Program-made: the position numbers and the translations under genes
Shown here: one piece after another, positions 1 through 64,000 of the stretch
Numbering within the stretch: the first letter of the stretch is position 1
Layout: every line of letters starts with the position of its first letter
Notes under the pieces: model-generated
Databases searched by the model: none
Seen by the model: only the letters and a program-made list of their open reading frames with translations
Told to the model about the DNA's origin: nothing
Assembly: GCF_004116335.1 (NCBI RefSeq)
Contig: NZ_PDKN01000001.1
Coordinates: forward strand, 124,001-188,000
From: Candidatus Marinarcus aquaticus
GTDB taxonomy: Bacteria; Campylobacterota; Campylobacteria; Campylobacterales; Arcobacteraceae
Direction of reading: 5' to 3'
Length of the DNA stretch: 64,000 nucleotides

Positions 1-1
1 A

Positions 2-115
2 GGCTTTGGTGTTGGTAACACTGATGATAAAATTTCCCGTAAATATCATAAAGAATATCAACGAGATGATGATATAGAGTTGTTTCGACAAAGACATTGT
101 TTTTCCTTTTATTAA
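2..115 (+). CDS. C-terminal end of an unidentified protein (partial)
   Basis: An open frame enters from the left edge and runs 37 codons to a TAA at 113-115. It ends in a hydrophilic, charged tail (…RDDDIELFRQRHCFSFY). The stop overlaps the convergent stop of the next gene by a few bases, which is typical of a real gene end in this compact genome. Nothing in the tail identifies a family, so the product is unknown. It could also be a chance open frame, since only 38 codons are visible. Confidence 0.4.
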   Translation, partial: GFGVGNTDDKISRKYHKEYQRDDDIELFRQRHCFSFY

Positions 116-759
116 ATTCGAGACATTAAGTCTTTCCAAGATTTTAAATTATTACTGCCGACGCGTTCGTCGCCTTTTCCTTTTGTTTGTGCTTTCCATA
201 ATCCTTCGGCATTAAAACTGTAAACAGGTTTCAAATCGGGACGTTTACTGGCGACTTGCAGACGTTTGTCAACATTGTCTAAAACAATTGGAATCGAGTT
301 GGGTTTGTGATAATAGGTCAATACCATATGTGCTTGTTCATATTGTGTTCGAGCTTGAGATAACTTAACATAGGTAATACGTAACTTCTCATCCGGTACA
401 CCCAATTTGCGCAGTGTAAAATATTTTGCAATGGCGTAATCTTCACAGTCACCAGCACCTGTACCCATAAACTCAAAAGGAGTCGCCCAATAATCGTTTT
501 GACCCCAATGTTTACTGTCCAGACTGTAGCGAATTTTATTGAAGAAGTCATTGACATCTTTGAGTTGATGCAAGATGTTTTTTGTTTTGGCTTCTTCAAT
601 CATATTGTCCCACAATAAAAGGCGTTGCACTGCTTGTGCATCGTATTTACTCTTATATTTTTCAAATGTTGATTGAGAGATATTTTTGGGGACAGTTGCA
701 ATGGTTATTGTTAAAAAAGCAACAGTGAGAAGAAGAAAAGTTCTTACAAGTTTTTGCAT
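112..759 (-). CDS. Periplasmic transglutaminase-like cysteine protease (BTLCP/LapG-like)
   Basis: The 215-residue protein has an N-terminal hydrophobic export signal (about residues 5-22) and a bacterial transglutaminase-like cysteine proteinase domain. The catalytic triad is visible: Cys105 in GAGDCEDYA, His144 in QAHMVL and Asp161 in VLDN. LapG members of this family cut large surface adhesins in the periplasm and are held inactive by the c-di-GMP receptor LapD. That role is inferred here, because neither LapD nor an adhesin is visible. It is transcribed alone and convergently with a partial gene at the left edge. The ATG at 759 is chosen because the signal peptide begins there. Confidence 0.8.
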   Translation of the reverse strand: MQKLVRTFLLLTVAFLTITIATVPKNISQSTFEKYKSKYDAQAVQRLLLWDNMIEEAKTKNILHQLKDVNDFFNKIRYSLDSKHWGQNDYWATPFEFMGTGAGDCEDYAIAKYFTLRKLGVPDEKLRITYVKLSQARTQYEQAHMVLTYYHKPNSIPIVLDNVDKRLQVASKRPDLKPVYSFNAEGLWKAQTKGKGDERVGSNNLKSWKDLMSRI

Positions 760-779
760 ACAATAACCTAGTGTAGAGT

Positions 780-803
780 GTGATTACGCATAAGCATAAT
801 CAC
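780..803 (-). terminator. Hairpin downstream of the MFS gene
   Basis: GTGATTACGC and GCATAATCAC can pair around an ATAA loop, with one G-U type position. The hairpin lies just past the stop of the MFS gene and upstream of the LapG-like gene. There is no clear U-tract, so termination efficiency is uncertain. Confidence 0.3.
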
Positions 804-819
804 CTATTCTAACACAAAG

Positions 820-2133
820 TTATTTTAAAACCTCTTCAATTTTTGAAGGCGAGGTTTCATTTTCGTCATATTTTACAATCAGAAGGTTTTCTGTTTCATT
901 AATATACCACTCTTCAATGCCATAAAAGTCATGAAGTGCAGGTGTTTTTTCTTGATTGATGGTGTCTAAATGAATATAGGCAACACGTTTTTTCATTGGG
1001 TTGGGCATAGAAAAAATCAATAATAACCATAAAAAACAGACCACAGCAATCGAAGTTACAATGGCACTCATCGAAGTTTGTGCATAAAACATTCCTCCAA
1101 GAAGTCCACCTAAGAAGGTTCCTAAATATCCAAAGGCATTGAAAATTCCCAAAACAAATCCACGTTGGTGCACTTTTGCAAACTTTGAGGCCAGTGATTG
1201 CATGATAGGTTCGTGCATATTAAACCCAGTAAAGAATATAATTACACCAATGACAAACAGAAGGTCGTCTTGACCAAATCCAATGATTAAATATGAAAGG
1301 GCAAAGAAGACAATACCAATAATCAGCACCTCTTTAAACTTTCCATATTTTTCAGCCATAATGGCTGCTGGTGCCATTGCCAATACTCCAAAAATCATGG
1401 CAGGGATATAGACTTTATAAAGCTCTTTCATCTCCCAGTTAAACTCTTTTAAAAGTACCATTGGAATAATCATAAAAGCAAACGTCATCAACCCTTTTTG
1501 TAAAAAGTTAGTGATGTTCATTTTAACCAAGTTGGAGTTTTTCAGTACATTAAAAATATTCAGTTTTGTAGAGTATGTATGTGTGATTACAGGTGGATTT
1601 GGTACTTTTTTAACAATCAAATAAATTGAAAAAACAGCTAAGAATGCCGTAATCCAAAAAAGAACTTCAACTCCCGCATACGCACCGATGGTTGGTCCAA
1701 AAAGCATAGAAAGTGCAAAACTTCCTGCAATACTCGCACCCATAAAGGACATCGCTTTTGGGCGTTGTTCCTCTTTAACCAAGTCACTGATCATGGCAGT
1801 GACGACTGCACCAATGGCTCCAGCACCTTGTAAGAATCGACCCAACATGAGTGAAAAAATATCTACAGACAAGGCACAAATAATTGAACCAATTGCAAAA
1901 AGCAACAGACCCATAATAATAGTACCTTTACGTCCCAGTTTATCGCTTAAAATACCAAAAGGGATTTGAAAAAGCATTTGAGTTAATGCATATCCTCCAA
2001 TGACCACACCAATAAGCGTTGTGTTTGCACCTTTTAAATTCATGGCATAGACAGAGATAACAGGAAGGACTAAAAAAAGACCTAAGAAACGTAGTGAAAT
2101 AATTGAACATAAAGGTAGGATGGTTTTAATCAT
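820..2133 (-). CDS. MFS drug-type transporter of the YajR family
   Basis: This 437-residue major facilitator has about twelve membrane spans. It shows the MFS signature between TM2 and TM3 (GILSDKLGRK) and the TM4 motif GRFLQGAGAIGAVV, which closely resembles E. coli YajR. After the last span, about 50 residues (from ~388: VAYIHLD… to KIEEVLK) form a soluble tail, as expected for the YAM domain that distinguishes YajR from other MFS pumps. YajR is a proton-coupled inner-membrane exporter of unknown natural substrate. The gene stands alone, divergent from rdgB. The start at 2133 gives the usual hydrophobic N-terminus. Confidence 0.8.
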   Translation of the reverse strand: MIKTILPLCSIISLRFLGLFLVLPVISVYAMNLKGANTTLIGVVIGGYALTQMLFQIPFGILSDKLGRKGTIIMGLLLFAIGSIICALSVDIFSLMLGRFLQGAGAIGAVVTAMISDLVKEEQRPKAMSFMGASIAGSFALSMLFGPTIGAYAGVEVLFWITAFLAVFSIYLIVKKVPNPPVITHTYSTKLNIFNVLKNSNLVKMNITNFLQKGLMTFAFMIIPMVLLKEFNWEMKELYKVYIPAMIFGVLAMAPAAIMAEKYGKFKEVLIIGIVFFALSYLIIGFGQDDLLFVIGVIIFFTGFNMHEPIMQSLASKFAKVHQRGFVLGIFNAFGYLGTFLGGLLGGMFYAQTSMSAIVTSIAVVCFLWLLLIFSMPNPMKKRVAYIHLDTINQEKTPALHDFYGIEEWYINETENLLIVKYDENETSPSKIEEVLK

Positions 2134-2232
2134 ATATAATCCTAAAAAAGATAAAATAAGTCCGAATTATACTGTAAAAATACTTGAATAGAATTAAGGC
2201 ATTTTTTTAATCAGAATAAAAAGGAAAATTTT

Positions 2233-2823
2233 ATGAAAATAGTTTTAGCCACTGCCAATAAAGGAAAAATTGATGAGTTTAAAAAGCTCATGCCCAATGA
2301 TGAAGTCTATGCATTTGAAGAGCTTATCGGTAAAATGGATATTATAGAGGATGGGGATAGTTTTAAAGCCAATGCCGTTATTAAAGCCCAAGCAATTTAT
2401 GATAAGTTAAATGATGCCAATGCGGTTGTTATTTCAGATGACAGTGGGGTTACGGTTCCAGTATTGAATAATGAACCAGGTATTTACTCTGCACGATATG
2501 CAGGTGAGAGTGCAAGTGACGAACAAAATAATCAAAAACTCATTTCACAACTTAAATCTAGGAATCTAAAAAGTACTCCAGCATACTACACTGCTTGTAT
2601 TGCTATTATTTATAAGAATGAAGTCTACACCGTACATGGTTGGATGCATGGTGAAGTGGGAGACACACAAAAAGGTGAGGGTGGATTTGGGTATGACCCA
2701 CTCTTTACTCCATCAGGATATTCTCAAACCTTAGGAGAGTTGCCACCTGAAGTTAAAAAAAGTTTTTCTCATCGAAGTCAAGCATTGACATTGGCTAAAA
2801 AAGTGTTGGATGTGATTTTATAA
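2233..2823 (+). CDS. rdgB: dITP/XTP pyrophosphatase (RdgB/HAM1 family)
   Basis: This 196-residue protein hydrolyses non-canonical purine nucleoside triphosphates (dITP, ITP, XTP) to monophosphates, keeping damaged bases out of nucleic acids. Family landmarks are all present: the N-terminal ATANKGK nucleotide motif, the ISDDSG metal/catalytic motif with Asp69-Asp70, [19 protein letters not shown], and the C-terminal SHRSQAL. The length is normal. A GGAAAA-like ribosome site precedes the ATG. Its last six bases overlap the convergent pseudopilin gene. Confidence 0.93.
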
Positions 2824-3171
2824 TTTTTTTAAAAATCGTTCATGCAGTCGTATTGAGAAACGCTCACTTTTACTTGTTATAAAGGTGTCAATACGTGCAT
2901 GACCACTGTTGCATGAACCCTCTATGTACTCAATCTTTGCTTTGAATTGAAATAATCCTTCATCAAATACCAACTCATTTTGACACTCAAAATTGCTTTG
3001 ATTTAAAAGAAAAGATTTGAAAAACAGTTGATGTACTCTTGCTTGTTCACTCATATATGCATTGCTTAAAGTATAACTTTGAAGTGTCTTGGTGCTTATG
3101 ATTTGATAGCCTAAAAGTGAAAAAAGCAACACTAAAAAAAGTGTAATAAGCAAAGCAAAGGACTTTTTCAT
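2818..3171 (-). CDS. Pseudopilin-like protein, last gene of the proC operon
   Basis: The 117-residue protein has a short basic N-terminus (MKKSFALL) followed by one hydrophobic helix (about residues 5-25) and a small polar domain with two cysteines. It lacks a clean Gly-Phe prepilin cleavage site, but its size, topology and position behind two prepilin-like genes suggest a minor pseudopilin. Its start overlaps the upstream gene's stop by 4 bp, so translation is probably coupled. Assignment is by context; sequence alone would only say single-span secreted protein. Confidence 0.6.
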
Positions 3172-3791
3172 ATTTTAAACCTCCAATCAACACATAAGTT
3201 TTTATGGCATAAATTTACAAGCAGTGTATTGTTTTGTTGTGTTACATTGAATGCATTTACCTCTTCAAGAAGTAAAGCACCATTTAAAAAGAGTTGTTTG
3301 TTTTTTATATAAAGTCTGCTTTGAGAAAAAATCAAATGGTAGTGTTCAAATAATGTTTTACTGCTTTGTGCATTTTTAAAATGTAAAAATTCATCTTGAG
3401 TAAAGGGTTCAAGCTCATACCAAAATTGCTCATTAAAATAAACTGCATAAATATTGTGAAGTTGGCCAAGTTTACTGTTGGCTGAGAAGGCTTTTTCTTT
3501 ACTGCTTTGATTTAAATCAATGATACCACTGTAAAGATTCTGTTTAAAAGCTGTTTGTGCTTTTTGATGAAAAGTAAGTGTGGTATTGTTGGCATGAAAT
3601 AACACACTGTTTGCAAAAAGGTGCGTTAAAAATAGTTTGCTGCTTTGTAAATTGATGTGTTGTCGTTGTTGCAAATATTCGCTTGTATGCGTTTCATGTA
3701 ACTGTTTATAAAACTGCAATGCAAACAAAGTGGCACTGCTTAGAATAATGAGTGTGATAATAAGTTCAAAAAGAACAACGCTGCGTTTCAT
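3168..3791 (-). CDS. Prepilin-like protein
   Basis: The 207-residue protein starts MKRSVVLFELIITLIIL, a type IV prepilin-like helix with Glu close to the +5 position but without the usual Gly before the cleavage site. The rest is a polar, probably extracytoplasmic domain with a late Cys pair (CHKNLC). Both ends overlap neighbours by 4 bp, giving a tightly coupled run proC - prepilin - this gene - small pseudopilin. In Campylobacter, pseudopilins at this locus serve DNA uptake; a similar role is inferred here. Confidence 0.65.
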   Translation of the reverse strand: MKRSVVLFELIITLIILSSATLFALQFYKQLHETHTSEYLQQRQHINLQSSKLFLTHLFANSVLFHANNTTLTFHQKAQTAFKQNLYSGIIDLNQSSKEKAFSANSKLGQLHNIYAVYFNEQFWYELEPFTQDEFLHFKNAQSSKTLFEHYHLIFSQSRLYIKNKQLFLNGALLLEEVNAFNVTQQNNTLLVNLCHKNLCVDWRFKI

Positions 3792-4114
3792 TCAAATACC
3801 TTCGACTCTACAATTTGAGCATTGGAATGTGCAACTTCATAACGCGTGAAGAGAAATGTTTCATCTTCATACGTACTTTTAATTATTTTGTTCCCTGAAA
3901 TTTGTAACAGTTGTGCACCATCTTGAAAAAGTGTGAAATAACTTGTATGATGAGGTAAAGTAAAGGTTTCTTGCTTGAAGTTATTACTGATAGCTTCTAA
4001 AGATTTTTGGTCGTTAGTTTTAGGGTAAGTGAATTTTAAAAATCCACTTACTAAAAGTGCAATAATGGTGATTGCTAGAATGGTTTCAAACAGCGAGAAA
4101 CTATTTTTGACCAA
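3788..4114 (-). CDS. ctsT: Transformation-type pseudopilin (CtsT-like)
   Basis: The 108-residue protein begins MVKNSFSLFETILAITII, a prepilin N-terminal cleavage/methylation motif (Phe-Ser/Leu-Phe-Glu then a hydrophobic helix). It overlaps the end of proC by 14 bp. In C. jejuni I recall ctsT (Cj1077), a pseudopilin needed for natural transformation, sitting directly beside proC (Cj1076), bamD (Cj1074c) and lon (Cj1073c), the same neighbourhood as here. The name rests on that synteny plus the motif, not on a sequence comparison. Confidence 0.65.
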   Translation of the reverse strand: MVKNSFSLFETILAITIIALLVSGFLKFTYPKTNDQKSLEAISNNFKQETFTLPHHTSYFTLFQDGAQLLQISGNKIIKSTYEDETFLFTRYEVAHSNAQIVESKVFE

Positions 4115-4865
4115 CTTCTATGGCTTTTAAATAGGCTTTATCGATTGCTTTGATAAAGGCACTTCGTACATTGGCATCTTCAAGTTCCGCTAAACCTTGT
4201 GCTGTGGTACCTCCAGGGCTCATTACCCCTTCTTTAATCAGTGCTGGGTGATTGGTGTCAAGCAGTGCCGCTGTTCCTTCAAACAGACCTCGTACAAGCT
4301 CCACACTGTAACTTCTCTCTAATCCAGCTTTTACGGCACCATCTGCTAAAGCTTCAGCAACAAGTGCTAAAAATGCTGGACCACTTCCAGCAAGTGCTGT
4401 AGCAATGTCCAATTGATTTTCAGTGTTGACCCAAAGGGCACGACCAATGGAAGAAAAAATCTCAATGGCTTCTGCTTGTGCGTCTTTATCTCCTGTGATT
4501 GTGGTCATGGATTTTTGTTTTGATGCTGCAATATTGGGCATGGTTCTTATGTATCGTTTGGCTTTAATTTGTCGTTTCAGATACTCCAGTTTCGTTCCTG
4601 CTAAAATAGAGTAGAGTGTATTGGCTGTTCCATCCAGTCGCAAAGAGACGCTTTGTAAAGCATACGGTTTTACACAAAACAGAATGTTTTTTCCTGTAAT
4701 GTCCTCTTTATCGCTCATCACTTTGATGCTGATTTCTGGAATCTTTTGTTGGAGTTTTTGCAGTTTGGCTGCATTTCGTCCAATCACTTCTACTTCATAT
4801 TTTTTGGTCAGTCCAACAGCTAAAGCTTCAGCCATCATACCATTTCCGATTAATGTAAGTTTCAT
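4101..4865 (-). CDS. proC: Pyrroline-5-carboxylate reductase
   Basis: The 254-residue enzyme catalyses the last step of proline synthesis, NAD(P)H-dependent reduction of pyrroline-5-carboxylate. The N-terminal Rossmann motif is LIGNGMMAEALAVGL. FCVKPYALQSV, RTMPNIAAS (the family's MPN signature), ALAGSGPAFLALVAEA and the C-terminal SPGGTTAQGLAELE are all conserved. It is the first gene of a four-gene operon with three pseudopilin genes, overlapping the next by 14 bp. The promoter must lie in the 131-bp gap shared with the divergent bamD. Confidence 0.93.
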   Translation of the reverse strand: MKLTLIGNGMMAEALAVGLTKKYEVEVIGRNAAKLQKLQQKIPEISIKVMSDKEDITGKNILFCVKPYALQSVSLRLDGTANTLYSILAGTKLEYLKRQIKAKRYIRTMPNIAASKQKSMTTITGDKDAQAEAIEIFSSIGRALWVNTENQLDIATALAGSGPAFLALVAEALADGAVKAGLERSYSVELVRGLFEGTAALLDTNHPALIKEGVMSPGGTTAQGLAELEDANVRSAFIKAIDKAYLKAIEVGQK

Positions 4866-4996
4866 TATAGTACCTTTGGTTAGTCAATTGGTTTATTATA
4901 TCAAATATTTTTTAATATGTGATTTAGAAGTGACTTATGTATTTGGTTAAGCTTCGATTGGATAAAATAGCTTGACTAATTAAGAGGACAAACAAT

Positions 4997-5668
4997 ATGG
5001 TTAAACTAAACAGTGTTTTTAAAACAAGCAAATATCTTGTTGCAAGTGGTATTATTGCAGCTTTATTACTGGGGTGTTCTTCGAAAGAACCAGGCATTAA
5101 AGAGTACAACAAACCTGCAGTGTATTGGTACAATAAAATGCTCAAACAAATTGCATTTTATGATTTAGAAGCAGCAGACGATACCTATATTTCTTTAGAG
5201 AGTGAGCACAAAAACTCACCATTGATTCCAACAGCGATGTTGATCATTGCTAATGCGCATATTGCTGAAGAGGAGTATGAGTTAGCAAAATATTACCTTG
5301 ATGAGTACATCAAACGATTTGCATTGAGCAAAAATATTGATTATGTGCGATACTTAAAAATCAAAGCAAATTTCTTTGCTTTTGAAAGCCAATTTAGAAA
5401 TCAACAACTTGTAACTGAAACATTAGATGAAATTCAAGAGTTTATGCAAAGTTATTCAAACTCACCTTATATTCATTTAGTACAAGACATCAGTTCTCGA
5501 ATGGCAATGGCAAAAGCCTCTTTTGACCAAGAGATTTCAGAGTTATATGGTCGTGTGGATAAGCCAATGGCGCAGGAAATGTATGCACAAAAAGCAAAAG
5601 AGTCTTGGGAACATACACAAGATGTAAAACCTGTTGATGTTCCTTTTTACCGAAGTATATTTGAATAA
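4997..5668 (+). CDS. bamD: Outer-membrane assembly lipoprotein BamD
   Basis: The 223-residue lipoprotein has signal peptide and lipobox LLLGC with the lipidated Cys27. It is followed by the BamD-family YNKAVYWYNKML… pattern and tetratricopeptide-like helices (LIIANAHIAEEEYELAKYYLDEYIKRF). BamD is the essential partner of BamA in inserting β-barrel proteins into the outer membrane. It lies 25 bp upstream of lon and shares its direction, as in C. jejuni. An AGAGGACA sequence upstream of the ATG serves as ribosome site. Confidence 0.85.
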   Translation: MVKLNSVFKTSKYLVASGIIAALLLGCSSKEPGIKEYNKPAVYWYNKMLKQIAFYDLEAADDTYISLESEHKNSPLIPTAMLIIANAHIAEEEYELAKYYLDEYIKRFALSKNIDYVRYLKIKANFFAFESQFRNQQLVTETLDEIQEFMQSYSNSPYIHLVQDISSRMAMAKASFDQEISELYGRVDKPMAQEMYAQKAKESWEHTQDVKPVDVPFYRSIFE

Positions 5669-5693
5669 TTTTTAAAACAAAGGAGAGTTATAA

Positions 5694-8111
5694 ATGGAAT
5701 TAAGTAATTACGACTCTTTCCCTCAAGAGATACCATTAATTATAGAAGACGATATATTTTTATATCCATTTATGATTGCACCACTATTTTTAGGTGAAGA
5801 TATTAATATCAAAGCAGTTGAAACAGCTATTGATACCAATAAGTTGGTGATTGTCAGTGTAAGTAAACCCGGACAAGAAGGTAAACGAGATGCCGATAGT
5901 TTCTACAACGTCGGTGTTGTAGGAAATATCATGAGAAAAGTGAGCCTTCCAGATGGTAAAATAAAAGTATTGTTTCAAGGATTGGCCAAAGGAAAAATTG
6001 AAAAATTTGACTCTGAAAACCCAGCATTTGCTTTTGTTGATACCATCAAACCTGAACCGTATGATGAGCAGCAAATTGTTTCACTCATTGATGTATTGCG
6101 AGAACAAGTTAAAAAACTTTCACGAATCAACTCAAAGTTTCCTGCAGATTTAATCAAAACCATCGATGAAAACAATGATCCTGTACGAATTGCAGACTTA
6201 ATCTCTTCAGTATTAAGAGTGAAAAAAGATGAAGCGTATGAGTTATTTTGTGAACTTAATGTAGAAAACCGACTCATTAAAATCATTGAAGTGATTAAAA
6301 AAGAGATTGAGAGTTTTAAAATTCAAAATGAAATTACTCAAAAAGTCAACTCTAAAATTGAAAAAACGCATAAAGATTACTTCTTAAAAGAGCAAATCAA
6401 AGCGATTCAAAAAGAGTTGGGTACAGATAATAAAAAAGACCAAGAGATTAAAATTTACAAAAGGAAGCTTAAAAGACTCAAACCTTTTATGCCAAAAGAT
6501 GGCTACAAAGAGACCAGAAAACAGATTGAGAAGCTTTCAAGAATGCACCAAGACTCTCCGGATGCTTCACTGTTGCAAACTTACATTGAGCAAGTGTTAG
6601 AGATACCATTTGGAAAACTCTCTGAAGCAAAAATTTCTGTTGCCAATGTGGAAGAACAATTAAATAAAGACCACTACTCATTGTGCAAACCAAAAGAGCG
6701 AATCTCTGAATATTTTGCGGTTAAAGAGTTGTTAGAAGAGCGTGGGATTGATGATGCCAAAGCCAAAGGTACCGTACTATGTTTTGTGGGACCTCCGGGT
6801 GTGGGTAAAACCTCTTTAGCCAACTCTATTTCACAAGCACTTCAACGACCATTGGTACGAATTGCTTTAGGTGGTATGGAAGATGTGAATGAACTTCGAG
6901 GGCACAGACGAACTTATGTGGGAGCTATGCCAGGACGATTAGTCAAAGGTTTAGTGGATGCAAAAAGCATGAACCCTGTGATGGTTTTAGATGAAATTGA
7001 TAAATTGGGTGTAAGTCATAAAGGAGATCCAAGTGCCGTGATGCTTGAGATTTTAGACCCTGAACAAAACAATGAGTTCAGAGATTTATACTTGAACTTC
7101 TCTATTGACCTTTCACAAGTGATTTTTGTAGCAACTGCTAATGATGCACGACGAATTCCACCGGCACTTAAAGACAGAATGGAGTTTATTGAGATTTCAT
7201 CATATACACCAAACGAGAAGTACCATATTGCACGAGACTATTTGATTCCTCAAGAGTTACAACGACACGGGCTTAAAAAAAGTGAAGTAACGATGTCAAA
7301 ATTAACGATTGAAACCATTATTGCTAAGTATACAAGAGAGGCTGGAGTTCGTAACTTACGACGAGTCTTCTCTAAACTTTTTAGAAAAGCAGCCAAAAAA
7401 CTCTTAACTGAAAAAGAGACCAAAAAGGTTTCAATCAACACTAAAAACTTGGTGAAATATTTAGAACAACCCATTTTTGAAATTGACCCAGCCGATAAGA
7501 AAAACTCTGTGGGTGTTACAAACGGTTTAGCTTGGACAGCAGTGGGTGGAGATGTGCTTAAAATCGAAGCCATTAAACTCAATGGAAAAGGGGTGCTTTC
7601 TTTAACGGGGAACATGGGGGATGTGATGAAAGAGTCTGCACGTATCTCACACAGTGTAGTGAAAGTACTTATTGATAAAGGACGCATCAAAGTTCCTCAA
7701 AACATCATTCCAAAATCGCCTAAAGAGAAAGAGGAAAAAACCAAACTGGATTCAAGTGAAGTGTACAAACGATACGACATCCACTTGCATATTCCTGAAG
7801 GGGCTACTCCAAAAGATGGCCCAAGTGCTGGAATTACGATGGCTGTGACCATTGCATCTATTTTGTGTGAAAAAGAAGTGCGGTGTGATGTGGCCATGAC
7901 GGGGGAGTTAACTTTAAGTGGAAAAGTACTTCCTATTGGAGGATTAAAAGAGAAACTCATTGCTGCTTATAAAGCAAAAATGGTGAAAGTTTTGATTCCT
8001 AAAAAGAACTTCCAACGAGATTTAGAAGATATTCCATACGAAGTTAAAAAAGCGTTGGAGATTAAAGCCGTTGATACCATAGAGGATGTTTTAAAAGAAA
8101 CATTAGTATAA
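5694..8111 (+). CDS. lon: ATP-dependent protease Lon
   Basis: The 805-residue protein has the three Lon domains: substrate-binding N domain (about 10-205) with coiled coil to ~300, AAA+ module with Walker A GPPGVGKTS (366-374) and Walker B VMVLDEID (429-436), and the C-terminal serine protease domain. Catalytic Ser711 sits in PKDGPSAG and the partner Lys754 in GGLKEK. Lon degrades misfolded and regulatory proteins in the cytosol. A strong GGAGAG ribosome site precedes the ATG. It is slightly longer than E. coli Lon (784). No HrcA-type (CIRCE) element was seen upstream; the gene probably reads through from bamD. Confidence 0.96.
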   Translation: MELSNYDSFPQEIPLIIEDDIFLYPFMIAPLFLGEDINIKAVETAIDTNKLVIVSVSKPGQEGKRDADSFYNVGVVGNIMRKVSLPDGKIKVLFQGLAKGKIEKFDSENPAFAFVDTIKPEPYDEQQIVSLIDVLREQVKKLSRINSKFPADLIKTIDENNDPVRIADLISSVLRVKKDEAYELFCELNVENRLIKIIEVIKKEIESFKIQNEITQKVNSKIEKTHKDYFLKEQIKAIQKELGTDNKKDQEIKIYKRKLKRLKPFMPKDGYKETRKQIEKLSRMHQDSPDASLLQTYIEQVLEIPFGKLSEAKISVANVEEQLNKDHYSLCKPKERISEYFAVKELLEERGIDDAKAKGTVLCFVGPPGVGKTSLANSISQALQRPLVRIALGGMEDVNELRGHRRTYVGAMPGRLVKGLVDAKSMNPVMVLDEIDKLGVSHKGDPSAVMLEILDPEQNNEFRDLYLNFSIDLSQVIFVATANDARRIPPALKDRMEFIEISSYTPNEKYHIARDYLIPQELQRHGLKKSEVTMSKLTIETIIAKYTREAGVRNLRRVFSKLFRKAAKKLLTEKETKKVSINTKNLVKYLEQPIFEIDPADKKNSVGVTNGLAWTAVGGDVLKIEAIKLNGKGVLSLTGNMGDVMKESARISHSVVKVLIDKGRIKVPQNIIPKSPKEKEEKTKLDSSEVYKRYDIHLHIPEGATPKDGPSAGITMAVTIASILCEKEVRCDVAMTGELTLSGKVLPIGGLKEKLIAAYKAKMVKVLIPKKNFQRDLEDIPYEVKKALEIKAVDTIEDVLKETLV

Positions 8112-8115
8112 GGTT

Positions 8116-8706
8116 ATGCGAAGAAGAAAGGTTGAGCGAAATCCCGGACAAGTCATAAATAACTTTTTTACACTCGTAACGATTGTTATTATGACGGCGG
8201 TGATTACAATGTACATTAAGTATGTTGTTGAACCACAAAATGAAGCGTTGGGAAACCCCGACCTTCCTTGCCAAAAACTCACCTACACCTCACAAAAGAT
8301 TTTTAATGAAACACTTTTAAAACAAGCCTATGCACTTTACAGTCAAGGTCAGATTGTTTTAAACGGTGGAGTGATACCATCTGAACATGCCCCTTCAAAA
8401 ATCAAAAATGTGATTGATATAGAAAAGAGTGATAAACTTTTTTTAGATACAATAAATAAAAACGTACCCAAAGAGATGCAGCGTTATGTCACCATCAAAT
8501 ATGAAGTGATTGAAAACGATAAAGACGATCCTCGAAAAAAGAGTGAAGAGTGTCGTTTGGTTGATGGTTCATTGATGACCTCTTTTAGAGTCAATGGGAA
8601 AGAGGCATACCGTATGTATACCGATTTTGAAAAAGCAACCATGCAAGATATCTCTCAACGAGTTGAGTGTACGATAAAGGCGTTTGAACATAATGCAAAA
8701 CTTTAA
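8116..8706 (+). CDS. Conserved-looking single-span membrane protein of unknown function
   Basis: The 196-residue protein has a basic N-terminus (RRRKVERNPGQ), one membrane helix (about residues 17-40) and a mainly polar C-terminal domain likely in the periplasm, with three cysteines. It begins 4 bp after lon and runs 14 bp into the rhomboid gene, so the three are probably one transcript. I do not recognise a family. Placement between two proteases might hint at a membrane-quality-control role, but that is only context. Confidence 0.75.
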   Translation: MRRRKVERNPGQVINNFFTLVTIVIMTAVITMYIKYVVEPQNEALGNPDLPCQKLTYTSQKIFNETLLKQAYALYSQGQIVLNGGVIPSEHAPSKIKNVIDIEKSDKLFLDTINKNVPKEMQRYVTIKYEVIENDKDDPRKKSEECRLVDGSLMTSFRVNGKEAYRMYTDFEKATMQDISQRVECTIKAFEHNAKL

Positions 8707-9223
8707 AACTTATACCCTAACCAATGCTATTATTGTTATTACTATTTTGATGTACATTGTACAAATCAATATGGAATATGGTTCGATTATCTTGGGCTTA
8801 AATCTCTATTTTGAGCAGGGTGGTTATTGGTTTCAACCATTAACAACGATGTTTGCTCATGGAGGCATTGGACACTTGGCGATGAACATGTTTGTGTTGT
8901 ATCAATTTGGTAACTTAATTGAGAAGTATCGTGGTAAAGTACAACTGCTTTTTTTATATTTTGTGGGTGGTATTTTAACCTCTTTAGGAAGTTATGCTTT
9001 TATGAGTGCGGTTGGTTTTTCGCATAATCTTGTGGGAGCATCAGGCGCTATTTGTGTGCTGTTGGGTTATGTGGCATTGATGGATAGAAATCAGAGAAAA
9101 GGTATCATTACATGGGTATTGGTGATTTCTGTATTTCCAGTGCTTTTAGGTCTGCCGGTTGCTTGGTACGGACACTTTATTGGTCTTGCATTTGGATTTA
9201 TTTTGGGCTTTATCAGACGTTAG
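8693..9223 (+). CDS. Rhomboid-family intramembrane serine protease
   Basis: The protein is about 176 residues with roughly six membrane helices. The active-site Ser lies in GASGAICVLLG and the catalytic His in WYGHFIGLAFG. The HGGIGHLAMNM loop between early helices (HxxxHLxxNM type) is the rhomboid signature. Rhomboids cut transmembrane segments of substrate proteins within the bilayer. The ATG at 8693 is preferred over an in-frame TTG at 8684 and overlaps the preceding gene. Its stop overlaps the convergent small zinc-ribbon gene. Substrate unknown. Confidence 0.85.
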   Translation: MQNFKTYTLTNAIIVITILMYIVQINMEYGSIILGLNLYFEQGGYWFQPLTTMFAHGGIGHLAMNMFVLYQFGNLIEKYRGKVQLLFLYFVGGILTSLGSYAFMSAVGFSHNLVGASGAICVLLGYVALMDRNQRKGIITWVLVISVFPVLLGLPVAWYGHFIGLAFGFILGFIRR

Positions 9224-9381
9224 CTTTGGATAAAGTAGGTGTAAGCATACATCGCTGCAACAACAATGGCAATACCAATCCAGACATCTTTGACTTTAAC
9301 GCTTGGATTTAAGATACCACAATAAGGGCAACGTCTGAGTTTTGGTTCAATCTCTCTTTTACAGTTTCTACAATGTTCTAT
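9220..9381 (-). CDS. Small zinc-ribbon membrane protein with apparent ATA start
   Basis: A 53-codon frame encodes a CxxC…CPYC zinc ribbon (HCRNCKREIEPKLRRCPYCG) followed by one membrane helix (about residues 34-51). The only possible start that keeps the first Cys pair is ATA at 9381. An in-frame TAA lies two codons upstream, and no ATG, GTG or TTG occurs before the ribbon. A good ribosome site (AAGGA) lies six bases ahead of the ATA. Zinc ribbon plus single span is a common small-protein design of unknown function. Existence is well supported by the motif; the unusual start makes automated callers likely to miss it. Confidence 0.65.
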   Translation of the reverse strand: MEHCRNCKREIEPKLRRCPYCGILNPSVKVKDVWIGIAIVVAAMYAYTYFIQS

Positions 9382-9461
9382 TTTTTATCCTTTTATAGGG
9401 CTTTTTTAAAGAGTGAAATATACACAAAAAATTTTCAAAAGTCAATGATTGCATTTTGTAA

Positions 9462-9467
9462 TATAAT
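9462..9467 (+). promoter_or_regulatory. -10 box of the Y-family polymerase gene
   Basis: TATAAT sits about 36 bases before the polymerase ATG in an AT-rich stretch, with no recognisable -35. This is the usual appearance of a Campylobacterota housekeeping promoter. No LexA-type palindrome is visible nearby. Confidence 0.45.
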
Positions 9468-9502
9468 TGAGTGTAATCAGAAAAAAACTCTATACTTTTA
9501 CC

Positions 9503-10777
9503 ATGATATTACACCTGGATCTTGATTGTTTTTTTGTCTCCGCACACCGTACCATTGATAAGAGTTTAGAAGGAATACCCACCGCAGTTGGTGGACGAAG
9601 TAACCTCAATATTTTTGATAGAAAAAAAGCGCAACGCTTTATTTCCAATAATTCAGGCGCATTTGTCAGTTCTATTGTCAGTAACAACGAAGGAGAAGAC
9701 GCAGAGTATTTTAAAGATGAACATGGTCGTATTCGAGGCATCATTACCACTGCGTCATATGAAGCCAGAGCGTATGGCGTAAAAACCGCCATGAGTGTGA
9801 ATGAAGCGTTGCAACTGTGTCCTCATTTGAAAATGATCAAGCCACACTATCCTTTGTATCATGAACTTTCACATAAACTGGCACAATTTTTAAGCAATCG
9901 TATGCCTTATATTGAGCAGTTCAGCATCGATGAATTTTTTGGAGATGTCACAGGATGGGTAGAAAAAAGCGAGATTAAAGAGTTTGCACTGAATCTACAA
10001 AAAGAGATCAACGAGCAGTTGGGATTGCCTATTTCAATTGGGGTAGCGGAGTCAAAATGGATTGCCAAACTTGTAACGGAGTTTGCAAAGCCGCATGGGG
10101 TAAAAGTGGTATTTAAAGCTTGTGAAGAGGAGTTTATCAAAGATATTCCCATCGAGATGTTTTCAGGAGTGGGCAAAGGGTATGCTGCCAAACTGCATGG
10201 GTATGGTATTTCAAAACTGGGGCAAGTCAAAGCCAAAAAAGAGTTGTTTTACTCTTGGAAGAAACCGGGTATTCAACTCTATAACCGTATTTGTGGTATA
10301 GATAATGAAAAAATATCTTTTTATTCCGATGAGTACAGTGTACGAAAATCCATAGGTATTGGGCGTACGTTTGATCCTTTACAAGACAGAATAGAGTTGC
10401 GACGGCGAGTGGTTATTTTATGTCGATATTTGAGTTTTTTGGTGCTCAAACAAGGCGTCAATCCTCAAACTTTTTATCTGAAAATTCGCTATGAGTTTCG
10501 CTCAAAGTCAAAAAATACCGTATCAACCAATCGATTGTTCAGTGAGGCTTATTTTAAAGAGGAGATGCTCAAACTATTTGATATTACAGATAATCATACA
10601 ACCCATCGTGTGGTCCAACTCAATATTGCGGTGTCCAATTTTAACGAACAAAATCCTAAAAGCTTCAACCTATTTGAGTATGAAAATGATTTACAACAAG
10701 CCAAGTTAAACAAAGGTATTCAAGAGTTGCGCAGTAAATTTGGTATTGATATTATTAAAAATGCGAGTGAACTTTAA
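9503..10777 (+). CDS. dinB: Y-family DNA polymerase (Pol IV / DinB type)
   Basis: The protein is about 424 residues from the ATG at 9503 (MILHLDLDCFF). This start is chosen because the family begins at this catalytic strand, and the upstream in-frame codons overlap the -10 box. Palm residues are Asp6 in HLDLDCFF and Asp143-Glu144 in SIDEFF; TASYEAR and the GVGK helix-hairpin-helix are conserved. It carries out low-fidelity translesion synthesis. Odd point: about 45 extra, polar residues (about 32-77) lie between the PTAVGG strand and the RGIITTASYEAR segment, where ordinary Pol IV has only a few. Confidence 0.85.
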   Translation: MILHLDLDCFFVSAHRTIDKSLEGIPTAVGGRSNLNIFDRKKAQRFISNNSGAFVSSIVSNNEGEDAEYFKDEHGRIRGIITTASYEARAYGVKTAMSVNEALQLCPHLKMIKPHYPLYHELSHKLAQFLSNRMPYIEQFSIDEFFGDVTGWVEKSEIKEFALNLQKEINEQLGLPISIGVAESKWIAKLVTEFAKPHGVKVVFKACEEEFIKDIPIEMFSGVGKGYAAKLHGYGISKLGQVKAKKELFYSWKKPGIQLYNRICGIDNEKISFYSDEYSVRKSIGIGRTFDPLQDRIELRRRVVILCRYLSFLVLKQGVNPQTFYLKIRYEFRSKSKNTVSTNRLFSEAYFKEEMLKLFDITDNHTTHRVVQLNIAVSNFNEQNPKSFNLFEYENDLQQAKLNKGIQELRSKFGIDIIKNASEL

Positions 10778-10780
10778 ATG

Positions 10781-11179
10781 TTACTCGCACTGCTTGGTTA
10801 AATCTTGAAGCTCTAAATTCAAAGCATTAGAAGAGATATAGACTTCCCACAATGAAATAAACAGAGATATACACATTGTAATCAGACTTAATCCAAAGAT
10901 TTTTTTACCAATTTCATGAAACTCTAAAAAAAGACTGAACATCGAAAGCGTACACAAAAGCATTGAAACCACACCAAAAAACTGCATCCATTTGGTCAAT
11001 TCCAATCTCTTTTTGAGATTTTCAATTTGACCTGCAAGATTTTTACTTCCTGTGGTGCGAGCTTGACTTGAAATAGAACGTATGAGTTGCCCCGTGGTTA
11101 AAAAACGGTTGGTATAAGCAAGTAACAGCAAAGAAATTGCTGGAAAGAGTAGGGCTGGAGTTGAAATTTCAATATCCAT
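10781..11179 (-). CDS. DUF2721 membrane protein
   Basis: The protein is 132 residues from the ATG at 11179, which has an AAAGG ribosome site; the frame extends upstream without support. The opening STPALLFPAISLLLLAYTNRF, an early membrane segment, and two later helices (about 65-85 and 93-113) match the DUF2721 family as I remember it. Function is unknown. It is monocistronic and ends 3 bp from the convergent polymerase stop. Confidence 0.75.
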   Translation of the reverse strand: MDIEISTPALLFPAISLLLLAYTNRFLTTGQLIRSISSQARTTGSKNLAGQIENLKKRLELTKWMQFFGVVSMLLCTLSMFSLFLEFHEIGKKIFGLSLITMCISLFISLWEVYISSNALNLELQDLTKQCE

Positions 11180-11400
11180 AAATGACCTTTTTATTTTTGA
11201 TATTTTAACACAAACCAAACATCATGTAAAGATTGAAAAAAAGGGACCATTATTTTAATTGTATACTATTTCTACAATTTATACATCTATTTCACATTTA
11301 ATTTACATATAATATGTGATATATTCACTTAAAATATGTAAATTAATATCACAATATAACTTTTTTGATAAATAATTTTTGATAAAATATTACATATTAA

Positions 11401-12975
11401 ATGACAAGGAGGTACATTATCAGTAAAGCAGCTTATAAAACGGACTACGAAGTTGGTCAAGATAATGTTGAAATTTTAGGTATGGATATTCACAATCCAG
11501 TATTTTTTTTGAGTGCACTGCTCATATTACTGTTTGTAATTACTACCATTATGTTCCCTACTGTATCCAAAGAGGTGCTTGATGGAGCAAAATGGTGGGC
11601 AATTAACCATTTTGATTGGCTCTTTATGAGTGCAGGAAACTTTTTTGTACTCTTTTGTTTGGCACTGATTTTTTTACCTGTGGGTAAAATTCGTTTAGGT
11701 GGCAATGATGCAAAACCAGAGTTTTCACGAATTTCATGGTTTTCGATGCTGTTTGCTGCAGGTATGGGAATTGGATTGATGTTCTGGAGTGTGGCTGAAC
11801 CAGTAGCTTATTATACCGCTTGGTATAAAACGCCTTTAGGCGTAGAAGCCAATACTGCTGAAGCAGCTTCGCTTGCTATGGGTGCGACGATGTATCACTG
11901 GGGAGTTCATCCTTGGGCCATTTATGGTGTGGTTGCACTCTCCTTGGCATTTTTTGCTTATAATAAGAAGCTTCCATTGACTATTCGATCGGCTTTTTAT
12001 CCTTTACTTAAAGAGCGTATTTGGGGCTGGCCAGGTCATCTCATTGACTTATTAGCTGTGTTAGCAACTATTTTTGGTTTGGCAACCTCTTTAGGATTGG
12101 GAGCCAAACAAGCCGCCAGTGGATTGAACTATGTATTTGAAACGGGCAATGATATCAATGTTCAAATTGGAATCATCATCTTTATTACAGCTGTGGCTAT
12201 TTTTTCTGTGGTACGTGGGATTGATGGAGGAGTGAAACTCTTAAGTAACCTCAATATGCTTATTGCCTTTATTCTGTTGGTGTTCATCATTCTTGTGGGA
12301 ACTTCTACGGGTTTTTTAAGTGTATTGTTTAATACGTTTACCAGTTACATGGAAAATATCATTCCTTTGAGTAATTTTGTTAATCGAGAAGATGAAGCGT
12401 GGTTGCATGGCTGGACCGTATTTTATTGGGCATGGTGGATCTCTTGGTCGCCATTTGTTGGAATGTTTATTGCGCGTATTTCAAAAGGACGAACTGTACA
12501 AGAGTTTATGATTGCCATTTTAATTATCCCTACTTTGATTACAATGGTTTGGATGTCTGCTTTTGGAGGTACCGCCATTGAACAAGTACAAAATCATATC
12601 GGAGAGCTCTCAAATGGTATTTCAACTGTATCTTTAGCAATGTTTCAAATGTTTGATAATTTGGCATGGTCATCAATTATTTCTGTGCTGGGGATTGTTT
12701 TGGTATTGGTCTTTTTTGTAACAAGTTCAGATTCAGGCTCGTTGGTCATTGACTCTATCACTGCAGGTGGAAAAATGGATGCACCAGTTCCTCAACGAGT
12801 TTTTTGGGCAACAATGGAAGGGCTTATTGCAGGTGCATTACTATTTGTAGGAGGTAAAGATGCCCTTTCAGCCTTGCAAGCGGGTGCCATTACAACTGGA
12901 CTTCCTTTTGCCGTTGTGTTACTATTTATGTCTTGGAGTTTGTATAAAGGGCTTAAGTCTGAAGTTAAGAGTTGA
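11401..12975 (+). CDS. BCCT-family betaine/choline/carnitine transporter
   Basis: The protein is about 524 residues with twelve membrane spans. The BCCT hallmarks are present: AGMGIGLMFWSVAEP, the glycine-rich segment ATIFGLATSLGLGAKQ, and the aromatic substrate box FYWAWWISWSPFVGMF. These carriers import glycine betaine, choline or carnitine with Na+ or H+ for osmoprotection. The frame's only ATG (11401) has no ribosome site ahead of it. A perfect AAGGAGG lies inside the frame at 11406-11412, six bases before an ATC codon at 11419, so the real start may be non-AUG. Upstream 180 bp is extremely AT-rich. Stop overlaps the convergent amidotransferase gene. Confidence 0.88.
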   Translation: MTRRYIISKAAYKTDYEVGQDNVEILGMDIHNPVFFLSALLILLFVITTIMFPTVSKEVLDGAKWWAINHFDWLFMSAGNFFVLFCLALIFLPVGKIRLGGNDAKPEFSRISWFSMLFAAGMGIGLMFWSVAEPVAYYTAWYKTPLGVEANTAEAASLAMGATMYHWGVHPWAIYGVVALSLAFFAYNKKLPLTIRSAFYPLLKERIWGWPGHLIDLLAVLATIFGLATSLGLGAKQAASGLNYVFETGNDINVQIGIIIFITAVAIFSVVRGIDGGVKLLSNLNMLIAFILLVFIILVGTSTGFLSVLFNTFTSYMENIIPLSNFVNREDEAWLHGWTVFYWAWWISWSPFVGMFIARISKGRTVQEFMIAILIIPTLITMVWMSAFGGTAIEQVQNHIGELSNGISTVSLAMFQMFDNLAWSSIISVLGIVLVLVFFVTSSDSGSLVIDSITAGGKMDAPVPQRVFWATMEGLIAGALLFVGGKDALSALQAGAITTGLPFAVVLLFMSWSLYKGLKSEVKS

Positions 12976-13651
12976 TGCCATTTGAAGCTGTTTGAACCAA
13001 GAGTTTGAACAGTTTCAGATGATTTTTCATAAAAAAAAGATATTCAGGATGCCACTGCACGCCATAAATCAGACTCTTACTGTCTTTATATGAAATGGAT
13101 TGAATGATGTCATACTCATCCATTGCTTCAACTTTAAAACTTTTTGGAATCTCTTTGACCGCTTGATGATGCAAAGTGTTGATTTGTATTTCACGTCGTT
13201 TAAGCACTCTTTGTAAAAGGCCTTTGGATTTAATGGAGATATTTTTCCACGCAAACGGAGTATAACGATACTCATATCCCTCTTTACGTATATCTTTATA
13301 GAGTTTCCCTCCAAAAAAAATATTGATCAATTGATAACCTCTGCATATACCAAAAACAGGAATGTTTTTTTCAATTGCTTTATGCAATAAGGTATACTCT
13401 AATACATCTCTTTTGTAAGTAATCACATCTTCCAGTTCGCAACTCTCTTCTTCGAAAAAAGCGTAATACAAATCATCACCACCACTGATGATTAAACCAT
13501 CCATTTCAAGAGTTGTATAGTTGTCTTTTGGTCGTATGACTTGACTTCTTGCTCCACATAAAAGAAGGGAGAGTCGAATAAAAAAGCGAGAGATATACCC
13601 TTTATTGGGTCCTGTTATTACGATAAGAGGTCGAGAATGTGAAAATGACAT
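12965..13651 (-). CDS. Class I glutamine amidotransferase-like γ-glutamyl hydrolase (peptidase C26)
   Basis: The protein is about 228 residues from ATG 13651. It has the glutaminase fold with nucleophile Cys103 in GICRGYQ and His201/Glu203 in QWHPEY; SGGDDLYY marks the oxyanion/substrate side. It resembles PuuD/C26 enzymes that hydrolyse γ-glutamyl amides. The start lies inside the end of the amidoligase gene (about 34 bp overlap), so the two are translated together. Predicted amidoligases of the glutamine-synthetase-like fold have been reported with such amidotransferase-like partners (Iyer and colleagues). The product is probably a γ-glutamyl or related amide, but the substrate is unknown. 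Confidence 0.8.
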   Translation of the reverse strand: MSFSHSRPLIVITGPNKGYISRFFIRLSLLLCGARSQVIRPKDNYTTLEMDGLIISGGDDLYYAFFEEESCELEDVITYKRDVLEYTLLHKAIEKNIPVFGICRGYQLINIFFGGKLYKDIRKEGYEYRYTPFAWKNISIKSKGLLQRVLKRREIQINTLHHQAVKEIPKSFKVEAMDEYDIIQSISYKDSKSLIYGVQWHPEYLFFMKNHLKLFKLLVQTASNGINS

Positions 13652-14637
13652 TGTTCTATCCACTCATGAGTATTAAATATTGGTGCCTCCAAATAAGTTA
13701 AAAACTCCTCACTCATAATCTCAAATTTCTTAGGATTTGCCACTAAGAGTTCAACCATTACCCAAGGCAGAAACTCTTGCGTTAATGACCATCTTAAGAT
13801 ATTGACTTTTGAGTTTGCTAATCGATAGTGAAACGTAGGGCGTGCATTGATTTTCTCTTTTGGAAGGTGTTGTCGTACTCTTTTTTCATCCCAAAAAGTC
13901 ATTAACGGTAACATATCTAAAATACGATTACGTGTAGGATTAAATGCAATATACTCTTCAATAAACTGCTCTTGATTAGGCTTATACGCTTTGTCAATCA
14001 CTTTTTTAAGATACTCTTTGGGAAAATCATTGATATATGGAGAGATTTTACGAGCGATGTCCACTTCACTTTGTACTTCAATCCACTTTTGTAAAATCAA
14101 AAAAGCTTTAAAGGTTTTAAGCACATCAATGCTCTCTAAGGAAGCAGGTTCAATGTTAAAGTGCACTCCAAAAGCATAATGCAGTGAGTGTGTGGTACCA
14201 AAAGCACCATGTAAACAGAATGATTCTGCGAGTTTATCTATTTCAAAAAGATTTGAAATGGGTACGGGTGGTGTGGCCACTTCAAAGGGAACAAAACGTT
14301 TGGAGGTTTTATCTAAAAGGGTGTCAATATCATGTGAGACATCTCCAATGTAGTGTTGCAGTTTCTCAAAGAGACCCTCTTTTTGTATCTTTTGAAGCAG
14401 TTGGGCATCCAGTTCAAAGTTAAAAGTACCGTATTTACTTTGAGTTAATTGCCACTCATATTTGCTGGTCTTTTTGATTTCTCCACCAAAAAGTTCTCGT
14501 GCAAGTTCGATACTTTTTTCTAAAGAGAGGTTTGAATACTCTATTTCTACTCCGACGTGTCGAGCTTTTTTCTCTTTGTTAAAAAAAAGGTGAGGCAAAA
14601 ATTTTTTTTCTATTTTATTGATATATTCCAGACTCAT
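13618..14637 (-). CDS. Putative amidoligase (glutamine-synthetase-like COOH-NH2 ligase fold)
   Basis: The 339-residue protein has the putative-amidoligase pattern: N-terminal RHVGVEIEYSNLS (metal-binding E-x-E), FELDAQLL, FVPFEVATPP, the mid-protein HYAFGVHFNIEP histidine segment, and C-terminal RPTFHYRLANSKVN. These enzymes are predicted to form an amide bond using ATP, analogous to glutamine synthetase or glutamate-cysteine ligase. It is the second gene of a three-gene operon (membrane protein, amidoligase, C26 amidotransferase). No biochemical function is established for this subgroup as far as I know. Confidence 0.78.
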   Translation of the reverse strand: MSLEYINKIEKKFLPHLFFNKEKKARHVGVEIEYSNLSLEKSIELARELFGGEIKKTSKYEWQLTQSKYGTFNFELDAQLLQKIQKEGLFEKLQHYIGDVSHDIDTLLDKTSKRFVPFEVATPPVPISNLFEIDKLAESFCLHGAFGTTHSLHYAFGVHFNIEPASLESIDVLKTFKAFLILQKWIEVQSEVDIARKISPYINDFPKEYLKKVIDKAYKPNQEQFIEEYIAFNPTRNRILDMLPLMTFWDEKRVRQHLPKEKINARPTFHYRLANSKVNILRWSLTQEFLPWVMVELLVANPKKFEIMSEEFLTYLEAPIFNTHEWIEQCHFHILDLLS

Positions 14638-14646
14638 AAAAACTCC

Positions 14647-15105
14647 TTAGTGTTCAACAGTATAACTGAGTTTTTGATAAATTCCCAATCCAATGATGAC
14701 AAAAACGGCAGTGAGTATAAGCATGGCAGGATAAATAAGTAAGTGCATGTCGTTAGCACCTGCTTTAAAGATATAGACCAAGCCTTCAACACTCACTGCT
14801 ATGGCAATAATGGTCATGATTTTAGTGAGGGTTCTTCGAGCTTCTTTGGGTTCTCTTAACTCTTTATTTCTAAATACCTCTTCTTCAATCATATATTTTG
14901 AAATATCTAAAATAGCAATAGAAATAATCACCGTACCCACTGATTGTAACATCACTAAAATAAACTCTTTTTTATTGACATAATTTTTGATGGCTTCAAT
15001 CACTTCTGTGGTAGACCACCAAAGAATCGCCAATGATATTCCTGTAAGAATAACTGCAAAGAGCAGATAAATTAAAGTTGTCAGATTTTCAAATCCTTTT
15101 TTCAT
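14647..15105 (-). CDS. Four-span membrane protein of the amidoligase operon
   Basis: The protein is 152 residues from ATG 15105, which follows a strong AAGGAG ribosome site; about 58 upstream in-frame codons lack support. Four hydrophobic helices (about 10-32, 47-68, 93-113, 122-145) flank a charged cytosolic stretch (EEEVFRNKELREPKEARR). It starts the operon with the amidoligase and amidotransferase, 9 bp before the amidoligase start. No family function is known to me. It could export or anchor the amide product. Confidence 0.72.
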   Translation of the reverse strand: MKKGFENLTTLIYLLFAVILTGISLAILWWSTTEVIEAIKNYVNKKEFILVMLQSVGTVIISIAILDISKYMIEEEVFRNKELREPKEARRTLTKIMTIIAIAVSVEGLVYIFKAGANDMHLLIYPAMLILTAVFVIIGLGIYQKLSYTVEH

Positions 15106-15193
15106 AAGTGCTCCTTTGTATGCTGTTATTAAAACATAACATAACAAAGTAAAATCAAACTTAACTTTGTCACTTAAGAAAAAGGTTAAAAGC

Positions 15194-16021
15194 TTAGAGC
15201 TGAAGTTCTTTAAGGTAGTTTGAAATGGAAGGAATAAAATCTTTTCTGCATACAAGTGTGGTGGGAATATGAGCATCATTTTTGTCTAAAAGAGTGATTC
15301 TTATATCCTTATCATATCCCATTTTTTCAACAAGACTCATAGGTAAAAGTGTGCGTCCCATTCCCACTTTTACGCACCCCAGTATGGTTTCTAAACTTCC
15401 AAAACAGAGACTTTTTTCAATTTCAACACTGTTTTGTTTCATATACTCTTTTAAAAACTCATCATATCGACACCCTTTTTTAAAAGTTAGCGTTACATTA
15501 GGAGAGAGCATATCATTGGATTCAAGCAGAGCCATATCCTCTTCAATGACATTTAATACCATCAGTTTATCACTTTTGGGATAACCACTGATAAAAGCAA
15601 TATCAACTTGAAAATCTAAAATCATCTGTACAACATCTTGCGTGGTACCTGTAAAAAGTTCTAAATGCATGGTAGGAAAAGCTTCATGCAGTTGCATTAA
15701 AAAAGGTGAGATTCGAACGGCTGCATTACACTCTGTAGAGCCTACTCTTAAATGTGTCATGGGTGTATCATTTTGTAAACTTGATACCGCATCTTCGAGT
15801 TTATGAATGATTTCTATGGCTTTGGGATAAAAACTTTTTCCCAATTCTGTAAGAATGACCCCTTTGGGAACTCTGTGAAAGAGTTGGGCATCGAGTATTT
15901 TTTCAAGTTGTTTGATACGTGAAGTGACATTAGATTGGGCACACTTAAGTTCATTGGCTGCCAATGAAATACTCTTTTTATTGGCCACACTCACGAATAC
16001 TTTTAACAAATTCAAATCCAT
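15194..16021 (-). CDS. LysR-family transcriptional regulator
   Basis: The protein is 275 residues from ATG 16021 (AAGGAG ribosome site; upstream codons unsupported). It has an N-terminal winged helix (MDLNLLKVFVSVANKKSISLAANELKC…) with the recognition helix AQSNVTSRIKQLEKIL, then a periplasmic-binding-protein-like effector domain (about 88-275). It is divergent from the YbfB-type MFS gene with a 100-bp shared region. By LysR custom it probably controls that transporter and itself. Effector unknown. Confidence 0.85.
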   Translation of the reverse strand: MDLNLLKVFVSVANKKSISLAANELKCAQSNVTSRIKQLEKILDAQLFHRVPKGVILTELGKSFYPKAIEIIHKLEDAVSSLQNDTPMTHLRVGSTECNAAVRISPFLMQLHEAFPTMHLELFTGTTQDVVQMILDFQVDIAFISGYPKSDKLMVLNVIEEDMALLESNDMLSPNVTLTFKKGCRYDEFLKEYMKQNSVEIEKSLCFGSLETILGCVKVGMGRTLLPMSLVEKMGYDKDIRITLLDKNDAHIPTTLVCRKDFIPSISNYLKELQL

Positions 16022-16034
16022 ATCACTTCTCCTT

Positions 16035-16090
16035 ATATCATATATCATGATTGATTATTTGACACTCAATAACTTTTAGTGATATGATAC
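16035..16090. promoter_or_regulatory. Candidate LysR operator/promoter region
   Basis: Between the divergent LysR and MFS genes lie ATATCATATATCATGAT (16035-16051) and GTGATATGATAC (16079-16090), which contain inverted copies of TGATATGAT/ATCATATCA. The second overlaps a -10-like TATGAT (16083-16088) for the MFS gene. The arrangement suits a LysR recognition and activation site pair; it is inferred from symmetry only. Confidence 0.35.
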
Positions 16091-16121
16091 CATGAATGAA
16101 CCAATTTAACAAGGGCATCAT

Positions 16122-17300
16122 ATGAACAGATTATTAAACCGCAATGATAATGTTGCGATTTTATTGGCAGGTATTTTTTCAGGTATTGTCGGAATGGGAG
16201 TTGCACGATTTGTGTTTACGTCACTTTTACCTGATATGCTGGATGATTTTCTTACATTAACATTTGCAGGTATTTTAGCAGCATTAAATTTTGCAGGTTA
16301 TATGGGAGGATCGATTCTTTCAGTCTTTATTAAAGACATCAATCAAAAAGTAATACTCTATCGAATCGGAATTGTATTGTGTCTTTTAACTACAATCCTT
16401 TTAGGTTTGACCACCAATGAAACCCTGTGGCTAATTTCAAGAATCATTGCTGGTTTTGGAAGTGCGATGCTTTTTGTGGTGGGTTCAGCTATTGTTATGA
16501 CCAAACTGACCTTTGAAAATAAAACAAAAGCCATGGGGATTCATTTTAGTGGTATAGGATTTTCTATTTTAGTCACAGATTTGGTCTCTCGAGCAGTATT
16601 GTCTTCAGGCTATACTTGGCAAAATTCATGGATTGTATTAACCATTTTTGGTGCTGTTTTAAGCTGTTATTGTTGGTATATTTTATGTTTTGATAAAGAG
16701 GTGCATCAAAAAGTAGTGAAACACAAATTTGATTTTTCACTCTTTAACTTGTATGTCATACTTCTTATTATGGCTTATTTTACGGAAGGTGTTGGATTTG
16801 TTGTTCAAGCAACATTCTTGCCTGATATCATCAACTCTTTAGAAGGCTTAGAAGGGTATGGAAACCTTACATGGACGCTGGTGGGGATTGCTGGAATTCC
16901 TTCGTCTATTATATGGTTACGATTGGCACATAAATATGGCAGTATCAATATCATTATGATTGCTTTGTTGGTGCAAGTCGTGGGTATTTTAATTCCAGCA
17001 TTGACCAATAACATTGTATTGAATCTGCTTTCAGGTATTTTATACGGTGGAACTTTTATTGGATTGGTTGGGTTGTTTATGAATTTAGGGGGAAAACTAT
17101 CACAAAAAAACCCTGTCGTATTAATGGGTGCTTTGACCACATCTTATGGAGTAGGACAAGTGATTGCTCCTCTTTACAGTGTTGCTTTAACGCATCATTA
17201 TGGAAATTACAACATGGCACTGTATGTCACAGCTGCCATTGTGGTTGGTGGAATACTTCTTTTGATGATTGCTAAAAAATTAGAAACAGTCAGAAACTAA
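16122..17300 (+). CDS. YbfB/YjiJ-type MFS transporter
   Basis: The 392-residue carrier has about twelve spans. The opening GIVGMGVARFVFTSLLPDML and ALNFAGYMGGSIL match the YbfB/YjiJ group of MFS proteins as I remember it, and RIIAGFGSAMLFVVG follows in TM4. Substrate is unknown. It is divergent from a LysR regulator, a common pairing for this group. Its last bases overlap the convergent TRAP gene by 4 bp. Confidence 0.8.
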   Translation: MNRLLNRNDNVAILLAGIFSGIVGMGVARFVFTSLLPDMLDDFLTLTFAGILAALNFAGYMGGSILSVFIKDINQKVILYRIGIVLCLLTTILLGLTTNETLWLISRIIAGFGSAMLFVVGSAIVMTKLTFENKTKAMGIHFSGIGFSILVTDLVSRAVLSSGYTWQNSWIVLTIFGAVLSCYCWYILCFDKEVHQKVVKHKFDFSLFNLYVILLIMAYFTEGVGFVVQATFLPDIINSLEGLEGYGNLTWTLVGIAGIPSSIIWLRLAHKYGSINIIMIALLVQVVGILIPALTNNIVLNLLSGILYGGTFIGLVGLFMNLGGKLSQKNPVVLMGALTTSYGVGQVIAPLYSVALTHHYGNYNMALYVTAAIVVGGILLLMIAKKLETVRN

Positions 17301-18994
17301 GAACCAAATAAACTGTCTCTAAAAGCGACATCGCGTAAAAACAGTGCAATGTCAGGGAAAAAAATCAGAGCAATCGCCACACTTAAAAGAATAAAAATAA
17401 AGGGAGGTGTCCCTTTAATCACCTCCATATATGGTCGTCTGAACACAGCAATGGCCGTAAAAATATCACACCCAAAAGGGGGTGTGGCTGAACCAATGGC
17501 CACTTGTAGAGTAATAATCGTACCCACTAAAACAGGATCCAATCCTACACTAGTCACAACAGGTGCAAAAATAGGTACTAAAACCAAAATAACGACAATG
17601 GGATCCACAAACATACAACCAATAAAAAATGCCAATGAGATGACCAATAAAATTTCATACTCATTCATATGTATTAAACCAATGGCATTGAGGATTTGTT
17701 GGGGAATTTGTGCGTAAGATAAAACCCAGGCAAAAGCTGCACCTGCTCCTACAAGTATAAATACAACGGCTGTGACTAAACCTGTTGATTTTGCTGTTTC
17801 ATAAAAATCATGAAGTTTCATGGTCTTAAAGACAACACCCTCTAAAAAAACAGCATACGCAACACTCACTGCTGCTGCTTCAGTGGGACTGAAAATGCCT
17901 CCAAAGATTCCGCCAATGATAATAAAAGGAAAACCCAACGGCCATAACGCATTGTATACAGCACTTGTTCGCTCTTTCCATGAGGCTTTAGGTTCAGTTG
18001 GAATATTATTAAAATGAGCATAAGCATAACTGTATAATGAAAAAAGAAACAGAATCAAAAGTCCTGGACCAATACCTGCAATAAAGAGTTCTGGGATAGA
18101 GGTTTTTGCCACAATACCATAAATAATCATACCAATGCTGGGTGGAATTAAAAACGCAATATCACTGGAATTAATAATCAATGCCAAGATAAATGAGTCT
18201 TTATAACCCCCTTTTTGCAAACGTGGTCGCAAAGGTGAACCAATAGCAACAACCGTGGCTTGTGTGGAGCCTGACACTGCACCAAACATGGTACAAGCCC
18301 CTGCTGTACTTATGGCCAATCCGCCTTTGATGTGTCGAACAAATGCCATGATTAAATCGATGAGTTTTTCAGCCGATTTCCCTCGTGTCATGATGTCTGC
18401 TGAGAGAATAAACATTGGAACTGCAATCAAAGCAGGGGGACGAATACCTCCCATCATCTGTTGAATGATAAACTGCATGTTGTCCATTTGTCCATCGTAT
18501 AAAATAAAAATACCCAGTGTTGCTCCTGCAATAAGAGGAATTTTCATTGGAAAACCCAAAAGAAGAAAAACAATCATAAGAATAAACACGGTTAAACCAA
18601 AATGGGTTTTGAGATACTCAAAAAGGTTAAATCCTCTATCTAATACAATCGTACTGTTTGTTTGTGCAGGATCATTTCCCTTTTCTATAAAAGCAGAAAT
18701 CTCGATTTTCCCATCATTGAAATGTGCAATATCAACGGCTTCAATGCTCCAGTTTCCAAAAGCATTGGTCTGAACAGTTTGTTTAATGGTGTTGCCACTG
18801 TTATCTGTCAAAACAACTTTTATAGCGTGTTTTTCGACATTTTCTTCGGCATAACCATACACAGACAATAAACTCTTTTGTTCTAACACACTCTCTTCAA
18901 TCACCAGTTTAATATCGGTGTTTGCATGACTGATTATGGTAAGCAAACAAAAAATCAACGCTAAAACAAACTTTTTAAAAAAAGGAGTATTCAT
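17297..18994 (-). CDS. dctM: TRAP transporter large permease (DctM) with N-terminal Ig-like domain
   Basis: The 565-residue protein is about 130 residues longer than a normal DctM. Residues 1-24 form a signal peptide, and about 28-123 form a β-rich domain (DNSGNTIKQTVQTNAFGNWS… DRGF) resembling bacterial Ig-like modules. The DctM membrane domain follows: FPMKIPLIAGATLGIF, TRGKSAEKLIDL, GAVSGSTQATVVAIG, SEAAAV-type FSPTEAAAVSV and PPFGCDIFTAI. DctM is the ion-coupled channel subunit of TRAP uptake systems. It overlaps dctQ by 4 bp and is third in the dctP-dctQ-dctM operon. The added periplasmic domain may contact the binding protein. Confidence 0.9.
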   Translation of the reverse strand: MNTPFFKKFVLALIFCLLTIISHANTDIKLVIEESVLEQKSLLSVYGYAEENVEKHAIKVVLTDNSGNTIKQTVQTNAFGNWSIEAVDIAHFNDGKIEISAFIEKGNDPAQTNSTIVLDRGFNLFEYLKTHFGLTVFILMIVFLLLGFPMKIPLIAGATLGIFILYDGQMDNMQFIIQQMMGGIRPPALIAVPMFILSADIMTRGKSAEKLIDLIMAFVRHIKGGLAISTAGACTMFGAVSGSTQATVVAIGSPLRPRLQKGGYKDSFILALIINSSDIAFLIPPSIGMIIYGIVAKTSIPELFIAGIGPGLLILFLFSLYSYAYAHFNNIPTEPKASWKERTSAVYNALWPLGFPFIIIGGIFGGIFSPTEAAAVSVAYAVFLEGVVFKTMKLHDFYETAKSTGLVTAVVFILVGAGAAFAWVLSYAQIPQQILNAIGLIHMNEYEILLVISLAFFIGCMFVDPIVVILVLVPIFAPVVTSVGLDPVLVGTIITLQVAIGSATPPFGCDIFTAIAVFRRPYMEVIKGTPPFIFILLSVAIALIFFPDIALFLRDVAFRDSLFGS

Positions 18995-19554
18995 TGGTTT
19001 TGCTCCTCTTTTTTTTCACCATACTCATCTTTCATACATGTAGAGAGATAGACGTTGTTTTCTTGCAGATTCTTAATCAGTGTAAAAGCGTATTGCAGTG
19101 CAGTGATAAAAAAACCAACAGGCACCCATAAGTAGATATAAAAAACAGGGATTTGAAGTGCAGGAAGAATACGGCCACTTTGATACACCTCTACAATATA
19201 TAAATAAGAGTAGTATGAAAGCATGAACATAAAAACAGAGGTAATTAAAGCAATCACAAGCATTAAAAGTTTTCGGTAGGGTTTTTTTAAAGCATCATAT
19301 AAAGCCGACATTCTGATATGTCGAGCTTTTCTCGCAGCATAACTCAGACCTGCAAAAGTTGTAATGATGATAAAAATAACATTGAGTTCACCCGTGAAAG
19401 TTAACGCATCGTTAAAAATAAAACGGCTTATAACTGCAGCAATGGTATTTAAAGCCATACAAACGACCCCTAAAGCTAAGATAAAGCCCTCAAATTTATG
19501 AAGGGCATTATCAATAAAATCAAGAGGTTTTAAAAGAGTGTTAAAAAGAGTCAA
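18991..19554 (-). CDS. dctQ: TRAP transporter small permease (DctQ)
   Basis: The 187-residue protein has four membrane helices. It shows the DctQ pattern: SRFIFNDALTFTGELNVIFIIITTFAGLSYAARKARHIRM (the W/GE…E and A…HI motifs) followed by helices 3 and 4 (about 97-120 and 137-160). DctQ links to DctM in TRAP importers. The C-terminal ~25 residues are a charged cytosolic tail. It lies between dctP (17-bp gap) and dctM (4-bp overlap). Confidence 0.88.
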   Translation of the reverse strand: MTLFNTLLKPLDFIDNALHKFEGFILALGVVCMALNTIAAVISRFIFNDALTFTGELNVIFIIITTFAGLSYAARKARHIRMSALYDALKKPYRKLLMLVIALITSVFMFMLSYYSYLYIVEVYQSGRILPALQIPVFYIYLWVPVGFFITALQYAFTLIKNLQENNVYLSTCMKDEYGEKKEEQNQ

Positions 19555-19571
19555 AAGAAAAACCTAATGTT

Positions 19572-20582
19572 CTAGTTCCCATTTTTCATTGCTTGTTTTA
19601 AGTCCATGCGCATTTGCTTCAAAATGTCTTGGTTTGAATCACTTTTATCAGCAAAACTCTCTTGCACTTTTTGCGCTGCTTTGATAAAAGGGGCACGCTC
19701 TTTTTTGCTCAATGTTACAATTTTAAAACTCGGGTTTGTACGAACAATACGTCCTAAACCATAGGCATCGAGTTTTTGTGCCTCTTTTAAAATCACCTTG
19801 TGTGCATACGCTGCTGCTGCTTTAATGAGTTTTTTATCCCTTGAACTTAAAGCATCAAAGAATTGTTTATTGGCACTCGCACTGGCATTGAAGTGTCCAT
19901 GTCCAGTATACGTCAATACGTTGGTTAAATTGTCCAAATCATACGCTTCAATCCATACTGTGGGGTTCTCTTGACCATCAATCATATTGGTTTTAAGTGC
20001 ACCAATTAAATCTCCCCAACTCATTGGAACAGGAGAAGCTCCAAAAGCTTTATAAGTCTCTACAAGTATCGGAGAACCAGGCATTACACGAATTTTTTTA
20101 CCTTTTAAATCATTAGGAGAATGAAATGCTTCAAAAGTAGTGATTGCCATTTCTCCTTCAGGAAAGATTGAAAGTAACTCTAAACCGTGTTGATGAAACA
20201 CCGAAGGCAACATCTCATTAATCACTTTGGAGTGTTTAAAAAAGTAGTCCAGTTGTTGGGTATTGGTTGGTAAAATATAAGGCAGTGTAAAAAGATCCAT
20301 TTCTGGAATCGTTCCACCCATATAGCCTGTGGATTGTCCTAAAAATTGGAGCAGACCTGCACGTGTTTGCTCCATCATGTCGGTCTCTTCTCCTAAACTT
20401 CCTACAGGGTAAATCTTGATTTTGTGTCGAGAATTCTCTTCAATAAACTCTTTAAAGGCTGTGGCGTAGATGCCTTGAGGGTCGTTTAGTCCTTCTCCCA
20501 TGGCATATTTCCATGTAGCTGCACTTAAAGTAGTGGCACATATTGTAAGGGCTAAGACGAAAATTTTAAACTTTGAAATCAT
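19572..20582 (-). CDS. dctP: TRAP transporter periplasmic solute-binding protein (DctP family)
   Basis: The protein is 336 residues from ATG 20582, which has a GAAGGA ribosome site. The signal peptide ends near ATTLSAA. DctP-family marks are GSLGEETDMMEQTRAGLLQF, the PYIL lobe segment, LKGKKIRVMPGSPILVETYKAFGASPVPMSWGDL with the substrate-carboxylate Arg, and DGQENP. It delivers an organic acid to DctQM. The ligand cannot be told from sequence alone. First gene of the TRAP operon. Confidence 0.88.
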   Translation of the reverse strand: MISKFKIFVLALTICATTLSAATWKYAMGEGLNDPQGIYATAFKEFIEENSRHKIKIYPVGSLGEETDMMEQTRAGLLQFLGQSTGYMGGTIPEMDLFTLPYILPTNTQQLDYFFKHSKVINEMLPSVFHQHGLELLSIFPEGEMAITTFEAFHSPNDLKGKKIRVMPGSPILVETYKAFGASPVPMSWGDLIGALKTNMIDGQENPTVWIEAYDLDNLTNVLTYTGHGHFNASASANKQFFDALSSRDKKLIKAAAAYAHKVILKEAQKLDAYGLGRIVRTNPSFKIVTLSKKERAPFIKAAQKVQESFADKSDSNQDILKQMRMDLKQAMKNGN

Positions 20583-20783
20583 GTTTTTTCCTTCAAATTT
20601 TTGGTGGTAAAATAAACACAAATAATGTATATATTTTACATATTTTATGTTTATTTATAACATTAAATAGGTATAAATAGAATTAAACAGATGAATAACG
20701 TATAAAATATTAAACAGCTTTAAATAAAAACACTGCATAAAACCAAGTTAAAACGTGTCAGAAAGAGTTAATGCGACACTGCC

Positions 20784-20789
20784 TATAAT
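20784..20789 (+). promoter_or_regulatory. -10 box before the SRPBCC gene
   Basis: TATAAT lies 32 bases before the ATG at 20821, with an AAGGAGAG ribosome site between. The 238-bp divergent gap from dctP is otherwise AT-rich. It holds GTGTC…GACAC inverted repeats (about 20755-20779) of unclear role. Confidence 0.4.
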
Positions 20790-20820
20790 GATACTATAGT
20801 AACATAACAAGGAGAGAAAA

Positions 20821-21267
20821 ATGAACAGCATTATAAAACGTACTCTGATTAAATGCAGTATTGAAGAACTGTTTAAGTTTCACTTAAATTCAAGTAATAT
20901 TGCACATATCACACCTTCAAATATTACAGTTGAACTTCTCAATGAAGACCCTGTTACCTATGTGGGGAAAGTGGTTAAACTTAAAATTACAAAGTTTTTT
21001 ATACCGCAATATTGGCATGTGAAAATCGAAAAGTTAGATGAACCATATATATTGGTAGATGTTGCAATTCGTTCTCCGTTTGCATATTGGAAACATCAAC
21101 ATATTTTTACACCAAAAGAGCAAGGGTGGTGTGAGCTTAAAGATATAATAGAGTACAGACTGCCATTTGGCTTTTTAGGACAACTGTTTAATCCTTTGAT
21201 TAAAAAAGATATTGAAAATATGTTTGAATTCAGACATCAAAAAACAAAAGAAATTTTGGAACAATAA
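20821..21267 (+). CDS. SRPBCC (START/Bet v1-like) family protein
   Basis: The 148-residue cytosolic protein shows the helix-grip fold pattern: an opening β-strand, a helix with the IEELFKFHLNSSNIAHITP segment, alternating β-strands (VDVAIRSPFAYWKHQHIF…) and the C-terminal helix FEFRHQKTKEIL. Such proteins bind hydrophobic ligands; this subgroup has no firm function. It has its own promoter and precedes the P-type ATPase cluster by 188 bp. Co-regulation with it cannot be shown. Confidence 0.72.
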   Translation: MNSIIKRTLIKCSIEELFKFHLNSSNIAHITPSNITVELLNEDPVTYVGKVVKLKITKFFIPQYWHVKIEKLDEPYILVDVAIRSPFAYWKHQHIFTPKEQGWCELKDIIEYRLPFGFLGQLFNPLIKKDIENMFEFRHQKTKEILEQ

Positions 21268-21331
21268 GATAAAAAAGAGTTTCTTTTTAATATTAATTAT
21301 TAAAATTAAAGTAATCAGAGGAAAATTGTAT

Positions 21332-21337
21332 TATAAT
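21332..21337 (+). promoter_or_regulatory. -10 box of the P-type ATPase / iron-compartment operon
   Basis: TATAAT about 120 bases before the first ATPase ATG implies a leader of roughly 110 nt with no obvious ORF. The 188-bp gap contains no Fur-box match that I consider convincing. The AAAGGA ribosome site lies just before the ATG at 21456. Confidence 0.4.
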
Positions 21338-21455
21338 ATGCACAAATTATTATGATGTATGAAACGGAAGTCTTGTTATTCTATTAAGAACAGAATTTGC
21401 ACAGAGTATTACATAAATACACCCGCTTCCTTTATAGACAGCCAAAGGATCACAC

Positions 21456-23609
21456 ATGAACCGTCAAATTTATGTAAAAAGTATTGCCAATAATCGCGTA
21501 CGTTTAAAGTCTGAGCTTTTTTGCACACAACATAATCTTGAGTTATTGGAAAAAGAGTTTCAAGATATTTTTACTTCGTTTAGAACCAATCTTTCATGCA
21601 AATCGATTATTTTTACCTACTCTTTAAATACAACCTTAGAAAATATTTTAAACAAAATGGAACGTCTGTTTCATATCACACTCTCTGTTCCTGCAAGCAA
21701 TGTTTTGTGTGAAAACAAAAGTTGCAGCAGTTGCAGCCTGAAAAAACATGATGCCGTTTCATGGAAAAGAAAACTTATTGAATTTGGCTTGTTAACGGGG
21801 TATGCTCTTTATATTTTTATAGGCGAGAGTTTTTTAGGTGTAAGTATTGCTGCAACACCATTGAGTCTGGTGGCATTGGTCTCACTGGTTGCCGCCATTC
21901 CTTTATTAAAAGAGTCATGGCAAGAGATGAAACACAAACAGTTTACGCTTCATACGTTTATGAGTGGTACACTGCTTTTAGCTATATTTTTAGGAGAAGC
22001 AACGGCTGCCTTTGAAATCATCTACATCTTACGTGGTGGCATGCTTTTAGAGGAGTATATTGCCAATCGTTCACGTGAAGAGATACAAAATTTAGTAGAA
22101 CTGGATATTCAAAAAGTCTATGTGCTTATTGATGAAGTGGAAGTAGAAATCGATATGCATACACTCAAAGAGGGTGATATTGTTGTAAGTAGAAGTGGTG
22201 AAAAAATCCCTGTGGATGGTATCATTATCCAAGGCAATGCAGAGATCGATGAAGCCATTATCAATGGTCGCAGTGAACCTACATTTAAACAAGAAAATGA
22301 AGAGGTTTTTGCTGGAACAGTGTGTGAAAGAGGGCGTATTTATATTGAAGTTTCGGCTTTGGGTAATGAAACCTACATCTCTCGAACCATGAGAGAAGTG
22401 GAGTATTCTCTTATGCAAAAATCACCCAGTGAATTAGAAGCAGACCGATTAGCAAATCGACTGCTTAAACTGGGGACACTTTTAACTGTAGGAACTTTTT
22501 TTATAACAGGTTCATTCACAGCAGCTTTTTCTACCATGATTGTCATGTCGTGTCCATGCGCTACTGTTTTAGCTGCATCTACAGCTGTCAGTGGTGGGAT
22601 TGCTAATGCTGCTAAGCAAGGTATTTTAATCAAAGGGGGCGATGCCTTAGAGAATGTGAGTAAAAGTGAAGTTTTTTGTTTTGATAAAACAGGAACACTC
22701 ACAACGGGTCGTCCAGTTATAACGGATATTGTCAGTTTCAATGGTTCAGATGAAAACAGAGTGTTAGAGTATGCTGCTATGGCAGAATATCGAAATTCAC
22801 ACCCCATAGCAAAAGCGATTGTGGCACAAGCTAAAGATAAAGGTATGACATTTGAACACACTTTAGAAAGTGAAATCATTCCTGGATTTGGCGTTAAAAG
22901 TACCTATAATAGTGAGCGTATTTTAGTAGGTAATAAAGCGTTACTTCACCGTTTTAAAGTTGCGACCAAAGAGTACAGTAAAACGGTCTCTGAACTTTTA
23001 GGTAGTGGAAAAACGGTGGTGTATGTGGTTAAAGGTGAAACCATTTTAGGACTGCTTGCTTTAACGCATGAGGTTCGAAAAGGCACCAAAGAGATGATTC
23101 AACACTTAAGAGATAAAGGAGTAAAACACATTGTACTTCTAACAGGGGATGAGGTACAAGTGGCCAACAGTTTTGCTTTTGATTTTGGTTTTGATGAAGT
23201 CTTTGCCAATCAAACACCACAAGGAAAAGCTGAAGCGATTATGCAATTAAAAAAAGAGTATGACAAAGTGGTCATGGTTGGGGATGGTGTAAATGATACG
23301 TTTGCCATGAGTAAAGCAGATGTGGCCATCTCATTTGCTGCAGGTGGAAGTGAAGCAGCGATTGCCGTTTCAGATATTGCAGTGACACACTCTCACCCTG
23401 AAGATGTAGTGAATTTATATGATATAAGTAAACGAAGCTTGAATGTAGTGAATCAAAACTACTACATTGGTACGGGTACAAATTTAATAGGGGTAGGACT
23501 TTCTGCAGTTGGAAAATTAACTCCGGTTGGTGCAGGCTTGATTCATATTGGACATACTCTAGGAATTATGTTAAACTCTTCTAGACTGGCTATTGATACT
23601 AATTCTTGA
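21456..23609 (+). CDS. P1B-type ATPase with CPC motif but altered actuator loop
   Basis: The 717-residue protein has a divergent HMA-like domain (1-75) without CxxC and a Cys-rich linker (CENKSCSSC, 85-93). Hydrophobic helices precede the actuator domain. The metal motif is CPC (366-368). Phosphorylation is at Asp410 in DKTGTLTTG; SHPIA, LLTGDE and GDGVND are intact. The actuator TGES motif, whose Glu drives dephosphorylation, is replaced by NGRS (270-273; Arg272). It may be slowed, regulatory or paired with the second ATPase at 25746. It opens a tightly packed operon. CPC pumps usually move Cu+, Zn2+ or similar ions; the substrate here is uncertain. Confidence 0.88.
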   Translation: MNRQIYVKSIANNRVRLKSELFCTQHNLELLEKEFQDIFTSFRTNLSCKSIIFTYSLNTTLENILNKMERLFHITLSVPASNVLCENKSCSSCSLKKHDAVSWKRKLIEFGLLTGYALYIFIGESFLGVSIAATPLSLVALVSLVAAIPLLKESWQEMKHKQFTLHTFMSGTLLLAIFLGEATAAFEIIYILRGGMLLEEYIANRSREEIQNLVELDIQKVYVLIDEVEVEIDMHTLKEGDIVVSRSGEKIPVDGIIIQGNAEIDEAIINGRSEPTFKQENEEVFAGTVCERGRIYIEVSALGNETYISRTMREVEYSLMQKSPSELEADRLANRLLKLGTLLTVGTFFITGSFTAAFSTMIVMSCPCATVLAASTAVSGGIANAAKQGILIKGGDALENVSKSEVFCFDKTGTLTTGRPVITDIVSFNGSDENRVLEYAAMAEYRNSHPIAKAIVAQAKDKGMTFEHTLESEIIPGFGVKSTYNSERILVGNKALLHRFKVATKEYSKTVSELLGSGKTVVYVVKGETILGLLALTHEVRKGTKEMIQHLRDKGVKHIVLLTGDEVQVANSFAFDFGFDEVFANQTPQGKAEAIMQLKKEYDKVVMVGDGVNDTFAMSKADVAISFAAGGSEAAIAVSDIAVTHSHPEDVVNLYDISKRSLNVVNQNYYIGTGTNLIGVGLSAVGKLTPVGAGLIHIGHTLGIMLNSSRLAIDTNS

Positions 23610-23673
23610 TTTATTTTAAGGTTAAGTTAAAGTGGGTTTTTGAATAATCATTAAAATCAAAAGGATACAGTAA

Positions 23674-23988
23674 GTGATTACGGTTGATAAAATTATAGAA
23701 ATCAGTTCTTACCTTACACTTATTCACCATACAAAAGGGCGAATACGTGTGAGAGTAAATCCAAAAATAAAAGAACAAAGTGAAAATATCACATTACAAG
23801 ATATTGAGCAAATTCCTCAAAAGATTGATGGAATTAAAAAAGTTAAAATCAATAAGATAGTAGGTTCTATTACCATAGAGTATGACAACACAATTTTCCC
23901 TGATTATTTATGGAAAAACCTACTCAATCAAGAGAACGTTGAAGAGATAGCAGAGATTTTAAACAGACTTTCAAAAGAGGTAGAGTAA
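23674..23988 (+). CDS. Small HMA-like domain protein
   Basis: The 104-residue protein begins with GTG after an AAAGGAT ribosome site. It has the βαββαβ pattern of HMA_2-type domains: HTKGRIRVRVNPK, then IDGIKKVKINKIVGSITIEYDN. It lacks the CxxC metal-binding pair of true metallochaperones. Similar patterns occur at the N-termini of both ATPases in the operon. It overlaps the ferritin-like gene by 1 bp. A role as adaptor or chaperone for the ATPases is inferred from the shared fold. Confidence 0.7.
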   Translation: MITVDKIIEISSYLTLIHHTKGRIRVRVNPKIKEQSENITLQDIEQIPQKIDGIKKVKINKIVGSITIEYDNTIFPDYLWKNLLNQENVEEIAEILNRLSKEVE

Positions 23989-24734
23989 TGGAAAACACGA
24001 CAAACCAAGAGGTGTTAAAAAACTTTGATGATGAGGTGCTTAAAACATTTAAAGTGGATGTAAACAGTGAAATTCCTGTACTGCATCAAGTTTTGAGGAT
24101 TGCTGTTTATGATGAGTATCATGCGTATGAAACTTATAAAAAAGTATTAGAAACGTTTGGAGACACACCACCATTTACCAATATCATAGAAGCCGAAGTA
24201 AGACACTATCAAGCACTTTTACATCTGCTTGAAAAGTATCAAGTTCCTGCTCCTTTAAATGATTGGGAATCTAAAATTGAAGCGCCCAACTCTGTTTTAG
24301 AAGCGTGCGAAATAGCAGTGGCTGCAGAGATTGATAATATTCAAATGTACGACAATCTGATTGATTATGTTCAAGAGTATCCCGATGTGCTTGATACGAT
24401 GTACAAACTTCAAGCAGCTTCATACAATAATCACTTGCCAGCATTTAGAAAAGCAGTGGCACAACACAGCCAGTTAGAAAATGTGAACCTCAATGATATT
24501 CATCAACAATACTCTGCACATAATCTTGATGATGCCATTGGCAAAATGGATGAAATTGGACAGATGGTTCAAAAGTTTTCTGCTGGGGATGTATCACAAG
24601 AAGATTTAATGAAAATGTTAAGCAACACTAACCTTTCATTTATAGGTGGGGCACTTTTAGGTGCTGTAGGAGCAGGGGTGCTTTCACAAATGATTAAAGA
24701 GAATGAACATAAATCTACACAAGAGGAGGATTAA
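23988..24734 (+). CDS. Membrane-tailed ferritin-like protein
   Basis: In the 248-residue protein, residues ~25-160 form a four-helix ferritin-like domain with candidate di-iron ligands in DEYHAYETY, EAEVRHYQALL (ExxH) and AAEIDNIQMY; the last helix has NNHLPAF. After a linker, about 215-236 (FIGGALLGAVGAGVLSQMI) is a glycine-rich membrane segment, so the domain is probably tethered. It resembles DUF2202-type ferritin-like proteins. It starts 1 bp inside the preceding gene and sits between the two ATPases, suggesting iron binding or oxidation at a membrane. Confidence 0.78.
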   Translation: MENTTNQEVLKNFDDEVLKTFKVDVNSEIPVLHQVLRIAVYDEYHAYETYKKVLETFGDTPPFTNIIEAEVRHYQALLHLLEKYQVPAPLNDWESKIEAPNSVLEACEIAVAAEIDNIQMYDNLIDYVQEYPDVLDTMYKLQAASYNNHLPAFRKAVAQHSQLENVNLNDIHQQYSAHNLDDAIGKMDEIGQMVQKFSAGDVSQEDLMKMLSNTNLSFIGGALLGAVGAGVLSQMIKENEHKSTQEED

Positions 24735-24736
24735 GT

Positions 24737-24829
24737 ATGCCCATTATCCCTTTTTCGTTAGGAGCCGTAGTAGGAGCAACACTCATGGTGATGCTTAAAA
24801 CAACCAAACAACATAATAAGGAGAAGTAA
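24737..24829 (+). CDS. 30-residue single-span membrane protein
   Basis: A small frame encodes 30 residues. It consists of a hydrophobic, glycine-containing helix (PFSLGAVVGATLMVML) and a basic tail (KTTKQHNKEK). It starts 2 bp after the ferritin-like gene, with GAGGA just ahead, and its TAA overlaps the next ATG (TAATG). The tight packing and similarity to the glycine-zipper helices of its neighbours support it as a real gene. No family assigned. Confidence 0.6.
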   Translation: MPIIPFSLGAVVGATLMVMLKTTKQHNKEK

Positions 24830-25080
24830 TGTTACCGTTTATTGCAGGAGTAGCCGCTGGAGCAATCGCAGTTGTGGCTTATAACAACAATGATAAAATC
24901 AAAAAAAGTGTTAATGAAGGTACTAAAAAAGCAAAAACATTGGCCGAAAGTGGATTAGAAAAAAGCAAAGAGCTTGCAAAAGATGTCAAAGCAACCGTAA
25001 GTGAAAAAGTGGACTCCATCAAATCAAAAAAGTCTGAAACCAAAACTGAAACCAAAGGAGAAGTCAGTGATGCCAAGTAA
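24829..25080 (+). CDS. Membrane-anchored lysine-rich helical protein (YtxH-like)
   Basis: The 83-residue protein has a glycine/alanine membrane helix (LPFIAGVAAGAIAVVAY) followed by a long, highly charged amphipathic helix rich in Lys and Glu. This is the layout of YtxH-like or apolipoprotein-like membrane-surface proteins. It overlaps its upstream neighbour by 1 bp and the next gene by 11 bp. A structural or membrane-shaping role on an internal compartment is possible; no function is established. Confidence 0.7.
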   Translation: MLPFIAGVAAGAIAVVAYNNNDKIKKSVNEGTKKAKTLAESGLEKSKELAKDVKATVSEKVDSIKSKKSETKTETKGEVSDAK

Positions 25081-25414
25081 TTTAGCAATCAATACAGGTG
25101 CACCCAGAAACGTAACAGGTCACGTAGTAAGTGGTGCATTAGCAGCAGGAGCCTTAGCAGCAGCGCTCAACTACAATAAATATAAAAAGGGTGAAATAGC
25201 AAAACAAGAGGCGATCAGCAACTCTTTAAAACTCTCTGCTCAAGGTGGTGTGGCAACAGGCAGTGCCATTGCTGCAGCAAACTACATGGGTAAAGGAAAC
25301 ATCATGGGAGTACTTACAGCTATTTCTGTTGGTGCCATGGGAGTATATGCGGTAGAGAAAGTGAGTGAAAAACTTGAAGAGAGACAACGATTAGAAAAAA
25401 GAAAAGAGGCATAA
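25070..25414 (+). CDS. Glycine-zipper membrane protein
   Basis: The protein is 114 residues from ATG 25070, with a GGAGAAG ribosome site; an upstream in-frame start at 25001 would lie well inside the previous gene. It has two Gly/Ala-rich hydrophobic segments (VVSGALAAGALAAALNY and GVATGSAIAAANYMGKGNIMGVLTAISVGAMGVYA) and a charged C-terminal helix. Such glycine-zipper hairpins pack tightly in membranes. It is part of the run of small membrane proteins between the two P-type ATPases. Confidence 0.72.
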   Translation: MPSNLAINTGAPRNVTGHVVSGALAAGALAAALNYNKYKKGEIAKQEAISNSLKLSAQGGVATGSAIAAANYMGKGNIMGVLTAISVGAMGVYAVEKVSEKLEERQRLEKRKEA

Positions 25415-25415
25415 A

Positions 25416-25736
25416 ATGCATAAGAATACGATTCAAAATAATCCATACATCAATACTCAAAACCAAGGGTTAAATGATTTGAATTTGGCCAATCAAAATC
25501 CATATATTAACAACGCACCAGCTGATGGTTTATTGGGTAATTTTGATACGGGTAAGTTTTTATTAGGGGCTGCTATTGGTGCTTTGGGTGCTTATGTGTT
25601 GACCAATGAAAATGCACAAAAAGCAATTTTTAAAACCGTGGCAAAAGGAAGTGCGCTTTTTACAGCTGGAATTGAAGAGATGAAAGAGCGATTTGAAGAT
25701 GCAAAAGCTGAAATGGAAGCTGAACCAGTTGAGTAA
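25416..25736 (+). CDS. Glycine-zipper membrane protein with Asn-rich N-terminus
   Basis: The 106-residue protein has an Asn/Gln-rich N-terminal 35 residues with two NPYIN repeats, one glycine-zipper helix (FLLGAAIGALGAYVL, about 47-61), and then an acidic amphipathic helix (FTAGIEEMKERFEDAKAEME). It starts 1 bp after the preceding gene. The duplicated NPYIN tag could be a short protein-interaction motif. Function unknown; context as for its neighbours. Confidence 0.7.
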   Translation: MHKNTIQNNPYINTQNQGLNDLNLANQNPYINNAPADGLLGNFDTGKFLLGAAIGALGAYVLTNENAQKAIFKTVAKGSALFTAGIEEMKERFEDAKAEMEAEPVE

Positions 25737-25745
25737 GAGAGTCTC

Positions 25746-27863
25746 ATGAGTTGTAACATCAAACTGGTACATAAAACGAAAAAACGTTATCGATTTTATT
25801 GTCAAGAGTTAAAAGGAACAGAGTATAATAGCTCCTCTTTAATTCACAATTTAAAATCAGTAGACGGTATCAACGCAGTACGTATCAATCAAAAAATTGG
25901 CACCATCATATTTGAACACGAGGGCGTCTCTTTAAGTGTAATAGAAGAGATGCTTGCTTCTTTGGATATGAATAAATATAAAACATGCCAAACATTTATA
26001 AATGATTGTATGGATTGTATCAGTGATGAAGAACCCAGTCTTTTTGGTGTAACACGTGCAGGAACGGCATTGGTCGCTGAACGCATGGTCTCCAATGACA
26101 CAGCGAAGATGTTTATTACTTCTTTGGCTGCTAAACCCTTGCTCATTGAAGGGGTTAAAGAGCTCTTTTCTGAAGGTTTAACCTCAAAAGTACTTGAAGC
26201 CACAGCTGTGGGTGTGAGTATTGCACGAAAAGATTATCTGGCTGCGAATAGTACGAATACCATGTTGGAATTGGGTGAATACATTGAAGAGACAACCGTA
26301 CACAAAAGTGATGATCTTATTAAAGAGTTGGCCAAACCAAACGTGCAAAAAGCATGGATAGAAGTTGAAGAGAAGGGCAAAGCCGTACAAAAATTGGTCA
26401 ATACAGCTGAGATAAAAGTGGGTGATATTGTAATTGTAGGTGCGGGTGATACCATCGCTATTGATGGGCATGTACTTTCAGGAAGTGCTTCAGTGAACCA
26501 AGTCTCAATGACAGGTGAAAGTGAACCTGTGGCAAAACAACGAGGTGATAAGGTGATTTCAGGAACGGTTGTGGAAGATGGCAGACTGAAAATCTGGGCA
26601 GAGTATGTGGGAGAAGATACTGCAACGGCACGTATTAAAAACTACATTGCCACTTCACTGAATGAGAAATCAGCCATTGGCTTAAAAGCCACAAAATTGG
26701 CTGATAAATTAGTACCCGTTACCTTAGGTTTAGCAGGTGTCTCTTATTTGATTAATCGAGATTTTGAAAGCGTGGCAGCGGTTCTGCAAGCTGATTATTC
26801 GTGTGCCTTGAAACTGGCAACACCGGTTGCATTTAAATCTTCGATTTCAAAAGCAGGTAAAAATGGTATCATGATAAAAGGAGCCAAAGCGATTGAAGCA
26901 TTAAACAATGTAGATACGTTTGTTTTTGACAAAACAGGTACCCTTACTTATGGTGACTTGGAAGTAGAATCCATTAACTCTTTTTTACCTAAATGGAAAG
27001 AAGATGATATTTTAAATCTTACAGCCAGTGCTGAAGAACACTACTTTCATCCCGTTGCAGAAGCGGTTGTAAAAGCTGCACGTGAAAAAGGCTTTGTTCA
27101 TATGCATCATGAAGAAGTAGAGTTTATTGTGGCTCATGGAGTTAAAACCATCGTCAATGGTAAAGAAGTAGTTATTGGAAGTCGACACTTTTTAGAAGAT
27201 GATGAAAACATTGATTTTTCTAAACATGAAAAAAAGATAGAGAAGTGTCTGCTTGAAGGTCGAACACTGCTTTATGTGGGCTATGATAAAAAATTACTTG
27301 GAACCATTGGCATGCGAGACCGAGTGCGGAAAAATGCAAAAACAACGCTACAAAAACTTAAAAGCATGGGTGTAAAAGAGATTGTGATGCTCACGGGTGA
27401 CATTCAAGAAAAAGCAGACTCTTTGGCCAAAGAATTAGGTGTAGATACGGTCTATGCCAATATGAAACCTACTCAAAAAGCAGAGATTATAAAGTCATTG
27501 AAAGACAAAGGTGCTAAAGTGGCTTTTGTGGGTGATGGAATCAATGATGCCCCAGCATTAATGAGTGCTGATGTGGGTATCAGTATGAGTAAAGGGGCTG
27601 ATATTGCTAAAGCCACAGCCGATATTGGTCTGTTAAAAGATGATATTGATGCGGTGGCGCAAGCAAAAGAGTTGGCCAATAAAACGATGAAACTCATCAA
27701 TAATAACTTCAATGCAACGGTGGGGGTCAACAGTTTGATTTTAACGGGAGCAACCGTGGGATTGTTCAGTCCTATTACCACAGCAGTGTTGCATAATGGT
27801 ACGACCATTGGATTGCTTTTTAATTCAATGAAAGGTGTCAATATAACTAAGAGGGTTCAATAA
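25746..27863 (+). CDS. P1B-type ATPase with non-CPC (SCA) membrane motif, FezB-like candidate
   Basis: In the 705-residue protein, residues 1-75 form an HMA-like domain without CxxC. Hydrophobic segments ahead of the actuator are weak compared with classical P1B pumps. The actuator TGES (256-259) is intact. The metal motif is Ser-Cys-Ala (352-354, in DYSCALKLATP) where CPC is usual. Phosphorylation is at Asp395 in DKTGTLT; FHPVAEA, LTGD and GDGINDAPALMSADVGISM are conserved. A divergent motif plus ferritin-like and small membrane neighbours suits the P1B-6 group to which the ferrosome ATPase FezB belongs. I recall that group name but cannot check the motif. Confidence 0.82.
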   Translation: MSCNIKLVHKTKKRYRFYCQELKGTEYNSSSLIHNLKSVDGINAVRINQKIGTIIFEHEGVSLSVIEEMLASLDMNKYKTCQTFINDCMDCISDEEPSLFGVTRAGTALVAERMVSNDTAKMFITSLAAKPLLIEGVKELFSEGLTSKVLEATAVGVSIARKDYLAANSTNTMLELGEYIEETTVHKSDDLIKELAKPNVQKAWIEVEEKGKAVQKLVNTAEIKVGDIVIVGAGDTIAIDGHVLSGSASVNQVSMTGESEPVAKQRGDKVISGTVVEDGRLKIWAEYVGEDTATARIKNYIATSLNEKSAIGLKATKLADKLVPVTLGLAGVSYLINRDFESVAAVLQADYSCALKLATPVAFKSSISKAGKNGIMIKGAKAIEALNNVDTFVFDKTGTLTYGDLEVESINSFLPKWKEDDILNLTASAEEHYFHPVAEAVVKAAREKGFVHMHHEEVEFIVAHGVKTIVNGKEVVIGSRHFLEDDENIDFSKHEKKIEKCLLEGRTLLYVGYDKKLLGTIGMRDRVRKNAKTTLQKLKSMGVKEIVMLTGDIQEKADSLAKELGVDTVYANMKPTQKAEIIKSLKDKGAKVAFVGDGINDAPALMSADVGISMSKGADIAKATADIGLLKDDIDAVAQAKELANKTMKLINNNFNATVGVNSLILTGATVGLFSPITTAVLHNGTTIGLLFNSMKGVNITKRVQ

Positions 27864-27866
27864 ATA

Positions 27867-28505
27867 ATGGAAAACGAAGCAAAAAAAATCACCATTCCTA
27901 CACTGGATTTGGATACAAAAAAAGAGATTGCAAAGATAGGAATGACCGCAACCATGGGGATTACTGTGGCAACCTCTTTTTATATGAAAAATAAGTTAAT
28001 GAAACGATTACACGTTGTAGCTGGTGCTGCGTTGGTTGGTTTTTCATATTGGCACCATACCTTATATCAACCTGCAAAAAAAGTTAAAAATATTTCAATG
28101 GTTTTAAAAGAAGAAGTTCTTGAGGAGTTTAATGAAAAGAATTTGGCCATCTCATTAAACAACTTTTTTGTTGAAGTTGCTATAACAGGCAAATTAACTC
28201 ATAAAGAGTTTGCACTATTTCAAGAAAAAATTGAGTTGTTAATGGAGACTTATAAAGTACCATCCATGAATATTTTACTTGATATTACTCAAATAGAAGG
28301 TATTGAGTTAAAAGCGTTATGGGATGATTTAATATTTACCATGAATCATATAGATGAATTAAAGAAAATTGCTATTGTTGGAAACAATAAAGTTGAAGAG
28401 TACACTGTACATTTAGCAGATAAATTATTCTCTTTTGATTTAGAATATTTTGAAGAGTATATAAAGGCAAAACAATGGCTTTTAGAGGGGAGACCTAGCA
28501 AGTAG
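27867..28505 (+). CDS. Membrane-anchored SpoIIAA-like (STAS-related) protein
   Basis: In the 212-residue protein, residues ~24-62 hold one or two hydrophobic helices (IGMTATMGITVATSFYMK and VVAGAALVGFSYWHH). The C-terminal ~110 residues follow the SpoIIAA-like/STAS pattern: AISLNNFFVEVAITGKLTHKEFALFQEKIE, MNILLDITQIEGIELKALWDDL, KKIAIVGNNK. SpoIIAA-like domains bind lipids or partner proteins in other contexts. It is the last gene of the operon, starting 3 bp after the second ATPase. It may organise membranes or regulate the ATPase, by inference only. Confidence 0.7.
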   Translation: MENEAKKITIPTLDLDTKKEIAKIGMTATMGITVATSFYMKNKLMKRLHVVAGAALVGFSYWHHTLYQPAKKVKNISMVLKEEVLEEFNEKNLAISLNNFFVEVAITGKLTHKEFALFQEKIELLMETYKVPSMNILLDITQIEGIELKALWDDLIFTMNHIDELKKIAIVGNNKVEEYTVHLADKLFSFDLEYFEEYIKAKQWLLEGRPSK

Positions 28506-28521
28506 GTACTCGAGGTAATAT

Positions 28522-28773
28522 TTAGTTAATAGCATTTTTAGAAAGGTGAACATACCAATCTTCTGTTAAATCATTGATTTTTAAATTATGTAGAATAATC
28601 TCTAATCCTTCATGCGTCATATTCAATTCTTCTATTTTCTTTTCAGGAATAAACAACACTTCTATACAGTAGTCAAAGAGTTGTTCTTCACAAACGATGT
28701 CCTCCATTCCCCATCCTTCTTCAAATTCATTTATAATAAAATATCTTTCATGATCATTCATTTTGTTTTTCAT
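28522..28773 (-). CDS. Small acidic cytosolic protein, unknown function
   Basis: The 83-residue, strongly acidic protein has Trp residues in EEGWGMEDI and TEDWYVHL, and no membrane segment. An AAAGG ribosome site lies about seven bases ahead of the ATG. It is convergent with the ATPase operon. I do not recognise the family. Existence is supported by the ribosome site, its acidic composition and the absence of a better frame. Confidence 0.55.
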   Translation of the reverse strand: MKNKMNDHERYFIINEFEEGWGMEDIVCEEQLFDYCIEVLFIPEKKIEELNMTHEGLEIILHNLKINDLTEDWYVHLSKNAIN

Positions 28774-28848
28774 ATAATACCTTTGATAAATTAATAATGA
28801 ATCTTATAATTAAAATACTTTCTTGGAACTTAAAGGCGAAAATTGAGT

Positions 28849-28876
28849 AACTTATAGGAAAAAATTCCTATAAGTT
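28849..28876. terminator. Rho-independent terminator downstream of the DUF4198 gene
   Basis: AACTTATAGGAA and TTCCTATAAGTT form a 12-bp perfect stem around an AAAA loop. On the plus strand it is followed by TTTT. It sits 31 bp past the DUF4198 stop, at the end of the feo transcription unit. Confidence 0.6.
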
Positions 28877-28907
28877 TTGAGTGCTATTTATTTGTAAGGT
28901 AGAACTA

Positions 28908-29705
28908 TTATTTCATTGGTTTAGCTTCGACCCAAATAACAGCATCTTGGCTGAGCTCTTTGCCTTTGTATTCTGTATCAGACCCCACTCCTAAAGCGCA
29001 AAATCCCCAAAATCCAGCTTTTGGAATTGAGAAGGTAAATTCACCATCTTTATTTGCTTTAATTCCCATTGTTACAAATGAATCTTGAGGTGCTTCGTAT
29101 TTGTTAGGTCCCATGGCATTATTTTTCATATCGGGGGTATTATTTATATACTCCACTTCTATTTCTGCAAATGGTACGGGTTTGCCATTTGATTTTACAA
29201 CACCTGTAAAACTTCCATGTTCCCAAATAGAGTAAGGTTTTGTTAAAGGAACAATTTCAGCTTTTAATCCTAATTCAGCATCCCAATCGGTTGGAGTACC
29301 CGCTACATTGATGACGGTTTTTGTAATTTGTTGGATATATATTCCTTCACCTGCTTCAAAATATGGCACGGGCTGCATAATAAATAAGTGGTCACCCATT
29401 CTTCGTGCTTTATATGATGATTCAAAAGCTTTTCCTGAGTTGTGTTTACCTTTCCAAGTAATAGGCTTTAAACTCTCTTTTAAATTTTTCTTTTTTCCTT
29501 TATTAATGACATAAAACTCTTCGACTCCAGCCATATCCATCGTATGTTCATCAGCAAATGGATGAGTAAATACATGTTTAAACTCTATTGTTTCACCTTT
29601 TGGCAATGCTGTATTGGGCGTATATACCATTTGAAAGTGTGCAAATGCCGATGTTGCTGCTATTGAAGCAGCTGCTAATGTACTGATTATTAACTTTTTT
29701 GTCAT
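28908..29705 (-). CDS. Periplasmic DUF4198-family protein of the feo locus
   Basis: The 265-residue exported protein has a signal peptide ending ATSAFAHF. It shows the DUF4198 layout: HFQMVYTPN at the mature N-terminus with an exposed His, THPFADEHTMDM, a carboxypeptidase-like β-domain (GSFTGVVKSNGKPVPFAEIEVEYIN), and the C-terminal GFWGFCALG. DUF4198 proteins accompany metal (nickel, cobalt, iron) uptake systems and are thought to bind or deliver metal in the periplasm. The position downstream of feoB suggests ferrous iron here. Confidence 0.8.
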   Translation of the reverse strand: MTKKLIISTLAAASIAATSAFAHFQMVYTPNTALPKGETIEFKHVFTHPFADEHTMDMAGVEEFYVINKGKKKNLKESLKPITWKGKHNSGKAFESSYKARRMGDHLFIMQPVPYFEAGEGIYIQQITKTVINVAGTPTDWDAELGLKAEIVPLTKPYSIWEHGSFTGVVKSNGKPVPFAEIEVEYINNTPDMKNNAMGPNKYEAPQDSFVTMGIKANKDGEFTFSIPKAGFWGFCALGVGSDTEYKGKELSQDAVIWVEAKPMK

Positions 29706-29760
29706 TTTTTTTCCTTTATGTGTATAAATGAAGTACCGTGTTAAGTGTACTTTATAGTGA

Positions 29761-30060
29761 TTACTCAGTAATTTCTGAACCTTTTACATGTACTTGGTGA
29801 CCTTCTCCTGCATCAAATACAGCACTGTATGATCCTATAGGTTTTTTAAATGTGACTTCACTGTCTTCATTCATTTTTGTTTCAAAAGTTTTTTTACCAT
29901 CTTCTAAAATATGAAATTTAACACCACTTGCACTGCTTCCATCGCTGAAACCTCCTTCGCAAGTGATGGTACCATCACCATTATCAAAACAACTCATAAT
30001 CGCTGTATGAGCAAACACAGAACTAGCTAAAAAAGCTAAACCAATTAAAATTTTTTTCAT
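29761..30060 (-). CDS. Small periplasmic protein of the feo operon
   Basis: The 99-residue exported protein has a signal peptide (MKKILIGLAFLASSVFA) and an N-terminal HTAIMSCFDNGDGTITCEGGFSDGS segment with a Cys pair and a mature N-terminal His, and ends with a DAGEGHQVHVKG motif. The His-first mature end and GEGH motif resemble small metal-uptake partner proteins found with DUF4198 genes (NikL-like). Its start overlaps feoB by 4 bp, so it is part of the operon. Metal delivery to FeoB is inferred. Confidence 0.72.
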   Translation of the reverse strand: MKKILIGLAFLASSVFAHTAIMSCFDNGDGTITCEGGFSDGSSASGVKFHILEDGKKTFETKMNEDSEVTFKKPIGSYSAVFDAGEGHQVHVKGSEITE

Positions 30061-32579
30061 CTATTTTCTCCTATATTAAAATTGTTTTCGTAAACGTTGT
30101 ATTGTCCTTTTGCTTTGGATTGTATTCCTCCTTTCCAGTTGATGTTTTTAGTTGGGAACAGACCAATAATAAGTGCTATAAGCACAACTGTTATGTAAAA
30201 ATAAATCATCGCCTCAACACCACTCCAGTTATTAAATGAACCCAAACTAAATATAACAGATGAGATGATAATTCCTAAAAATACAGGAAAAAATATAGCA
30301 AACAGCATCCATTTGTAACTGTTAGTTTGCATTTTTACTACAATCATCGTTGCAATACAAGGTGGTGTTAATATCATAAAAATGATAATAGCCACAGCAT
30401 GCAAAGGGGTATAGCCGCTGTTAAGTGCCATTGCTTCTTCTGCTCTCATATCATCTGCTTTATTATTTTCATAGATAGAACCAAGCGTTGCAACAGCGCT
30501 CTCTCTTGCAGCAAAAGAACTGAGAAAAGCAACATTGATTTTCCAGTCAAATCCTGCATAACGTGTTAGAGGTTCTATAGATCTTCCCGCCATACCTAAA
30601 AGTGAACTTTCAACTTTGTCGTTTTTCATCCCTCTTAAAATTCTTTTTCTTTGAGTGGAGAGTGTTCTTAACGCTTTGTTGACTTTTTTGGCTTCTTTGT
30701 CTCTTTTGGGTTTAATAAATTTAAAAGATGAGGGATTGATTTCACGATACTCATTATCCACATCTTCAGCTCCTTCACGAGAGCTTGTAACCATTCTTTT
30801 AGCTCTGTATCCATCATAATAGTTTAATAGTGTCGATACCTTTTGTTTGGTATCTACTTCGTTATAATAGCTACTGGATTTCACTTTTTTATCAAAAGTT
30901 TGAAGTGCTTTTGTTCCTTGTGCTTCATATACTTTCATGGCATTTTCATCAAGTCCAGGAAATTGAAGCATCGCAAATAGTACAATAGCAACTGCTAGCA
31001 CAATGGTCACAACTTTTTTAATGTATAACCATACTCTTTGAAATGCTCTGATGATAACCCCTTTAAAAGTGGGTAGATGATAAGGCGGAAGTTCCATTAA
31101 AAAAGGAGCAGTTTCTCGAGTGCTTAAAATAGTGGCGGTAATGATTCTTGCTACAATCATGGCTATAAAAAGTGTGATGGTAGAGATAAAAAACATCATA
31201 ATAGCCATATCAGGTTTGAAAAAGGCACCTAAAAGAAGAGTATAAAAAGGCACTTTCGCCAAACAATTCATGTATGGAACAGAAAGAATGGTTGCCATTC
31301 TTGCTCTGTCATCTGCAATTCCTTTGGTTGCCATTACTCCTGGTACTGCACATCCACCAACCATAGCACCTCCTAAAACAAGAGGAAGAGTTGATTGTCC
31401 ATGCAGACCAAAACGTTTGAAAACCCTGTCTAAAATAAAGGCCATTCTTGGCATATAGCCCACATCTTCCATGATGGCAATAAGTGCAAAGAGAATAAAA
31501 AAGATGGGAAGATAGTTCATGAGAGCATTTCCACTGTTGACCATCCAAATACCAAAATCGGTGATCATCGGAACATCAATAAAATCAGCAGCAGGTAAAA
31601 TATCAATAACCAAGTTTTTAAAAGCAGCTAGTATAGGCCAAGTATAATCGGTAAGTTTGTATCCACCCACAATGGAAATTTCATAAACTAAAAACATAAA
31701 AAGAATCAAAATAGGTAAAGCCAGAAATCGATTTAAAATAATCTTATCGGCCTTATCTGTTAAAGTTGCTTTTCCTAAATTTTTCTCTTTGATGGCATTG
31801 TGGTGTATTATATCTGCTGATTCATATCTGTAGGATGCCAAAAAGGATGGGGCATCTTTATCATATTTTTCATGAAATAATTTCTCTTGATTTTTGATAT
31901 ACTCATCTATATCATTGAACTCTGTTTTTAAATGGGAAATAATGGAACTGTCACCTTCTAAAGCTTTAATAGCAAGCCATCTTTTATTTAAAACAGATTG
32001 TGTACTTTCGATTTTTTCTTCAATGTTGTGAATATGAGGTTCTAACTCTTCATAGTTTATTTTAAACTCTTCATATTGGTGTGCATGAGTTACCGTATCA
32101 ACAATCCCTTTCATGATATCTTTGCCACCAATACCTTTTGAACCAGATGCTTCTATGACAGGACAGTTTAACATTTTTGATATCTTTTTAGAATCAATCT
32201 CTATACCCCTTCTTTTTGCTACATCCATCATGTTTAAGACAACAATTACAGGTATACCAATTTCTAAAAGTTGAAAAGTTAAATAGAGATTTCTTTTAAT
32301 ATTTGAAGCATCTACTATATTGACAATAACATCAGGTTTTTCATCTATAATAAACTCTTTTGCCACTCTCTCTTCTAAAGAGTATGAACTAAAAGAGTAG
32401 GTCCCGGGTAAATCAACCATTTCAATTTTGTAGTTATCATATTTAAAATAACCCACTTTTTTATCAACAGTTACTCCAGGGTAGTTTGCTATATGCTGTT
32501 CAATTCCACTTACAAGGTTAAATATTGTGGATTTACCACAATTGGGTTGACCAGCAAGAGCTACTTTAATGTGTTTCAT
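30057..32579 (-). CDS. feoB: Ferrous iron transport protein B
   Basis: The 840-residue protein has an N-terminal G domain with GQPNCGKST (10-18), YPGVTVD, DLPG (56-59) and NMMD (116-119). Two Gate-type membrane regions follow, with conserved Cys segments GGCAVPG and SVPYMNCLAKVPFYTLLLG. FeoB is the GTP-driven Fe2+ importer of the inner membrane. It is longer than the usual 700-770 residues. A charged stretch of about 110 residues (542-655) lies between membrane segments, rich in Lys/Arg near its end. It lies 1 bp after feoA under the Fur-box promoter at 35.45 kb. Confidence 0.94.
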   Translation of the reverse strand: MKHIKVALAGQPNCGKSTIFNLVSGIEQHIANYPGVTVDKKVGYFKYDNYKIEMVDLPGTYSFSSYSLEERVAKEFIIDEKPDVIVNIVDASNIKRNLYLTFQLLEIGIPVIVVLNMMDVAKRRGIEIDSKKISKMLNCPVIEASGSKGIGGKDIMKGIVDTVTHAHQYEEFKINYEELEPHIHNIEEKIESTQSVLNKRWLAIKALEGDSSIISHLKTEFNDIDEYIKNQEKLFHEKYDKDAPSFLASYRYESADIIHHNAIKEKNLGKATLTDKADKIILNRFLALPILILFMFLVYEISIVGGYKLTDYTWPILAAFKNLVIDILPAADFIDVPMITDFGIWMVNSGNALMNYLPIFFILFALIAIMEDVGYMPRMAFILDRVFKRFGLHGQSTLPLVLGGAMVGGCAVPGVMATKGIADDRARMATILSVPYMNCLAKVPFYTLLLGAFFKPDMAIMMFFISTITLFIAMIVARIITATILSTRETAPFLMELPPYHLPTFKGVIIRAFQRVWLYIKKVVTIVLAVAIVLFAMLQFPGLDENAMKVYEAQGTKALQTFDKKVKSSSYYNEVDTKQKVSTLLNYYDGYRAKRMVTSSREGAEDVDNEYREINPSSFKFIKPKRDKEAKKVNKALRTLSTQRKRILRGMKNDKVESSLLGMAGRSIEPLTRYAGFDWKINVAFLSSFAARESAVATLGSIYENNKADDMRAEEAMALNSGYTPLHAVAIIIFMILTPPCIATMIVVKMQTNSYKWMLFAIFFPVFLGIIISSVIFSLGSFNNWSGVEAMIYFYITVVLIALIIGLFPTKNINWKGGIQSKAKGQYNVYENNFNIGENR

Positions 32580-32580
32580 A

Positions 32581-32823
32581 TTATTCCTTTACATCCATCT
32601 CTATAAGAAGAGCTTCACTTTTTCTGATACTTAAGTTATAGTTATGGAGTTTTAACTCCATGGGATCAAAAAGAGGAGCTTCTCGTATAACCTCTATTTC
32701 CACATTATTCACAAACCCCATATCTAAAAGTTTTTGCAATAGTTTCCCTTTTGCATAAAGCTTGTTCACTTTTGCTTTTTCACCTTTTTCTAATGACGCC
32801 AGTGTTCTCATTTTACTGTTCAT
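32581..32823 (-). CDS. feoA: Ferrous iron transport protein A
   Basis: The 80-residue SH3-like protein carries the FeoA core: SLEKGEKAKVNKLYAKGKLLQKLLDMGFVNNVEIEVIREAPLFDPMELKLHNYNLSIRKSEA. FeoA binds FeoB and supports iron transport. It follows the ABC permease gene by 9 bp and precedes feoB by 1 bp. Confidence 0.9.
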   Translation of the reverse strand: MNSKMRTLASLEKGEKAKVNKLYAKGKLLQKLLDMGFVNNVEIEVIREAPLFDPMELKLHNYNLSIRKSEALLIEMDVKE

Positions 32824-32832
32824 GGTTTCTCC

Positions 32833-34467
32833 TTATTTAAAAATTTTTTCATCAATTTTATTGAAATCTTTGTCAAATACTGCGGCGTGATATTTTATGT
32901 GATCGTCATATCTTACTAAGTAATATTTGGGGTTTGAGATAAACAGAAGTTTCATCTTTTTATAGTCAAAACCTTCTATATCAATTTTTTTAAACTTGAG
33001 TGTTTGATAATCTAAAATATAAAAGTTACTTTTACTGTCTATGGCAAAACCAGCAAGTCCCCTCTTTTTATTTTCACTTATTTTCATAAATTTAAGCTCT
33101 ATGCCATCGGGATACTTTATATGATTTAAGTAGAGGGTGTTGTCATATCGGTTGAGTCTAAAAAGTTTATTATTTGAATCCAACATAAAATAACCCAAAT
33201 CAAAAGGCTTCATATTGGTAGCTTTCCCCCAAACATTTTTTATGGGAAAGGTAATCTCGTGTGTAAGAGGTAACTGAATCATCTCTTCTATTAAATGAGT
33301 ATGAGTATTGTTTTGAGATTCATCATGTTCAATATGGTCAAGTTCATAAAAATCAATCGTATCATTTTCAAAAGAGACCATCTCTTCGGGAAATCTAATC
33401 ATACCAATGTTGCTTTGAGGATTAAAAAAAGGATAGATTTGGATTTCTTGTTTTTTTAATAAACTCGGATTATATGAGAAACTGAGTCTCGATTCTTTAA
33501 TGGTTTTTTTATCATACATCTCTCCATCAAGATGTAAAGGAAGTTTTCCTTGAATATCCAAGTCTCTCCAATATACAAACGGCAAATAAGATTTATACGT
33601 ATTCATATCAAACGTCTCTTTTTCATCAGTGCCATATTCAAATTGATGCTCTCCAAAGTTTTTTTGATAGACAAACTTTTTTAAAATAGGAGAATAAAAT
33701 ATATAGTACTTATTAAGATTGTTTTCATACTTGTCAATATAGAGTTGGTATGAAAAAAACAGAACCGTTATGGTTGAAATAAAGATGGAAAATTTAAATA
33801 TAAAGCTCTTTAATCTCTGTTCTTTAATACTGTAAAAACTATCAAGTGACACAAACAACAGTATCAATGCAATGAATATCCAAGTGAAATCAATCGATGA
33901 AAAGGTGGTTTTATGAAACACAAAAATAAGCAACAGTGTTATAAAGAGTTTGAGTGTACTTATAATTGCATTTTTTTCAATAACCGCACTGGATATACCC
34001 AGATAAACAATAATGGAACCCAAGAAATAAAAAGAGGTGTCTTTCACAGAGACCATTCCTATCTCTAAAGGGTAGTAAAAAGAGACAATCATCACAATAG
34101 TCAAAGTCAAAAGTAAACTTAAAATAAAGATATAGAAAATACCAATAAACAGGTGTAAAAACAGAGATCGTTTTAATGAGATGGGTAAGTGAGTCATGAT
34201 TTTGATTCTGTTTTTGATTTTTTCAGGAACAAATTGAAATACAGCAACAGCAAAACCAATGATATAAAAGAGATACGATAGAGACTCATAAGGTTTTTGT
34301 TCTAAAGAAGCAAATCTATACCACATCATAGATTCAGGTTCAACTGTAGAGAATTGAAAATTCAAGTTGTACCAAAAATTTGCAAGAATAACAAAGGAGA
34401 CTATCATTAAAAGTAAGATAATAAATTTGAGTTTTAACCACTCTTTTTGGATAATTGAACGGATCAT
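32833..34467 (-). CDS. ABC transporter permease with large periplasmic domain (DUF4857-like)
   Basis: In the 544-residue protein, about six N-terminal membrane helices (15-245) are followed by a ~300-residue extracytoplasmic domain of β-propeller-like strands (FRLNRYDNTLYLNHIKYPDG, FAIDSKSNFYILDYQTLKF). From memory this resembles DUF4857 proteins; I am not certain. It is encoded with its ATPase inside the feo operon, suggesting a role in iron uptake or in assembly of the Feo system. It could also export a partner component. No known function. Confidence 0.72.
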   Translation of the reverse strand: MIRSIIQKEWLKLKFIILLLMIVSFVILANFWYNLNFQFSTVEPESMMWYRFASLEQKPYESLSYLFYIIGFAVAVFQFVPEKIKNRIKIMTHLPISLKRSLFLHLFIGIFYIFILSLLLTLTIVMIVSFYYPLEIGMVSVKDTSFYFLGSIIVYLGISSAVIEKNAIISTLKLFITLLLIFVFHKTTFSSIDFTWIFIALILLFVSLDSFYSIKEQRLKSFIFKFSIFISTITVLFFSYQLYIDKYENNLNKYYIFYSPILKKFVYQKNFGEHQFEYGTDEKETFDMNTYKSYLPFVYWRDLDIQGKLPLHLDGEMYDKKTIKESRLSFSYNPSLLKKQEIQIYPFFNPQSNIGMIRFPEEMVSFENDTIDFYELDHIEHDESQNNTHTHLIEEMIQLPLTHEITFPIKNVWGKATNMKPFDLGYFMLDSNNKLFRLNRYDNTLYLNHIKYPDGIELKFMKISENKKRGLAGFAIDSKSNFYILDYQTLKFKKIDIEGFDYKKMKLLFISNPKYYLVRYDDHIKYHAAVFDKDFNKIDEKIFK

Positions 34468-34468
34468 C

Positions 34469-35311
34469 TTAATATTTCCCTACAAAACCTAAGAACTTAT
34501 CTTCAAAGTCTGTTTGAATCTCTTCTAATTCATGAATATCTTCAAAGGTATAAATCTTTTTTTCACCTTTATACTCTTCTAGTCTATGGATTCTTGTTTC
34601 ACAAATTGTTTGGTTGTCGAGTTTATAACATTTAAAGTTCTCTATAAAGTTTCCCATGGTATCTTGGTGTATCCTCCCACCTCGTTGTATAATGGCCATT
34701 TCATCGATAAGGTCTACTAAATCTCCCATTACATGCGAAGTAATAAGAACTGTTTTATTGGTATCTTTGATATAATCTTTTAAATAATCAATAAAAAGTC
34801 TTCGATAACCAGCGTCAAGGCCCATTGAGTAATCATCCAGTATTAAAAGCTTTGCGTTTTGAGCAAAAATTGCCCCCAGTACTACTTGTGATTTTTGCCC
34901 AAAAGAGAGCGTAGAGAGTTTTTGTTCATAGTTGAGTTCCATTAAATCAACTAAGTTGTAAAATATCTCTTTATCCCACTTTTCATAAAAGGGAGCTAAA
35001 AAAGCTTCAAACTCTTGTATAGACATATAATCATAAGAGATAAACCCCTCATGTAAAAGGGCAATCTCCTTTTTGGCTTGATTGGATAAATTATGAGAAG
35101 GTTCTCCAAATATTAAACACTCTCCATGGTTTGGTTTGATATATCCCATCAAAATATTAATCAGTGTGGATTTTCCTACACCATTTTTACCTAAGATTCC
35201 ATACACGGAACCCTCTTTAATAGAAAGATTTAAATTGTTATAAATGGTTTTTAAACCAAAATTGTGTGAAAGATTTTTTATTTCAACAATCGTTTTATTT
35301 TGTTCAAGCAT
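34469..35311 (-). CDS. ABC transporter ATP-binding protein of the feo operon
   Basis: The protein is 280 residues from ATG 35311, chosen because it overlaps the previous gene's stop (ATGCTTGA). A GTG at 35356 in the same frame would lie inside that gene. Walker A is GKNGVGKST, the signature is LSFGQKSQV, and Walker B is LLILDDYSMGLD with the following His in SHVMG. It partners the adjacent large permease. Its unusual place in the feo operon ties the transporter to iron regulation. Confidence 0.88.
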   Translation of the reverse strand: MLEQNKTIVEIKNLSHNFGLKTIYNNLNLSIKEGSVYGILGKNGVGKSTLINILMGYIKPNHGECLIFGEPSHNLSNQAKKEIALLHEGFISYDYMSIQEFEAFLAPFYEKWDKEIFYNLVDLMELNYEQKLSTLSFGQKSQVVLGAIFAQNAKLLILDDYSMGLDAGYRRLFIDYLKDYIKDTNKTVLITSHVMGDLVDLIDEMAIIQRGGRIHQDTMGNFIENFKCYKLDNQTICETRIHRLEEYKGEKKIYTFEDIHELEEIQTDFEDKFLGFVGKY

Positions 35312-35429
35312 CTTTATTTTTACTTTTGCACTCCGCGCTGCCACAATTGCAACCACTATTTTTAAAAGTTTTTATATAAATATAGTACAGTGCCAATAAC
35401 GCTACTACACCCAGAATAATATTTTCCAT
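35304..35429 (-). CDS. FeoB-associated Cys-rich membrane protein
   Basis: A 41-residue protein has one membrane helix (IILGVVALLALYYIYI) followed by a CNCGSAEC cysteine cluster. The pattern fits the FeoB-associated Cys-rich membrane proteins found with feo genes. It starts the feo operon just downstream of the Fur-box promoter, and its TGA overlaps the ABC ATPase start. It may stabilise or gate FeoB. Confidence 0.8.
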   Translation of the reverse strand: MENIILGVVALLALYYIYIKTFKNSGCNCGSAECKSKNKDA

Positions 35430-35454
35430 TGGTCAACACCTTTTAAAAGATTTT

Positions 35455-35482
35455 TATTATGATAATCAATATTAAAATTATA
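35455..35482 (-). promoter_or_regulatory. Fur-controlled promoter of the feo operon
   Basis: On the minus strand, TATAAT (35477-35482) lies upstream of the operon. A 19-bp Fur-box-like element (35455-35473) matches GATAATGATAATCATTATC at 15 positions, with the TGATAATCA core intact. It covers the likely transcription start, so Fe-Fur would block transcription when iron is plentiful. Confidence 0.6.
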
Positions 35483-35618
35483 TTCTTAGTTTTCTTTTAG
35501 CATACTTAAAAGAAAAAAATCAGAGATGATTTGAACAATGTTATTGAAGTTTTGATTTAAAAATGAGAAGAGTGTTGTTTATAGGATTTTCAATGGATAC
35601 AAGAGATAAGTTCATTAA

Positions 35619-35702
35619 TGGTGCGACTGGAGGGATTTGAACCCTCACGCCGTGAAGCACGAGCCCCTCAAGCCCGCGTGTCTACCGTTCCACCACAGTC
35701 GC
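35619..35702 (-). tRNA. tRNA-Leu (anticodon GAG)
   Basis: The 84-nt cloverleaf folds on the minus strand. The acceptor GCGACTG pairs with CAGTCGC, followed by A73 and an encoded CCA. The D-arm holds the TGGTGGAACGGTAGACA Leu-type pattern. The anticodon stem CGGGC/GCTCG encloses TTGAGGG, giving anticodon GAG. There is a long class II variable arm, and the T-arm is GAGGG-TTCAAAT-CCCTC. The variable arm and anticodon both point to leucine. Confidence 0.95.
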
Positions 35703-35766
35703 ATAGTAAATTAGAGAAAGAATATTACCCTAATAATATTTAATTTAATTTTAAATGAGGCATAAA

Positions 35767-35798
35767 AAAAGGTCAAGAGTCAAAACTCTTGACCTTTT
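35767..35798 (-). terminator. Rho-independent terminator of atpE
   Basis: A 14-bp perfect stem (AAAAGGTCAAGAGT / ACTCTTGACCTTTT) has a four-base loop and, on the minus strand, a long T-run. It lies 28 bp past the atpE stop. Confidence 0.85.
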
Positions 35799-35826
35799 AA
35801 GGTTATTAAATCTGTAGATTTAATGA

Positions 35827-36141
35827 TTACCCTAAGAATGGGTTTGCATATAATGCAATCATAGCAACAACAAGTGCATAAATAACTTGTGCTTCGATCA
35901 TCGCTAAAGCAATGAACATTGTTGTCATTAATTTTCCACCTAAACCTGGGTTTCTAGCAGTACCAGCGATTGTTGCAGCAGCAGTGTTACCCATACCGAT
36001 AGCACCACCAAGTGCAGCAAGACCAAGACCAATACCTGCAGCAACTACAGAGTAAGCTTTTAAAGTTTCGTTTGCAACCGCACCATCAGCAGCGAATGCA
36101 GCACCAGCGATAGCCAGCATTAAAAGAACGATTTTTTTCAT
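35827..36141 (-). CDS. atpE: F0F1 ATP synthase subunit c
   Basis: The 104-residue proteolipid has two membrane helices. The ion-binding Glu lies in ALAMIEAQVIYALVV and the loop is ARNPGLGGKL. An N-terminal signal-like extension (MKKIVLLMLAIAGAAFA) precedes the ring subunit, as in other Campylobacterota. The gene stands alone, separate from the rest of the atp operon, with its own promoter, structured leader and strong terminator. That is expected for the most highly produced subunit. Confidence 0.93.
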   Translation of the reverse strand: MKKIVLLMLAIAGAAFAADGAVANETLKAYSVVAAGIGLGLAALGGAIGMGNTAAATIAGTARNPGLGGKLMTTMFIALAMIEAQVIYALVVAMIALYANPFLG

Positions 36142-36235
36142 TCTAGATTCCTTATAATTTTTTATTTTACAAAGTCCGTTCGGCTTGCGTATCCCTACTT
36201 ATCACTTTGTTCGGCAAGAAGTATACATTAAGAAA
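36142..36235 (-). promoter_or_regulatory. atpE promoter and structured leader
   Basis: TATACT (36230-36235, minus) is a likely -10, giving a leader of about 80 nt. The leader is GC-richer than its surroundings. It contains CTTGC…GCAAG inverted repeats and two GCCGAAC copies that can form alternative pairings, then TAAGGA ahead of the ATG. It may stabilise the mRNA or enhance translation of subunit c. Confidence 0.4.
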
Positions 36236-36311
36236 TTTTAAAAGAAGTTTATATTGAGTAAAGGATAAGCAGTAATTTAAAAAGTTAAGCTTTAAATTGT
36301 ACAAAAAGTAA

Positions 36312-36342
36312 CAAATAAAAGTGGATTTCCCACTTTTATTTG
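36312..36342 (-). terminator. Terminator at the end of the YceI gene
   Basis: A 13-bp stem (CAAATAAAAGTGG / CCACTTTTATTTG) overlaps the YceI stop codon and is followed on the minus strand by a U-rich tract. It separates YceI from the atpE promoter. Confidence 0.65.
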
Positions 36343-36899
36343 ATGGCATCACCTTCAATCTCTAGGTTGATTCTAACAATGTCGCCTACAACAACACCAC
36401 CTGCTTCAAGTACTTTGTTCCAGTTCAGACCAAAATCTTTTCGATTGATTTTTGTTTCTAAAGAAAACCCTGCTTTTTTTACACCGTTAGGCGCGACGAT
36501 GCTTCCTCCATTTTCAAACTCAAATTCCACTTTCTTTGTAATGCCTTTAATGGTTAAGTTTGCGATCATATCCTCACCATCAATGCTTAACATCTCTAAG
36601 GTCATGATGGGAAATTTTTGTGCATCAAAAAAGTCAGCACTTCGTAAGTGGTTGTCTCTTTTTTCAATGGATGTATCGATGCTGTTGACTTTTACTTCTC
36701 CTTTAAAAGCTGTAAGTGTCCCTTTTTTTTCATCATAATCAAACATTCCATTGAACTCTTCAAAGTGACCAACCACATTGCTGATCATCAGGTGTTTGAC
36801 TTTAAATCCCACTTTAGTATGAGACGTATCAACTTTAAAACTTTGTGCATTTAAACTAAGGGCTGTTAAAATAACAGCAATAAAAATTTTGAACTTCAT
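36336..36899 (-). CDS. YceI-family periplasmic lipid-binding protein
   Basis: The protein is 187 residues from ATG 36899, following AAAAGGAG. The signal peptide ends near LSLNAQS. The YceI lipocalin-like barrel is recognisable: FKVDTSHTKVGFKVKHLMISNVVGHFEEFNG, MTLEMLSI, LTIKGITKKVEFE, and INRKDFGLNWN. YceI proteins bind isoprenoid-type lipids in the periplasm and respond to stress. It is monocistronic with its own terminator; no regulator is visible. Confidence 0.88.
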   Translation of the reverse strand: MKFKIFIAVILTALSLNAQSFKVDTSHTKVGFKVKHLMISNVVGHFEEFNGMFDYDEKKGTLTAFKGEVKVNSIDTSIEKRDNHLRSADFFDAQKFPIMTLEMLSIDGEDMIANLTIKGITKKVEFEFENGGSIVAPNGVKKAGFSLETKINRKDFGLNWNKVLEAGGVVVGDIVRINLEIEGDAIK

Positions 36900-37020
36900 G
36901 TTTATTCTCCTTTTAGAAATTGCTACCATTTTAAAGTCTTTTTTTTCATTTGTCAAGTTTTTGTTATATTATGGGAAAGTCAGAACTTTTAATGTATAAT
37001 TTTGCATCAAGGAGTTTCTT

Positions 37021-38541
37021 ATGAGAAAACTATTTCTGTTTTTAAGTCTTTTTATTTTATTGAATATCTCAACAGCGTATATCTTTTTATTCACTTCTTT
37101 TGGTAATCAAACGGTGGCCTCTATTATTGAAAATAAAGTACATGAAAAGGGTATTGCTACATTTAAATTTGATTCTTTTGTTATTACCATGAGTGAGATG
37201 AATATAGCGGCATCTTTGGATGAGAGTTCGAAATTCTCTGTTGCAGGTGAAATTGCACCATTGAGTCTGAAATTCAATTTAAAATATGACGTGAATTTCG
37301 AGGATCTTTCAAAATTAGAGCAGTTCACAGCACAAAAACTTCAAGGAAGTTTCCAAACCAATGGTGAAATCAATGGAAATAAAGAGTTGCTTTTAGTAAA
37401 AGGGATTACAGATATTTTTGGAAGTGATTCTAAATATGATGTGGTGTTGAAAAACTTTGCAGTGACCAATGTGGATATTGCAAGTAAAGGGGTGAAGATT
37501 GAAAAAGCGCTCTATACACTCAATCAACCAGCCTATGCAACAGGATTGGTGGATATAAATGGGAAAATCACCAACACAAAGATTCCGACGCTTGCAGGAC
37601 AAATTACAACCAATATTCATAATGGGGCATTGAATAATAAAGTTGTCAATGAAGCATTTAATTTAAAACTTGACACGGTGAAACTCTTTCAAGGAGAAAT
37701 CATCACCGATTTAAAACCGTATATGGTTGAAAACAGAGTGGACTTTTTTACCTCTATTGTCAATGTATTTGTACAAAAAGCGCGATTGAGTTTGAAAGAT
37801 AACTCTTTGATTTCAGATTATCAAATTGTGTTTGAAGATTTAGCACGTTTGTATGATATAACACAAATGAAATTAGCTGGTAATTTAGAAATCAATGGTA
37901 CGGTTAAAAAAGATGATAATCTTGAAATCACAGGAATTTCTGAAACTTTAGATGGAGAAGTGAACTATACACTTTATAATGATGAGTTAACTGCAAGCAT
38001 GAAAGATATTGAAGTATTGGCGTTAACAAAGATGCTGACATACCCCTCTTTTTTTGATTCTAAAGCCAATGCCAATGTGAACTATAACTTAGTGACTCAA
38101 AAAGGTGACATCACTGCGATGTTGGTTAATGGTCAGTTTGTGAAAAACAGATTTTCTTATTTAATCAATACTTTGGCTAAGTTTGATATCACCAAAGAGG
38201 TGTATGAAAACTTTACACTCAACAGTCAAATTGATAAAAAAGTCATCAATTCAACAGTGAATATGAAGAGTCAATACACTCAAATCACGGTGCCTAAAAG
38301 TAGGGTGGATTTAGAGAACAAAACACTCGACACCAATGTGAAACTGGATTTAAAAGGGCATAAGGTCGAAGCAAAAATCAAAGGCAATATTGATAAACCT
38401 GACATCTCAATTGATGTGGGTGAAGTACTCAAACAAAGAGCTGAAGAGAAAGTAAAAAAAGAGCTCTCAAAAAAACTCAATGACAAACTCTCGGACGAAG
38501 AAATGGATGGATTAATTAAAGGATTAAAGTCTCTCTTTTAA
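37021..38541 (+). CDS. Exported AsmA/TamB-like β-repeat protein
   Basis: The 506-residue protein has an N-terminal membrane anchor (5-26) followed by a long run of β-strands and repeated motifs such as LQGSFQTNGEINGN, LAGNLEINGTVK, KLDLKGHKVEAKIKGNIDKPDIS and a C-terminal amphipathic helix. This layout is typical of AsmA-like proteins spanning the periplasm, involved in envelope lipid transport in other bacteria. I base the family on pattern only. The gene is alone, and AAGGAG precedes the ATG. Confidence 0.65.
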   Translation: MRKLFLFLSLFILLNISTAYIFLFTSFGNQTVASIIENKVHEKGIATFKFDSFVITMSEMNIAASLDESSKFSVAGEIAPLSLKFNLKYDVNFEDLSKLEQFTAQKLQGSFQTNGEINGNKELLLVKGITDIFGSDSKYDVVLKNFAVTNVDIASKGVKIEKALYTLNQPAYATGLVDINGKITNTKIPTLAGQITTNIHNGALNNKVVNEAFNLKLDTVKLFQGEIITDLKPYMVENRVDFFTSIVNVFVQKARLSLKDNSLISDYQIVFEDLARLYDITQMKLAGNLEINGTVKKDDNLEITGISETLDGEVNYTLYNDELTASMKDIEVLALTKMLTYPSFFDSKANANVNYNLVTQKGDITAMLVNGQFVKNRFSYLINTLAKFDITKEVYENFTLNSQIDKKVINSTVNMKSQYTQITVPKSRVDLENKTLDTNVKLDLKGHKVEAKIKGNIDKPDISIDVGEVLKQRAEEKVKKELSKKLNDKLSDEEMDGLIKGLKSLF

Positions 38542-38571
38542 TCCCCATCCTCTCCCTTTCCACCTTATTTT

Positions 38572-38590
38572 AATAATTATTATCACTATT
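38572..38590. promoter_or_regulatory. Fur box 1 upstream of the imelysin cluster
   Basis: AATAATTATTATCACTATT, read on the minus strand, matches the 19-bp Fur consensus GATAATGATAATCATTATC at 15 positions. It lies about 85 bp upstream of the imelysin start. Confidence 0.5.
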
Positions 38591-38634
38591 AAGTTTCTTT
38601 AAAGTCAAATGATGTTTTAATTGCATATCTTATT

Positions 38635-38653
38635 GATAATAACAATCATAATT
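38635..38653. promoter_or_regulatory. Fur box 2 upstream of the imelysin cluster
   Basis: GATAATAACAATCATAATT matches the Fur consensus at 15 of 19 positions and ends 21 bases before the ATG. With box 1 it gives a tandem operator, consistent with tight iron repression. Confidence 0.6.
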
Positions 38654-38674
38654 ACAAAATTAAAAGGAAGAGAT

Positions 38675-40015
38675 ATGAAAAAAGTGAAGTTATTGATTTC
38701 AGGAATCAGTATAGCTACGGCATTGATAGTATCAGGTTGTGCAAAAGAGAGTGTGGATGCACCTGTTGCAAAGACATCAGATATTGTGCAAACGTATGCA
38801 AAAATTGCAACAACCAATTATAATGATGCTCTTAATGATGCTGTTAAACTACAAACAGCTGTTAATACATTTACACAAAACCCAACAGAAGAGACATTCC
38901 AAGCGGCAAAAGATGCTTGGATACATTCACGAGAATCATATGGTCAATCTGAAATTTTCAGATTATCAAATGGTCCTATTGATGCCGAAGAGAATTGGAT
39001 TTCTGAAGCATATGGCGCTTTAGAAGGACAAATCAATGCATGGCCACTTGACGAAAATATGATTGATTATACGATTGATGCAGATGGTAAAAAGACTGCA
39101 GGAAATATCATTGACACTGCAGGTGCATTTAATCCAGGTGGGGAACAAAGCACAGAGGTTGATGTAACAACCATAACCAAAGAGGCGTTAACAAACTTGA
39201 ATGAAAATGGTGGTGAAGCAAATGTAAGTACGGGTTACCATGCAATTGAATTCTTACTTTGGGGACAAGACCAAGATTACTCTAACTTCATTAAAGATCA
39301 AGTTACTTCAGGTGATTTAGTTGCAGGACAAAGACCATTAAGTGATTTTACAAGTGACGTGAATGCACCAAGAAGATTGGCATATTTAAAAGCTGTAACG
39401 GATAAGTTAGTAGAGGACTTACAAATCGTTGCTTCTGCTTGGGATAATAAAGTTGATGGAACAACAGGACTTTATAAAGCGGCGCTTTTAAATACATTAG
39501 AGGGTGAAAATGCAGATAAAAACATTGATGAAAAAACAGCAATGAAACAGATTTTTGCAGGTATGGGTGTTTTTATTAAATCAGAACTTGCAAACGAAAG
39601 AATTGCAGTTGCAGTATTAACTCCAAGTGAAGAGGACGAACATTCGTGCTTCTCTGACAACACGCATCGAGATATCGCTACAAACTACCAAGGGTTCAAA
39701 AACGTTCTTTTAGGAATCTATGAAGGTAAAAAATTAGGTAAAGCACCAATCGATGCATTGAATGAAGAGGACAAAAAACGAGTAACGACGTTAATGACTT
39801 CTATCGAAGCAAAAATTGCATCAGTGGATGAAGTGGCTCGAACTTCAAGACACTTTGACCGACAAATTATCTCAACGGATCCACAATCAAAAGTGATTGT
39901 TAAACTTAAAAATGAGATGAGAAAACTGGGTGATGAAATGGTCAATGTTGCTAAAGCAAATGGAATTGACTTAACTGTTGATGATGTAACTGACGCAGAA
40001 GAGACACAAATCTAA
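38675..40015 (+). CDS. Imelysin-family (peptidase M75-like) lipoprotein
   Basis: The protein is about 446 residues from ATG 38675 (AAAAGGA ribosome site; an upstream frame extends through the Fur box). The lipobox LIVSGC marks the lipidated Cys. Imelysin/IrpA marks are AWIHSRESYGQSEIFR…GPIDAEENW, GYHAIEFLLWGQD (GxHxxE motif) and NERIAVAV. Imelysins are iron-regulated periplasmic proteins of proposed iron-binding function. It is first in a cluster with di-haem proteins, 10 bp before the next gene. Confidence 0.85.
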   Translation: MKKVKLLISGISIATALIVSGCAKESVDAPVAKTSDIVQTYAKIATTNYNDALNDAVKLQTAVNTFTQNPTEETFQAAKDAWIHSRESYGQSEIFRLSNGPIDAEENWISEAYGALEGQINAWPLDENMIDYTIDADGKKTAGNIIDTAGAFNPGGEQSTEVDVTTITKEALTNLNENGGEANVSTGYHAIEFLLWGQDQDYSNFIKDQVTSGDLVAGQRPLSDFTSDVNAPRRLAYLKAVTDKLVEDLQIVASAWDNKVDGTTGLYKAALLNTLEGENADKNIDEKTAMKQIFAGMGVFIKSELANERIAVAVLTPSEEDEHSCFSDNTHRDIATNYQGFKNVLLGIYEGKKLGKAPIDALNEEDKKRVTTLMTSIEAKIASVDEVARTSRHFDRQIISTDPQSKVIVKLKNEMRKLGDEMVNVAKANGIDLTVDDVTDAEETQI

Positions 40016-40025
40016 AAGAGATTCG

Positions 40026-41360
40026 ATGAAATCATTCATAACAATATCAACACTCACAGCTTTATTGGCTGTGAGTGTTTTTGCCGTTCAAACAACTCAT
40101 CCTTCTAAAAAAGCTTTTACAAAACCGTATGATGGTTTAAATGATGAACAAATCGATTTGTCGATGTTGGGAAAAAGTTTTTTTAGAATTCCTTGGGTGG
40201 AAGCACCCAGCGCAACCACTGCAAGAGATGGATTGGGACCACTTTTTAATGCCAACTCCTGTATCAGCTGCCATCCCAATAATGCTTTAGGCAGTCTCTT
40301 TACTAAGGATGGCAATATCAGCAGAAGTGTGGTCGTACGTCTCTCCATTGACAGCAATAATTCACAAGAACATCAAGCGTTAATGCAACAGCAAGGTTTT
40401 GTGCCTCACCCCGTTTATGGTGCACAATTGGCAATCAATGGGGTTAAAGATGTTCCTTTTGAAGGACGACTTAAAGTTGTGTATGAACAAAAAAAAGTTG
40501 TTTATCCTGATGGAGATATGGTCTACTTAAATGTGCCTCACTACTCATTAATCGATTTAAATTACGGTGAAATTTCAAAACAGACGCATATCAGTGTACG
40601 AAAAGCACCTGCTTTGGTTGGACTGGGTTATGTCGATGCCATTTCTGATGAAGCCATTCTTGCCAATGAAGACGTGAATGATGCAAACAAGGATGGCATC
40701 TCTGGTCGAGTAAATTGGGTCTACTCTAAAGAGAAGGGTGGCTTAGCTGTAGGAAAATATACGTATAAAGCCAGCGCTCCCACAGTTAAAAATCAAATTG
40801 CCAATGCCTTTTTTAATGACATGAGTTTGACCACCTCTTTTTACGGAAAAGATAATTGCACTTCGTATCAAAAAGAGTGTTTGAACGCACCACATGGAAG
40901 AGATGAAGTGGATGTACCTGATTTACGTTTGGATGCGATTGATTTTTATCTTAAACATTTAAAAGTGCCGGTGGTTGAAAACAAAGATGCTAAAGCAGAA
41001 CAACTTTTTGAACAAATAGGGTGTACCTCATGCCACATTCCATCTTTGAGTTCATCTAAGGGCAAACCCGTTTATGTCTACAGTGATTTTTTATTGCATG
41101 ATATGGGTGAAGAGCTCAGTGATGGACGTGTAGAGTTTATGGCACAAGCAAATGAGTGGCGTACCGCTCCATTGTGGGGCATTAACAGTTATGACAAGGC
41201 CATTGGACAGAGTGCAGAGTATTTACATGATGGACGAGCAAAAAGTTTAGAAGAGGCCATTTTATGGCATGGTGGAGAGGCCTTAAATGCTAAAAAAGCA
41301 TTTATGAATTTAGCCAAACAAGACAGAGAAAAACTATTGAAGTTTTTAGGAGAATTATGA
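40026..41360 (+). CDS. Di-haem oxidoreductase (DUF1111/DHOR family)
   Basis: The 444-residue exported protein has a signal peptide ending SVFAVQ. Haem-binding CISCH (79-83) and a second CTSCH near residue 331 are seen. The family segments SFFRIPWVEAPS, DGLGPLFNANSC and WRTAPLWGI…YLHDGRAKSLEEAILWHGG are conserved. Partner genes in other bacteria pair this oxidoreductase with imelysins in iron-regulated operons. It probably oxidises or reduces a metal species in the periplasm. It overlaps the second imelysin gene by 4 bp. Confidence 0.85.
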   Translation: MKSFITISTLTALLAVSVFAVQTTHPSKKAFTKPYDGLNDEQIDLSMLGKSFFRIPWVEAPSATTARDGLGPLFNANSCISCHPNNALGSLFTKDGNISRSVVVRLSIDSNNSQEHQALMQQQGFVPHPVYGAQLAINGVKDVPFEGRLKVVYEQKKVVYPDGDMVYLNVPHYSLIDLNYGEISKQTHISVRKAPALVGLGYVDAISDEAILANEDVNDANKDGISGRVNWVYSKEKGGLAVGKYTYKASAPTVKNQIANAFFNDMSLTTSFYGKDNCTSYQKECLNAPHGRDEVDVPDLRLDAIDFYLKHLKVPVVENKDAKAEQLFEQIGCTSCHIPSLSSSKGKPVYVYSDFLLHDMGEELSDGRVEFMAQANEWRTAPLWGINSYDKAIGQSAEYLHDGRAKSLEEAILWHGGEALNAKKAFMNLAKQDREKLLKFLGEL

Positions 41361-42322
41361 GAACGCTATTCGTAGGACTGCTTTTTGTATGCTCTTTATT
41401 TGCACAAGATGCAAAACAGAACATACTCAATAAAGTATTAATCAACGACACACAAGTAACAATTGATGTAACAAAAAAGTTTATCACAGATTTAGATGAT
41501 AAGAGTGAAGAGGTTTTAAAAAAAGATTTTCAAGAGCTGATTTATAATTGGAAAAAAGTGGAAGCAGTATATGTTGCGGGGGATTTAGACAGTGACTATT
41601 TGGATTCACCACGATACATTGATGTCTATCATAACCTAAAAGAGAATCTTCATGAGCAGATGCAACGTGTGAGAGAATCCAATGACAGTTTGGCTGTTTC
41701 AATGTTTAAAAACTCATTTAAAACCATCAATGCTTTAGAGTATATTCTTTATTCAAATGAGAAAATCACCACTAAAGACAGAGCGATTTCTAAAATGATA
41801 TTGCAAAATATTCAATCTCATTTAGAAGATATCTTAGAAGTGTATACAACTAAAAACAGACAGTTTTTAGAGGATGAAACATTTACCAATGCAGCAGTGA
41901 TGAATGCTTTGGTTGGAAGTGCGTATAAACTCAAAGAGTGGAGAGTGGCTGATGTATTGGGTGCCACACTTAAATATAAAGACAATCCCAATAATAATCG
42001 AGCAGAGTACTACTTAAGTAAAAATTCGGTCTTGGCTTTAAAAGCGATTTTAAAAACACATCAAGCAATCTTAGATGCACCTGAGTATTTTGATTTTGGG
42101 GATTTATACATCAAAGACTTAACCCATGATGAAGTCCAAATTACTCGACAAATCATCAAAGATGCCTTAGATGCATTAGAAAAAATTCCCAATGATGACT
42201 TGACAAGTAAAGAGGCAAAAGAGTTCTATGTGATTGCAAATAATTTATATAACAACTACTTCATGTCGTTGATACAAGAGTTGAAAATCACATCAAAAAT
42301 TCTGGATGCTGACGGAGACTAG
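41357..42322 (+). CDS. Second, divergent imelysin-family protein
   Basis: The 321-residue exported protein has a signal peptide ending CSLFAQD and imelysin-like helices. The segment NWKKVEAVYVAGDLDSDYLDSPRYIDVYH parallels the first imelysin. The GxHxxE motif is degenerate here (TINALEYILYS), so metal binding may be lost or moved. It is translationally coupled to the di-haem oxidoreductase, 2 bp before the sterol-desaturase-like gene. Confidence 0.78.
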   Translation: MRTLFVGLLFVCSLFAQDAKQNILNKVLINDTQVTIDVTKKFITDLDDKSEEVLKKDFQELIYNWKKVEAVYVAGDLDSDYLDSPRYIDVYHNLKENLHEQMQRVRESNDSLAVSMFKNSFKTINALEYILYSNEKITTKDRAISKMILQNIQSHLEDILEVYTTKNRQFLEDETFTNAAVMNALVGSAYKLKEWRVADVLGATLKYKDNPNNNRAEYYLSKNSVLALKAILKTHQAILDAPEYFDFGDLYIKDLTHDEVQITRQIIKDALDALEKIPNDDLTSKEAKEFYVIANNLYNNYFMSLIQELKITSKILDADGD

Positions 42323-42324
42323 TC

Positions 42325-43287
42325 ATGGATTTTTCAGCATTTGAGTATTTTATTGATGCCAATAAGCGTCTTTATTTTATCTATATATTAAGTTCCATGC
42401 TTATTGCAATGGGATATTTGATGCTGAATAAAAAAGAGGCACGTGTGGTCTTAAGCTCAAAGTTGTGGCTACACGAAAGTGCCAAGTTGGACTACATCTA
42501 TTTTATTGTAAATGTCTACATCAAAATCTTTTTAATTTTTCCTTTGGTTATTGGAGCTAAAGAGGTGACGATGTGGGTGTATAAAATCTGTATTCAAAAC
42601 TTCGGTTATGTCTCTTTTGATTGGTCGTATGAAGCTGTTTTGGTGTGTTATACCTTGGCCTTGTTTATCGTCAGTGATTTTAGCCGTTATTGGGTGCATC
42701 GTTGGTTGCACACCATTCCAATTTTGTGGGAGTTTCACAAAGTACATCACAGTGCCAAGGTGTTGACACCGTTTACGTTTTATCGAGTTCATCCGGTTGA
42801 AAACTTATTGTTTGGACTGCGGTATGCTTTAAGTATTGGAGCAGTTACGGGGCTCTTTTTTTATTGGTTTGGCGCACGGTTGGACATTTACACAGTTTTT
42901 GGTGTAAATATTGTGGTGTTTGTATTTAACCTGTTGGGATCAAATTTACGACACACACATGTGAAGTTAAAGTATTTTAAAGCCGTTGAAAAGTGGTTGG
43001 TTTCCCCTTATATGCACCAAATACATCACAGTAAAAAACATTTTGATAAAAACTATGGAGGTTATCTATCACTTTGGGACAGAGTGTTTGGAAGTGTGAA
43101 GTATTCGCAAGAGGTGAAGTATTTAAAATTTGGTCTAAGAAAGGAGCAAATGGCATCGTATTCAACACTGCAAGGTTTGTTGTTTTTCCCATTTGCGAAT
43201 TTGTTGAAAAAAAGGAGAATAAGTGAGAAGTTTAAAAGTTTTAGTCGTATCTTTGTGTCTGACAAGTGCGATTCATGCGCAAGATAG
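42325..43287 (+). CDS. Sterol desaturase / fatty acid hydroxylase family membrane protein
   Basis: The 320-residue protein has several membrane helices and the di-iron His boxes HRWLH, HKVHHS and HQIHHSKKH. Related enzymes hydroxylate lipids using a non-haem di-iron site. It starts 2 bp after the second imelysin. Its end overlaps the cytochrome c peroxidase start by 65 bp, so it belongs to the same transcript. Linking a di-iron lipid enzyme to this iron cluster is unusual. Confidence 0.85.
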   Translation: MDFSAFEYFIDANKRLYFIYILSSMLIAMGYLMLNKKEARVVLSSKLWLHESAKLDYIYFIVNVYIKIFLIFPLVIGAKEVTMWVYKICIQNFGYVSFDWSYEAVLVCYTLALFIVSDFSRYWVHRWLHTIPILWEFHKVHHSAKVLTPFTFYRVHPVENLLFGLRYALSIGAVTGLFFYWFGARLDIYTVFGVNIVVFVFNLLGSNLRHTHVKLKYFKAVEKWLVSPYMHQIHHSKKHFDKNYGGYLSLWDRVFGSVKYSQEVKYLKFGLRKEQMASYSTLQGLLFFPFANLLKKRRISEKFKSFSRIFVSDKCDSCAR

Positions 43288-44359
43288 CGTAAAAAGTGAT
43301 GAGAGTGTTGCTTTAGGTAAAGCACTCTTTTTTGATAAGAATTTATCTAAAAATAGAACGCAAAGCTGTGCAACATGTCATAACCCAGAAGCAGGTTTTA
43401 CAGATAATCGTGAAAATGGAATTAAAAGCCAAGCTTCATTAGGGGATGATGGAAAATCTTTAGGTGACAGACAAGCACCAACGGCAGCGTATGCGATGTT
43501 TTCTCCAGAGTTTCATTACAACGAAAAGACAAAAAAATATGTGGGTGGACAGTTTTGGGATGGTCGAGAAGCAACTCTAGCTGGACAAGCAGGGGGGCCA
43601 CCTTTAAATCCTATTGAAATGGGTATGAAAGATAAACAAGAGGTTGTAAGTCGATTGCAAGAGAATGCCTATTATGTGCAAACAATGAAAAAAATTTATG
43701 GTGAAGATATCTTTAATGATACAAACAAAGCTTATATGGCAATGACAAAAGCACTTGAAAATTTTGAGAAGACCGATTTCTTTGCACCATTTGATTCAAA
43801 ATATGATCGCTTTTTAAAAGGGGAGTATGATTTAACGGTATTAGAAGATTTAGGACGTTCTTTGTTTTTTTCCAATAATAATAATTCGTGTGCCACATGC
43901 CATGTTTTAAAAGGTGAAGACAAACCAGGTGAAACCTTTACAAATTATGAATATCATAATATAGGAGTTCCTGTCAATGAAGAACTTCGAGTAAAAAATG
44001 GCGTAACGGCACTTGATGATGGTCTTTTAGCCAACCCAGCAGTTAATGATACTGCTCAAAGAGGAAAATACAAAGTGCCAACACTCAGAAATGTGGCAAT
44101 CACTGGTCCATATATGCACAATGGTGTCTTTAAAGATTTAAGAACAGTTGTAGAGTTTTATGACAAATATAATAATCCTGATCGAAAAATCAATCCTGAA
44201 ACAGGTGAACCTTGGGCTGCACCAGAAGTGGAAGAGACCATCAGTTTAGATGATTTAAAAGCCAATAAACAAAATGACCGAAAAGTCGATGCCTTGGTTG
44301 CCTTTATGAAACTGTTAACAGATAAACGGTATGAACATCTTTTAAATGAGAATAAGTAG
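43223..44359 (+). CDS. Di-haem cytochrome c peroxidase
   Basis: The protein is 378 residues from a GTG start at 43223, preceded by AGGAG at good spacing. The signal peptide ends AIHAQD. Haem sites are CATCH at 49-53 and CATCH at 223-227. GPPLNPIEMGM, VPTLRNVAITGPYMHNG and a distal Met/His region match bacterial CcpA/MauG-like peroxidases. These reduce hydrogen peroxide in the periplasm with electrons from cytochrome c. It is last in the Fur-box cluster; peroxide defence would fit an iron locus. Confidence 0.9.
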   Translation: MRSLKVLVVSLCLTSAIHAQDSVKSDESVALGKALFFDKNLSKNRTQSCATCHNPEAGFTDNRENGIKSQASLGDDGKSLGDRQAPTAAYAMFSPEFHYNEKTKKYVGGQFWDGREATLAGQAGGPPLNPIEMGMKDKQEVVSRLQENAYYVQTMKKIYGEDIFNDTNKAYMAMTKALENFEKTDFFAPFDSKYDRFLKGEYDLTVLEDLGRSLFFSNNNNSCATCHVLKGEDKPGETFTNYEYHNIGVPVNEELRVKNGVTALDDGLLANPAVNDTAQRGKYKVPTLRNVAITGPYMHNGVFKDLRTVVEFYDKYNNPDRKINPETGEPWAAPEVEETISLDDLKANKQNDRKVDALVAFMKLLTDKRYEHLLNENK

Positions 44360-44473
44360 CATCAGCTGCTTATTCCATACTGTATTATTTTTTTCTAAAT
44401 AGATAACTTTTTGCATTGTATGAATTAAAATTATACGATATAATTAATTCTTACACAAAATTTAGGAGTTAAT

Positions 44474-45178
44474 ATGACTAAAAAAGTATTAATTACTGGA
44501 GGCAATAAAGGAATTGGTTTAGAGGTGGCAAAAATCTTTGTCAAACTCGAATATGAAATTTATGTCGTTGGTCGCGACTTCAATGAGTTTGAGTTAGGTG
44601 GCTTACCTAATGTGACTGAAATTGAAGCAGATTTAACCAACTTAGACAACATCTCTGAAATTGTAAAAACTGTAGGTGATATTGATATCCTCATCAATAA
44701 TGCAGGTTTTATGCAACCCCACATCTCTTATGACAAATACACTTCCCAAGAGAGAGAAAACATGATGAATGTTAATTTATATGCTCCGGTTGAGCTTATG
44801 AATGAATTTTCTGTTGGCATGAAGAAGCAAAAGTGCGGGCGTATTGTCAACGTAGCATCCATTGCTGGACAAATAGGTCATCCTGACGTTTGGTATGGTA
44901 TTGCAAAAGCAGGTTTAATCAATGCAACAAAAATCTACGCTAAGCTTTTAGGTGGTGATGGCATTGTTGTCAATTGTATTGCTCCAAGCCCTGTTGAAAC
45001 GGATATGCAAAAGAGTAACTCTAAAGAGCGTATCGAAGAGTTTAAAAAGACAGTGGTGACTCACCGTTTTGCACGAGCAAGCGAGATTGCACGAACGATT
45101 GTATGGTTGGCCATAGGAAGCCCCGAGTACATTAATGGTACGTGTATTGATATTAATAATGGGGCATACCCAAGATAG
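44474..45178 (+). CDS. Short-chain dehydrogenase/reductase
   Basis: The 234-residue protein has an N-terminal NAD(P) motif TGGNKGIG, the NNAG structural motif, active-site Ser (NVASIAG) and Tyr-Lys in WYGIAKAG (YxxxK). The closing GTCIDINNGAYPR is typical. It resembles FabG-like reductases. Substrate unknown. An AGGAG ribosome site precedes the ATG. It is followed by a terminator shared with the convergent HD-GYP gene. Confidence 0.9.
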   Translation: MTKKVLITGGNKGIGLEVAKIFVKLEYEIYVVGRDFNEFELGGLPNVTEIEADLTNLDNISEIVKTVGDIDILINNAGFMQPHISYDKYTSQERENMMNVNLYAPVELMNEFSVGMKKQKCGRIVNVASIAGQIGHPDVWYGIAKAGLINATKIYAKLLGGDGIVVNCIAPSPVETDMQKSNSKERIEEFKKTVVTHRFARASEIARTIVWLAIGSPEYINGTCIDINNGAYPR

Positions 45179-45180
45179 AG

Positions 45181-45204
45181 TATAAAGAGCAGAAGCTCTT
45201 TATA
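45181..45204. terminator. Bidirectional terminator between convergent genes
   Basis: TATAAAGAGC and GCTCTTTATA form a perfect 10-bp stem with an AGAA loop between the SDR and HD-GYP stops. Flanking U-tracts are short on both strands. Confidence 0.6.
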
Positions 45205-47046
45205 TTATGAAGCGAGTTTTGTGTCTTGAAATGTATTTCGAATTTGAATAAATTCATCAATATGTTTAAAGAAAATATCTACAAGCTTTGGATCAAATTG
45301 ATAACCTCTTTCTTCTTTAAAGAGATTAAAAATCTTTTCATCATCCCATGCTTTTTTATAAACCCGGTCACTTCCCAGTGCATCGAATACATCCGCAATG
45401 GCAGTAATACGACCATATATATGTATCTGCTCTTCTTTTAAACCTTGAGGATATCCTTTTCCATCCCATCTCTCATGGTGTTGATATGCCACAATTGCAG
45501 CTGTTTGAAGTAGCGGGCGTTTGGAGTTTTTAAGCATGTTGTATCCCAATGTGGTATGCTCTTGCATGCATCGGTGCTCTTGTTCTGTAAGCAGTCCTGG
45601 TTTATTCAAAATTGAATCAGGAATTCCCACTTTTCCAATATCGTGCATAGGACTGGCTTGTTTTAAAAGTTCTACTTCTTCTTTAGGCATACCTAAATAA
45701 AGTGCCAAGAGTTTGGAGTACTCGGCCACACGTTTGACATGGTTTCCGGTCTCTTCACTACGACGCTCTCCAATGGCTCCCATAGTAAATACAACTTCTT
45801 TTTGAGTATCTTCAATTTCACTCATAAGCTCTTCAATTTGTGAAGTCGCATTTTTCACACGTGTTTCAAGATGTTTTTTATAAATATCAAGTTCACGATT
45901 GAGTTGAATAATCTCTTTTTGTTGTGTGATGTCTTGTCGAATTGCACTGTAGCCGGTAATCTCTTGGTTATCATTAAAAATAGGGGCAACCGTGGCATAA
46001 ACATAATAAAAATCCCCATTTTTCTTTCTGTTTTTAACTTCACCTCTCCATACTTCACCTGCTTGTATGGTTTCCCACATATCTTTAAAACTCTCTTTCG
46101 GCATCTCTGGATGTCGCACAATATTGTGAGGTTGCCCCAGCAACTCCTCTTTGTTGTATCCTGAAATTTCAACAAAAGCTTCACTGATATACGTAATGTT
46201 TCCTTTTATATCTGTTTTAGAAGCAATGACGTTTTTGCTGTAAGATTCAATGAGCTTTTCAAATTCATTGTTTTTATTCGTGATTTCATCGTGTAAATTA
46301 GAAGCAATTTCAATGTTTGTATTGATTGATTTTGCCATTTTGCCAAACTCATTGTCGTTATTAAGTTGAATGGGGTGTGCACGATGTTTATTGTCTGCAA
46401 GAAATTTAAAGAAAGCATTTAAGCCTTTTTCTATTTCAACCAAAGGGTCAAGGATGGTGTGTTGAAAGAACCCTTTTAAATAAAGCGTAAACAGAATAAT
46501 TGAGATGACTACAAAGATACTTAACGAGTAGATGTATTGTATGGTTGAGTCTAAACGTGTTGAGATGTCTTTACTCACTTGCGCAAATTTTGTTTCCAAT
46601 GCATCAAGTGCATGTAGAGCATTTTGCTCATCTTCTTTTAAAACCGTTAACTCTTTTATCGGTTGATTTAACTGTGTTTGATAGGCTTTAAAAACATTCT
46701 CAATCTCTTCTAAATAGAGCAGCTCTTCTTTGGTGTGTTGAAGTTTTAAATACTTGTTTTTTAATGCTTCAAAAACAGTAAAACTTTGATTAAAAGCGTT
46801 GATGTATTGTTTGTCTTGGGTTAAGAGATAATTTTGGTAAGATTGTATCATTCCACCATAACCCATTTGACTCTTTATTTGAGAAATAATAATAACTTTG
46901 CTGGTAATATTTTTTTCAAATAAATCCCATTTGGTCTTAACATCATTTGAAAAAATAAGCAATGTTATGTGGAAAATAATATATATGGTTCCTGTGATAG
47001 CTGCTAAAGAATAGAGCTTCTCTTTGACCGTTGTATTTTTATACAC
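45205..47046 (-). CDS. Membrane PAS / HD-GYP cyclic-di-GMP phosphodiesterase
   Basis: In the 613-residue protein, TM1 (about 12-33) and TM2 (about 172-195) enclose a ~140-residue periplasmic helical sensor. A HAMP-like/linker region, a PAS domain (about 275-375, GNITYISEAFVEISGYNKEELLG, RKKNGDFYYVYATVAPIF), and an HD-GYP domain follow, with HDIGK and HHERWDGKGYP. HD-GYP enzymes hydrolyse c-di-GMP. It is monocistronic and convergent with the SDR. Ligand unknown. Confidence 0.9.
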   Translation of the reverse strand: MYKNTTVKEKLYSLAAITGTIYIIFHITLLIFSNDVKTKWDLFEKNITSKVIIISQIKSQMGYGGMIQSYQNYLLTQDKQYINAFNQSFTVFEALKNKYLKLQHTKEELLYLEEIENVFKAYQTQLNQPIKELTVLKEDEQNALHALDALETKFAQVSKDISTRLDSTIQYIYSLSIFVVISIILFTLYLKGFFQHTILDPLVEIEKGLNAFFKFLADNKHRAHPIQLNNDNEFGKMAKSINTNIEIASNLHDEITNKNNEFEKLIESYSKNVIASKTDIKGNITYISEAFVEISGYNKEELLGQPHNIVRHPEMPKESFKDMWETIQAGEVWRGEVKNRKKNGDFYYVYATVAPIFNDNQEITGYSAIRQDITQQKEIIQLNRELDIYKKHLETRVKNATSQIEELMSEIEDTQKEVVFTMGAIGERRSEETGNHVKRVAEYSKLLALYLGMPKEEVELLKQASPMHDIGKVGIPDSILNKPGLLTEQEHRCMQEHTTLGYNMLKNSKRPLLQTAAIVAYQHHERWDGKGYPQGLKEEQIHIYGRITAIADVFDALGSDRVYKKAWDDEKIFNLFKEERGYQFDPKLVDIFFKHIDEFIQIRNTFQDTKLAS

Positions 47047-47376
47047 CTTGTACCTCGAAATATAATTATAAATTATTTAATAATTTCATTGAGGTAGTAT
47101 ATTAACACAAATATGCTGACTTTCACCATTAAATTTTAAAAATAATTTTTTTAGGTATTAGTTAGTAATTAAAATGTGATTATATAACGAGAATATAACG
47201 AAGCAGGACTAAAAAGAGCTAAATAAAATCTGCTAAAACCTTTTTACTTCTTGTTTGAATCCCCAAGTGAACCACTTTTGCTACAAAGGTTTCTTGTTGA
47301 TTCAAAATATCAATTTTGTAATTTAGCATTTTACTTTTATGCAGTTTTGTTCTGCAAATAAATGACTTCGTTGAAA
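47047..47376. other. 330-bp intergenic region
   Basis: It lies between the HD-GYP gene and the EamA gene. It is AT-rich and holds a small minus-strand frame (47219-47329, separately listed). The left half carries the HD-GYP upstream region. No clear repeat, RNA gene or operator is visible. Confidence 0.5.
47219..47329 (-). pseudogene. Possible 36-codon remnant frame
   Basis: ATG 47329 opens a 36-residue frame ending in TAG. It has a mixed hydrophobic/charged composition (IDILNQQETFVAKVVHLGIQ) but no good ribosome site. It may be a decayed fragment of a larger gene or chance. No family is recognised. Confidence 0.2.
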
Positions 47377-48279
47377 CTAATTTAAATCAACGTTTTTCTT
47401 CTTATATATTTTTATATTATTTAGAATCTTCACAGCAACTATAGTCATGATTGTTCCAATAATAATTGAAACAGTGATGTTTTCTTTTAAAAATATTGCA
47501 CTCAGTGTAATTGCAGCAAAAGGGACTAAAAATATAAAACTGCTTACATTGGCAGCTCCTAGTTTTTCTATACCTAAAAAGAAAATAGTATTTGCAAAGG
47601 TTGAAGCAAAAATTGTAATGGCAAAAAGATTTATATAAAATATTGAATCAAATGTATCATACGCAATAGTTGTAAAATCCATAAAGAAAATAGCCATAAA
47701 ACTGCTTACTATATACATGTAAAAAGTAAATACGATAGGAGAGATCTTTTTTGCTTTTGAACTTGTTATTGTAAGAAGAGGCCAAAGAACTGAGGCCAAA
47801 ATAAAATATAAGTTATGAATAACAAAGACTTCATTTAAATGTGCACTCCAAACATTTAACATTGTTAAAACACCTAATGCACCTAAAGCTAAAGCAAAGT
47901 AGTCTTTTTTGAATATTTTTTTACTTCCAAATATTGCAAGTATTAAAAAAGTATTAATAGGAATAAGTGTTGTTACAAAAGCACCACCTAAACTGGCAGT
48001 ACCTAATTTAGTACCAAGATAAAAATATTTCATATAGGCAACAAGTATTGCTGAAGCTACAACAACGATAAAAAAGCTTTTTAAATCAATTTTAAAAGAT
48101 TTTCTAAGTACTAGCATAATAGGAATCATTGTAACAGCAGTAATGATGTATCTAAAAAACATTACATCATATTCATTTATATAAGAGCTTAAAACCTTTA
48201 TATTTACCCACGAGCCACCCCATCCAAGCATGGCAAGAAACATTAAGATATAAAATATATTTTTATTTGATTCAGTCAT
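47377..48279 (-). CDS. EamA/DMT-family transporter
   Basis: The 300-residue protein has ten hydrophobic helices in two EamA repeats. The opening MLGWGGSWVNIKVLSSY (EamA signature) and the second-repeat GIEKLGAANVSSFIFLVPFAAITLSAIFLKE are typical. DMT carriers export or import small metabolites; substrate unknown. A -10 box TATAAT lies about 22 bp upstream. Monocistronic. Confidence 0.85.
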   Translation of the reverse strand: MTESNKNIFYILMFLAMLGWGGSWVNIKVLSSYINEYDVMFFRYIITAVTMIPIMLVLRKSFKIDLKSFFIVVVASAILVAYMKYFYLGTKLGTASLGGAFVTTLIPINTFLILAIFGSKKIFKKDYFALALGALGVLTMLNVWSAHLNEVFVIHNLYFILASVLWPLLTITSSKAKKISPIVFTFYMYIVSSFMAIFFMDFTTIAYDTFDSIFYINLFAITIFASTFANTIFFLGIEKLGAANVSSFIFLVPFAAITLSAIFLKENITVSIIIGTIMTIVAVKILNNIKIYKKKNVDLN

Positions 48280-48300
48280 TGTATAATCTTTTTTTGTGGG

Positions 48301-48306
48301 ATTATA
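48301..48306 (-). promoter_or_regulatory. -10 box of the EamA gene within a small palindrome
   Basis: TATAAT on the minus strand, 22 bp before the ATG, forms one arm of GTATAATC…GATTATAC (48281-48307). The palindrome may act as a regulator site or be incidental to a promoter. Confidence 0.3.
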
Positions 48307-48341
48307 CTATTTAGTTGATTTATTTATCTGAAATATTATTG

Positions 48342-48914
48342 TTATTTTAAAAGAGTTTCTAAACTTTCTTTAATTTTATTGGGATCAGAGAAGTGATCAA
48401 CTTTTGCTACAAAGTTTCCTTGTTTATCAAAAATATAGATATACGATGTATGTGAAACAGAGTAATCCATTTTAGAATCTTTCAAATAGATTTTTTCATA
48501 AAATGTACCGTATCGTTGGGTGATGTCATCAATGTTCTTTTTATTGCTGGTGGCACCTAAAAAAGTAGGGTGAAAATATTGAGCATACTCTTTTAAATTT
48601 TCAAGAGTGTCTCTGTCAGGATCCACACTGATAAACAGACCTCGAAATGATTTGAGTTGTTCAGGTGAGAAGTCACTTAATGCTTGTGCCAGTGAACTTA
48701 AACTGGTGGGACAAACATCAGGACAAAAAGTGTATCCAAAATAGACGGCCAATACTTTACCTTTAAAGTCCTCTTTGGAGACATCCCCTTTGATAGTGGA
48801 GACTGTAAATGCATACTTCTTTTGCTCTTTTGATTGCTCAATAATGGGTTTTAAAAAGAGTATCGCAACAATCGCAATAATAACAGGAATTCCAAAGGTG
48901 ATAAGTTTTTTCAT
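48342..48914 (-). CDS. SCO-family copper chaperone/thiol protein
   Basis: The 190-residue membrane-anchored thioredoxin-like protein has an N-terminal helix (5-22). The copper motif is CPDVCPTS, with the partner His in YSVSHTSYIYIFDKQG. Sco proteins deliver copper to the CuA site of cytochrome oxidase. It is last in the PCu(A)C - small membrane protein - SCO operon. Confidence 0.9.
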   Translation of the reverse strand: MKKLITFGIPVIIAIVAILFLKPIIEQSKEQKKYAFTVSTIKGDVSKEDFKGKVLAVYFGYTFCPDVCPTSLSSLAQALSDFSPEQLKSFRGLFISVDPDRDTLENLKEYAQYFHPTFLGATSNKKNIDDITQRYGTFYEKIYLKDSKMDYSVSHTSYIYIFDKQGNFVAKVDHFSDPNKIKESLETLLK

Positions 48915-49376
48915 TTATATGTCCGTTTCAAATTGGAACCGTGCTCCAATGATTTTGTTTATTTTTCCTACTTCTAAATCAGCATTCCATTTCATACCAC
49001 CCACAGGACATGTTGGAAGAAGTCCTGTGGCTTTATAAACTCCATTGCCCATATGCGTAAAAGGTAATTCATAATCGCCCATCATCATATTCGTAGAATA
49101 AATATGCAGTTTGAGATCTTTTAACTCTTGATTGGAACTTTTAAGCGTAAACGTCAAGGGTTTCATCAATGGAATCTCTTTAGGGGTGACTTCAAGTTCA
49201 AATAGCGTACCATCTTGTATGGTGACTTGACATGCAGACTCTTTTAAATTGCAATTTTTATCTTGCAATACAAATTCACCTTCTCCCCGTAATGAGTTAT
49301 AAATGGCATTGTAATCAATTAAAAAGTAGCTCAATACAATGGCAAGGACAATGGTAACTTGAAGCAACAGTTTCAT
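48915..49376 (-). CDS. Small membrane-anchored periplasmic protein of the copper operon
   Basis: The 153-residue protein has an N-terminal anchor (about 3-22) and a periplasmic β-domain. Notable residues are Met-rich STNMMMGDYELPF and the late CPVGGMKW. The layout is FixH-like. It abuts the SCO gene and follows PCu(A)C by 1 bp. Methionines and cysteines fit copper handling; direct evidence is lacking. Confidence 0.72.
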   Translation of the reverse strand: MKLLLQVTIVLAIVLSYFLIDYNAIYNSLRGEGEFVLQDKNCNLKESACQVTIQDGTLFELEVTPKEIPLMKPLTFTLKSSNQELKDLKLHIYSTNMMMGDYELPFTHMGNGVYKATGLLPTCPVGGMKWNADLEVGKINKIIGARFQFETDI

Positions 49377-49377
49377 T

Positions 49378-49842
49378 TTATTTCATATTTCCATGAGACA
49401 TATTTTTGTGATTCATCATGCCATTCATAACTGTTTTAACTGGAACAGTGATGGTTTTTTCATCGCCATTTGAGAAGCCAAGAGTCAATGTTACTTTATC
49501 TCCCTCTTTTAATGGTTTTTGTTTTAAATCAATAAGCATGATGTGATAACCACCTGGTTGAAGAAGTGTTTCTGAATCTGCTTTGATATCAATTTGTGGT
49601 ACTTGGTACATTTTCATGACACCATCTTTCATATCATGTGTATGCAACTCTACAACATTGGCTGCATCTGATTTTGCCCATAAAAGTGCCACATCTTGTT
49701 TTGTGTCATTTTCAATTTTCATAAACGCAGCAGAGTTTGGAAGGTTGGGTGGAGTTGCTCTTACATAAGCATCATCAATTTCAATGCCAGAAGCAAAAAG
49801 TGAAGCGGTTGCTAACAATAAACTAAAAACAGTTTTTTTCAT
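49378..49842 (-). CDS. PCu(A)C periplasmic copper chaperone
   Basis: The 154-residue exported protein has a signal peptide ending ASLFASG. The conserved copper ligands are in AAFMKIEN (H/M site), VELHTHDMKDGVMKMYQV (HxxxDxxM…M) and HIMLIDLK. The C-terminal tail is Met/His-rich (MNGMMNHKNMSHGNMK). It carries Cu+ to the CuA centre. First gene of the copper operon. Confidence 0.88.
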   Translation of the reverse strand: MKKTVFSLLLATASLFASGIEIDDAYVRATPPNLPNSAAFMKIENDTKQDVALLWAKSDAANVVELHTHDMKDGVMKMYQVPQIDIKADSETLLQPGGYHIMLIDLKQKPLKEGDKVTLTLGFSNGDEKTITVPVKTVMNGMMNHKNMSHGNMK

Positions 49843-49899
49843 AGGGATATCCTTAGAGTTTTATTTGGTTGATTATACTTCTCTTGTGTTAAGTAAGTG

Positions 49900-50265
49900 T
49901 TAATTTCTACAAGCAGGACAAATACCTTTTATAATAATATTTTCAACGGTATATCCAGGCAGTTGAATGTTTTGCTCTTTAATGCACTCTATTTTAGAAC
50001 ATGAAGAACAAATAAAGTGAGCATGAGGTGTTTTATGCATTTCGTAGTATCTTTTTTTATCATTGGATTCAAAAGAGTTGATGATACTCTCCTCTTCAAA
50101 CTTTAAAATATTTCTATAAAAAGTCGCTTTGTCCATTTTCAGTTTGGCTTTTATGTCTTCATAACATAAAGGTCGATTCGCTTGTGTGAGCAGTTCCAAA
50201 ATGGCAACACGAGCGGTGGTCATTTTTAAATTGCTGTTATCAATGAGTTCTTGTAGTGCTTCCAT
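49900..50265 (-). CDS. Fur-family regulator, probably Zur-like
   Basis: The 121-residue protein has an N-terminal winged helix (TTARVAILELL…, CYEDIKAKLKMDKATFYRNILKFEEE) and a dimerisation domain with two Cys pairs, CSSC and CPAC, for structural zinc and HAHFICSSC. It is divergent from a ZnuA-like zinc-binding protein. Two TGCAAC-N3-GTTGC palindromes lie between. That context favours Zur over Fur/PerR. It is shorter than most Fur proteins. Confidence 0.85.
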   Translation of the reverse strand: MEALQELIDNSNLKMTTARVAILELLTQANRPLCYEDIKAKLKMDKATFYRNILKFEEESIINSFESNDKKRYYEMHKTPHAHFICSSCSKIECIKEQNIQLPGYTVENIIIKGICPACRN

Positions 50266-50294
50266 GAAAAAAGTATAACCAAAGATTGTTTAAT

Positions 50295-50309
50295 TGCAAC
50301 TAAGTTGCG
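50295..50309. promoter_or_regulatory. Zur-like operator 1
   Basis: TGCAACTAAGTTGCG is an inverted repeat (TGCAAC / GTTGCG) upstream of the regulator gene, sharing its half-sites with operator 2. It likely mediates autoregulation. Confidence 0.55.
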
Positions 50310-50344
50310 TTAAAGGGGAAAAGGATTATGATTCAATATTATAA

Positions 50345-50359
50345 TGCAACATAGTTGCA
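50345..50359. promoter_or_regulatory. Zur-like operator 2 overlapping the znuA promoter
   Basis: TGCAACATAGTTGCA is a perfect inverted repeat. It starts at the last base of a TATAAT -10 (50340-50345), so a bound repressor would block the start site of the zinc-uptake genes. Confidence 0.65.
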
Positions 50360-50369
50360 AGGAGTAAAT

Positions 50370-51332
50370 ATGAAAAAAATTTCAGTTATTGTTTTATTAA
50401 TGTTGAGTTTCATCTCACTGCATGCCCTTGAAGTAACCACAAGTATTCTTCCACAGAAATATTTTATAGAGAAAATTGCACAAGACAAAGTCAAAGTCAA
50501 TGTGATGGTAAAAAAAGGTTTTTCACCTGCTACATATGAACCCAAAACTTCACAAATGAAAAAATTGGCTTCTTCCACACTTTACTTTTCAATTGGTGTG
50601 CCGTTTGAACAAGTCTGGTTAGAGCGATTTAAATCGGCAAACAGTTCACTTGTAGTCATTGATACTGCAAAAGGGATTCAAAAACGAACCATGCCAAAGC
50701 ATACTCACCATGAAGAGGATGCTCATGAAGAGGATGCTCATGAAGGGCATGACCATGATGAACATGCGCATGAAGAGGAGAAAGAGCATCATGATCAGGA
50801 ACACCATGAAGACGAAGAAGAACATCATGATGCACATGAACATGGTGGTTTAGATCCACATGTGTGGTTGGATCCTATTTTGGTCAAAGTGCAAGCAAAA
50901 AATATCTATAAAGCCTTGGTGAAATATGATGCAAAAAACAGTGCGTTTTATCAAAAAAATTATGAAGACTTTATTCAAGAGTTGGACCGACTTTACAGCG
51001 AACTTAAAAACGTTTTAAAACCTGTAGAACACAAAGCATTTATGGTCTTTCATCCTTCATGGGGATATTTCGCACAACGGTTTGATTTGGAACAAATTGC
51101 CGTTGAAGTTGAAGGAAAAGAGCCTAAACCAAATCAATTGGTTGAACTCATTGAAGAGGCCAAAGAGCATGAGATAAAAATTGTATTTGTGGCTCCTCAA
51201 TTTTCACAAAAGAGTGCAAAAGTGATTGCTCAAAACATCAAAGGCAATGTGGTTGTAATAGACCCGCTTAATGAAAGTTGGTACACCAGTATGATTGAAA
51301 CGGCTCAAGCCATTGTTAAATCCTATCAATAG
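50370..51332 (+). CDS. znuA: ZnuA-like zinc-binding periplasmic protein
   Basis: The protein is 320 residues from ATG 50370 (AAGGAG site). The signal peptide ends SLHALEV. Cluster A-I solute-binding features are present: zinc His after the loop (HGGLDPHVWLDP), FHPSWGYF, and a C-terminal Asp segment NVVVIDPLNESW. Residues about 111-158 are a His/Glu/Asp-rich loop typical of zinc-specific members. Its usual ABC partners ZnuB and ZnuC are absent here. Instead a DUF1007/NicO permease follows, 3 bp after the stop. Confidence 0.88.
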   Translation: MKKISVIVLLMLSFISLHALEVTTSILPQKYFIEKIAQDKVKVNVMVKKGFSPATYEPKTSQMKKLASSTLYFSIGVPFEQVWLERFKSANSSLVVIDTAKGIQKRTMPKHTHHEEDAHEEDAHEGHDHDEHAHEEEKEHHDQEHHEDEEEHHDAHEHGGLDPHVWLDPILVKVQAKNIYKALVKYDAKNSAFYQKNYEDFIQELDRLYSELKNVLKPVEHKAFMVFHPSWGYFAQRFDLEQIAVEVEGKEPKPNQLVELIEEAKEHEIKIVFVAPQFSQKSAKVIAQNIKGNVVVIDPLNESWYTSMIETAQAIVKSYQ

Positions 51333-51335
51333 TTT

Positions 51336-52682
51336 ATGTTAAAACTTTTTATTGCTTTTATTCTTACACAAAGTATGCTCTTTGCGTGTGCTTTGTGTAA
51401 CATGTACTCTCCTGAAACCAAAGTGAGTGTGGAGGTTGTCTCAACCGATAATACTATTGAAAATTTAAAGTTCAATTGGGAGTTCTCAGACCCTTTTACT
51501 CAACAACTTATTGAGATATATGACAGCAACTTAAATGGTATGCTTGAAGCAAAAGAGTTGAAGCTTATCGAACAAGCATTGATTGATTATATTCAACCCA
51601 AATCTTTTTTAACACATATCTCGTATGGCAACATAATTAACAAAGAAAAATCAGACCCATTCAAAGTGGTTTCGCACCATCTTTATATGAAAGAGAATCT
51701 CTTGCAGTTTGCGTACTCATTAAAAGTGAATTATCCCATCTTAAATGATTATGTTTTATTTATAAAAGTCAATGATGATGAAGAGTACTTTTTATTGATA
51801 ATGGATCCTCATACTCAACGGTTTGAACACACAAGTTCTATCAATCAGATAGTAAGCAAACAAGCCGTACTCTTCTCTATATCGCAACGTACTGCTGTAC
51901 AAAATCAAACAGCAGCAACAATCAGTGATGAAAAAGTGAAACAAAAACAAGCAGCTTCATCGCAAACGTATCTGGACTACTTTACTAATATCGTCAAAGC
52001 CAATCTTCAAAAAGTGAAACAAGGAGATCTCTGGGCACTCATAACTTTAATGTTCATCTCTTTTATTTATGGGGTGGTCCATGCCATTGGACCAGGACAT
52101 GGAAAGGCATTGACTTTTGCTTATTTCAGTGCCTATAAAAGGTCCTATTTCAAAGCTTTTGTCATTTCACTTTGCACTGCTTTTGTGCATATTGTGGGCG
52201 CGATTATATTGGTGATGGTGTCCTATTTTATTTTGAATACATTTTTAAACCGTTTTGTAAGTGACGCACTCTTTTGGTTGACCAATATTTCTGCTGTGAT
52301 GATTATGGTATTGGCTTTGTATATATTTGTTCTTAAATATAAAAAAAACAGTTGCAGTTGTTGTTCATGTGCTTCACATACGCATGGTGAGAATAAAAAA
52401 AGAGATCTCTACTTTGTCTTAACAGCAGGTTTGATTCCTTGTGCAGGTACCGTGATACTATTTATTTATGCTTTTATTTTAAAAACTTATCTGGCAGTCA
52501 TTTTAGCCGCTGTGTTTATCAGCTTGGGAATGGCGGTGGTGATTTTTGCCTCCTCTTTTTTGGGAGTCAGTCTTCATAAGTTGAGCAACCAATCTCATAA
52601 AATCACACGAATTTTAGAGATGGGTTCACCTGTTGTAATGTTTATCTTAGGTATGTTACTGTTGCTTTCAACGTTGCTTTAA
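51336..52682 (+). CDS. DUF1007 + NicO fusion transporter
   Basis: In the 448-residue protein, residues ~20-190 form a periplasmic DUF1007-like domain. The C-terminal ~230 residues hold six or seven helices of the NicO (nickel/cobalt) family with HAIGPGHGKALTFAYF and LCTAFVHIVGA. A Cys-rich cytosolic patch CSCCSCASHTHG follows TM4, and LIPCAGTVILF ends the fold. Its pairing with a zinc-binding protein and a Zur-type regulator suggests it moves zinc rather than nickel. Direction is unproven. Confidence 0.82.
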   Translation: MLKLFIAFILTQSMLFACALCNMYSPETKVSVEVVSTDNTIENLKFNWEFSDPFTQQLIEIYDSNLNGMLEAKELKLIEQALIDYIQPKSFLTHISYGNIINKEKSDPFKVVSHHLYMKENLLQFAYSLKVNYPILNDYVLFIKVNDDEEYFLLIMDPHTQRFEHTSSINQIVSKQAVLFSISQRTAVQNQTAATISDEKVKQKQAASSQTYLDYFTNIVKANLQKVKQGDLWALITLMFISFIYGVVHAIGPGHGKALTFAYFSAYKRSYFKAFVISLCTAFVHIVGAIILVMVSYFILNTFLNRFVSDALFWLTNISAVMIMVLALYIFVLKYKKNSCSCCSCASHTHGENKKRDLYFVLTAGLIPCAGTVILFIYAFILKTYLAVILAAVFISLGMAVVIFASSFLGVSLHKLSNQSHKITRILEMGSPVVMFILGMLLLLSTLL

Positions 52683-53449
52683 AGTGCGATCTCTAAAGCA
52701 ACAGGGCAGTGGTCGCTTCCAAAAATATCGGGCATGATGTAGGCATTTTTGATTCTGTCTTTTAAGTCATCACTGACAAAGAAGTAATCAATTCTCCATC
52801 CCACATTATTGGCTCGAGCATTCGCACGATAACTCCACCAGCTGTAGTGATTGGGTTCATTGCCATTGATGTGTCTAAATGTGTCCACATAACCGTGCTC
52901 TAAAAGTTTGTCAATCCAAGCTCTTTCAATGGGTAAAAAACCAGAGGTCTCTTCATTGGCTTTTGGGCGAGCGAGGTCTATTTCGGTATGAGCGGTATTG
53001 ACATCCCCACACACAATGATAGACTTTCCTTCTTTTCTTAAAGTGTTAATATATTCTAAAAATCTTTCATAAAATTCTAACTTATAGACCAAACGCTCTT
53101 CTTTGCTTTGACCGTTGGGGAAATAGACATTAAAAAACGCGATATTCTCAAAATGAAATTCGTTGATTCGTCCCTCATTTAAAATATCTACATGGGGTGT
53201 TTCACTTATAAATGTGGGGGTGATATCTGTAAACAGTGCCGTTCCAGATTGTCCTTTTCTGCTTGAAGAGTTGACTTGAATGTGCGCATACTCTTTATTG
53301 AAAATAGTCTTGGGTATCTGCTCTTTTTCTGCCTTTATCTCTTGTAGGGCTAAGATATCAATTTGGTGTTCATCAATCCATTTCAATGCCTCTTTCTTAT
53401 CAACCGCACGAATACCATTGACGTTCCAAGAAACCAGTTTTAAATCCAT
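52679..53449 (-). CDS. xth: Exodeoxyribonuclease III
   Basis: The 256-residue AP endonuclease/3' exonuclease has catalytic/metal segments WNVNGIRA, LQEIKAE, NVYFPNG, GDVNTAH, WWSYRANARANNVGWRIDYFFVS and the final SDHCPVALE. It repairs abasic sites and trims 3' blocks. It is convergent with the NicO gene (4-bp overlap). Monocistronic. Confidence 0.94.
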   Translation of the reverse strand: MDLKLVSWNVNGIRAVDKKEALKWIDEHQIDILALQEIKAEKEQIPKTIFNKEYAHIQVNSSSRKGQSGTALFTDITPTFISETPHVDILNEGRINEFHFENIAFFNVYFPNGQSKEERLVYKLEFYERFLEYINTLRKEGKSIIVCGDVNTAHTEIDLARPKANEETSGFLPIERAWIDKLLEHGYVDTFRHINGNEPNHYSWWSYRANARANNVGWRIDYFFVSDDLKDRIKNAYIMPDIFGSDHCPVALEIAL

Positions 53450-53516
53450 TATTTACCTTTTTATCTTTTTGCTGTATTATAACAAATGAAGATAATAATC
53501 GTGTAAAGGCATATAA

Positions 53517-55049
53517 ATGGACATTAAAAACATTGATAAAATTGAATTAGAGTATTTAAAAGTTGAAGACCATCAAAGCATATGTGAACTGATGCATCAC
53601 GAGTATCGACACTTAGATGATTCCTCTTGGACACACGAAGAGTTTTCCGCCTTAATCAATAAGTTTCCCAAAGGGCAAGTAGGGATTAAAATTGATGGTG
53701 AGTTTGCAGGATTTGCTTTGTGTATTATTGTGAATTACAGTGATTTTGAAGACACACACTCTTACAAGGAGATTACAGCAGATTATACATTTGAAACACA
53801 TGATGATGACGGAGACATGCTTTATGGTATTGATATTTTTATCAGTAAAAAGTTTCGAGGCTTAAGATTGGGACGACGTTTGTATGATTTTAGAAAAGAG
53901 TTGTGCGAAGAGTTGAACTTAAAAGGGATAATTTTTGGAGGACGCATTCCAAATTATGGAAATTATGCCCAAGAGATGTCGCCTAAAGAGTATATTCAAA
54001 AAGTAAAAGATAAAGAGATTCATGACCCGGTATTAAACTTTCAACTCTCAAATGACTTTTATGTGAAACGAGTCATTAAAAACTATTTGGAAGGGGACAT
54101 ACAAAGTTGTGAATTTGCTGTTTTATTGGCATGGAATAATATCTATTATACCAAACCACATAAAAACCCCACTTCTCAAAAAACGGTCATACGTTTAGGA
54201 CTTATCCAATGGCAAGTACGACCTTATAAAGTCATTGATGAGGTACTTGAACAAGCCGAATATTTTGTTAATGCCGTTTCAAACTATCGAAGCGACTTTG
54301 CCCTGTTCCCAGAGTTTTTTAATGCCCCACTTATGGCTGCATACAACCACATGGATGAAGCCGATGCGATTCGAGAGTTGGCAAGTTATACGGAGCGTTT
54401 TAAAAATGAGTTCTCCGCACTGGCCATTAAATACAACATCAATATTATTACTGGAAGTATGCCTGAACTCATTGATGGAGAGCTATATAATGTTGGGTTT
54501 TTATGTAAACGAGATGGAGAAGTAGAGAAGTATGCCAAACTGCATGTCACGCCTGATGAACAAAAAGTATGGGGATTGAAAGGGGCCAATATTCTTAAAA
54601 CCTATGATACCGATTGTGGAAAAATAGGTGTGCTTATTTGTTATGACAGTGAGTTTCCTGAACTGAGTCGATTGTTGGCCAATGATGGGATGGAAATTCT
54701 GTTTGTACCTTTTTTAACCGATACTCAAAATGGCTACTCCCGAGTCAAATTGTGTGCCCAAGCACGTGCCATTGAAAATGAGTGTTATGTTGCCATTGCT
54801 GGATGTGTGGGGAATTTGCCAAAAGTTCAAAATATGGATATACAGTATGCTCAAAGTGCGGTTTTTACGCCGTGTGATTTTGCTTTCCCTGCCAATGGAA
54901 TTAAAGCTGAATCAACGCCAAACACCGAGATGATTCTTATTGCTGATGTGGACTTAGAGCTTTTAAAAGAGTTGCACAGTTTTGGAAGTGTGAACAACTT
55001 AAAAGACAGAAGAGAGGACTTATATAAGGTCATACGAATAGAAAAATAA
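53517..55049 (+). CDS. GNAT acetyltransferase fused to a nitrilase-type hydrolase
   Basis: In the 510-residue protein, residues ~8-200 are a GNAT domain (GIKIDGEFAGFALCIIVNY…, acetyl-CoA loop RGLRLGRRLYDFR). Residues ~222-505 are a carbon-nitrogen hydrolase with triad Glu266 (FPEFF), Lys341 (KLHVTPDE) and Cys375 (LICYDSEFPEL). The fusion suggests sequential modification of an amine: acetylation and amide hydrolysis, or amide transfer. No partner gene is adjacent. Substrate unknown. Confidence 0.88.
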   Translation: MDIKNIDKIELEYLKVEDHQSICELMHHEYRHLDDSSWTHEEFSALINKFPKGQVGIKIDGEFAGFALCIIVNYSDFEDTHSYKEITADYTFETHDDDGDMLYGIDIFISKKFRGLRLGRRLYDFRKELCEELNLKGIIFGGRIPNYGNYAQEMSPKEYIQKVKDKEIHDPVLNFQLSNDFYVKRVIKNYLEGDIQSCEFAVLLAWNNIYYTKPHKNPTSQKTVIRLGLIQWQVRPYKVIDEVLEQAEYFVNAVSNYRSDFALFPEFFNAPLMAAYNHMDEADAIRELASYTERFKNEFSALAIKYNINIITGSMPELIDGELYNVGFLCKRDGEVEKYAKLHVTPDEQKVWGLKGANILKTYDTDCGKIGVLICYDSEFPELSRLLANDGMEILFVPFLTDTQNGYSRVKLCAQARAIENECYVAIAGCVGNLPKVQNMDIQYAQSAVFTPCDFAFPANGIKAESTPNTEMILIADVDLELLKELHSFGSVNNLKDRREDLYKVIRIEK

Positions 55050-55126
55050 AATCATGAAATTAACTTTATAAGCTTAAAATGGGTTAATTTCTGCTGTGTA
55101 TAATGCATGAAAAACAAAGATATATT

Positions 55127-56584
55127 ATGAAGTTACATGAATTAAAAGCAGAGAATGATTATTTTAACTTCTCTGATAAGTTTTATCAACAACTGCAAGC
55201 CACACCTTTGAACCACGCTCATCTTATTTCATACAACAAACACGCTTTTGATGAGATTGGTTTAGATGAGTCGGAAGGAGACACCAAAGAGTTTGTAGAG
55301 TTTATTAATGGAGAGCGACTTTTAGAGAACTGTCAACCTTATGCCATGGCGTATGCGGGGCATCAATTTGGTTATTTTGTGCCACAGTTGGGTGATGGAC
55401 GAGCGATAAACTTAGGTCGCGTCAAAGGTTGGCATTTGCAAACCAAAGGTTCAGGTCTGACCCGTTACTCACGACAAGGCGATGGACGTGCTGTGTTGCG
55501 TTCTAGTATTCGAGAGTATATTATGAGTGAAGCGATGCACGCTTTAGGTATTCCTACTACGCGAGCTTTAGCACTTATTGGTTCAAAACATCGAGTTTAC
55601 AGAAGTTATGAAGATGTTGAAACGGGTGCCATTGTTATGCGTATGTCACCTTCATGGATACGTTTTGGAAGTTTTGAGTTCTTCGCTCGCCAAAAGGATG
55701 CCCAAGAGCATTTGACTCAATTGGCTGAGTATGTGATTGAGCATACCTATCCTCACTTAAAAGAGGAAGAGAAAAAGTATGAAAAACTCTTTTTTGAAGT
55801 GACCGATAAAACAGCACAACTGATGGCTCTGTGGCAAACGTATGGTTTCATGCATGGAGTAATGAATACAGACAACATGAGCATTGCTGGATTGACGATT
55901 GATTATGGTCCCTTTGCTTTTATGGACTATTTTGATTTGGAGTGTATCTGTAATCACACCGATGCAGAAGGACGATACTCCTATATCAACCAACCCTACA
56001 TTGGTCGATGGAACCTTGAAGTTTTGGCACACTCTTTGGGAAAAATATGTGATCATGAAGCACTTTTGGAGTACTTAAATACCTATATGTTCACCTTTAA
56101 AAAAGAGTATTGGCATCGCATGAGTCTGCGACTGGGATTGGATGATACACAAAGTTCCAACAGTTATTCAACTTTGATTAAAGAGCTTATTGGTGCTTTA
56201 CAAGAAGCGAAAATGGATTACAACTATTTTTTCTATAAATTGACCCATTTAAGCAGTTTTGAACAAATATCTGAAGTGGTGGACCATGCTGTTTTTCGTG
56301 AAAGTTTGACCATTTGGTTTGAGAGTTATAAAAAGGCACTGGAGGCTGAAAACATTACTCTGAAGCAAGCACAACAACGTATGAAAAAGGTCAATCCTTT
56401 GTATGTGATTAAAAACTATATGTTGCAAGAAGCCATAGAAAAAGCGACACAAGGAGATTTTTCATTGGTCAATGATCTGTTACACATCGCGCAACATCCA
56501 TTTGATGAGCATGAAGGGTTTGAGCGTTATAAGAAACCAACGCCTATAGAGTTTGCTAATTTACAGCTGAGTTGCTCATCATAA
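55127..56584 (+). CDS. selO: SelO/YdiU protein adenylyltransferase
   Basis: The protein is about 485 residues from ATG 55127; ATG 55103 is an alternative with a longer N-terminus. Pseudokinase-fold marks are AGHQFGYFVPQLGDGRA, LQTKGSGLTRYSRQGDGRAVLRSSIREY, HGVMNTDNMSIAGLTIDYGPFAFMD and the C-terminal SCSS. SelO AMPylates proteins on Ser/Thr/Tyr and protects against oxidative stress. The tail shows Cys in SCSS but not a selenocysteine. Monocistronic. Confidence 0.92.
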   Translation: MKLHELKAENDYFNFSDKFYQQLQATPLNHAHLISYNKHAFDEIGLDESEGDTKEFVEFINGERLLENCQPYAMAYAGHQFGYFVPQLGDGRAINLGRVKGWHLQTKGSGLTRYSRQGDGRAVLRSSIREYIMSEAMHALGIPTTRALALIGSKHRVYRSYEDVETGAIVMRMSPSWIRFGSFEFFARQKDAQEHLTQLAEYVIEHTYPHLKEEEKKYEKLFFEVTDKTAQLMALWQTYGFMHGVMNTDNMSIAGLTIDYGPFAFMDYFDLECICNHTDAEGRYSYINQPYIGRWNLEVLAHSLGKICDHEALLEYLNTYMFTFKKEYWHRMSLRLGLDDTQSSNSYSTLIKELIGALQEAKMDYNYFFYKLTHLSSFEQISEVVDHAVFRESLTIWFESYKKALEAENITLKQAQQRMKKVNPLYVIKNYMLQEAIEKATQGDFSLVNDLLHIAQHPFDEHEGFERYKKPTPIEFANLQLSCSS

Positions 56585-56592
56585 CTCAAAAA

Positions 56593-56614
56593 GGATAAAG
56601 ATTACTCTTTATCC
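56593..56614 (-). terminator. Terminator of the DoxX gene
   Basis: GGATAAAGA / TCTTTATCC form a 9-bp stem with a TTAC loop that contains the DoxX stop codon bases. On the minus strand it is followed by TTTTTG, fitting intrinsic termination of DoxX. Confidence 0.65.
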
Positions 56615-56991
56615 CAAGAAATTCGACCTGCACCCATGAACATGATGACAATAGCAGTACCTAAATAGAACATTTGAAGTTCTATGGCCCACGCACCTGT
56701 TTGTGTCAATGTTAGAAGATCATTGGCATGCACTAAATAAATAGCAAACAGCATGGTAACAGCAACGATAAAGGCAGCAAAACGTGTTTTTAATCCTAAG
56801 ATTAACAAAATTGGAGCAATGATTTCTCCGACATATACTCCATACGCTAAAAACTCTGGTAGACCGGCTTGGGTAATTCTTCCCATAATAAAAGCAATAC
56901 CATGATTGACTTTTGCAATGCCGTGAAACAGCATTAAAGCACCAAGTAAAATTCGCAGTAATAGTTTACCAATGTCAGAGTTTGTAGTCAT
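56602..56991 (-). CDS. DoxX-family membrane protein
   Basis: The 129-residue protein has four helices. DoxX family signs are LLLRILLGALMLFHGIAKVNHG, LAYGVYVGEIIAPILLILGLKTRFAA and the C-terminal ELQMFYLGTAIVIMFMGAGRISWD. Function is uncertain; some members join redox or quinone-related complexes. Divergent from the TetR/RND operon. Confidence 0.85.
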   Translation of the reverse strand: MTTNSDIGKLLLRILLGALMLFHGIAKVNHGIAFIMGRITQAGLPEFLAYGVYVGEIIAPILLILGLKTRFAAFIVAVTMLFAIYLVHANDLLTLTQTGAWAIELQMFYLGTAIVIMFMGAGRISWDKE

Positions 56992-57129
56992 TCTTCACTC
57001 CCCTAGTAGATTATGATGAAAATGTTACCATCTTTTTTATTAATAAAAAGATGATACGTATTATCACTATGTAAAAGTGCTCACATTTTTCTTTTTTTTA
57101 AACAATCTGTAAATACGTAAAACTTTTTA

Positions 57130-57144
57130 TTGACCATGGGTCAA
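57130..57144. promoter_or_regulatory. TetR-type operator 1
   Basis: TTGACCATGGGTCAA is a perfect inverted repeat (TTGACC/GGTCAA). It lies just upstream of a -10 TATAAT (57149-57154) for the efflux operon, in the -35 region. Confidence 0.55.
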
Positions 57145-57184
57145 TATTTATAATAATTTAAGGAACAAATGAGTAAAATTTTTA

Positions 57185-57203
57185 TTGACTGACGGTCGGT
57201 CAA
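57185..57203. promoter_or_regulatory. TetR-type operator 2
   Basis: TTGACTGACGGTCGGTCAA is a near-perfect palindrome with the TTGAC…GTCAA arms of operator 1. It lies downstream of the likely start site, 23 bp before the regulator GTG. Tandem operators suggest autorepression. Confidence 0.6.
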
Positions 57204-57225
57204 GGAATAGTTGAAAAGGATTTTA

Positions 57226-57831
57226 GTGGCACCAAAAGTAGTAAATAAAGATGAGAGAAGACGAGAAATAGCACTCTCTTGTATCAGTTTAGTTAATCAA
57301 GGTATTCGTAAAATCACCGTTTCACAAGTTGCAAAAACAGCAGGTATCGGAAAGGGTACGGTGTATGAATATTTTGAAAATAAAGAAGATATTATTTTTG
57401 AAATCATTAATATTCATATTGAAGAACATCATAAAGCATTTTTAGAAACCATTAAAACAGTACAAAGTACTCGAGAAAAAATATTTATTTTTTTACACTT
57501 TGTGCTTGATGAGAGTGATGAGACAATGCAACATTTTAAAGGGTATCAAGATTACCTCTCTATAGTGCTGTCAGATAACAATGACATTATGAAAGATTTT
57601 AATAGTAAATGCAGAGAATTTTTTACGCAACAACTTAAATTTTTAATTGATGAAGGTATTCATAAAGGGGAATTGATCCCTCAATCAGCTTCAATGGTAA
57701 ATGGCTTGATCTGTTTTGAAAAAGGAGTTGCTCTGTCTAAAATGATCCAAAAAGATTTTGATGCAAAATCGGTTTGTACCACTTTTATTGACACTTTGTT
57801 TAATCTTATTGAGGTCAAACATGATTCCTAA
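57226..57831 (+). CDS. TetR-family regulator of the efflux operon
   Basis: The protein is about 201 residues from GTG 57226, chosen because AAAAGG lies seven bases upstream; a TTG at 57211 is in the same frame. The N-terminal HTH is EIALSCISLVNQGIRKITVSQVAKTAGIGKGTVYEYFENKEDIIFEII. The C-terminal ligand domain is variable. It leads an operon with DUF2798, RND and SMR genes and has two palindromes in its promoter. It likely represses efflux until an inducer binds. Confidence 0.88.
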   Translation: MAPKVVNKDERRREIALSCISLVNQGIRKITVSQVAKTAGIGKGTVYEYFENKEDIIFEIINIHIEEHHKAFLETIKTVQSTREKIFIFLHFVLDESDETMQHFKGYQDYLSIVLSDNNDIMKDFNSKCREFFTQQLKFLIDEGIHKGELIPQSASMVNGLICFEKGVALSKMIQKDFDAKSVCTTFIDTLFNLIEVKHDS

Positions 57832-58051
57832 AAAGTTACACAGAGTTGTGTTTGCGTTTATAATGTCGATGTTCATGAGTTTTATTATGAGCTTCATTAT
57901 TACCTATATCAATATGGGATTTGTTGAACATTTTATTGAAATTTGGTTGGAAGCATTTATAAAAGCGTTTGTATGTGCTTTTCCTTTGGTATTTATTTTT
58001 GCACCAATTGCAAATAAACTTGCATTGAAGTTAATTAAGGACGAGAAATGA
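57821..58051 (+). CDS. DUF2798 small membrane protein
   Basis: The protein is 76 residues from ATG 57821, overlapping the TetR end by 11 bp. It has two hydrophobic helices (VVFAFIMSMFMSFIMSFIITYI and AFIKAFVCAFPLVFIFAPIA), matching the DUF2798 pattern. It lies between the regulator and the RND adaptor (4-bp overlap). Function unknown. Confidence 0.78.
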   Translation: MIPKKLHRVVFAFIMSMFMSFIMSFIITYINMGFVEHFIEIWLEAFIKAFVCAFPLVFIFAPIANKLALKLIKDEK

Positions 58052-59088
58052 TAAAAAAAATTGGAAGTGGTTTACTTATAGCACTATTGAGTTCAACGCT
58101 GTATGCTCAATCATTGGTTGAAGTAACAACGGTAAAAAAAGGGGAAGTAAATCCTCTGCAAACATTTGTAGGTACGCTGTTATTTGATAAAAGTTCAACA
58201 CTGGCTGCACAAAATGCGGGCGTGGTTAAAACGATTAATTTTGAAGTGGGGGACGAAGTGAAAAAAGGAGAGGTCTTAGTGCAGATTGATTCTGATTTAT
58301 TGGATGCACAAATCAATGCAGCAAAAGCCAACCTTACAAGTGCGTTGAGTCAAGAGAAAAACTCTTCAAAAGATTTTGCACGTTATGCAAAACTTTTGGA
58401 GAGTAAATCTATCACACAAAAAGAGTATGATGATGCGTTAACTCAATCAGATGCTTCATCCAGTAGTGTGAAAGCATTAAGGGCTCAACTCAAAGAGCTT
58501 CAAATTCAAAAAAATAGAAAATCGATTAAAGCTCCTTATGATGGTGTGGTTGTTGAAAAATTGATCGATTTAGGGGAGTGGGTTAATGCTGGAACGGCCG
58601 TTGCTAAGATGGTGAATCCAACACTGGCAGAAGTGACGTTTAACACTCCTTTGAATATTGTTCAAGGCTTACAAAAGGAGCAAGAGTATGAGATTGTTGT
58701 GGGGGATGCCACATTAAAAGGGCGACTGCTTGCAGCCATTCCAAGTGGGGACAGACTCACTCGAACGTTTCCTGTAAAGTTTCAAGTGAAATTGAACAAT
58801 GGATTTTTCTATGATGGCCAAGAAGCGAAAGTCTCTTTAGCAAAACAAGGCAAAATGGAAGCTTTTATTGTGCCGAGAGATGCCGTGATTAAACGATTTG
58901 ACCAACAAGTTATTTTCTTGGTCAATGAGCAATCCCAAGCAGCCATGTTGCCTGTAAAAGTAGTGGGATATTTGGGTAAAGATATTGCTATTCTTGCTGA
59001 AGGTTTAACGCAAGGTGCAACCGTTGTGAAAAAAGGGAATGAAAGAATTTTCCCCAATTCACCATTAACAATTATCAATAACAAATAG
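58048..59088 (+). CDS. RND efflux periplasmic adaptor
   Basis: The 346-residue exported protein has a signal peptide ending STLYAQS. It has a lipoyl-like hairpin (AAQNAGVVKTINFEVGDEVKKGEVLVQID), a coiled-coil hairpin (about 85-155), the second lipoyl half (KAPYDGVVVEKLIDLGEWVNAGT), then β-barrel and membrane-proximal domains. It joins the RND pump to the outer-membrane channel. No N-terminal lipid Cys is seen. Confidence 0.9.
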   Translation: MIKKIGSGLLIALLSSTLYAQSLVEVTTVKKGEVNPLQTFVGTLLFDKSSTLAAQNAGVVKTINFEVGDEVKKGEVLVQIDSDLLDAQINAAKANLTSALSQEKNSSKDFARYAKLLESKSITQKEYDDALTQSDASSSSVKALRAQLKELQIQKNRKSIKAPYDGVVVEKLIDLGEWVNAGTAVAKMVNPTLAEVTFNTPLNIVQGLQKEQEYEIVVGDATLKGRLLAAIPSGDRLTRTFPVKFQVKLNNGFFYDGQEAKVSLAKQGKMEAFIVPRDAVIKRFDQQVIFLVNEQSQAAMLPVKVVGYLGKDIAILAEGLTQGATVVKKGNERIFPNSPLTIINNK

Positions 59089-59096
59089 GATATTCA

Positions 59097-62000
59097 ATGG
59101 ATTTAATTAAATTCTCAATTAAAAATCCTGTCACGATTATTGTGTCGGTTTTAATTGTAGTGATTTTTGGTTTACTGGCATTAACAAAACTGCCATATCA
59201 ACTCACTCCCAGTGTGACCAAACCTGAGATTAAAATCACAACAATTTGGCCAGGAGCAACACCATACGAGATTGAACGAGAAGTCATTGAAGAACAAGAA
59301 GATGTACTGAAAAGTTTGAATAACTTGGTGACGTATGAATCTTCTTCGCAAGATAATCAAGGTGAGATTACTCTGACATTTAAATTGGGTACAGATTTAC
59401 GTGCGGCATTGCAAGATGTCTCCAATAAACTCAATGAGGTCAGTTCCTATCCCAATGATGCGGAAGAACCCATCATTGAAACAGCAACGGCCAGTCCAGT
59501 TATTTGGATGATGTTACAAACCAAAGAGGATAACCCTCGACATATTGATGAGTATAAAACATTCTTTGATGATGAAATTGTACCTGTGATTAAACGTGTA
59601 GATGGTGTTGCTGGTACCATGGGCGGAGGTGGACGAGAACAAGAGATGCAAATCGTTTTTGATGCCAATGCCCTTGCAGCTTATAATCTGACCATTAACA
59701 GTGTGATTAATACACTGCAAAGTGAAAATGTCGATATTTCTGCAGGGATACAAAATCTAGAACGACGTTCTTATCGTATTCGTACGGTGCATAAATTTAA
59801 AACCATTAAAGATATTGAAGAGGTTATTTTAGTCTCTAATAGAGAACAACGTGTACGGGTTAAAGATGTAGCGACTGTTAATTTTGGCTATGAAACCCCA
59901 AGTACTGTTGCCATGTTTTTAGGTCAAGATGGGATATTTTTAGGGGTACAACCCAACAGTGAAGCCAATATTGTGGCTTTAACCAATGAAGTAGAAACAG
60001 TAGTAAAAGAGCTGAACAGTGGTATTTTAAATGAGAAACAGCTTGAAATTCAATGGATATATGATCAACGACCATATATTGTCGGTTCGGTTGATTTGGT
60101 ACAACAAAATATCATTATTGGTGGTATTTTGGCTGTGATCATATTAATCACCTTTTTACGTTCAATTTCACCAACGGCAGTTGTCTCTGTGGCCATTCCC
60201 ATTTCAATCATTGGTACATTTATTATCTTACAAGCATTGGGACGAAGTTTAAATACGATTTCTTTAGCAGGAATCTCCTTTGCCGTAGGAATGCTTGTGG
60301 ACAGTGCAATTGTGGTGTTAGAAAACATTGACCGACACAGAAAAAATGGAGATTCGATTTCTGAAGCAGCGTATAAAGGTGCCAGTGAAGTGTGGGGTGC
60401 GCTTATTGCAAGTGCTTCAACCACGATTGCGGTATTTTTACCCATTGTATTTTTAGAAGATGAAGCGGGGCAACTTTTTAAAGATATTGCCATTGCAGTA
60501 ACTTCAGCTGTTACTTTTTCTTTGTTTGTTTCCATTGCGGTCATACCAATGTTATGGAAAAAATTTGCAAGCATAAGTGGGAAAGAGCCCAAAGATGCAG
60601 GAAAAATTGCCAACTTTGGACACCAAATGGTGGAACTCATTATGTCCATTGTAGAGCGGTCATTAAAAGACACCAAATCCAAAATTATCACCATTGTCTC
60701 TTTGGCTCTTTTTTCTGCAGGAACGATTTTTGTGCTTTTTCCTAAATTGGACTATTTGCCACAAGGAAATAAAAATTTGATTTTTAATATTTTGATTACA
60801 CCTCCGGGTCTTTCATATCAAGAGCGGTATGACATGGGTGCATATTTAATGAAACAGGTTGAACCTCACGTGAATAAAGACGTGGATGGAATCCCTGGTC
60901 TTAATCGAGCGTTTTTTGTCTCTTTTGGCGATTTTAACCTCTTTGGAGGAACTTCAATGCATGAAGACAGAGCCAAAGAGCTTATTCCCATGTTTCAGCC
61001 TATTATTAACTCTATGCCCTCTATTTTTGGGGTATCGATTCAATCAGGTGTGTTTGAAGATGGTGTTGGGGAAGGAAACACCGTAGATATTGATATCAGT
61101 GGTGAGAGTATTAAAGATATTGCCGATACGGGTGCTCAACTTTTTGGAGCAACAATGCAAACACTCAAAGGTGGACAAGTAAGACCCGTACCCTCTGTCG
61201 AGTTACTTTATCCAGAAGTGAGAATTCATCCTAACCAAGATGCACTTAAAGCATTGGGAATGAGTTCACGAGAGTTTGGAGTGAACATTGATGTACTCAT
61301 GGATGGTGCAAAAATTGGTGAATTTGAAGAAGAGGGTAAAAAGAAAATCGACCTTGTTTTAAAAGGGGATGATACCCTTTTAAAAACACCACAAGATATC
61401 ATGGAAGCTCAAATTGCGGTGAGTGATTCAAGAGTGGTACCTGTATCTGTGTTATCAAGTTATGAAAATACCACAGGTATTTCAGAGATTCGACATTATA
61501 ACGGAAAGCGAACCATCACCCTTCAAATCACACCACCACAAGGAATGACGATTGATGAAACCATGAAAATTATAGGGGGTATGCTTCAAGGCATGAAAAG
61601 TAAAGGTATGATTTCTGACAGTGTTGAGATTGGTATTTCAGGAACTGCAGATAAACTCAGTGAAACCATTGGCATGCTTTCAGGAAACTTTATTTTGGCG
61701 TTGTTGATTGTTTATTTACTTATGGCAGCACTCTTTGGAAACTTTTTATACCCAATTGTCATTATGTTTACTGTACCTCTTGCAACGGCGGGTGGTTTTA
61801 TTGGTCTTGGACTGACCAATCTTTTTATTGCGCAACAGCCTTTGGATGTTTTGACCATGTTAGGATTTATCATTTTAGTGGGAATTGTTGTAAACAATGC
61901 CATTTTAATTGTGCATCAAAGTTTGAACTATATTCATAATGAAAACATGGAGCACAAAAAGGCAGTCATAGAAGCAACTAAAACAAGAATTCGTCCAATT

Positions 62001-62231
62001 TATATGAGTTCCTTGACCTCTATTTTTGGAATGTTGCCATTGGTGCTTGTGCCAGGTCCAGGAAGTGAGTTTTATCGCGGATTGGGTTCTGTTATTACAG
62101 GTGGATTGGCTTTTTCAACCATCTTTACAATTTTTGTAACGCCCGCATTGTTGATGTTCTTTATTAAATTGGAACAACGCGTTGCAAATAAGAACAACAC
62201 GTTTGATGCCAAAGCATTAAACAAAGCATAA
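59097..62231 (+). CDS. RND efflux pump inner-membrane permease
   Basis: The 1044-residue protein has twelve helices and two large periplasmic loops. N-terminal signature is FSIKNPVTIIVSVLIVVIFGLLALTKLPYQLTPS. TM4 is GMLVDSAIVVLENIDRHRKNG, with one Asp where AcrB has two. TM10 carries GIVVNNAILIVHQSLN. It exports drugs or other hydrophobics by proton exchange in a trimer. It is 8 bp after the adaptor and 11 bp before the TolC-like gene. Confidence 0.93.
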   Translation: MDLIKFSIKNPVTIIVSVLIVVIFGLLALTKLPYQLTPSVTKPEIKITTIWPGATPYEIEREVIEEQEDVLKSLNNLVTYESSSQDNQGEITLTFKLGTDLRAALQDVSNKLNEVSSYPNDAEEPIIETATASPVIWMMLQTKEDNPRHIDEYKTFFDDEIVPVIKRVDGVAGTMGGGGREQEMQIVFDANALAAYNLTINSVINTLQSENVDISAGIQNLERRSYRIRTVHKFKTIKDIEEVILVSNREQRVRVKDVATVNFGYETPSTVAMFLGQDGIFLGVQPNSEANIVALTNEVETVVKELNSGILNEKQLEIQWIYDQRPYIVGSVDLVQQNIIIGGILAVIILITFLRSISPTAVVSVAIPISIIGTFIILQALGRSLNTISLAGISFAVGMLVDSAIVVLENIDRHRKNGDSISEAAYKGASEVWGALIASASTTIAVFLPIVFLEDEAGQLFKDIAIAVTSAVTFSLFVSIAVIPMLWKKFASISGKEPKDAGKIANFGHQMVELIMSIVERSLKDTKSKIITIVSLALFSAGTIFVLFPKLDYLPQGNKNLIFNILITPPGLSYQERYDMGAYLMKQVEPHVNKDVDGIPGLNRAFFVSFGDFNLFGGTSMHEDRAKELIPMFQPIINSMPSIFGVSIQSGVFEDGVGEGNTVDIDISGESIKDIADTGAQLFGATMQTLKGGQVRPVPSVELLYPEVRIHPNQDALKALGMSSREFGVNIDVLMDGAKIGEFEEEGKKKIDLVLKGDDTLLKTPQDIMEAQIAVSDSRVVPVSVLSSYENTTGISEIRHYNGKRTITLQITPPQGMTIDETMKIIGGMLQGMKSKGMISDSVEIGISGTADKLSETIGMLSGNFILALLIVYLLMAALFGNFLYPIVIMFTVPLATAGGFIGLGLTNLFIAQQPLDVLTMLGFIILVGIVVNNAILIVHQSLNYIHNENMEHKKAVIEATKTRIRPIYMSSLTSIFGMLPLVLVPGPGSEFYRGLGSVITGGLAFSTIFTIFVTPALLMFFIKLEQRVANKNNTFDAKALNKA

Positions 62232-62242
62232 AGGAGAATTAA

Positions 62243-63487
62243 ATGTTAAAACAGACAGTTTATGCTTCCATGATTGCATTAAGTATGCATGCATATGCCA
62301 TAGATTTGAAACAGAGCATTGATATTGCATTGAATCAAAACTATGATATTAAAGAGCAACAGTATGTCAAAGAGGAGAAAAATGCCAATAACAATGCAGC
62401 ATTTGCTCCATTTTTACCGAGTGTTGATTTGGCGTACAGTTTTGAAAGAAGAGATGAAACGATTGTCAATCAAAGCAAAGAGGACTCAGTGGGAAGTGCA
62501 ACCGTATCTTATAATTTGTTCAATGGATTTTCAGATATTTTTTCATTGCTGAGTTCAAATTATGTCTATAAGTCATCAAAATATACCTATGAAGCAACCA
62601 AACAAGATATTATTTTACAAACCAAACAAGCGTATATTACGGTTTTAAAGCAACAAAAGAATTTAGTGACCAAAGAGGATGCGTTAAAACTCTTTAATAA
62701 ACAGTATGAAGATGCACGTAATAAGTTTGACCAAGGATTGATTGCACGTAATGATTTATTGGAAGTTGAAGTACAAATGCTTCAAGCCAAACAAGAGGTT
62801 ATTCGTGCAAAAAAAGAGCTTAAAGTGGCACGATTGAGTTTGAATAATATTTTGAGTAATGCATTGAAAACGGATGAAAAACTTGAAGAACTTCAATATG
62901 AAGAGCTTCAATATAACACTACAAAAGAGGACTTTATCAATAAACGAAGTGAAGTGGCGGCATTAAAGATGCTTATGGATAGTTATAATGCGCAAGAGAA
63001 CTCAGATGCTGGAGCATTTTTACCAAGCATCGATGCTTCTTTTGGTTATTATGAGTATGGGGACGATCGACATATTGATGGCAAAGAGGGATATCCTGAA
63101 AATCAGGAAATTGCTAAAGTGACTGCTTCGTGGAATCTATTTTCTGGTGGGAAAGATATCAATACTGTCATTGCAACACATAAGAAGAAGAAGCAAGTCT
63201 ATGCACAATTGGAGAAGTTAAAACTTCAAATTCAGTTGCAGTATGAACAAGCTTTAGAGGAGTTAGAAGTTGCTAAGCTGAATTACGAAACAGCTCAAGT
63301 GGCATTGGAACAAGCAAAAATCAACTATGATATTGTGAACAACCGTTTTGAACAAGGGGTCTCTAAAAGTTCTGATTTGATTGATGCTAACTTTTTACTC
63401 AGTCAAGCCAAACAGAATTTTTACAGTGCATATTATGATAAATTCTTAGCTGTGGCAACACTGCAAAGGGTCATGGAGAACGATTGA
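62243..63487 (+). CDS. TolC-family outer-membrane efflux protein
   Basis: The 414-residue protein has a signal peptide ending MHAYAID. It shows TolC repeats: helical hairpins (QYEDARNKFDQGLIARNDLLEVEVQMLQAKQEV and NYDIVNNRFEQGVSKSSDLIDANFLLSQAKQNF) and β-strand segments (AYSFERRDE; DASFGYYEYGDD). It forms the outer-membrane channel of the tripartite pump. Confidence 0.9.
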   Translation: MLKQTVYASMIALSMHAYAIDLKQSIDIALNQNYDIKEQQYVKEEKNANNNAAFAPFLPSVDLAYSFERRDETIVNQSKEDSVGSATVSYNLFNGFSDIFSLLSSNYVYKSSKYTYEATKQDIILQTKQAYITVLKQQKNLVTKEDALKLFNKQYEDARNKFDQGLIARNDLLEVEVQMLQAKQEVIRAKKELKVARLSLNNILSNALKTDEKLEELQYEELQYNTTKEDFINKRSEVAALKMLMDSYNAQENSDAGAFLPSIDASFGYYEYGDDRHIDGKEGYPENQEIAKVTASWNLFSGGKDINTVIATHKKKKQVYAQLEKLKLQIQLQYEQALEELEVAKLNYETAQVALEQAKINYDIVNNRFEQGVSKSSDLIDANFLLSQAKQNFYSAYYDKFLAVATLQRVMEND

Positions 63488-63804
63488 TGTCAGGTTGGAC
63501 ATATTTATTATTAGCAGGTGTTTTAGAGATTGGTTTTGCCTCAACTCTTAAACTCACTGAAGGCTTTACAAAGTTAATGCCCTCTTTGGTTTTTCTGTTT
63601 TTTGCGGTATTCAGTTTCTATTTTCTAACCAAAGCCACACAAACTATTCCTGTAGGAACAGCCTATGCTGTTTGGACAGGTATTGGTGCAGCAGGAACAA
63701 TCATTGTGGGGATATTTTTTTATAATGAACCAGCACATTTGTGGAGACTCTTTTTTCTTTTTACCTTAGTGGCCTCAATCGTTGGTCTAAAACTGGTCTC
63801 TTAA
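63487..63804 (+). CDS. Small multidrug resistance (SMR) transporter, SugE/Gdx-like
   Basis: The protein is 105 residues from ATG 63487, overlapping the TolC stop by 1 bp. It has four helices with the membrane Glu in LLAGVLEIGFAS, and GTAYAVWTGIGAAGTIIVGIFF typical of the SugE/Gdx group, which exports guanidinium-like cations. It ends the TetR-RND operon. No guanidine riboswitch precedes it. Confidence 0.85.
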   Translation: MSGWTYLLLAGVLEIGFASTLKLTEGFTKLMPSLVFLFFAVFSFYFLTKATQTIPVGTAYAVWTGIGAAGTIIVGIFFYNEPAHLWRLFFLFTLVASIVGLKLVS

Positions 63805-63805
63805 A

Positions 63806-63836
63806 ACCAATATGTACATTTCTTGTACATATTGGT
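63806..63836. terminator. Hairpin after the SMR gene
   Basis: ACCAATATGTACA and TGTACATATTGGT form a 13-bp perfect stem. No U-tract follows, so it may be a weak terminator or mRNA end stabiliser. Confidence 0.45.
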
Positions 63837-63848
63837 ATAAGAGTGAAA

Positions 63849-64000
63849 ATGGACGTATCAATCTGTAACAGAAAAATAAAATTGTTATATCTGACTTTTA
63901 GATGCAAACAAACACGTATGCTACCATTTACGGCTTCTATATTCACATTATTATTTTTTATGGCTTGTTTGAGCCTCTTTTTTTCTTCGTATCCTTATAT
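63849..64000 (+). CDS. N-terminus of an unidentified membrane protein (partial)
   Basis: ATG 63849 opens a frame that runs off the right edge (50 codons). A basic start (RKIKLLYLTFRCKQTR) is followed by one membrane helix (FTASIFTLLFFMACLSLFF). It could be the start of a sensor protein. A later in-frame ATG near 63918 is another possible start. Confidence 0.4.
   Translation, partial: MDVSICNRKIKLLYLTFRCKQTRMLPFTASIFTLLFFMACLSLFFSSYPY

Follow-up and report, generated by a model that had tools for sequence, protein, structure and literature searches.

Nine closely packed genes (g1 to g9) lie head to tail on the plus strand at positions 21456-28505 of the window, the 64,000-nucleotide stretch of Candidatus Marinarcus aquaticus DNA that was analyzed. 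The successive junctions from g1 to g9 measure 64, -1, 2, -1, -11, 1, 9 and 3 bases, so the statement in an earlier note on this DNA that the gaps are of 64 bp or less is correct (range, -11 to 64 bases). Its companion statement, that most of the genes overlap, does not hold: overlaps occur at three of the eight junctions, a minority. The gene inventory and domain calls of the same note were borne out: both ATPases are of the P1B type, g2 has an HMA2 domain, the ferritin-like protein ends in a membrane tail, four of the products are small membrane proteins and one is SpoIIAA-like.

The leading gene, g1 (21456..23609), encodes ATPase 1, an accessory P1B-type enzyme of 717 amino acids with a CPC motif in TM6 and a degenerate, HMA2-like N-terminal domain. 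The conserved block is opened by g2 (23674..23988), which starts with GTG and specifies an HMA2-domain protein (PF19991) that matches the HMA gene in operons of Rhodopseudomonas, Azospirillum and Vibrio. It is followed by g3 (23988..24734), encoding a ferritin-like four-helix protein of the DUF2202/rubrerythrin type with a C-terminal glycine-zipper membrane tail, and then by the genes for the small membrane proteins: g4 (24737..24829), a 30-aa single-span glycine-zipper peptide; g5 (24829..25080), an 83-aa member of a conserved family with one membrane span and a charged, YtxH-like cytosolic tail; g6 (25070..25414), a MamC-family membrane protein with three predicted helices; and g7 (25416..25736), also YtxH-like, with an Asn/Pro-rich N-terminus, one GxxxG span and an EELKERxED helix, which is the most conserved of the operon's small proteins. 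The second ATPase, g8 (25746..27863), is a P1B enzyme of the FezB type, 705 amino acids long, with an N-terminal HMA2 domain and the motifs DYSCALKLATP in TM6 and HNGTT in TM8. Translation of the last gene, g9 (27867..28505), would yield a 212-aa protein in two parts: an N-terminal two-helix hairpin (27867..28103) with invariant K23, H49 and H63, which is a candidate DUF4405-like, FezC-like haem b cytochrome, and, fused to it, a SpoIIAA-like (STAS-type) domain (28104..28505; PF11964, 1e-19). Domain searches placed E1-E2_ATPase and HAD domains in both g1 and g8, and HMA_2 in g2 (5e-10) and at the N-terminus of g8 (7e-9); the N-terminus of g1 was related to the HMA2 family at 95% in a profile comparison.

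Relationship to fez operons and conservation of the block

Ferrosomes, small iron stores enclosed by a membrane, have, to our knowledge, been shown in only a few bacteria. Rhodopseudomonas palustris makes them from six fez genes (RPA2333-2338), and Shewanella putrefaciens likewise has a six-gene fez operon and ferrosomes. The window was compared with the Rhodopseudomonas locus L128, in which precisely six genes are packed together, namely HMA2 plus hairpin, HMA2, a g5-like gene, g6, g7 and a FezB-type ATPase. This locus comes from a congener of R. palustris and was used in place of the genes of R. palustris CGA009, S. putrefaciens CN-32 and D. magneticus RS-1 by name. Each Rhodopseudomonas genome with a strong match contains just one FezB-type ATPase, and so it is a short step to take RPA2333-2338 as an operon of the L128 type.

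FezB is an ATPase of the P1B-6 type with TM6 and TM8 motifs of its own. Over 671 residues, g8 shares 48% identity with the Rhodopseudomonas FezB-type ATPase, and its TM6 and TM8 motifs recur in the Rhodopseudomonas, Azospirillum and Aeromonas relatives, with which it forms one clade (support 100/100) apart from CopA and ZntA. Genes 2 to 6 of L128 each match a Campylobacterota family profile (HMA, 5e-16; g6, 1.6e-6; g7, 1.9e-14; g5 weakly), and the first gene is related through its HMA_2 domain and through the hairpin that is also found in g9. All six thus have counterparts in the window, those for g5 and the hairpin being weak matches, and in both operons the FezB-type ATPase follows HMA2, g5-like, g6 and g7 genes, and a bis-histidine hairpin is present as well. 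In the window the hairpin is encoded at the 3' end, in a gene of its own, and is joined to a SpoIIAA-like domain, whereas in Rhodopseudomonas it is joined to an N-terminal HMA2 domain; the window further differs in having the ferritin-like protein, the CPC ATPase and the 30-aa ORF. The operon is therefore very probably a fez-type (ferrosome) operon of the six-gene Rhodopseudomonas kind in a Campylobacterota form, and from this homology we infer that it serves iron storage.

The motifs of g8, its place in the FezB clade and the gene-by-gene homology with L128 all favor the ferrosome-like reading of the earlier note, which would have been refuted in part by small proteins unlike those of Fez systems; these proteins instead find matches in the six-gene Rhodopseudomonas operon. 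Its description of an expanded version is fair for this genome, given the extra ATPase, the extra 30-aa ORF and the SpoIIAA fusion. That reading is supported as to the fez-type identity; what it missed were the MamC-family membership of g6 and the FezC-like bis-histidine hairpin of g9.

The ferrosome genes of Desulfovibrio magneticus and Clostridioides difficile, as described, share the FezB-type ATPase with the window, and the candidate FezC-like cytochrome feature of the window (bis-His, DUF4405-like) would be shared with D. magneticus as well. Both operons are smaller than that of the window; the C. difficile operon has been described with FezA and FezB (PMC12574912). The fez-type operons of Azospirillum, Thauera, Azoarcus and Magnetospirillum, which are unstudied, contain the same block, with a ferritin-like gene in many of the betaproteobacterial loci; no second ATPase was seen in these operons, and their hairpin is fused to HMA2 or located elsewhere.

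Of 298 genomes of the class, 102 have a g8 relative (E <= 1e-100); they represent 20 of the 58 genera. In 78 Campylobacterota loci from such genomes, whose ORFs were searched with the window proteins, families were present as follows: g2 and g7 in all 78, g6 in 74, the N-terminal part of g9 in 73, g3 in 71 and g5 in 70; among the ORFs of these loci there was no counterpart of g4. The neighborhood analysis that the earlier note had proposed across Campylobacterota found all seven families, g2 - g3 - g5 - g6 - g7 - FezB (g8) - hairpin (g9), together in 64 of the 78 loci and in a single invariant order. Median gaps in these complete blocks are of a few bases, except ahead of the hairpin gene, where the median is 108 bases. 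Since seven families (all but g1 and g4) keep their order in so many loci, the arrangement is not a matter of chance.

Beyond the class, the TM6 region of g8 was used to scan named genomes and yielded 80 loci, mostly proteobacterial, including those of Azospirillum, Magnetospirillum, Rhodopseudomonas, Rhodoblastus, Aeromonas, Thauera and Azoarcus. Campylobacterota family profiles matched g8 in all 80, g7 in 79, g2 in 72, g6 in 66, g5 in 38 and g3 in 19. The ferritin-like protein is thus not special to the window genome. No g8 relative was found in viral contigs.

Several loci depart from the common form. Two genomes of one family (loci L068 and L069) have a shorter FezB relative of 613-617 aa without the N-terminal HMA2 domain, in a short HMA2 - g7 - ATPase cluster. 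In an Azoarcus MAG (L165:2850-5980) the g7 gene is separated from the FezB-type gene by about 3.1 kb, and the operon looks interrupted. The FezB-type genes of four genomes (G292, G152, G138 and G324) have one in-frame stop codon, and are either pseudogenes or sequencing errors. A plasmid (CP129951.1) of Arcobacter sp. DSM 115972, from chicken meat, carries a complete fez-type block and hairpin gene with a recombinase nearby, so the operon can sit on mobile DNA. A divergent FezB branch is found on Vibrio and Cereibacter plasmids (L110 and L111) together with a Pro/Gly/Met-rich protein; the TM6 motif on the Cereibacter plasmid is DYACPVK.

ATPase 1, the ferritin-like protein and the bis-histidine hairpin

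ATPase 1 is rare. It was found in 11 of the 298 class genomes; the operon is present in every one of them, immediately downstream of g1 and in the same orientation. Its CPC motif is accompanied by IHIGHT in TM8, compared with AMALSS or ADTG in CopA and ZntA, and in the tree it is a separate clade (100/100) that lies with FezB when the tree is divided at the branch (99/96) that sets CopA and ZntA apart. An ordinary Cu or Zn pump was rejected because of this separate clade and the TM8 sequence; the clustering with Cu/Zn exporters that the earlier note had considered for the second ATPase is not what the tree recovers. By sequence, g1 is a member of a distinct CPC-type clade that is neither CopA nor ZntA.

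Domain searches gave g3 a weak rubrerythrin/DUF2202 match. Its predicted structure has a four-helix core, with pLDDT above 90 over most of the core, for which the best solved match in Foldseek is MJ0754 (2e-4), followed by bacterioferritins and ferritins; the predicted fold thus agrees with the earlier description of a built-in ferritin-like protein. There is no match at the level of PF00210, and g3 was set aside as a canonical ferritin; two or three PF00210 proteins occur elsewhere in the genome. The putative metal ligands E43, E70, H73, E114 and H149 are all present in g3, with the second ExxH incomplete. Across the Campylobacterota family, E43 and E114 are nearly invariant, and E70/H73 and H149 are retained in part. 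Half of the family lacks E70/H73, and a ferroxidase role is therefore unsure. It is plausible that g3 has a redox or seeding role; for family members that have lost ligands, a structural role is just as likely.

In the g9 hairpin family, H49 and H63 are conserved without exception (74 of 74 sequences), and proteobacterial operons have this pair, with identical spacing, at the end of their first gene. Among Pfam families, DUF4405 ranked first for 22 of 27 hairpin members (best, 2.6e-4), the match of the window g9 being weak (E = 0.12), and a search of the genome with DUF4405 also returned g9 weakly. FezC is a DUF4405-like haem b cytochrome, in which the site is formed by dimerization (PMC11334425). 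Because of the invariant histidine pair, the top-ranking family and the precedent of FezC, the g9 hairpin is likely, if not proven, to be a FezC-like cytochrome. DUF4405 scored above the cut-off at three other loci of the genome; these were set aside as sites of FezC, g9 being the ferrosome-linked candidate. Fusion of the hairpin to a SpoIIAA-like domain was seen only in the window and at one other locus (L075).

MamC homology, alternative explanations and the proposed ferrosome

The NCBI model for the magnetosome protein MamC (NF038051) matches g6 over its full length with 37.4 bits (E = 2.3e-9). The equivalog cut-off of this model is 100 bits, far above the g6 score, and g6 is therefore to be regarded as a MamC-family homologue and not as MamC itself or its orthologue. 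The same model matches 17 of 40 members of the g6 family as well as the Vibrio counterpart (9e-9); alphaproteobacterial counterparts, which lack most of the loop, fall below its reach. Alignment of g6 with MamC (Mms13) extends across nearly the full length and includes the loop helix, but g6 resides in a fez-type operon. One Magnetospirillum genome (L120, G298) with true MamC also bears a fez-type operon.

It might be argued that glycine- and alanine-rich two-span membrane proteins have simply converged. The helices are of low complexity, the score falls well short of the equivalog cut-off, and in one search the MamC model weakly matched 5 of 14 control genomes. Against this, a profile of true MamC sequences, taken from Magnetospirillum genomes, was run on the 17,292 ORFs of all neighborhoods, other glycine-zipper families among them, and gave 50 matches, every one of them (50/50) a g6 protein. 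In the other direction, true MamC is recovered by a g6-family profile. Profile-profile comparison of the g6 family with MamC gave 96% probability over 92 columns at 33% identity; none of 30 MamC profiles with shuffled columns exceeded 22%, and the g5, g7 and g9 families stayed at or below 18%. The reciprocal match is specific and spans the whole domain, which makes convergence unlikely; on these profile comparisons, g6 is a specific homologue of MamC. A literature search that did not extend to the primary ferrosome papers found no published link between ferrosomes and MamC.

Two other explanations address the operon as a whole. One is a metal-efflux platform in the cell membrane, in which glycine-zipper scaffolds would cluster P1B ATPases that export a toxic metal, and no organelle would be formed. 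The PacL1-CtpC system for zinc in mycobacteria, a platform of a P1B ATPase and a small single-span partner, has the same kind of architecture (PMC9374683), and g1 has an ordinary CPC motif. The homology, however, leads to a six-gene fez-type operon and not to a PacL-type one, no PacL-family domain was matched, and one would not expect such a platform to include a FezC-like hairpin or members of the ferritin-like and MamC families. The platform is rated the least probable of the alternatives. The other accepts a compartment but not iron as its main cargo, the two ATPases of different motif suggesting copper, zinc or a mixture. ATPase 1 does represent a separate CPC clade that is always beside the operon, and sequence alone does not reveal cargo. 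Yet g8 retains the FezB motifs letter for letter, its ferritin-like and MamC-like partners point to iron, and Fur-box-like sites (at least 12/15) are enriched upstream of the operons, at 16 of 78 loci compared with about 2 expected from shuffles. The window operon is not among the 16. A cargo other than iron therefore seems improbable, if slightly less so than the efflux platform.

A bolder reading, held to be slightly more likely than not, is that a homologous membrane protein is common to ferrosomes and magnetosomes, the MamC family being ancient in fez operons and the MamC of magnetotactic bacteria related to it, and that Campylobacterota (about one third of the sampled species of the class) build ferrosomes that include a ferritin-like protein anchored in the membrane, to which some lineages add a cytochrome-STAS fusion and another P1B ATPase. 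On the fez-type reading of the operon, g8 would pump cytosolic ferrous iron into membrane vesicles, and metal handling or docking at the pump might fall to g2 and to the HMA2 domains in g1 and g8. The glycine-zipper proteins g4 to g7, including MamC-like g6, could pack in the vesicle membrane and shape either the membrane or the mineral, and the tail-anchored, ferritin-like g3 would oxidize or seed iron at the membrane. The g9 hairpin, as a FezC-like haem b cytochrome, would switch iron between Fe(II) and Fe(III) as it is loaded or released, and the SpoIIAA-like domain of g9 may be a regulatory or docking module. In the few lineages that bear it, g1 may move a second cargo, or the same metal under other control.

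With the operon present in 102 of the 298 genomes sampled, ferrosomes would be a common iron store among Campylobacterota, and many culturable species could be used for testing. The MamC-family member hints that ferrosomes and magnetosomes share parts. If this is true, one membrane-protein family ties together two iron organelles that have been studied as separate inventions, and a function is suggested for a ferrosome protein that has so far been uncharacterized. Through the bis-His hairpin, the redox step that has been proposed for ferrosomes can be tested in bacteria other than Desulfovibrio. Natural experiments on ferrosome control are provided by the fusion with SpoIIAA and by the additional ATPase. 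Specialists may find four things new: that the operon includes a MamC-family member, that the candidate cytochrome is fused to a SpoIIAA-like domain, that a CPC ATPase is linked to the operon, and how widely the operon occurs in the class.

Genes and sites near the operon

The neighbors of the operon had been described as Fur-controlled iron clusters. Iron genes are indeed nearby, as FeoAB and imelysin genes; as to Fur control, the best Fur box ahead of the operon matches at 11/15 (p about 0.1, not significant) and none upstream of feoA is significant. Scans for promoters and terminators returned sites no more frequently than in shuffled sequence. FeoAB is encoded on the minus strand (30057-32823), within a cluster that adjoins the fez-type operon (28908-32823) and in which genes for a DUF4198 protein and an exported protein of 99 aa lie downstream of FeoB and FeoA. 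Farther along, the region 38621-44359 includes two genes of the iron-regulated imelysin family, beside which are a putative di-haem oxidoreductase and a putative cytochrome c peroxidase, both named by eye.

Follow-up and report, generated by a model that had tools for sequence, protein, structure and literature searches.

Removal of the aspartyl phosphate from P-type ATPases has been studied in several systems, each of which points to the TGE(S) motif of the actuator domain. Specifically, Glu161 of the KdpB TGES motif coordinates the water molecule that removes the aspartyl phosphate (PMC9651954), while dephosphorylation of ATP7A and ATP7B requires TGE, loss of which traps ATP7B in vesicles (PMC5428812). 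When this motif is blocked, either by phosphorylation of Ser162 in KdpB or by mutation of TGE in ATP7A and ATP7B, the enzymes build up in phosphorylated or off-cycle forms (PMC9651954, PMC5428812). Natural variation of TGES is found among the P4-ATPases, and a 2023 review describes the Glu of the phosphatase motif as present "in all pumps" (PMC10654040). Among bacterial iron organelles, the ferrosomes of Rhodopseudomonas palustris CGA009 are made from six fez genes, RPA2333-2338 (PMC12016538), and those of Clostridioides difficile require FezA and FezB (PMC12574912).

A 64,000-nucleotide stretch of the Candidatus Marinarcus aquaticus genome, hereafter the window, contains an operon with two P1B-type ATPases, designated here as ATP1 and ATP2, the first of which lacks the actuator Glu. 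ATP1 (717 aa; 21456..23609, plus strand) belongs to the heavy-metal translocating P-type ATPases by its score against TIGR01525 (466.8 bits against a cut-off of 346, E=1e-139), and its best solved relatives are CopA, HMA4, CoaT and ZntA. The original prediction that NGRS stands in place of TGES is borne out to the level of single bases: within the open reading frame, the in-frame codons AAT GGT CGC AGT at 22263..22274 (plus strand) encode N270, G271, R272 and S273 where TGE[S/A] would be expected. An HMMER alignment of ATP1 with the solved CopA of A. fulgidus (3j08/7r0g) is ungapped across the motif and places "inGrsep" under the CopA sequence "ISGEPVP"; the register is therefore secure, and the Glu has truly been replaced. 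An AlphaFold model of ATP1 has an overall pLDDT of 78 and values below 50 in the loop spanning residues 269-273, from which no geometry was read; being E1-like and of low confidence exactly at this loop, the model is uninformative with regard to a stalled state.

Orthologues of ATP1 were gathered from genome relatives, from an all-species contig scan employing seed peptides located outside of the motif, and from scans of the phylum and order; following removal of three copies from the 31 loci tallied, the set comprised 28 distinct sequences from several families across the Campylobacterota. Motifs were compared in an alignment of 27 of these members with 91 control P1B ATPases (68 ATP2-type and 23 other). 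The Thr position of the actuator motif is Asn in all 28 orthologues, while the Glu position is occupied by Arg in 25, His in two and Tyr in one; in contrast, [T/S]GE is present in 91/91 controls. The occurrence of Glu in 0/28 ATP1 sequences versus all 91 controls is an oddity far beyond chance, and it identifies ATP1 as a P1B ATPase by descent and not a canonical pump. An alignment of orthologues had been proposed as a check upon the original prediction, with conservation of Arg in the operon context counting in its favor and TGES-bearing orthologues counting against it; the former was observed in 25/28 sequences and the latter in none. His (L054 and L059) and Tyr (L055) occur within one Campylobacter-like subclade in which the Asn is unchanged, indicating that Arg as such is not essential, and these three loci form a natural series of substitutions at the Glu position. 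Across the orthologues Arg is specified by five different codons (AGA, CGA, CGC, AGG and CGG), and dN/dS values for ATP1 range from 0.055 to 0.128 in six pairs; function has therefore been maintained. The neighboring E274 was considered as a substitute base and rejected, as this position varies between E, D, Q and R.

Similarities to CopA, ZntA and other P1B heavy-metal ATPases extend over the fold of ATP1 and most of its remaining motifs. The DKTGT phosphorylation site (residues 410-414; 22683..22697, plus strand) and the CPC transmembrane metal site (366-368; 22551..22559, plus strand) are both invariant in the 27 aligned members, as are HP, GxG, K591 and GDG[VI]ND (GDGVND, residues 609-614, in ATP1 itself), and variation within the TGD/SGD motif matches that of the controls. 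Also conserved is a membrane HxGHT motif, and in a 17-row alignment the N-terminal C48, C90 and C93 are invariant. Unlike CopA and ZntA, however, ATP1 carries not only NG[R/H/Y] for TGE but also LAAS for the LATP that follows CPC, His538 for Asp, and NDT-[L/F/Y/I] for NDAP, such that the earlier statement that all other motifs are intact holds for DKTGT, CPC and GDGVND but not for these further fixed departures. The last of them combines a change of Ala to Thr615 with loss of the following Pro. Changes fixed at sites that are otherwise nearly invariant are Leu to Thr370, Pro to Ser375 (Ser in 27/27 ATP1 members versus Pro in 91/91 controls), Asp to His538 and Leu to Phe168, and most members additionally carry Lys338 in place of Pro. 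As a set, these substitutions suggest that the catalytic interface and membrane site were remodelled in a coordinated manner and did not simply decay. Taken together, the actuator Glu and Thr have been lost across a whole constrained family in which the ATP-binding, phosphorylation and CPC sites are kept.

The second ATPase, ATP2 (25746..27863, plus strand; TIGR01525, 7e-146), carries an HMA2 domain (PF19991) and, as originally predicted, an intact TGES; TGE[S/A] is found in 68/68 ATP2-type sequences. What had been overlooked is that CPC is replaced by Tyr-Ser-Cys in TM6 of all 68 aligned ATP2-type sequences, that of the window included. The losses of hallmark motifs within this operon are thus complementary, with ATP1 lacking the phosphatase Glu and ATP2 lacking CPC. 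Several ATP2 residues significantly track the presence of ATP1, but these sites are confounded by relatedness and were not used.

ATP1 is always the first gene ahead of a six-gene core consisting, in order, of genes for an HMA2 protein, a ferritin-like protein, a YtxH-like protein, a MamC-like protein, a small membrane protein and ATP2; a gene for a SpoIIAA-like protein often comes next (all on the plus strand in the window). The first core gene encodes a small HMA2-domain protein (104 aa; 23674..23988; PF19991, 40 bits, over the cut-off), a homologue of which is present in 29/29 neighborhoods read. The ferritin-like, rubrerythrin- or DUF2202-type protein (248 aa; 23988..24734) matches PF02915 and PF09968 just under the cut-off, is syntenic in most loci, and has an orthologue annotated as DUF2202. 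The small YtxH-like protein (83 aa; 24829..25080) is likewise syntenic, with a weak match to PF12732 that falls below the cut-off. It is followed by the MamC-like membrane protein (25001..25414, with a true start that may lie further downstream), which scores 39 bits against NF038051 MamC, for which the cut-off is 100; matches below the cut-off to this model of a magnetosome protein were observed in 10/13 members of the MamC-like family, all from iron-type clusters. The small membrane protein immediately upstream of ATP2 (106 aa; 25416..25736) is conserved at that location, has an orthologue annotated as a YtxH-domain protein, and has an Azospirillum homologue (41%, E=1e-12) that also adjoins an ATP2-like ATPase. 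The SpoIIAA-like (STAS) protein (27867..28505; PF11964, 71 bits) is the usual last gene and is syntenic in many loci. Adjoining the cluster on the minus strand are genes named from sequence by eye as FeoB and FeoA-like ferrous-iron uptake genes (30057..32823), and several further genomes likewise have FeoAB homologues close to the cluster. A search for Fur boxes yielded 17 loose matches in the window versus 11 expected, with none better than three mismatches at the operon, and promoter and terminator predictions did not exceed those obtained from shuffled sequences.

The composition of this cluster bears a likeness to fez operons that was missed in the original prediction. In apparent likeness to those operons, the six-gene core ends in a P1B ATPase, includes HMA2 and small membrane proteins, and has iron genes as neighbors; what sets it apart from them is ATP1 and the ferritin-like gene, which are additions or departures, and the likeness is one of gene make-up, as judged from gene content. 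FezB itself is said to have been classed as a P1B-6-ATPase by Grant et al. in 2022. Association with iron genes, as in ferrosome clusters, was found in the form of FeoA and FeoB, of FeoA and TonB receptors near the cluster in Cereibacter, and of a Fur-family-like regulator gene, identified by eye, that lies directly upstream of ATP1 in one locus (L004, 1041-1502). The six-gene make-up with a P1B ATPase and small membrane proteins was observed both in Campylobacterota and in Azospirillum, where a plasmid carries a similar set whose ATPase is 54% identical. Gene content thus makes it likely that the ATP1-ATP2 cluster is a ferrosome-type (fez-like) iron cluster.

Phylogenetic analysis places ATP1 in a single clade with a support of 100 and a long stem, in a quick tree with long branches, and profile scores separate its members (at least 868 bits) from everything else (at most 389 bits). 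Among 397 Campylobacterota genomes, ATP2 is present in 135 and ATP1 in 18, all of which also carry ATP2; many genomes have the core but lack ATP1, whereas ATP1 without the core was not found. In the 18 neighborhoods containing both, the two genes share a strand and ATP1 starts approximately 4.1-4.7 kb before ATP2, and the distance matrices of the two proteins are correlated (r=0.86; 0/2000 permutations). ATP1 is, accordingly, inherited together with the ATP2 core.

With DKTGT, TGD/SGD, GDGxND, HP and CPC kept and the Glu lost, autophosphorylation of ATP1 should work while dephosphorylation catalyzed by the A domain should not. If established P-type chemistry applies, binding of metal and ATP would lead ATP1 to phosphorylate Asp410 and, with no Glu-activated water to hydrolyze this phosphate, ATP1 would accumulate as a long-lived phosphoenzyme, reset only slowly by spontaneous hydrolysis, by back-transfer to ADP, or by a partner protein. 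Latched in this manner within an organelle membrane, ATP1 might then regulate or gate ATP2 in response to metal, or act as its structural partner, which is the least certain step; given the strict link to ATP2, regulation, gating or scaffolding of that ATPase would be the simplest use of a slowly resetting ATP1. We therefore give slightly better than an even chance to the reading of ATP1 as a phosphatase-dead, accessory ATPase of the P1B type which, by means of a long-lived phosphoenzyme, regulates, gates or scaffolds ATP2 in a ferrosome-type cluster, and the family as a whole is probably a switch or helper rather than an ordinary pump. The original prediction had envisaged a stalled pump acting as a sensor, scaffold or regulated partner; the kept phosphorylation site, the lost Glu and the link to a TGE-bearing ATPase fit this proposal, but Arg itself is not strictly required. 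As in the KdpB and ATP7A/ATP7B cases, it is the dephosphorylation motif that is affected, though those cases are mutants or a reversible modification (PMC9651954, PMC5428812) and in ATP1 the loss has become fixed across a family of natural genes. Similarly, the P4-ATPases share with ATP1 natural variation of TGES but keep the Glu that ATP1 does not (PMC10654040). A literature search conducted mostly outside of subscription journals found nothing joining P-type ATPases with pseudoenzymes, and an earlier description is possible. In light of the treatment of the actuator Glu as universal (PMC10654040), ATP1 represents a whole selected family without it, and so provides a natural system in which to investigate what a phosphorylated, non-cycling P-type ATPase can do; moreover, the constant association of ATP1 with a ferrosome-like cluster raises a question of organelle loading or regulation that is open to gene deletion.

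Conservation of CPC and of the membrane HxGHT motif, as in a transporter still handling metal, speaks against such a latch, as do the presence of His or Tyr instead of Arg within a single clade and the prospect that the remodelled P domain (H538, T615) provides another route of hydrolysis. The main rival is a distinctly less probable reading in which ATP1 is a working, though probably slow, metal pump whose Asn270/Arg272, His538 and Thr615 place or activate the hydrolytic water differently. The invariance of the membrane CPC and of all phosphorylation residues, the joint fixation of changes across the A, P and membrane domains, which resembles remodelling rather than decay, and purifying selection over the whole gene are consistent with slow pumping; however, Glu is found universally outside of ATP1 (91/91 here; PMC10654040), Arg, His and Tyr are poor replacements for a carboxylate base, and the adjacent acidic residue at position 274 is not invariant. 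We consider it unlikely that ATP1 is instead a pseudo-ATPase, or a metal chaperone or scaffold, for which catalysis is irrelevant. Loss of the Glu and the invariant N-terminal cysteines would suit, for example, a structural partner binding metal through these cysteines and CPC, but across 27 members, with identities as low as approximately 50%, neither DKTGT nor any of the other ATP and Mg motifs varies, a pattern that relaxation of catalysis would not preserve. A sequencing error, pseudogene, drift or harmless local variant, in favor of which nothing was found, is ruled out for practical purposes by 28 distinct orthologues from several families, by synonymous codon turnover and by dN/dS.

With regard to the wider occurrence of these genes, a single scan of all species, using narrow peptide patterns for ATP1, yielded only sequences of the Campylobacterota type. 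One such operon lies on a contig labelled as Desulfosporosinus (L035, DYPS01000080.1), a label that is probably wrong. On plasmids, the matches listed included no orthologue of ATP1, only P1B ATPases of at most 35% identity. On an Arcobacter plasmid from chicken meat (L150, CP129951.1), all six core genes are present but ATP1 is not, and the core can therefore travel on plasmids.
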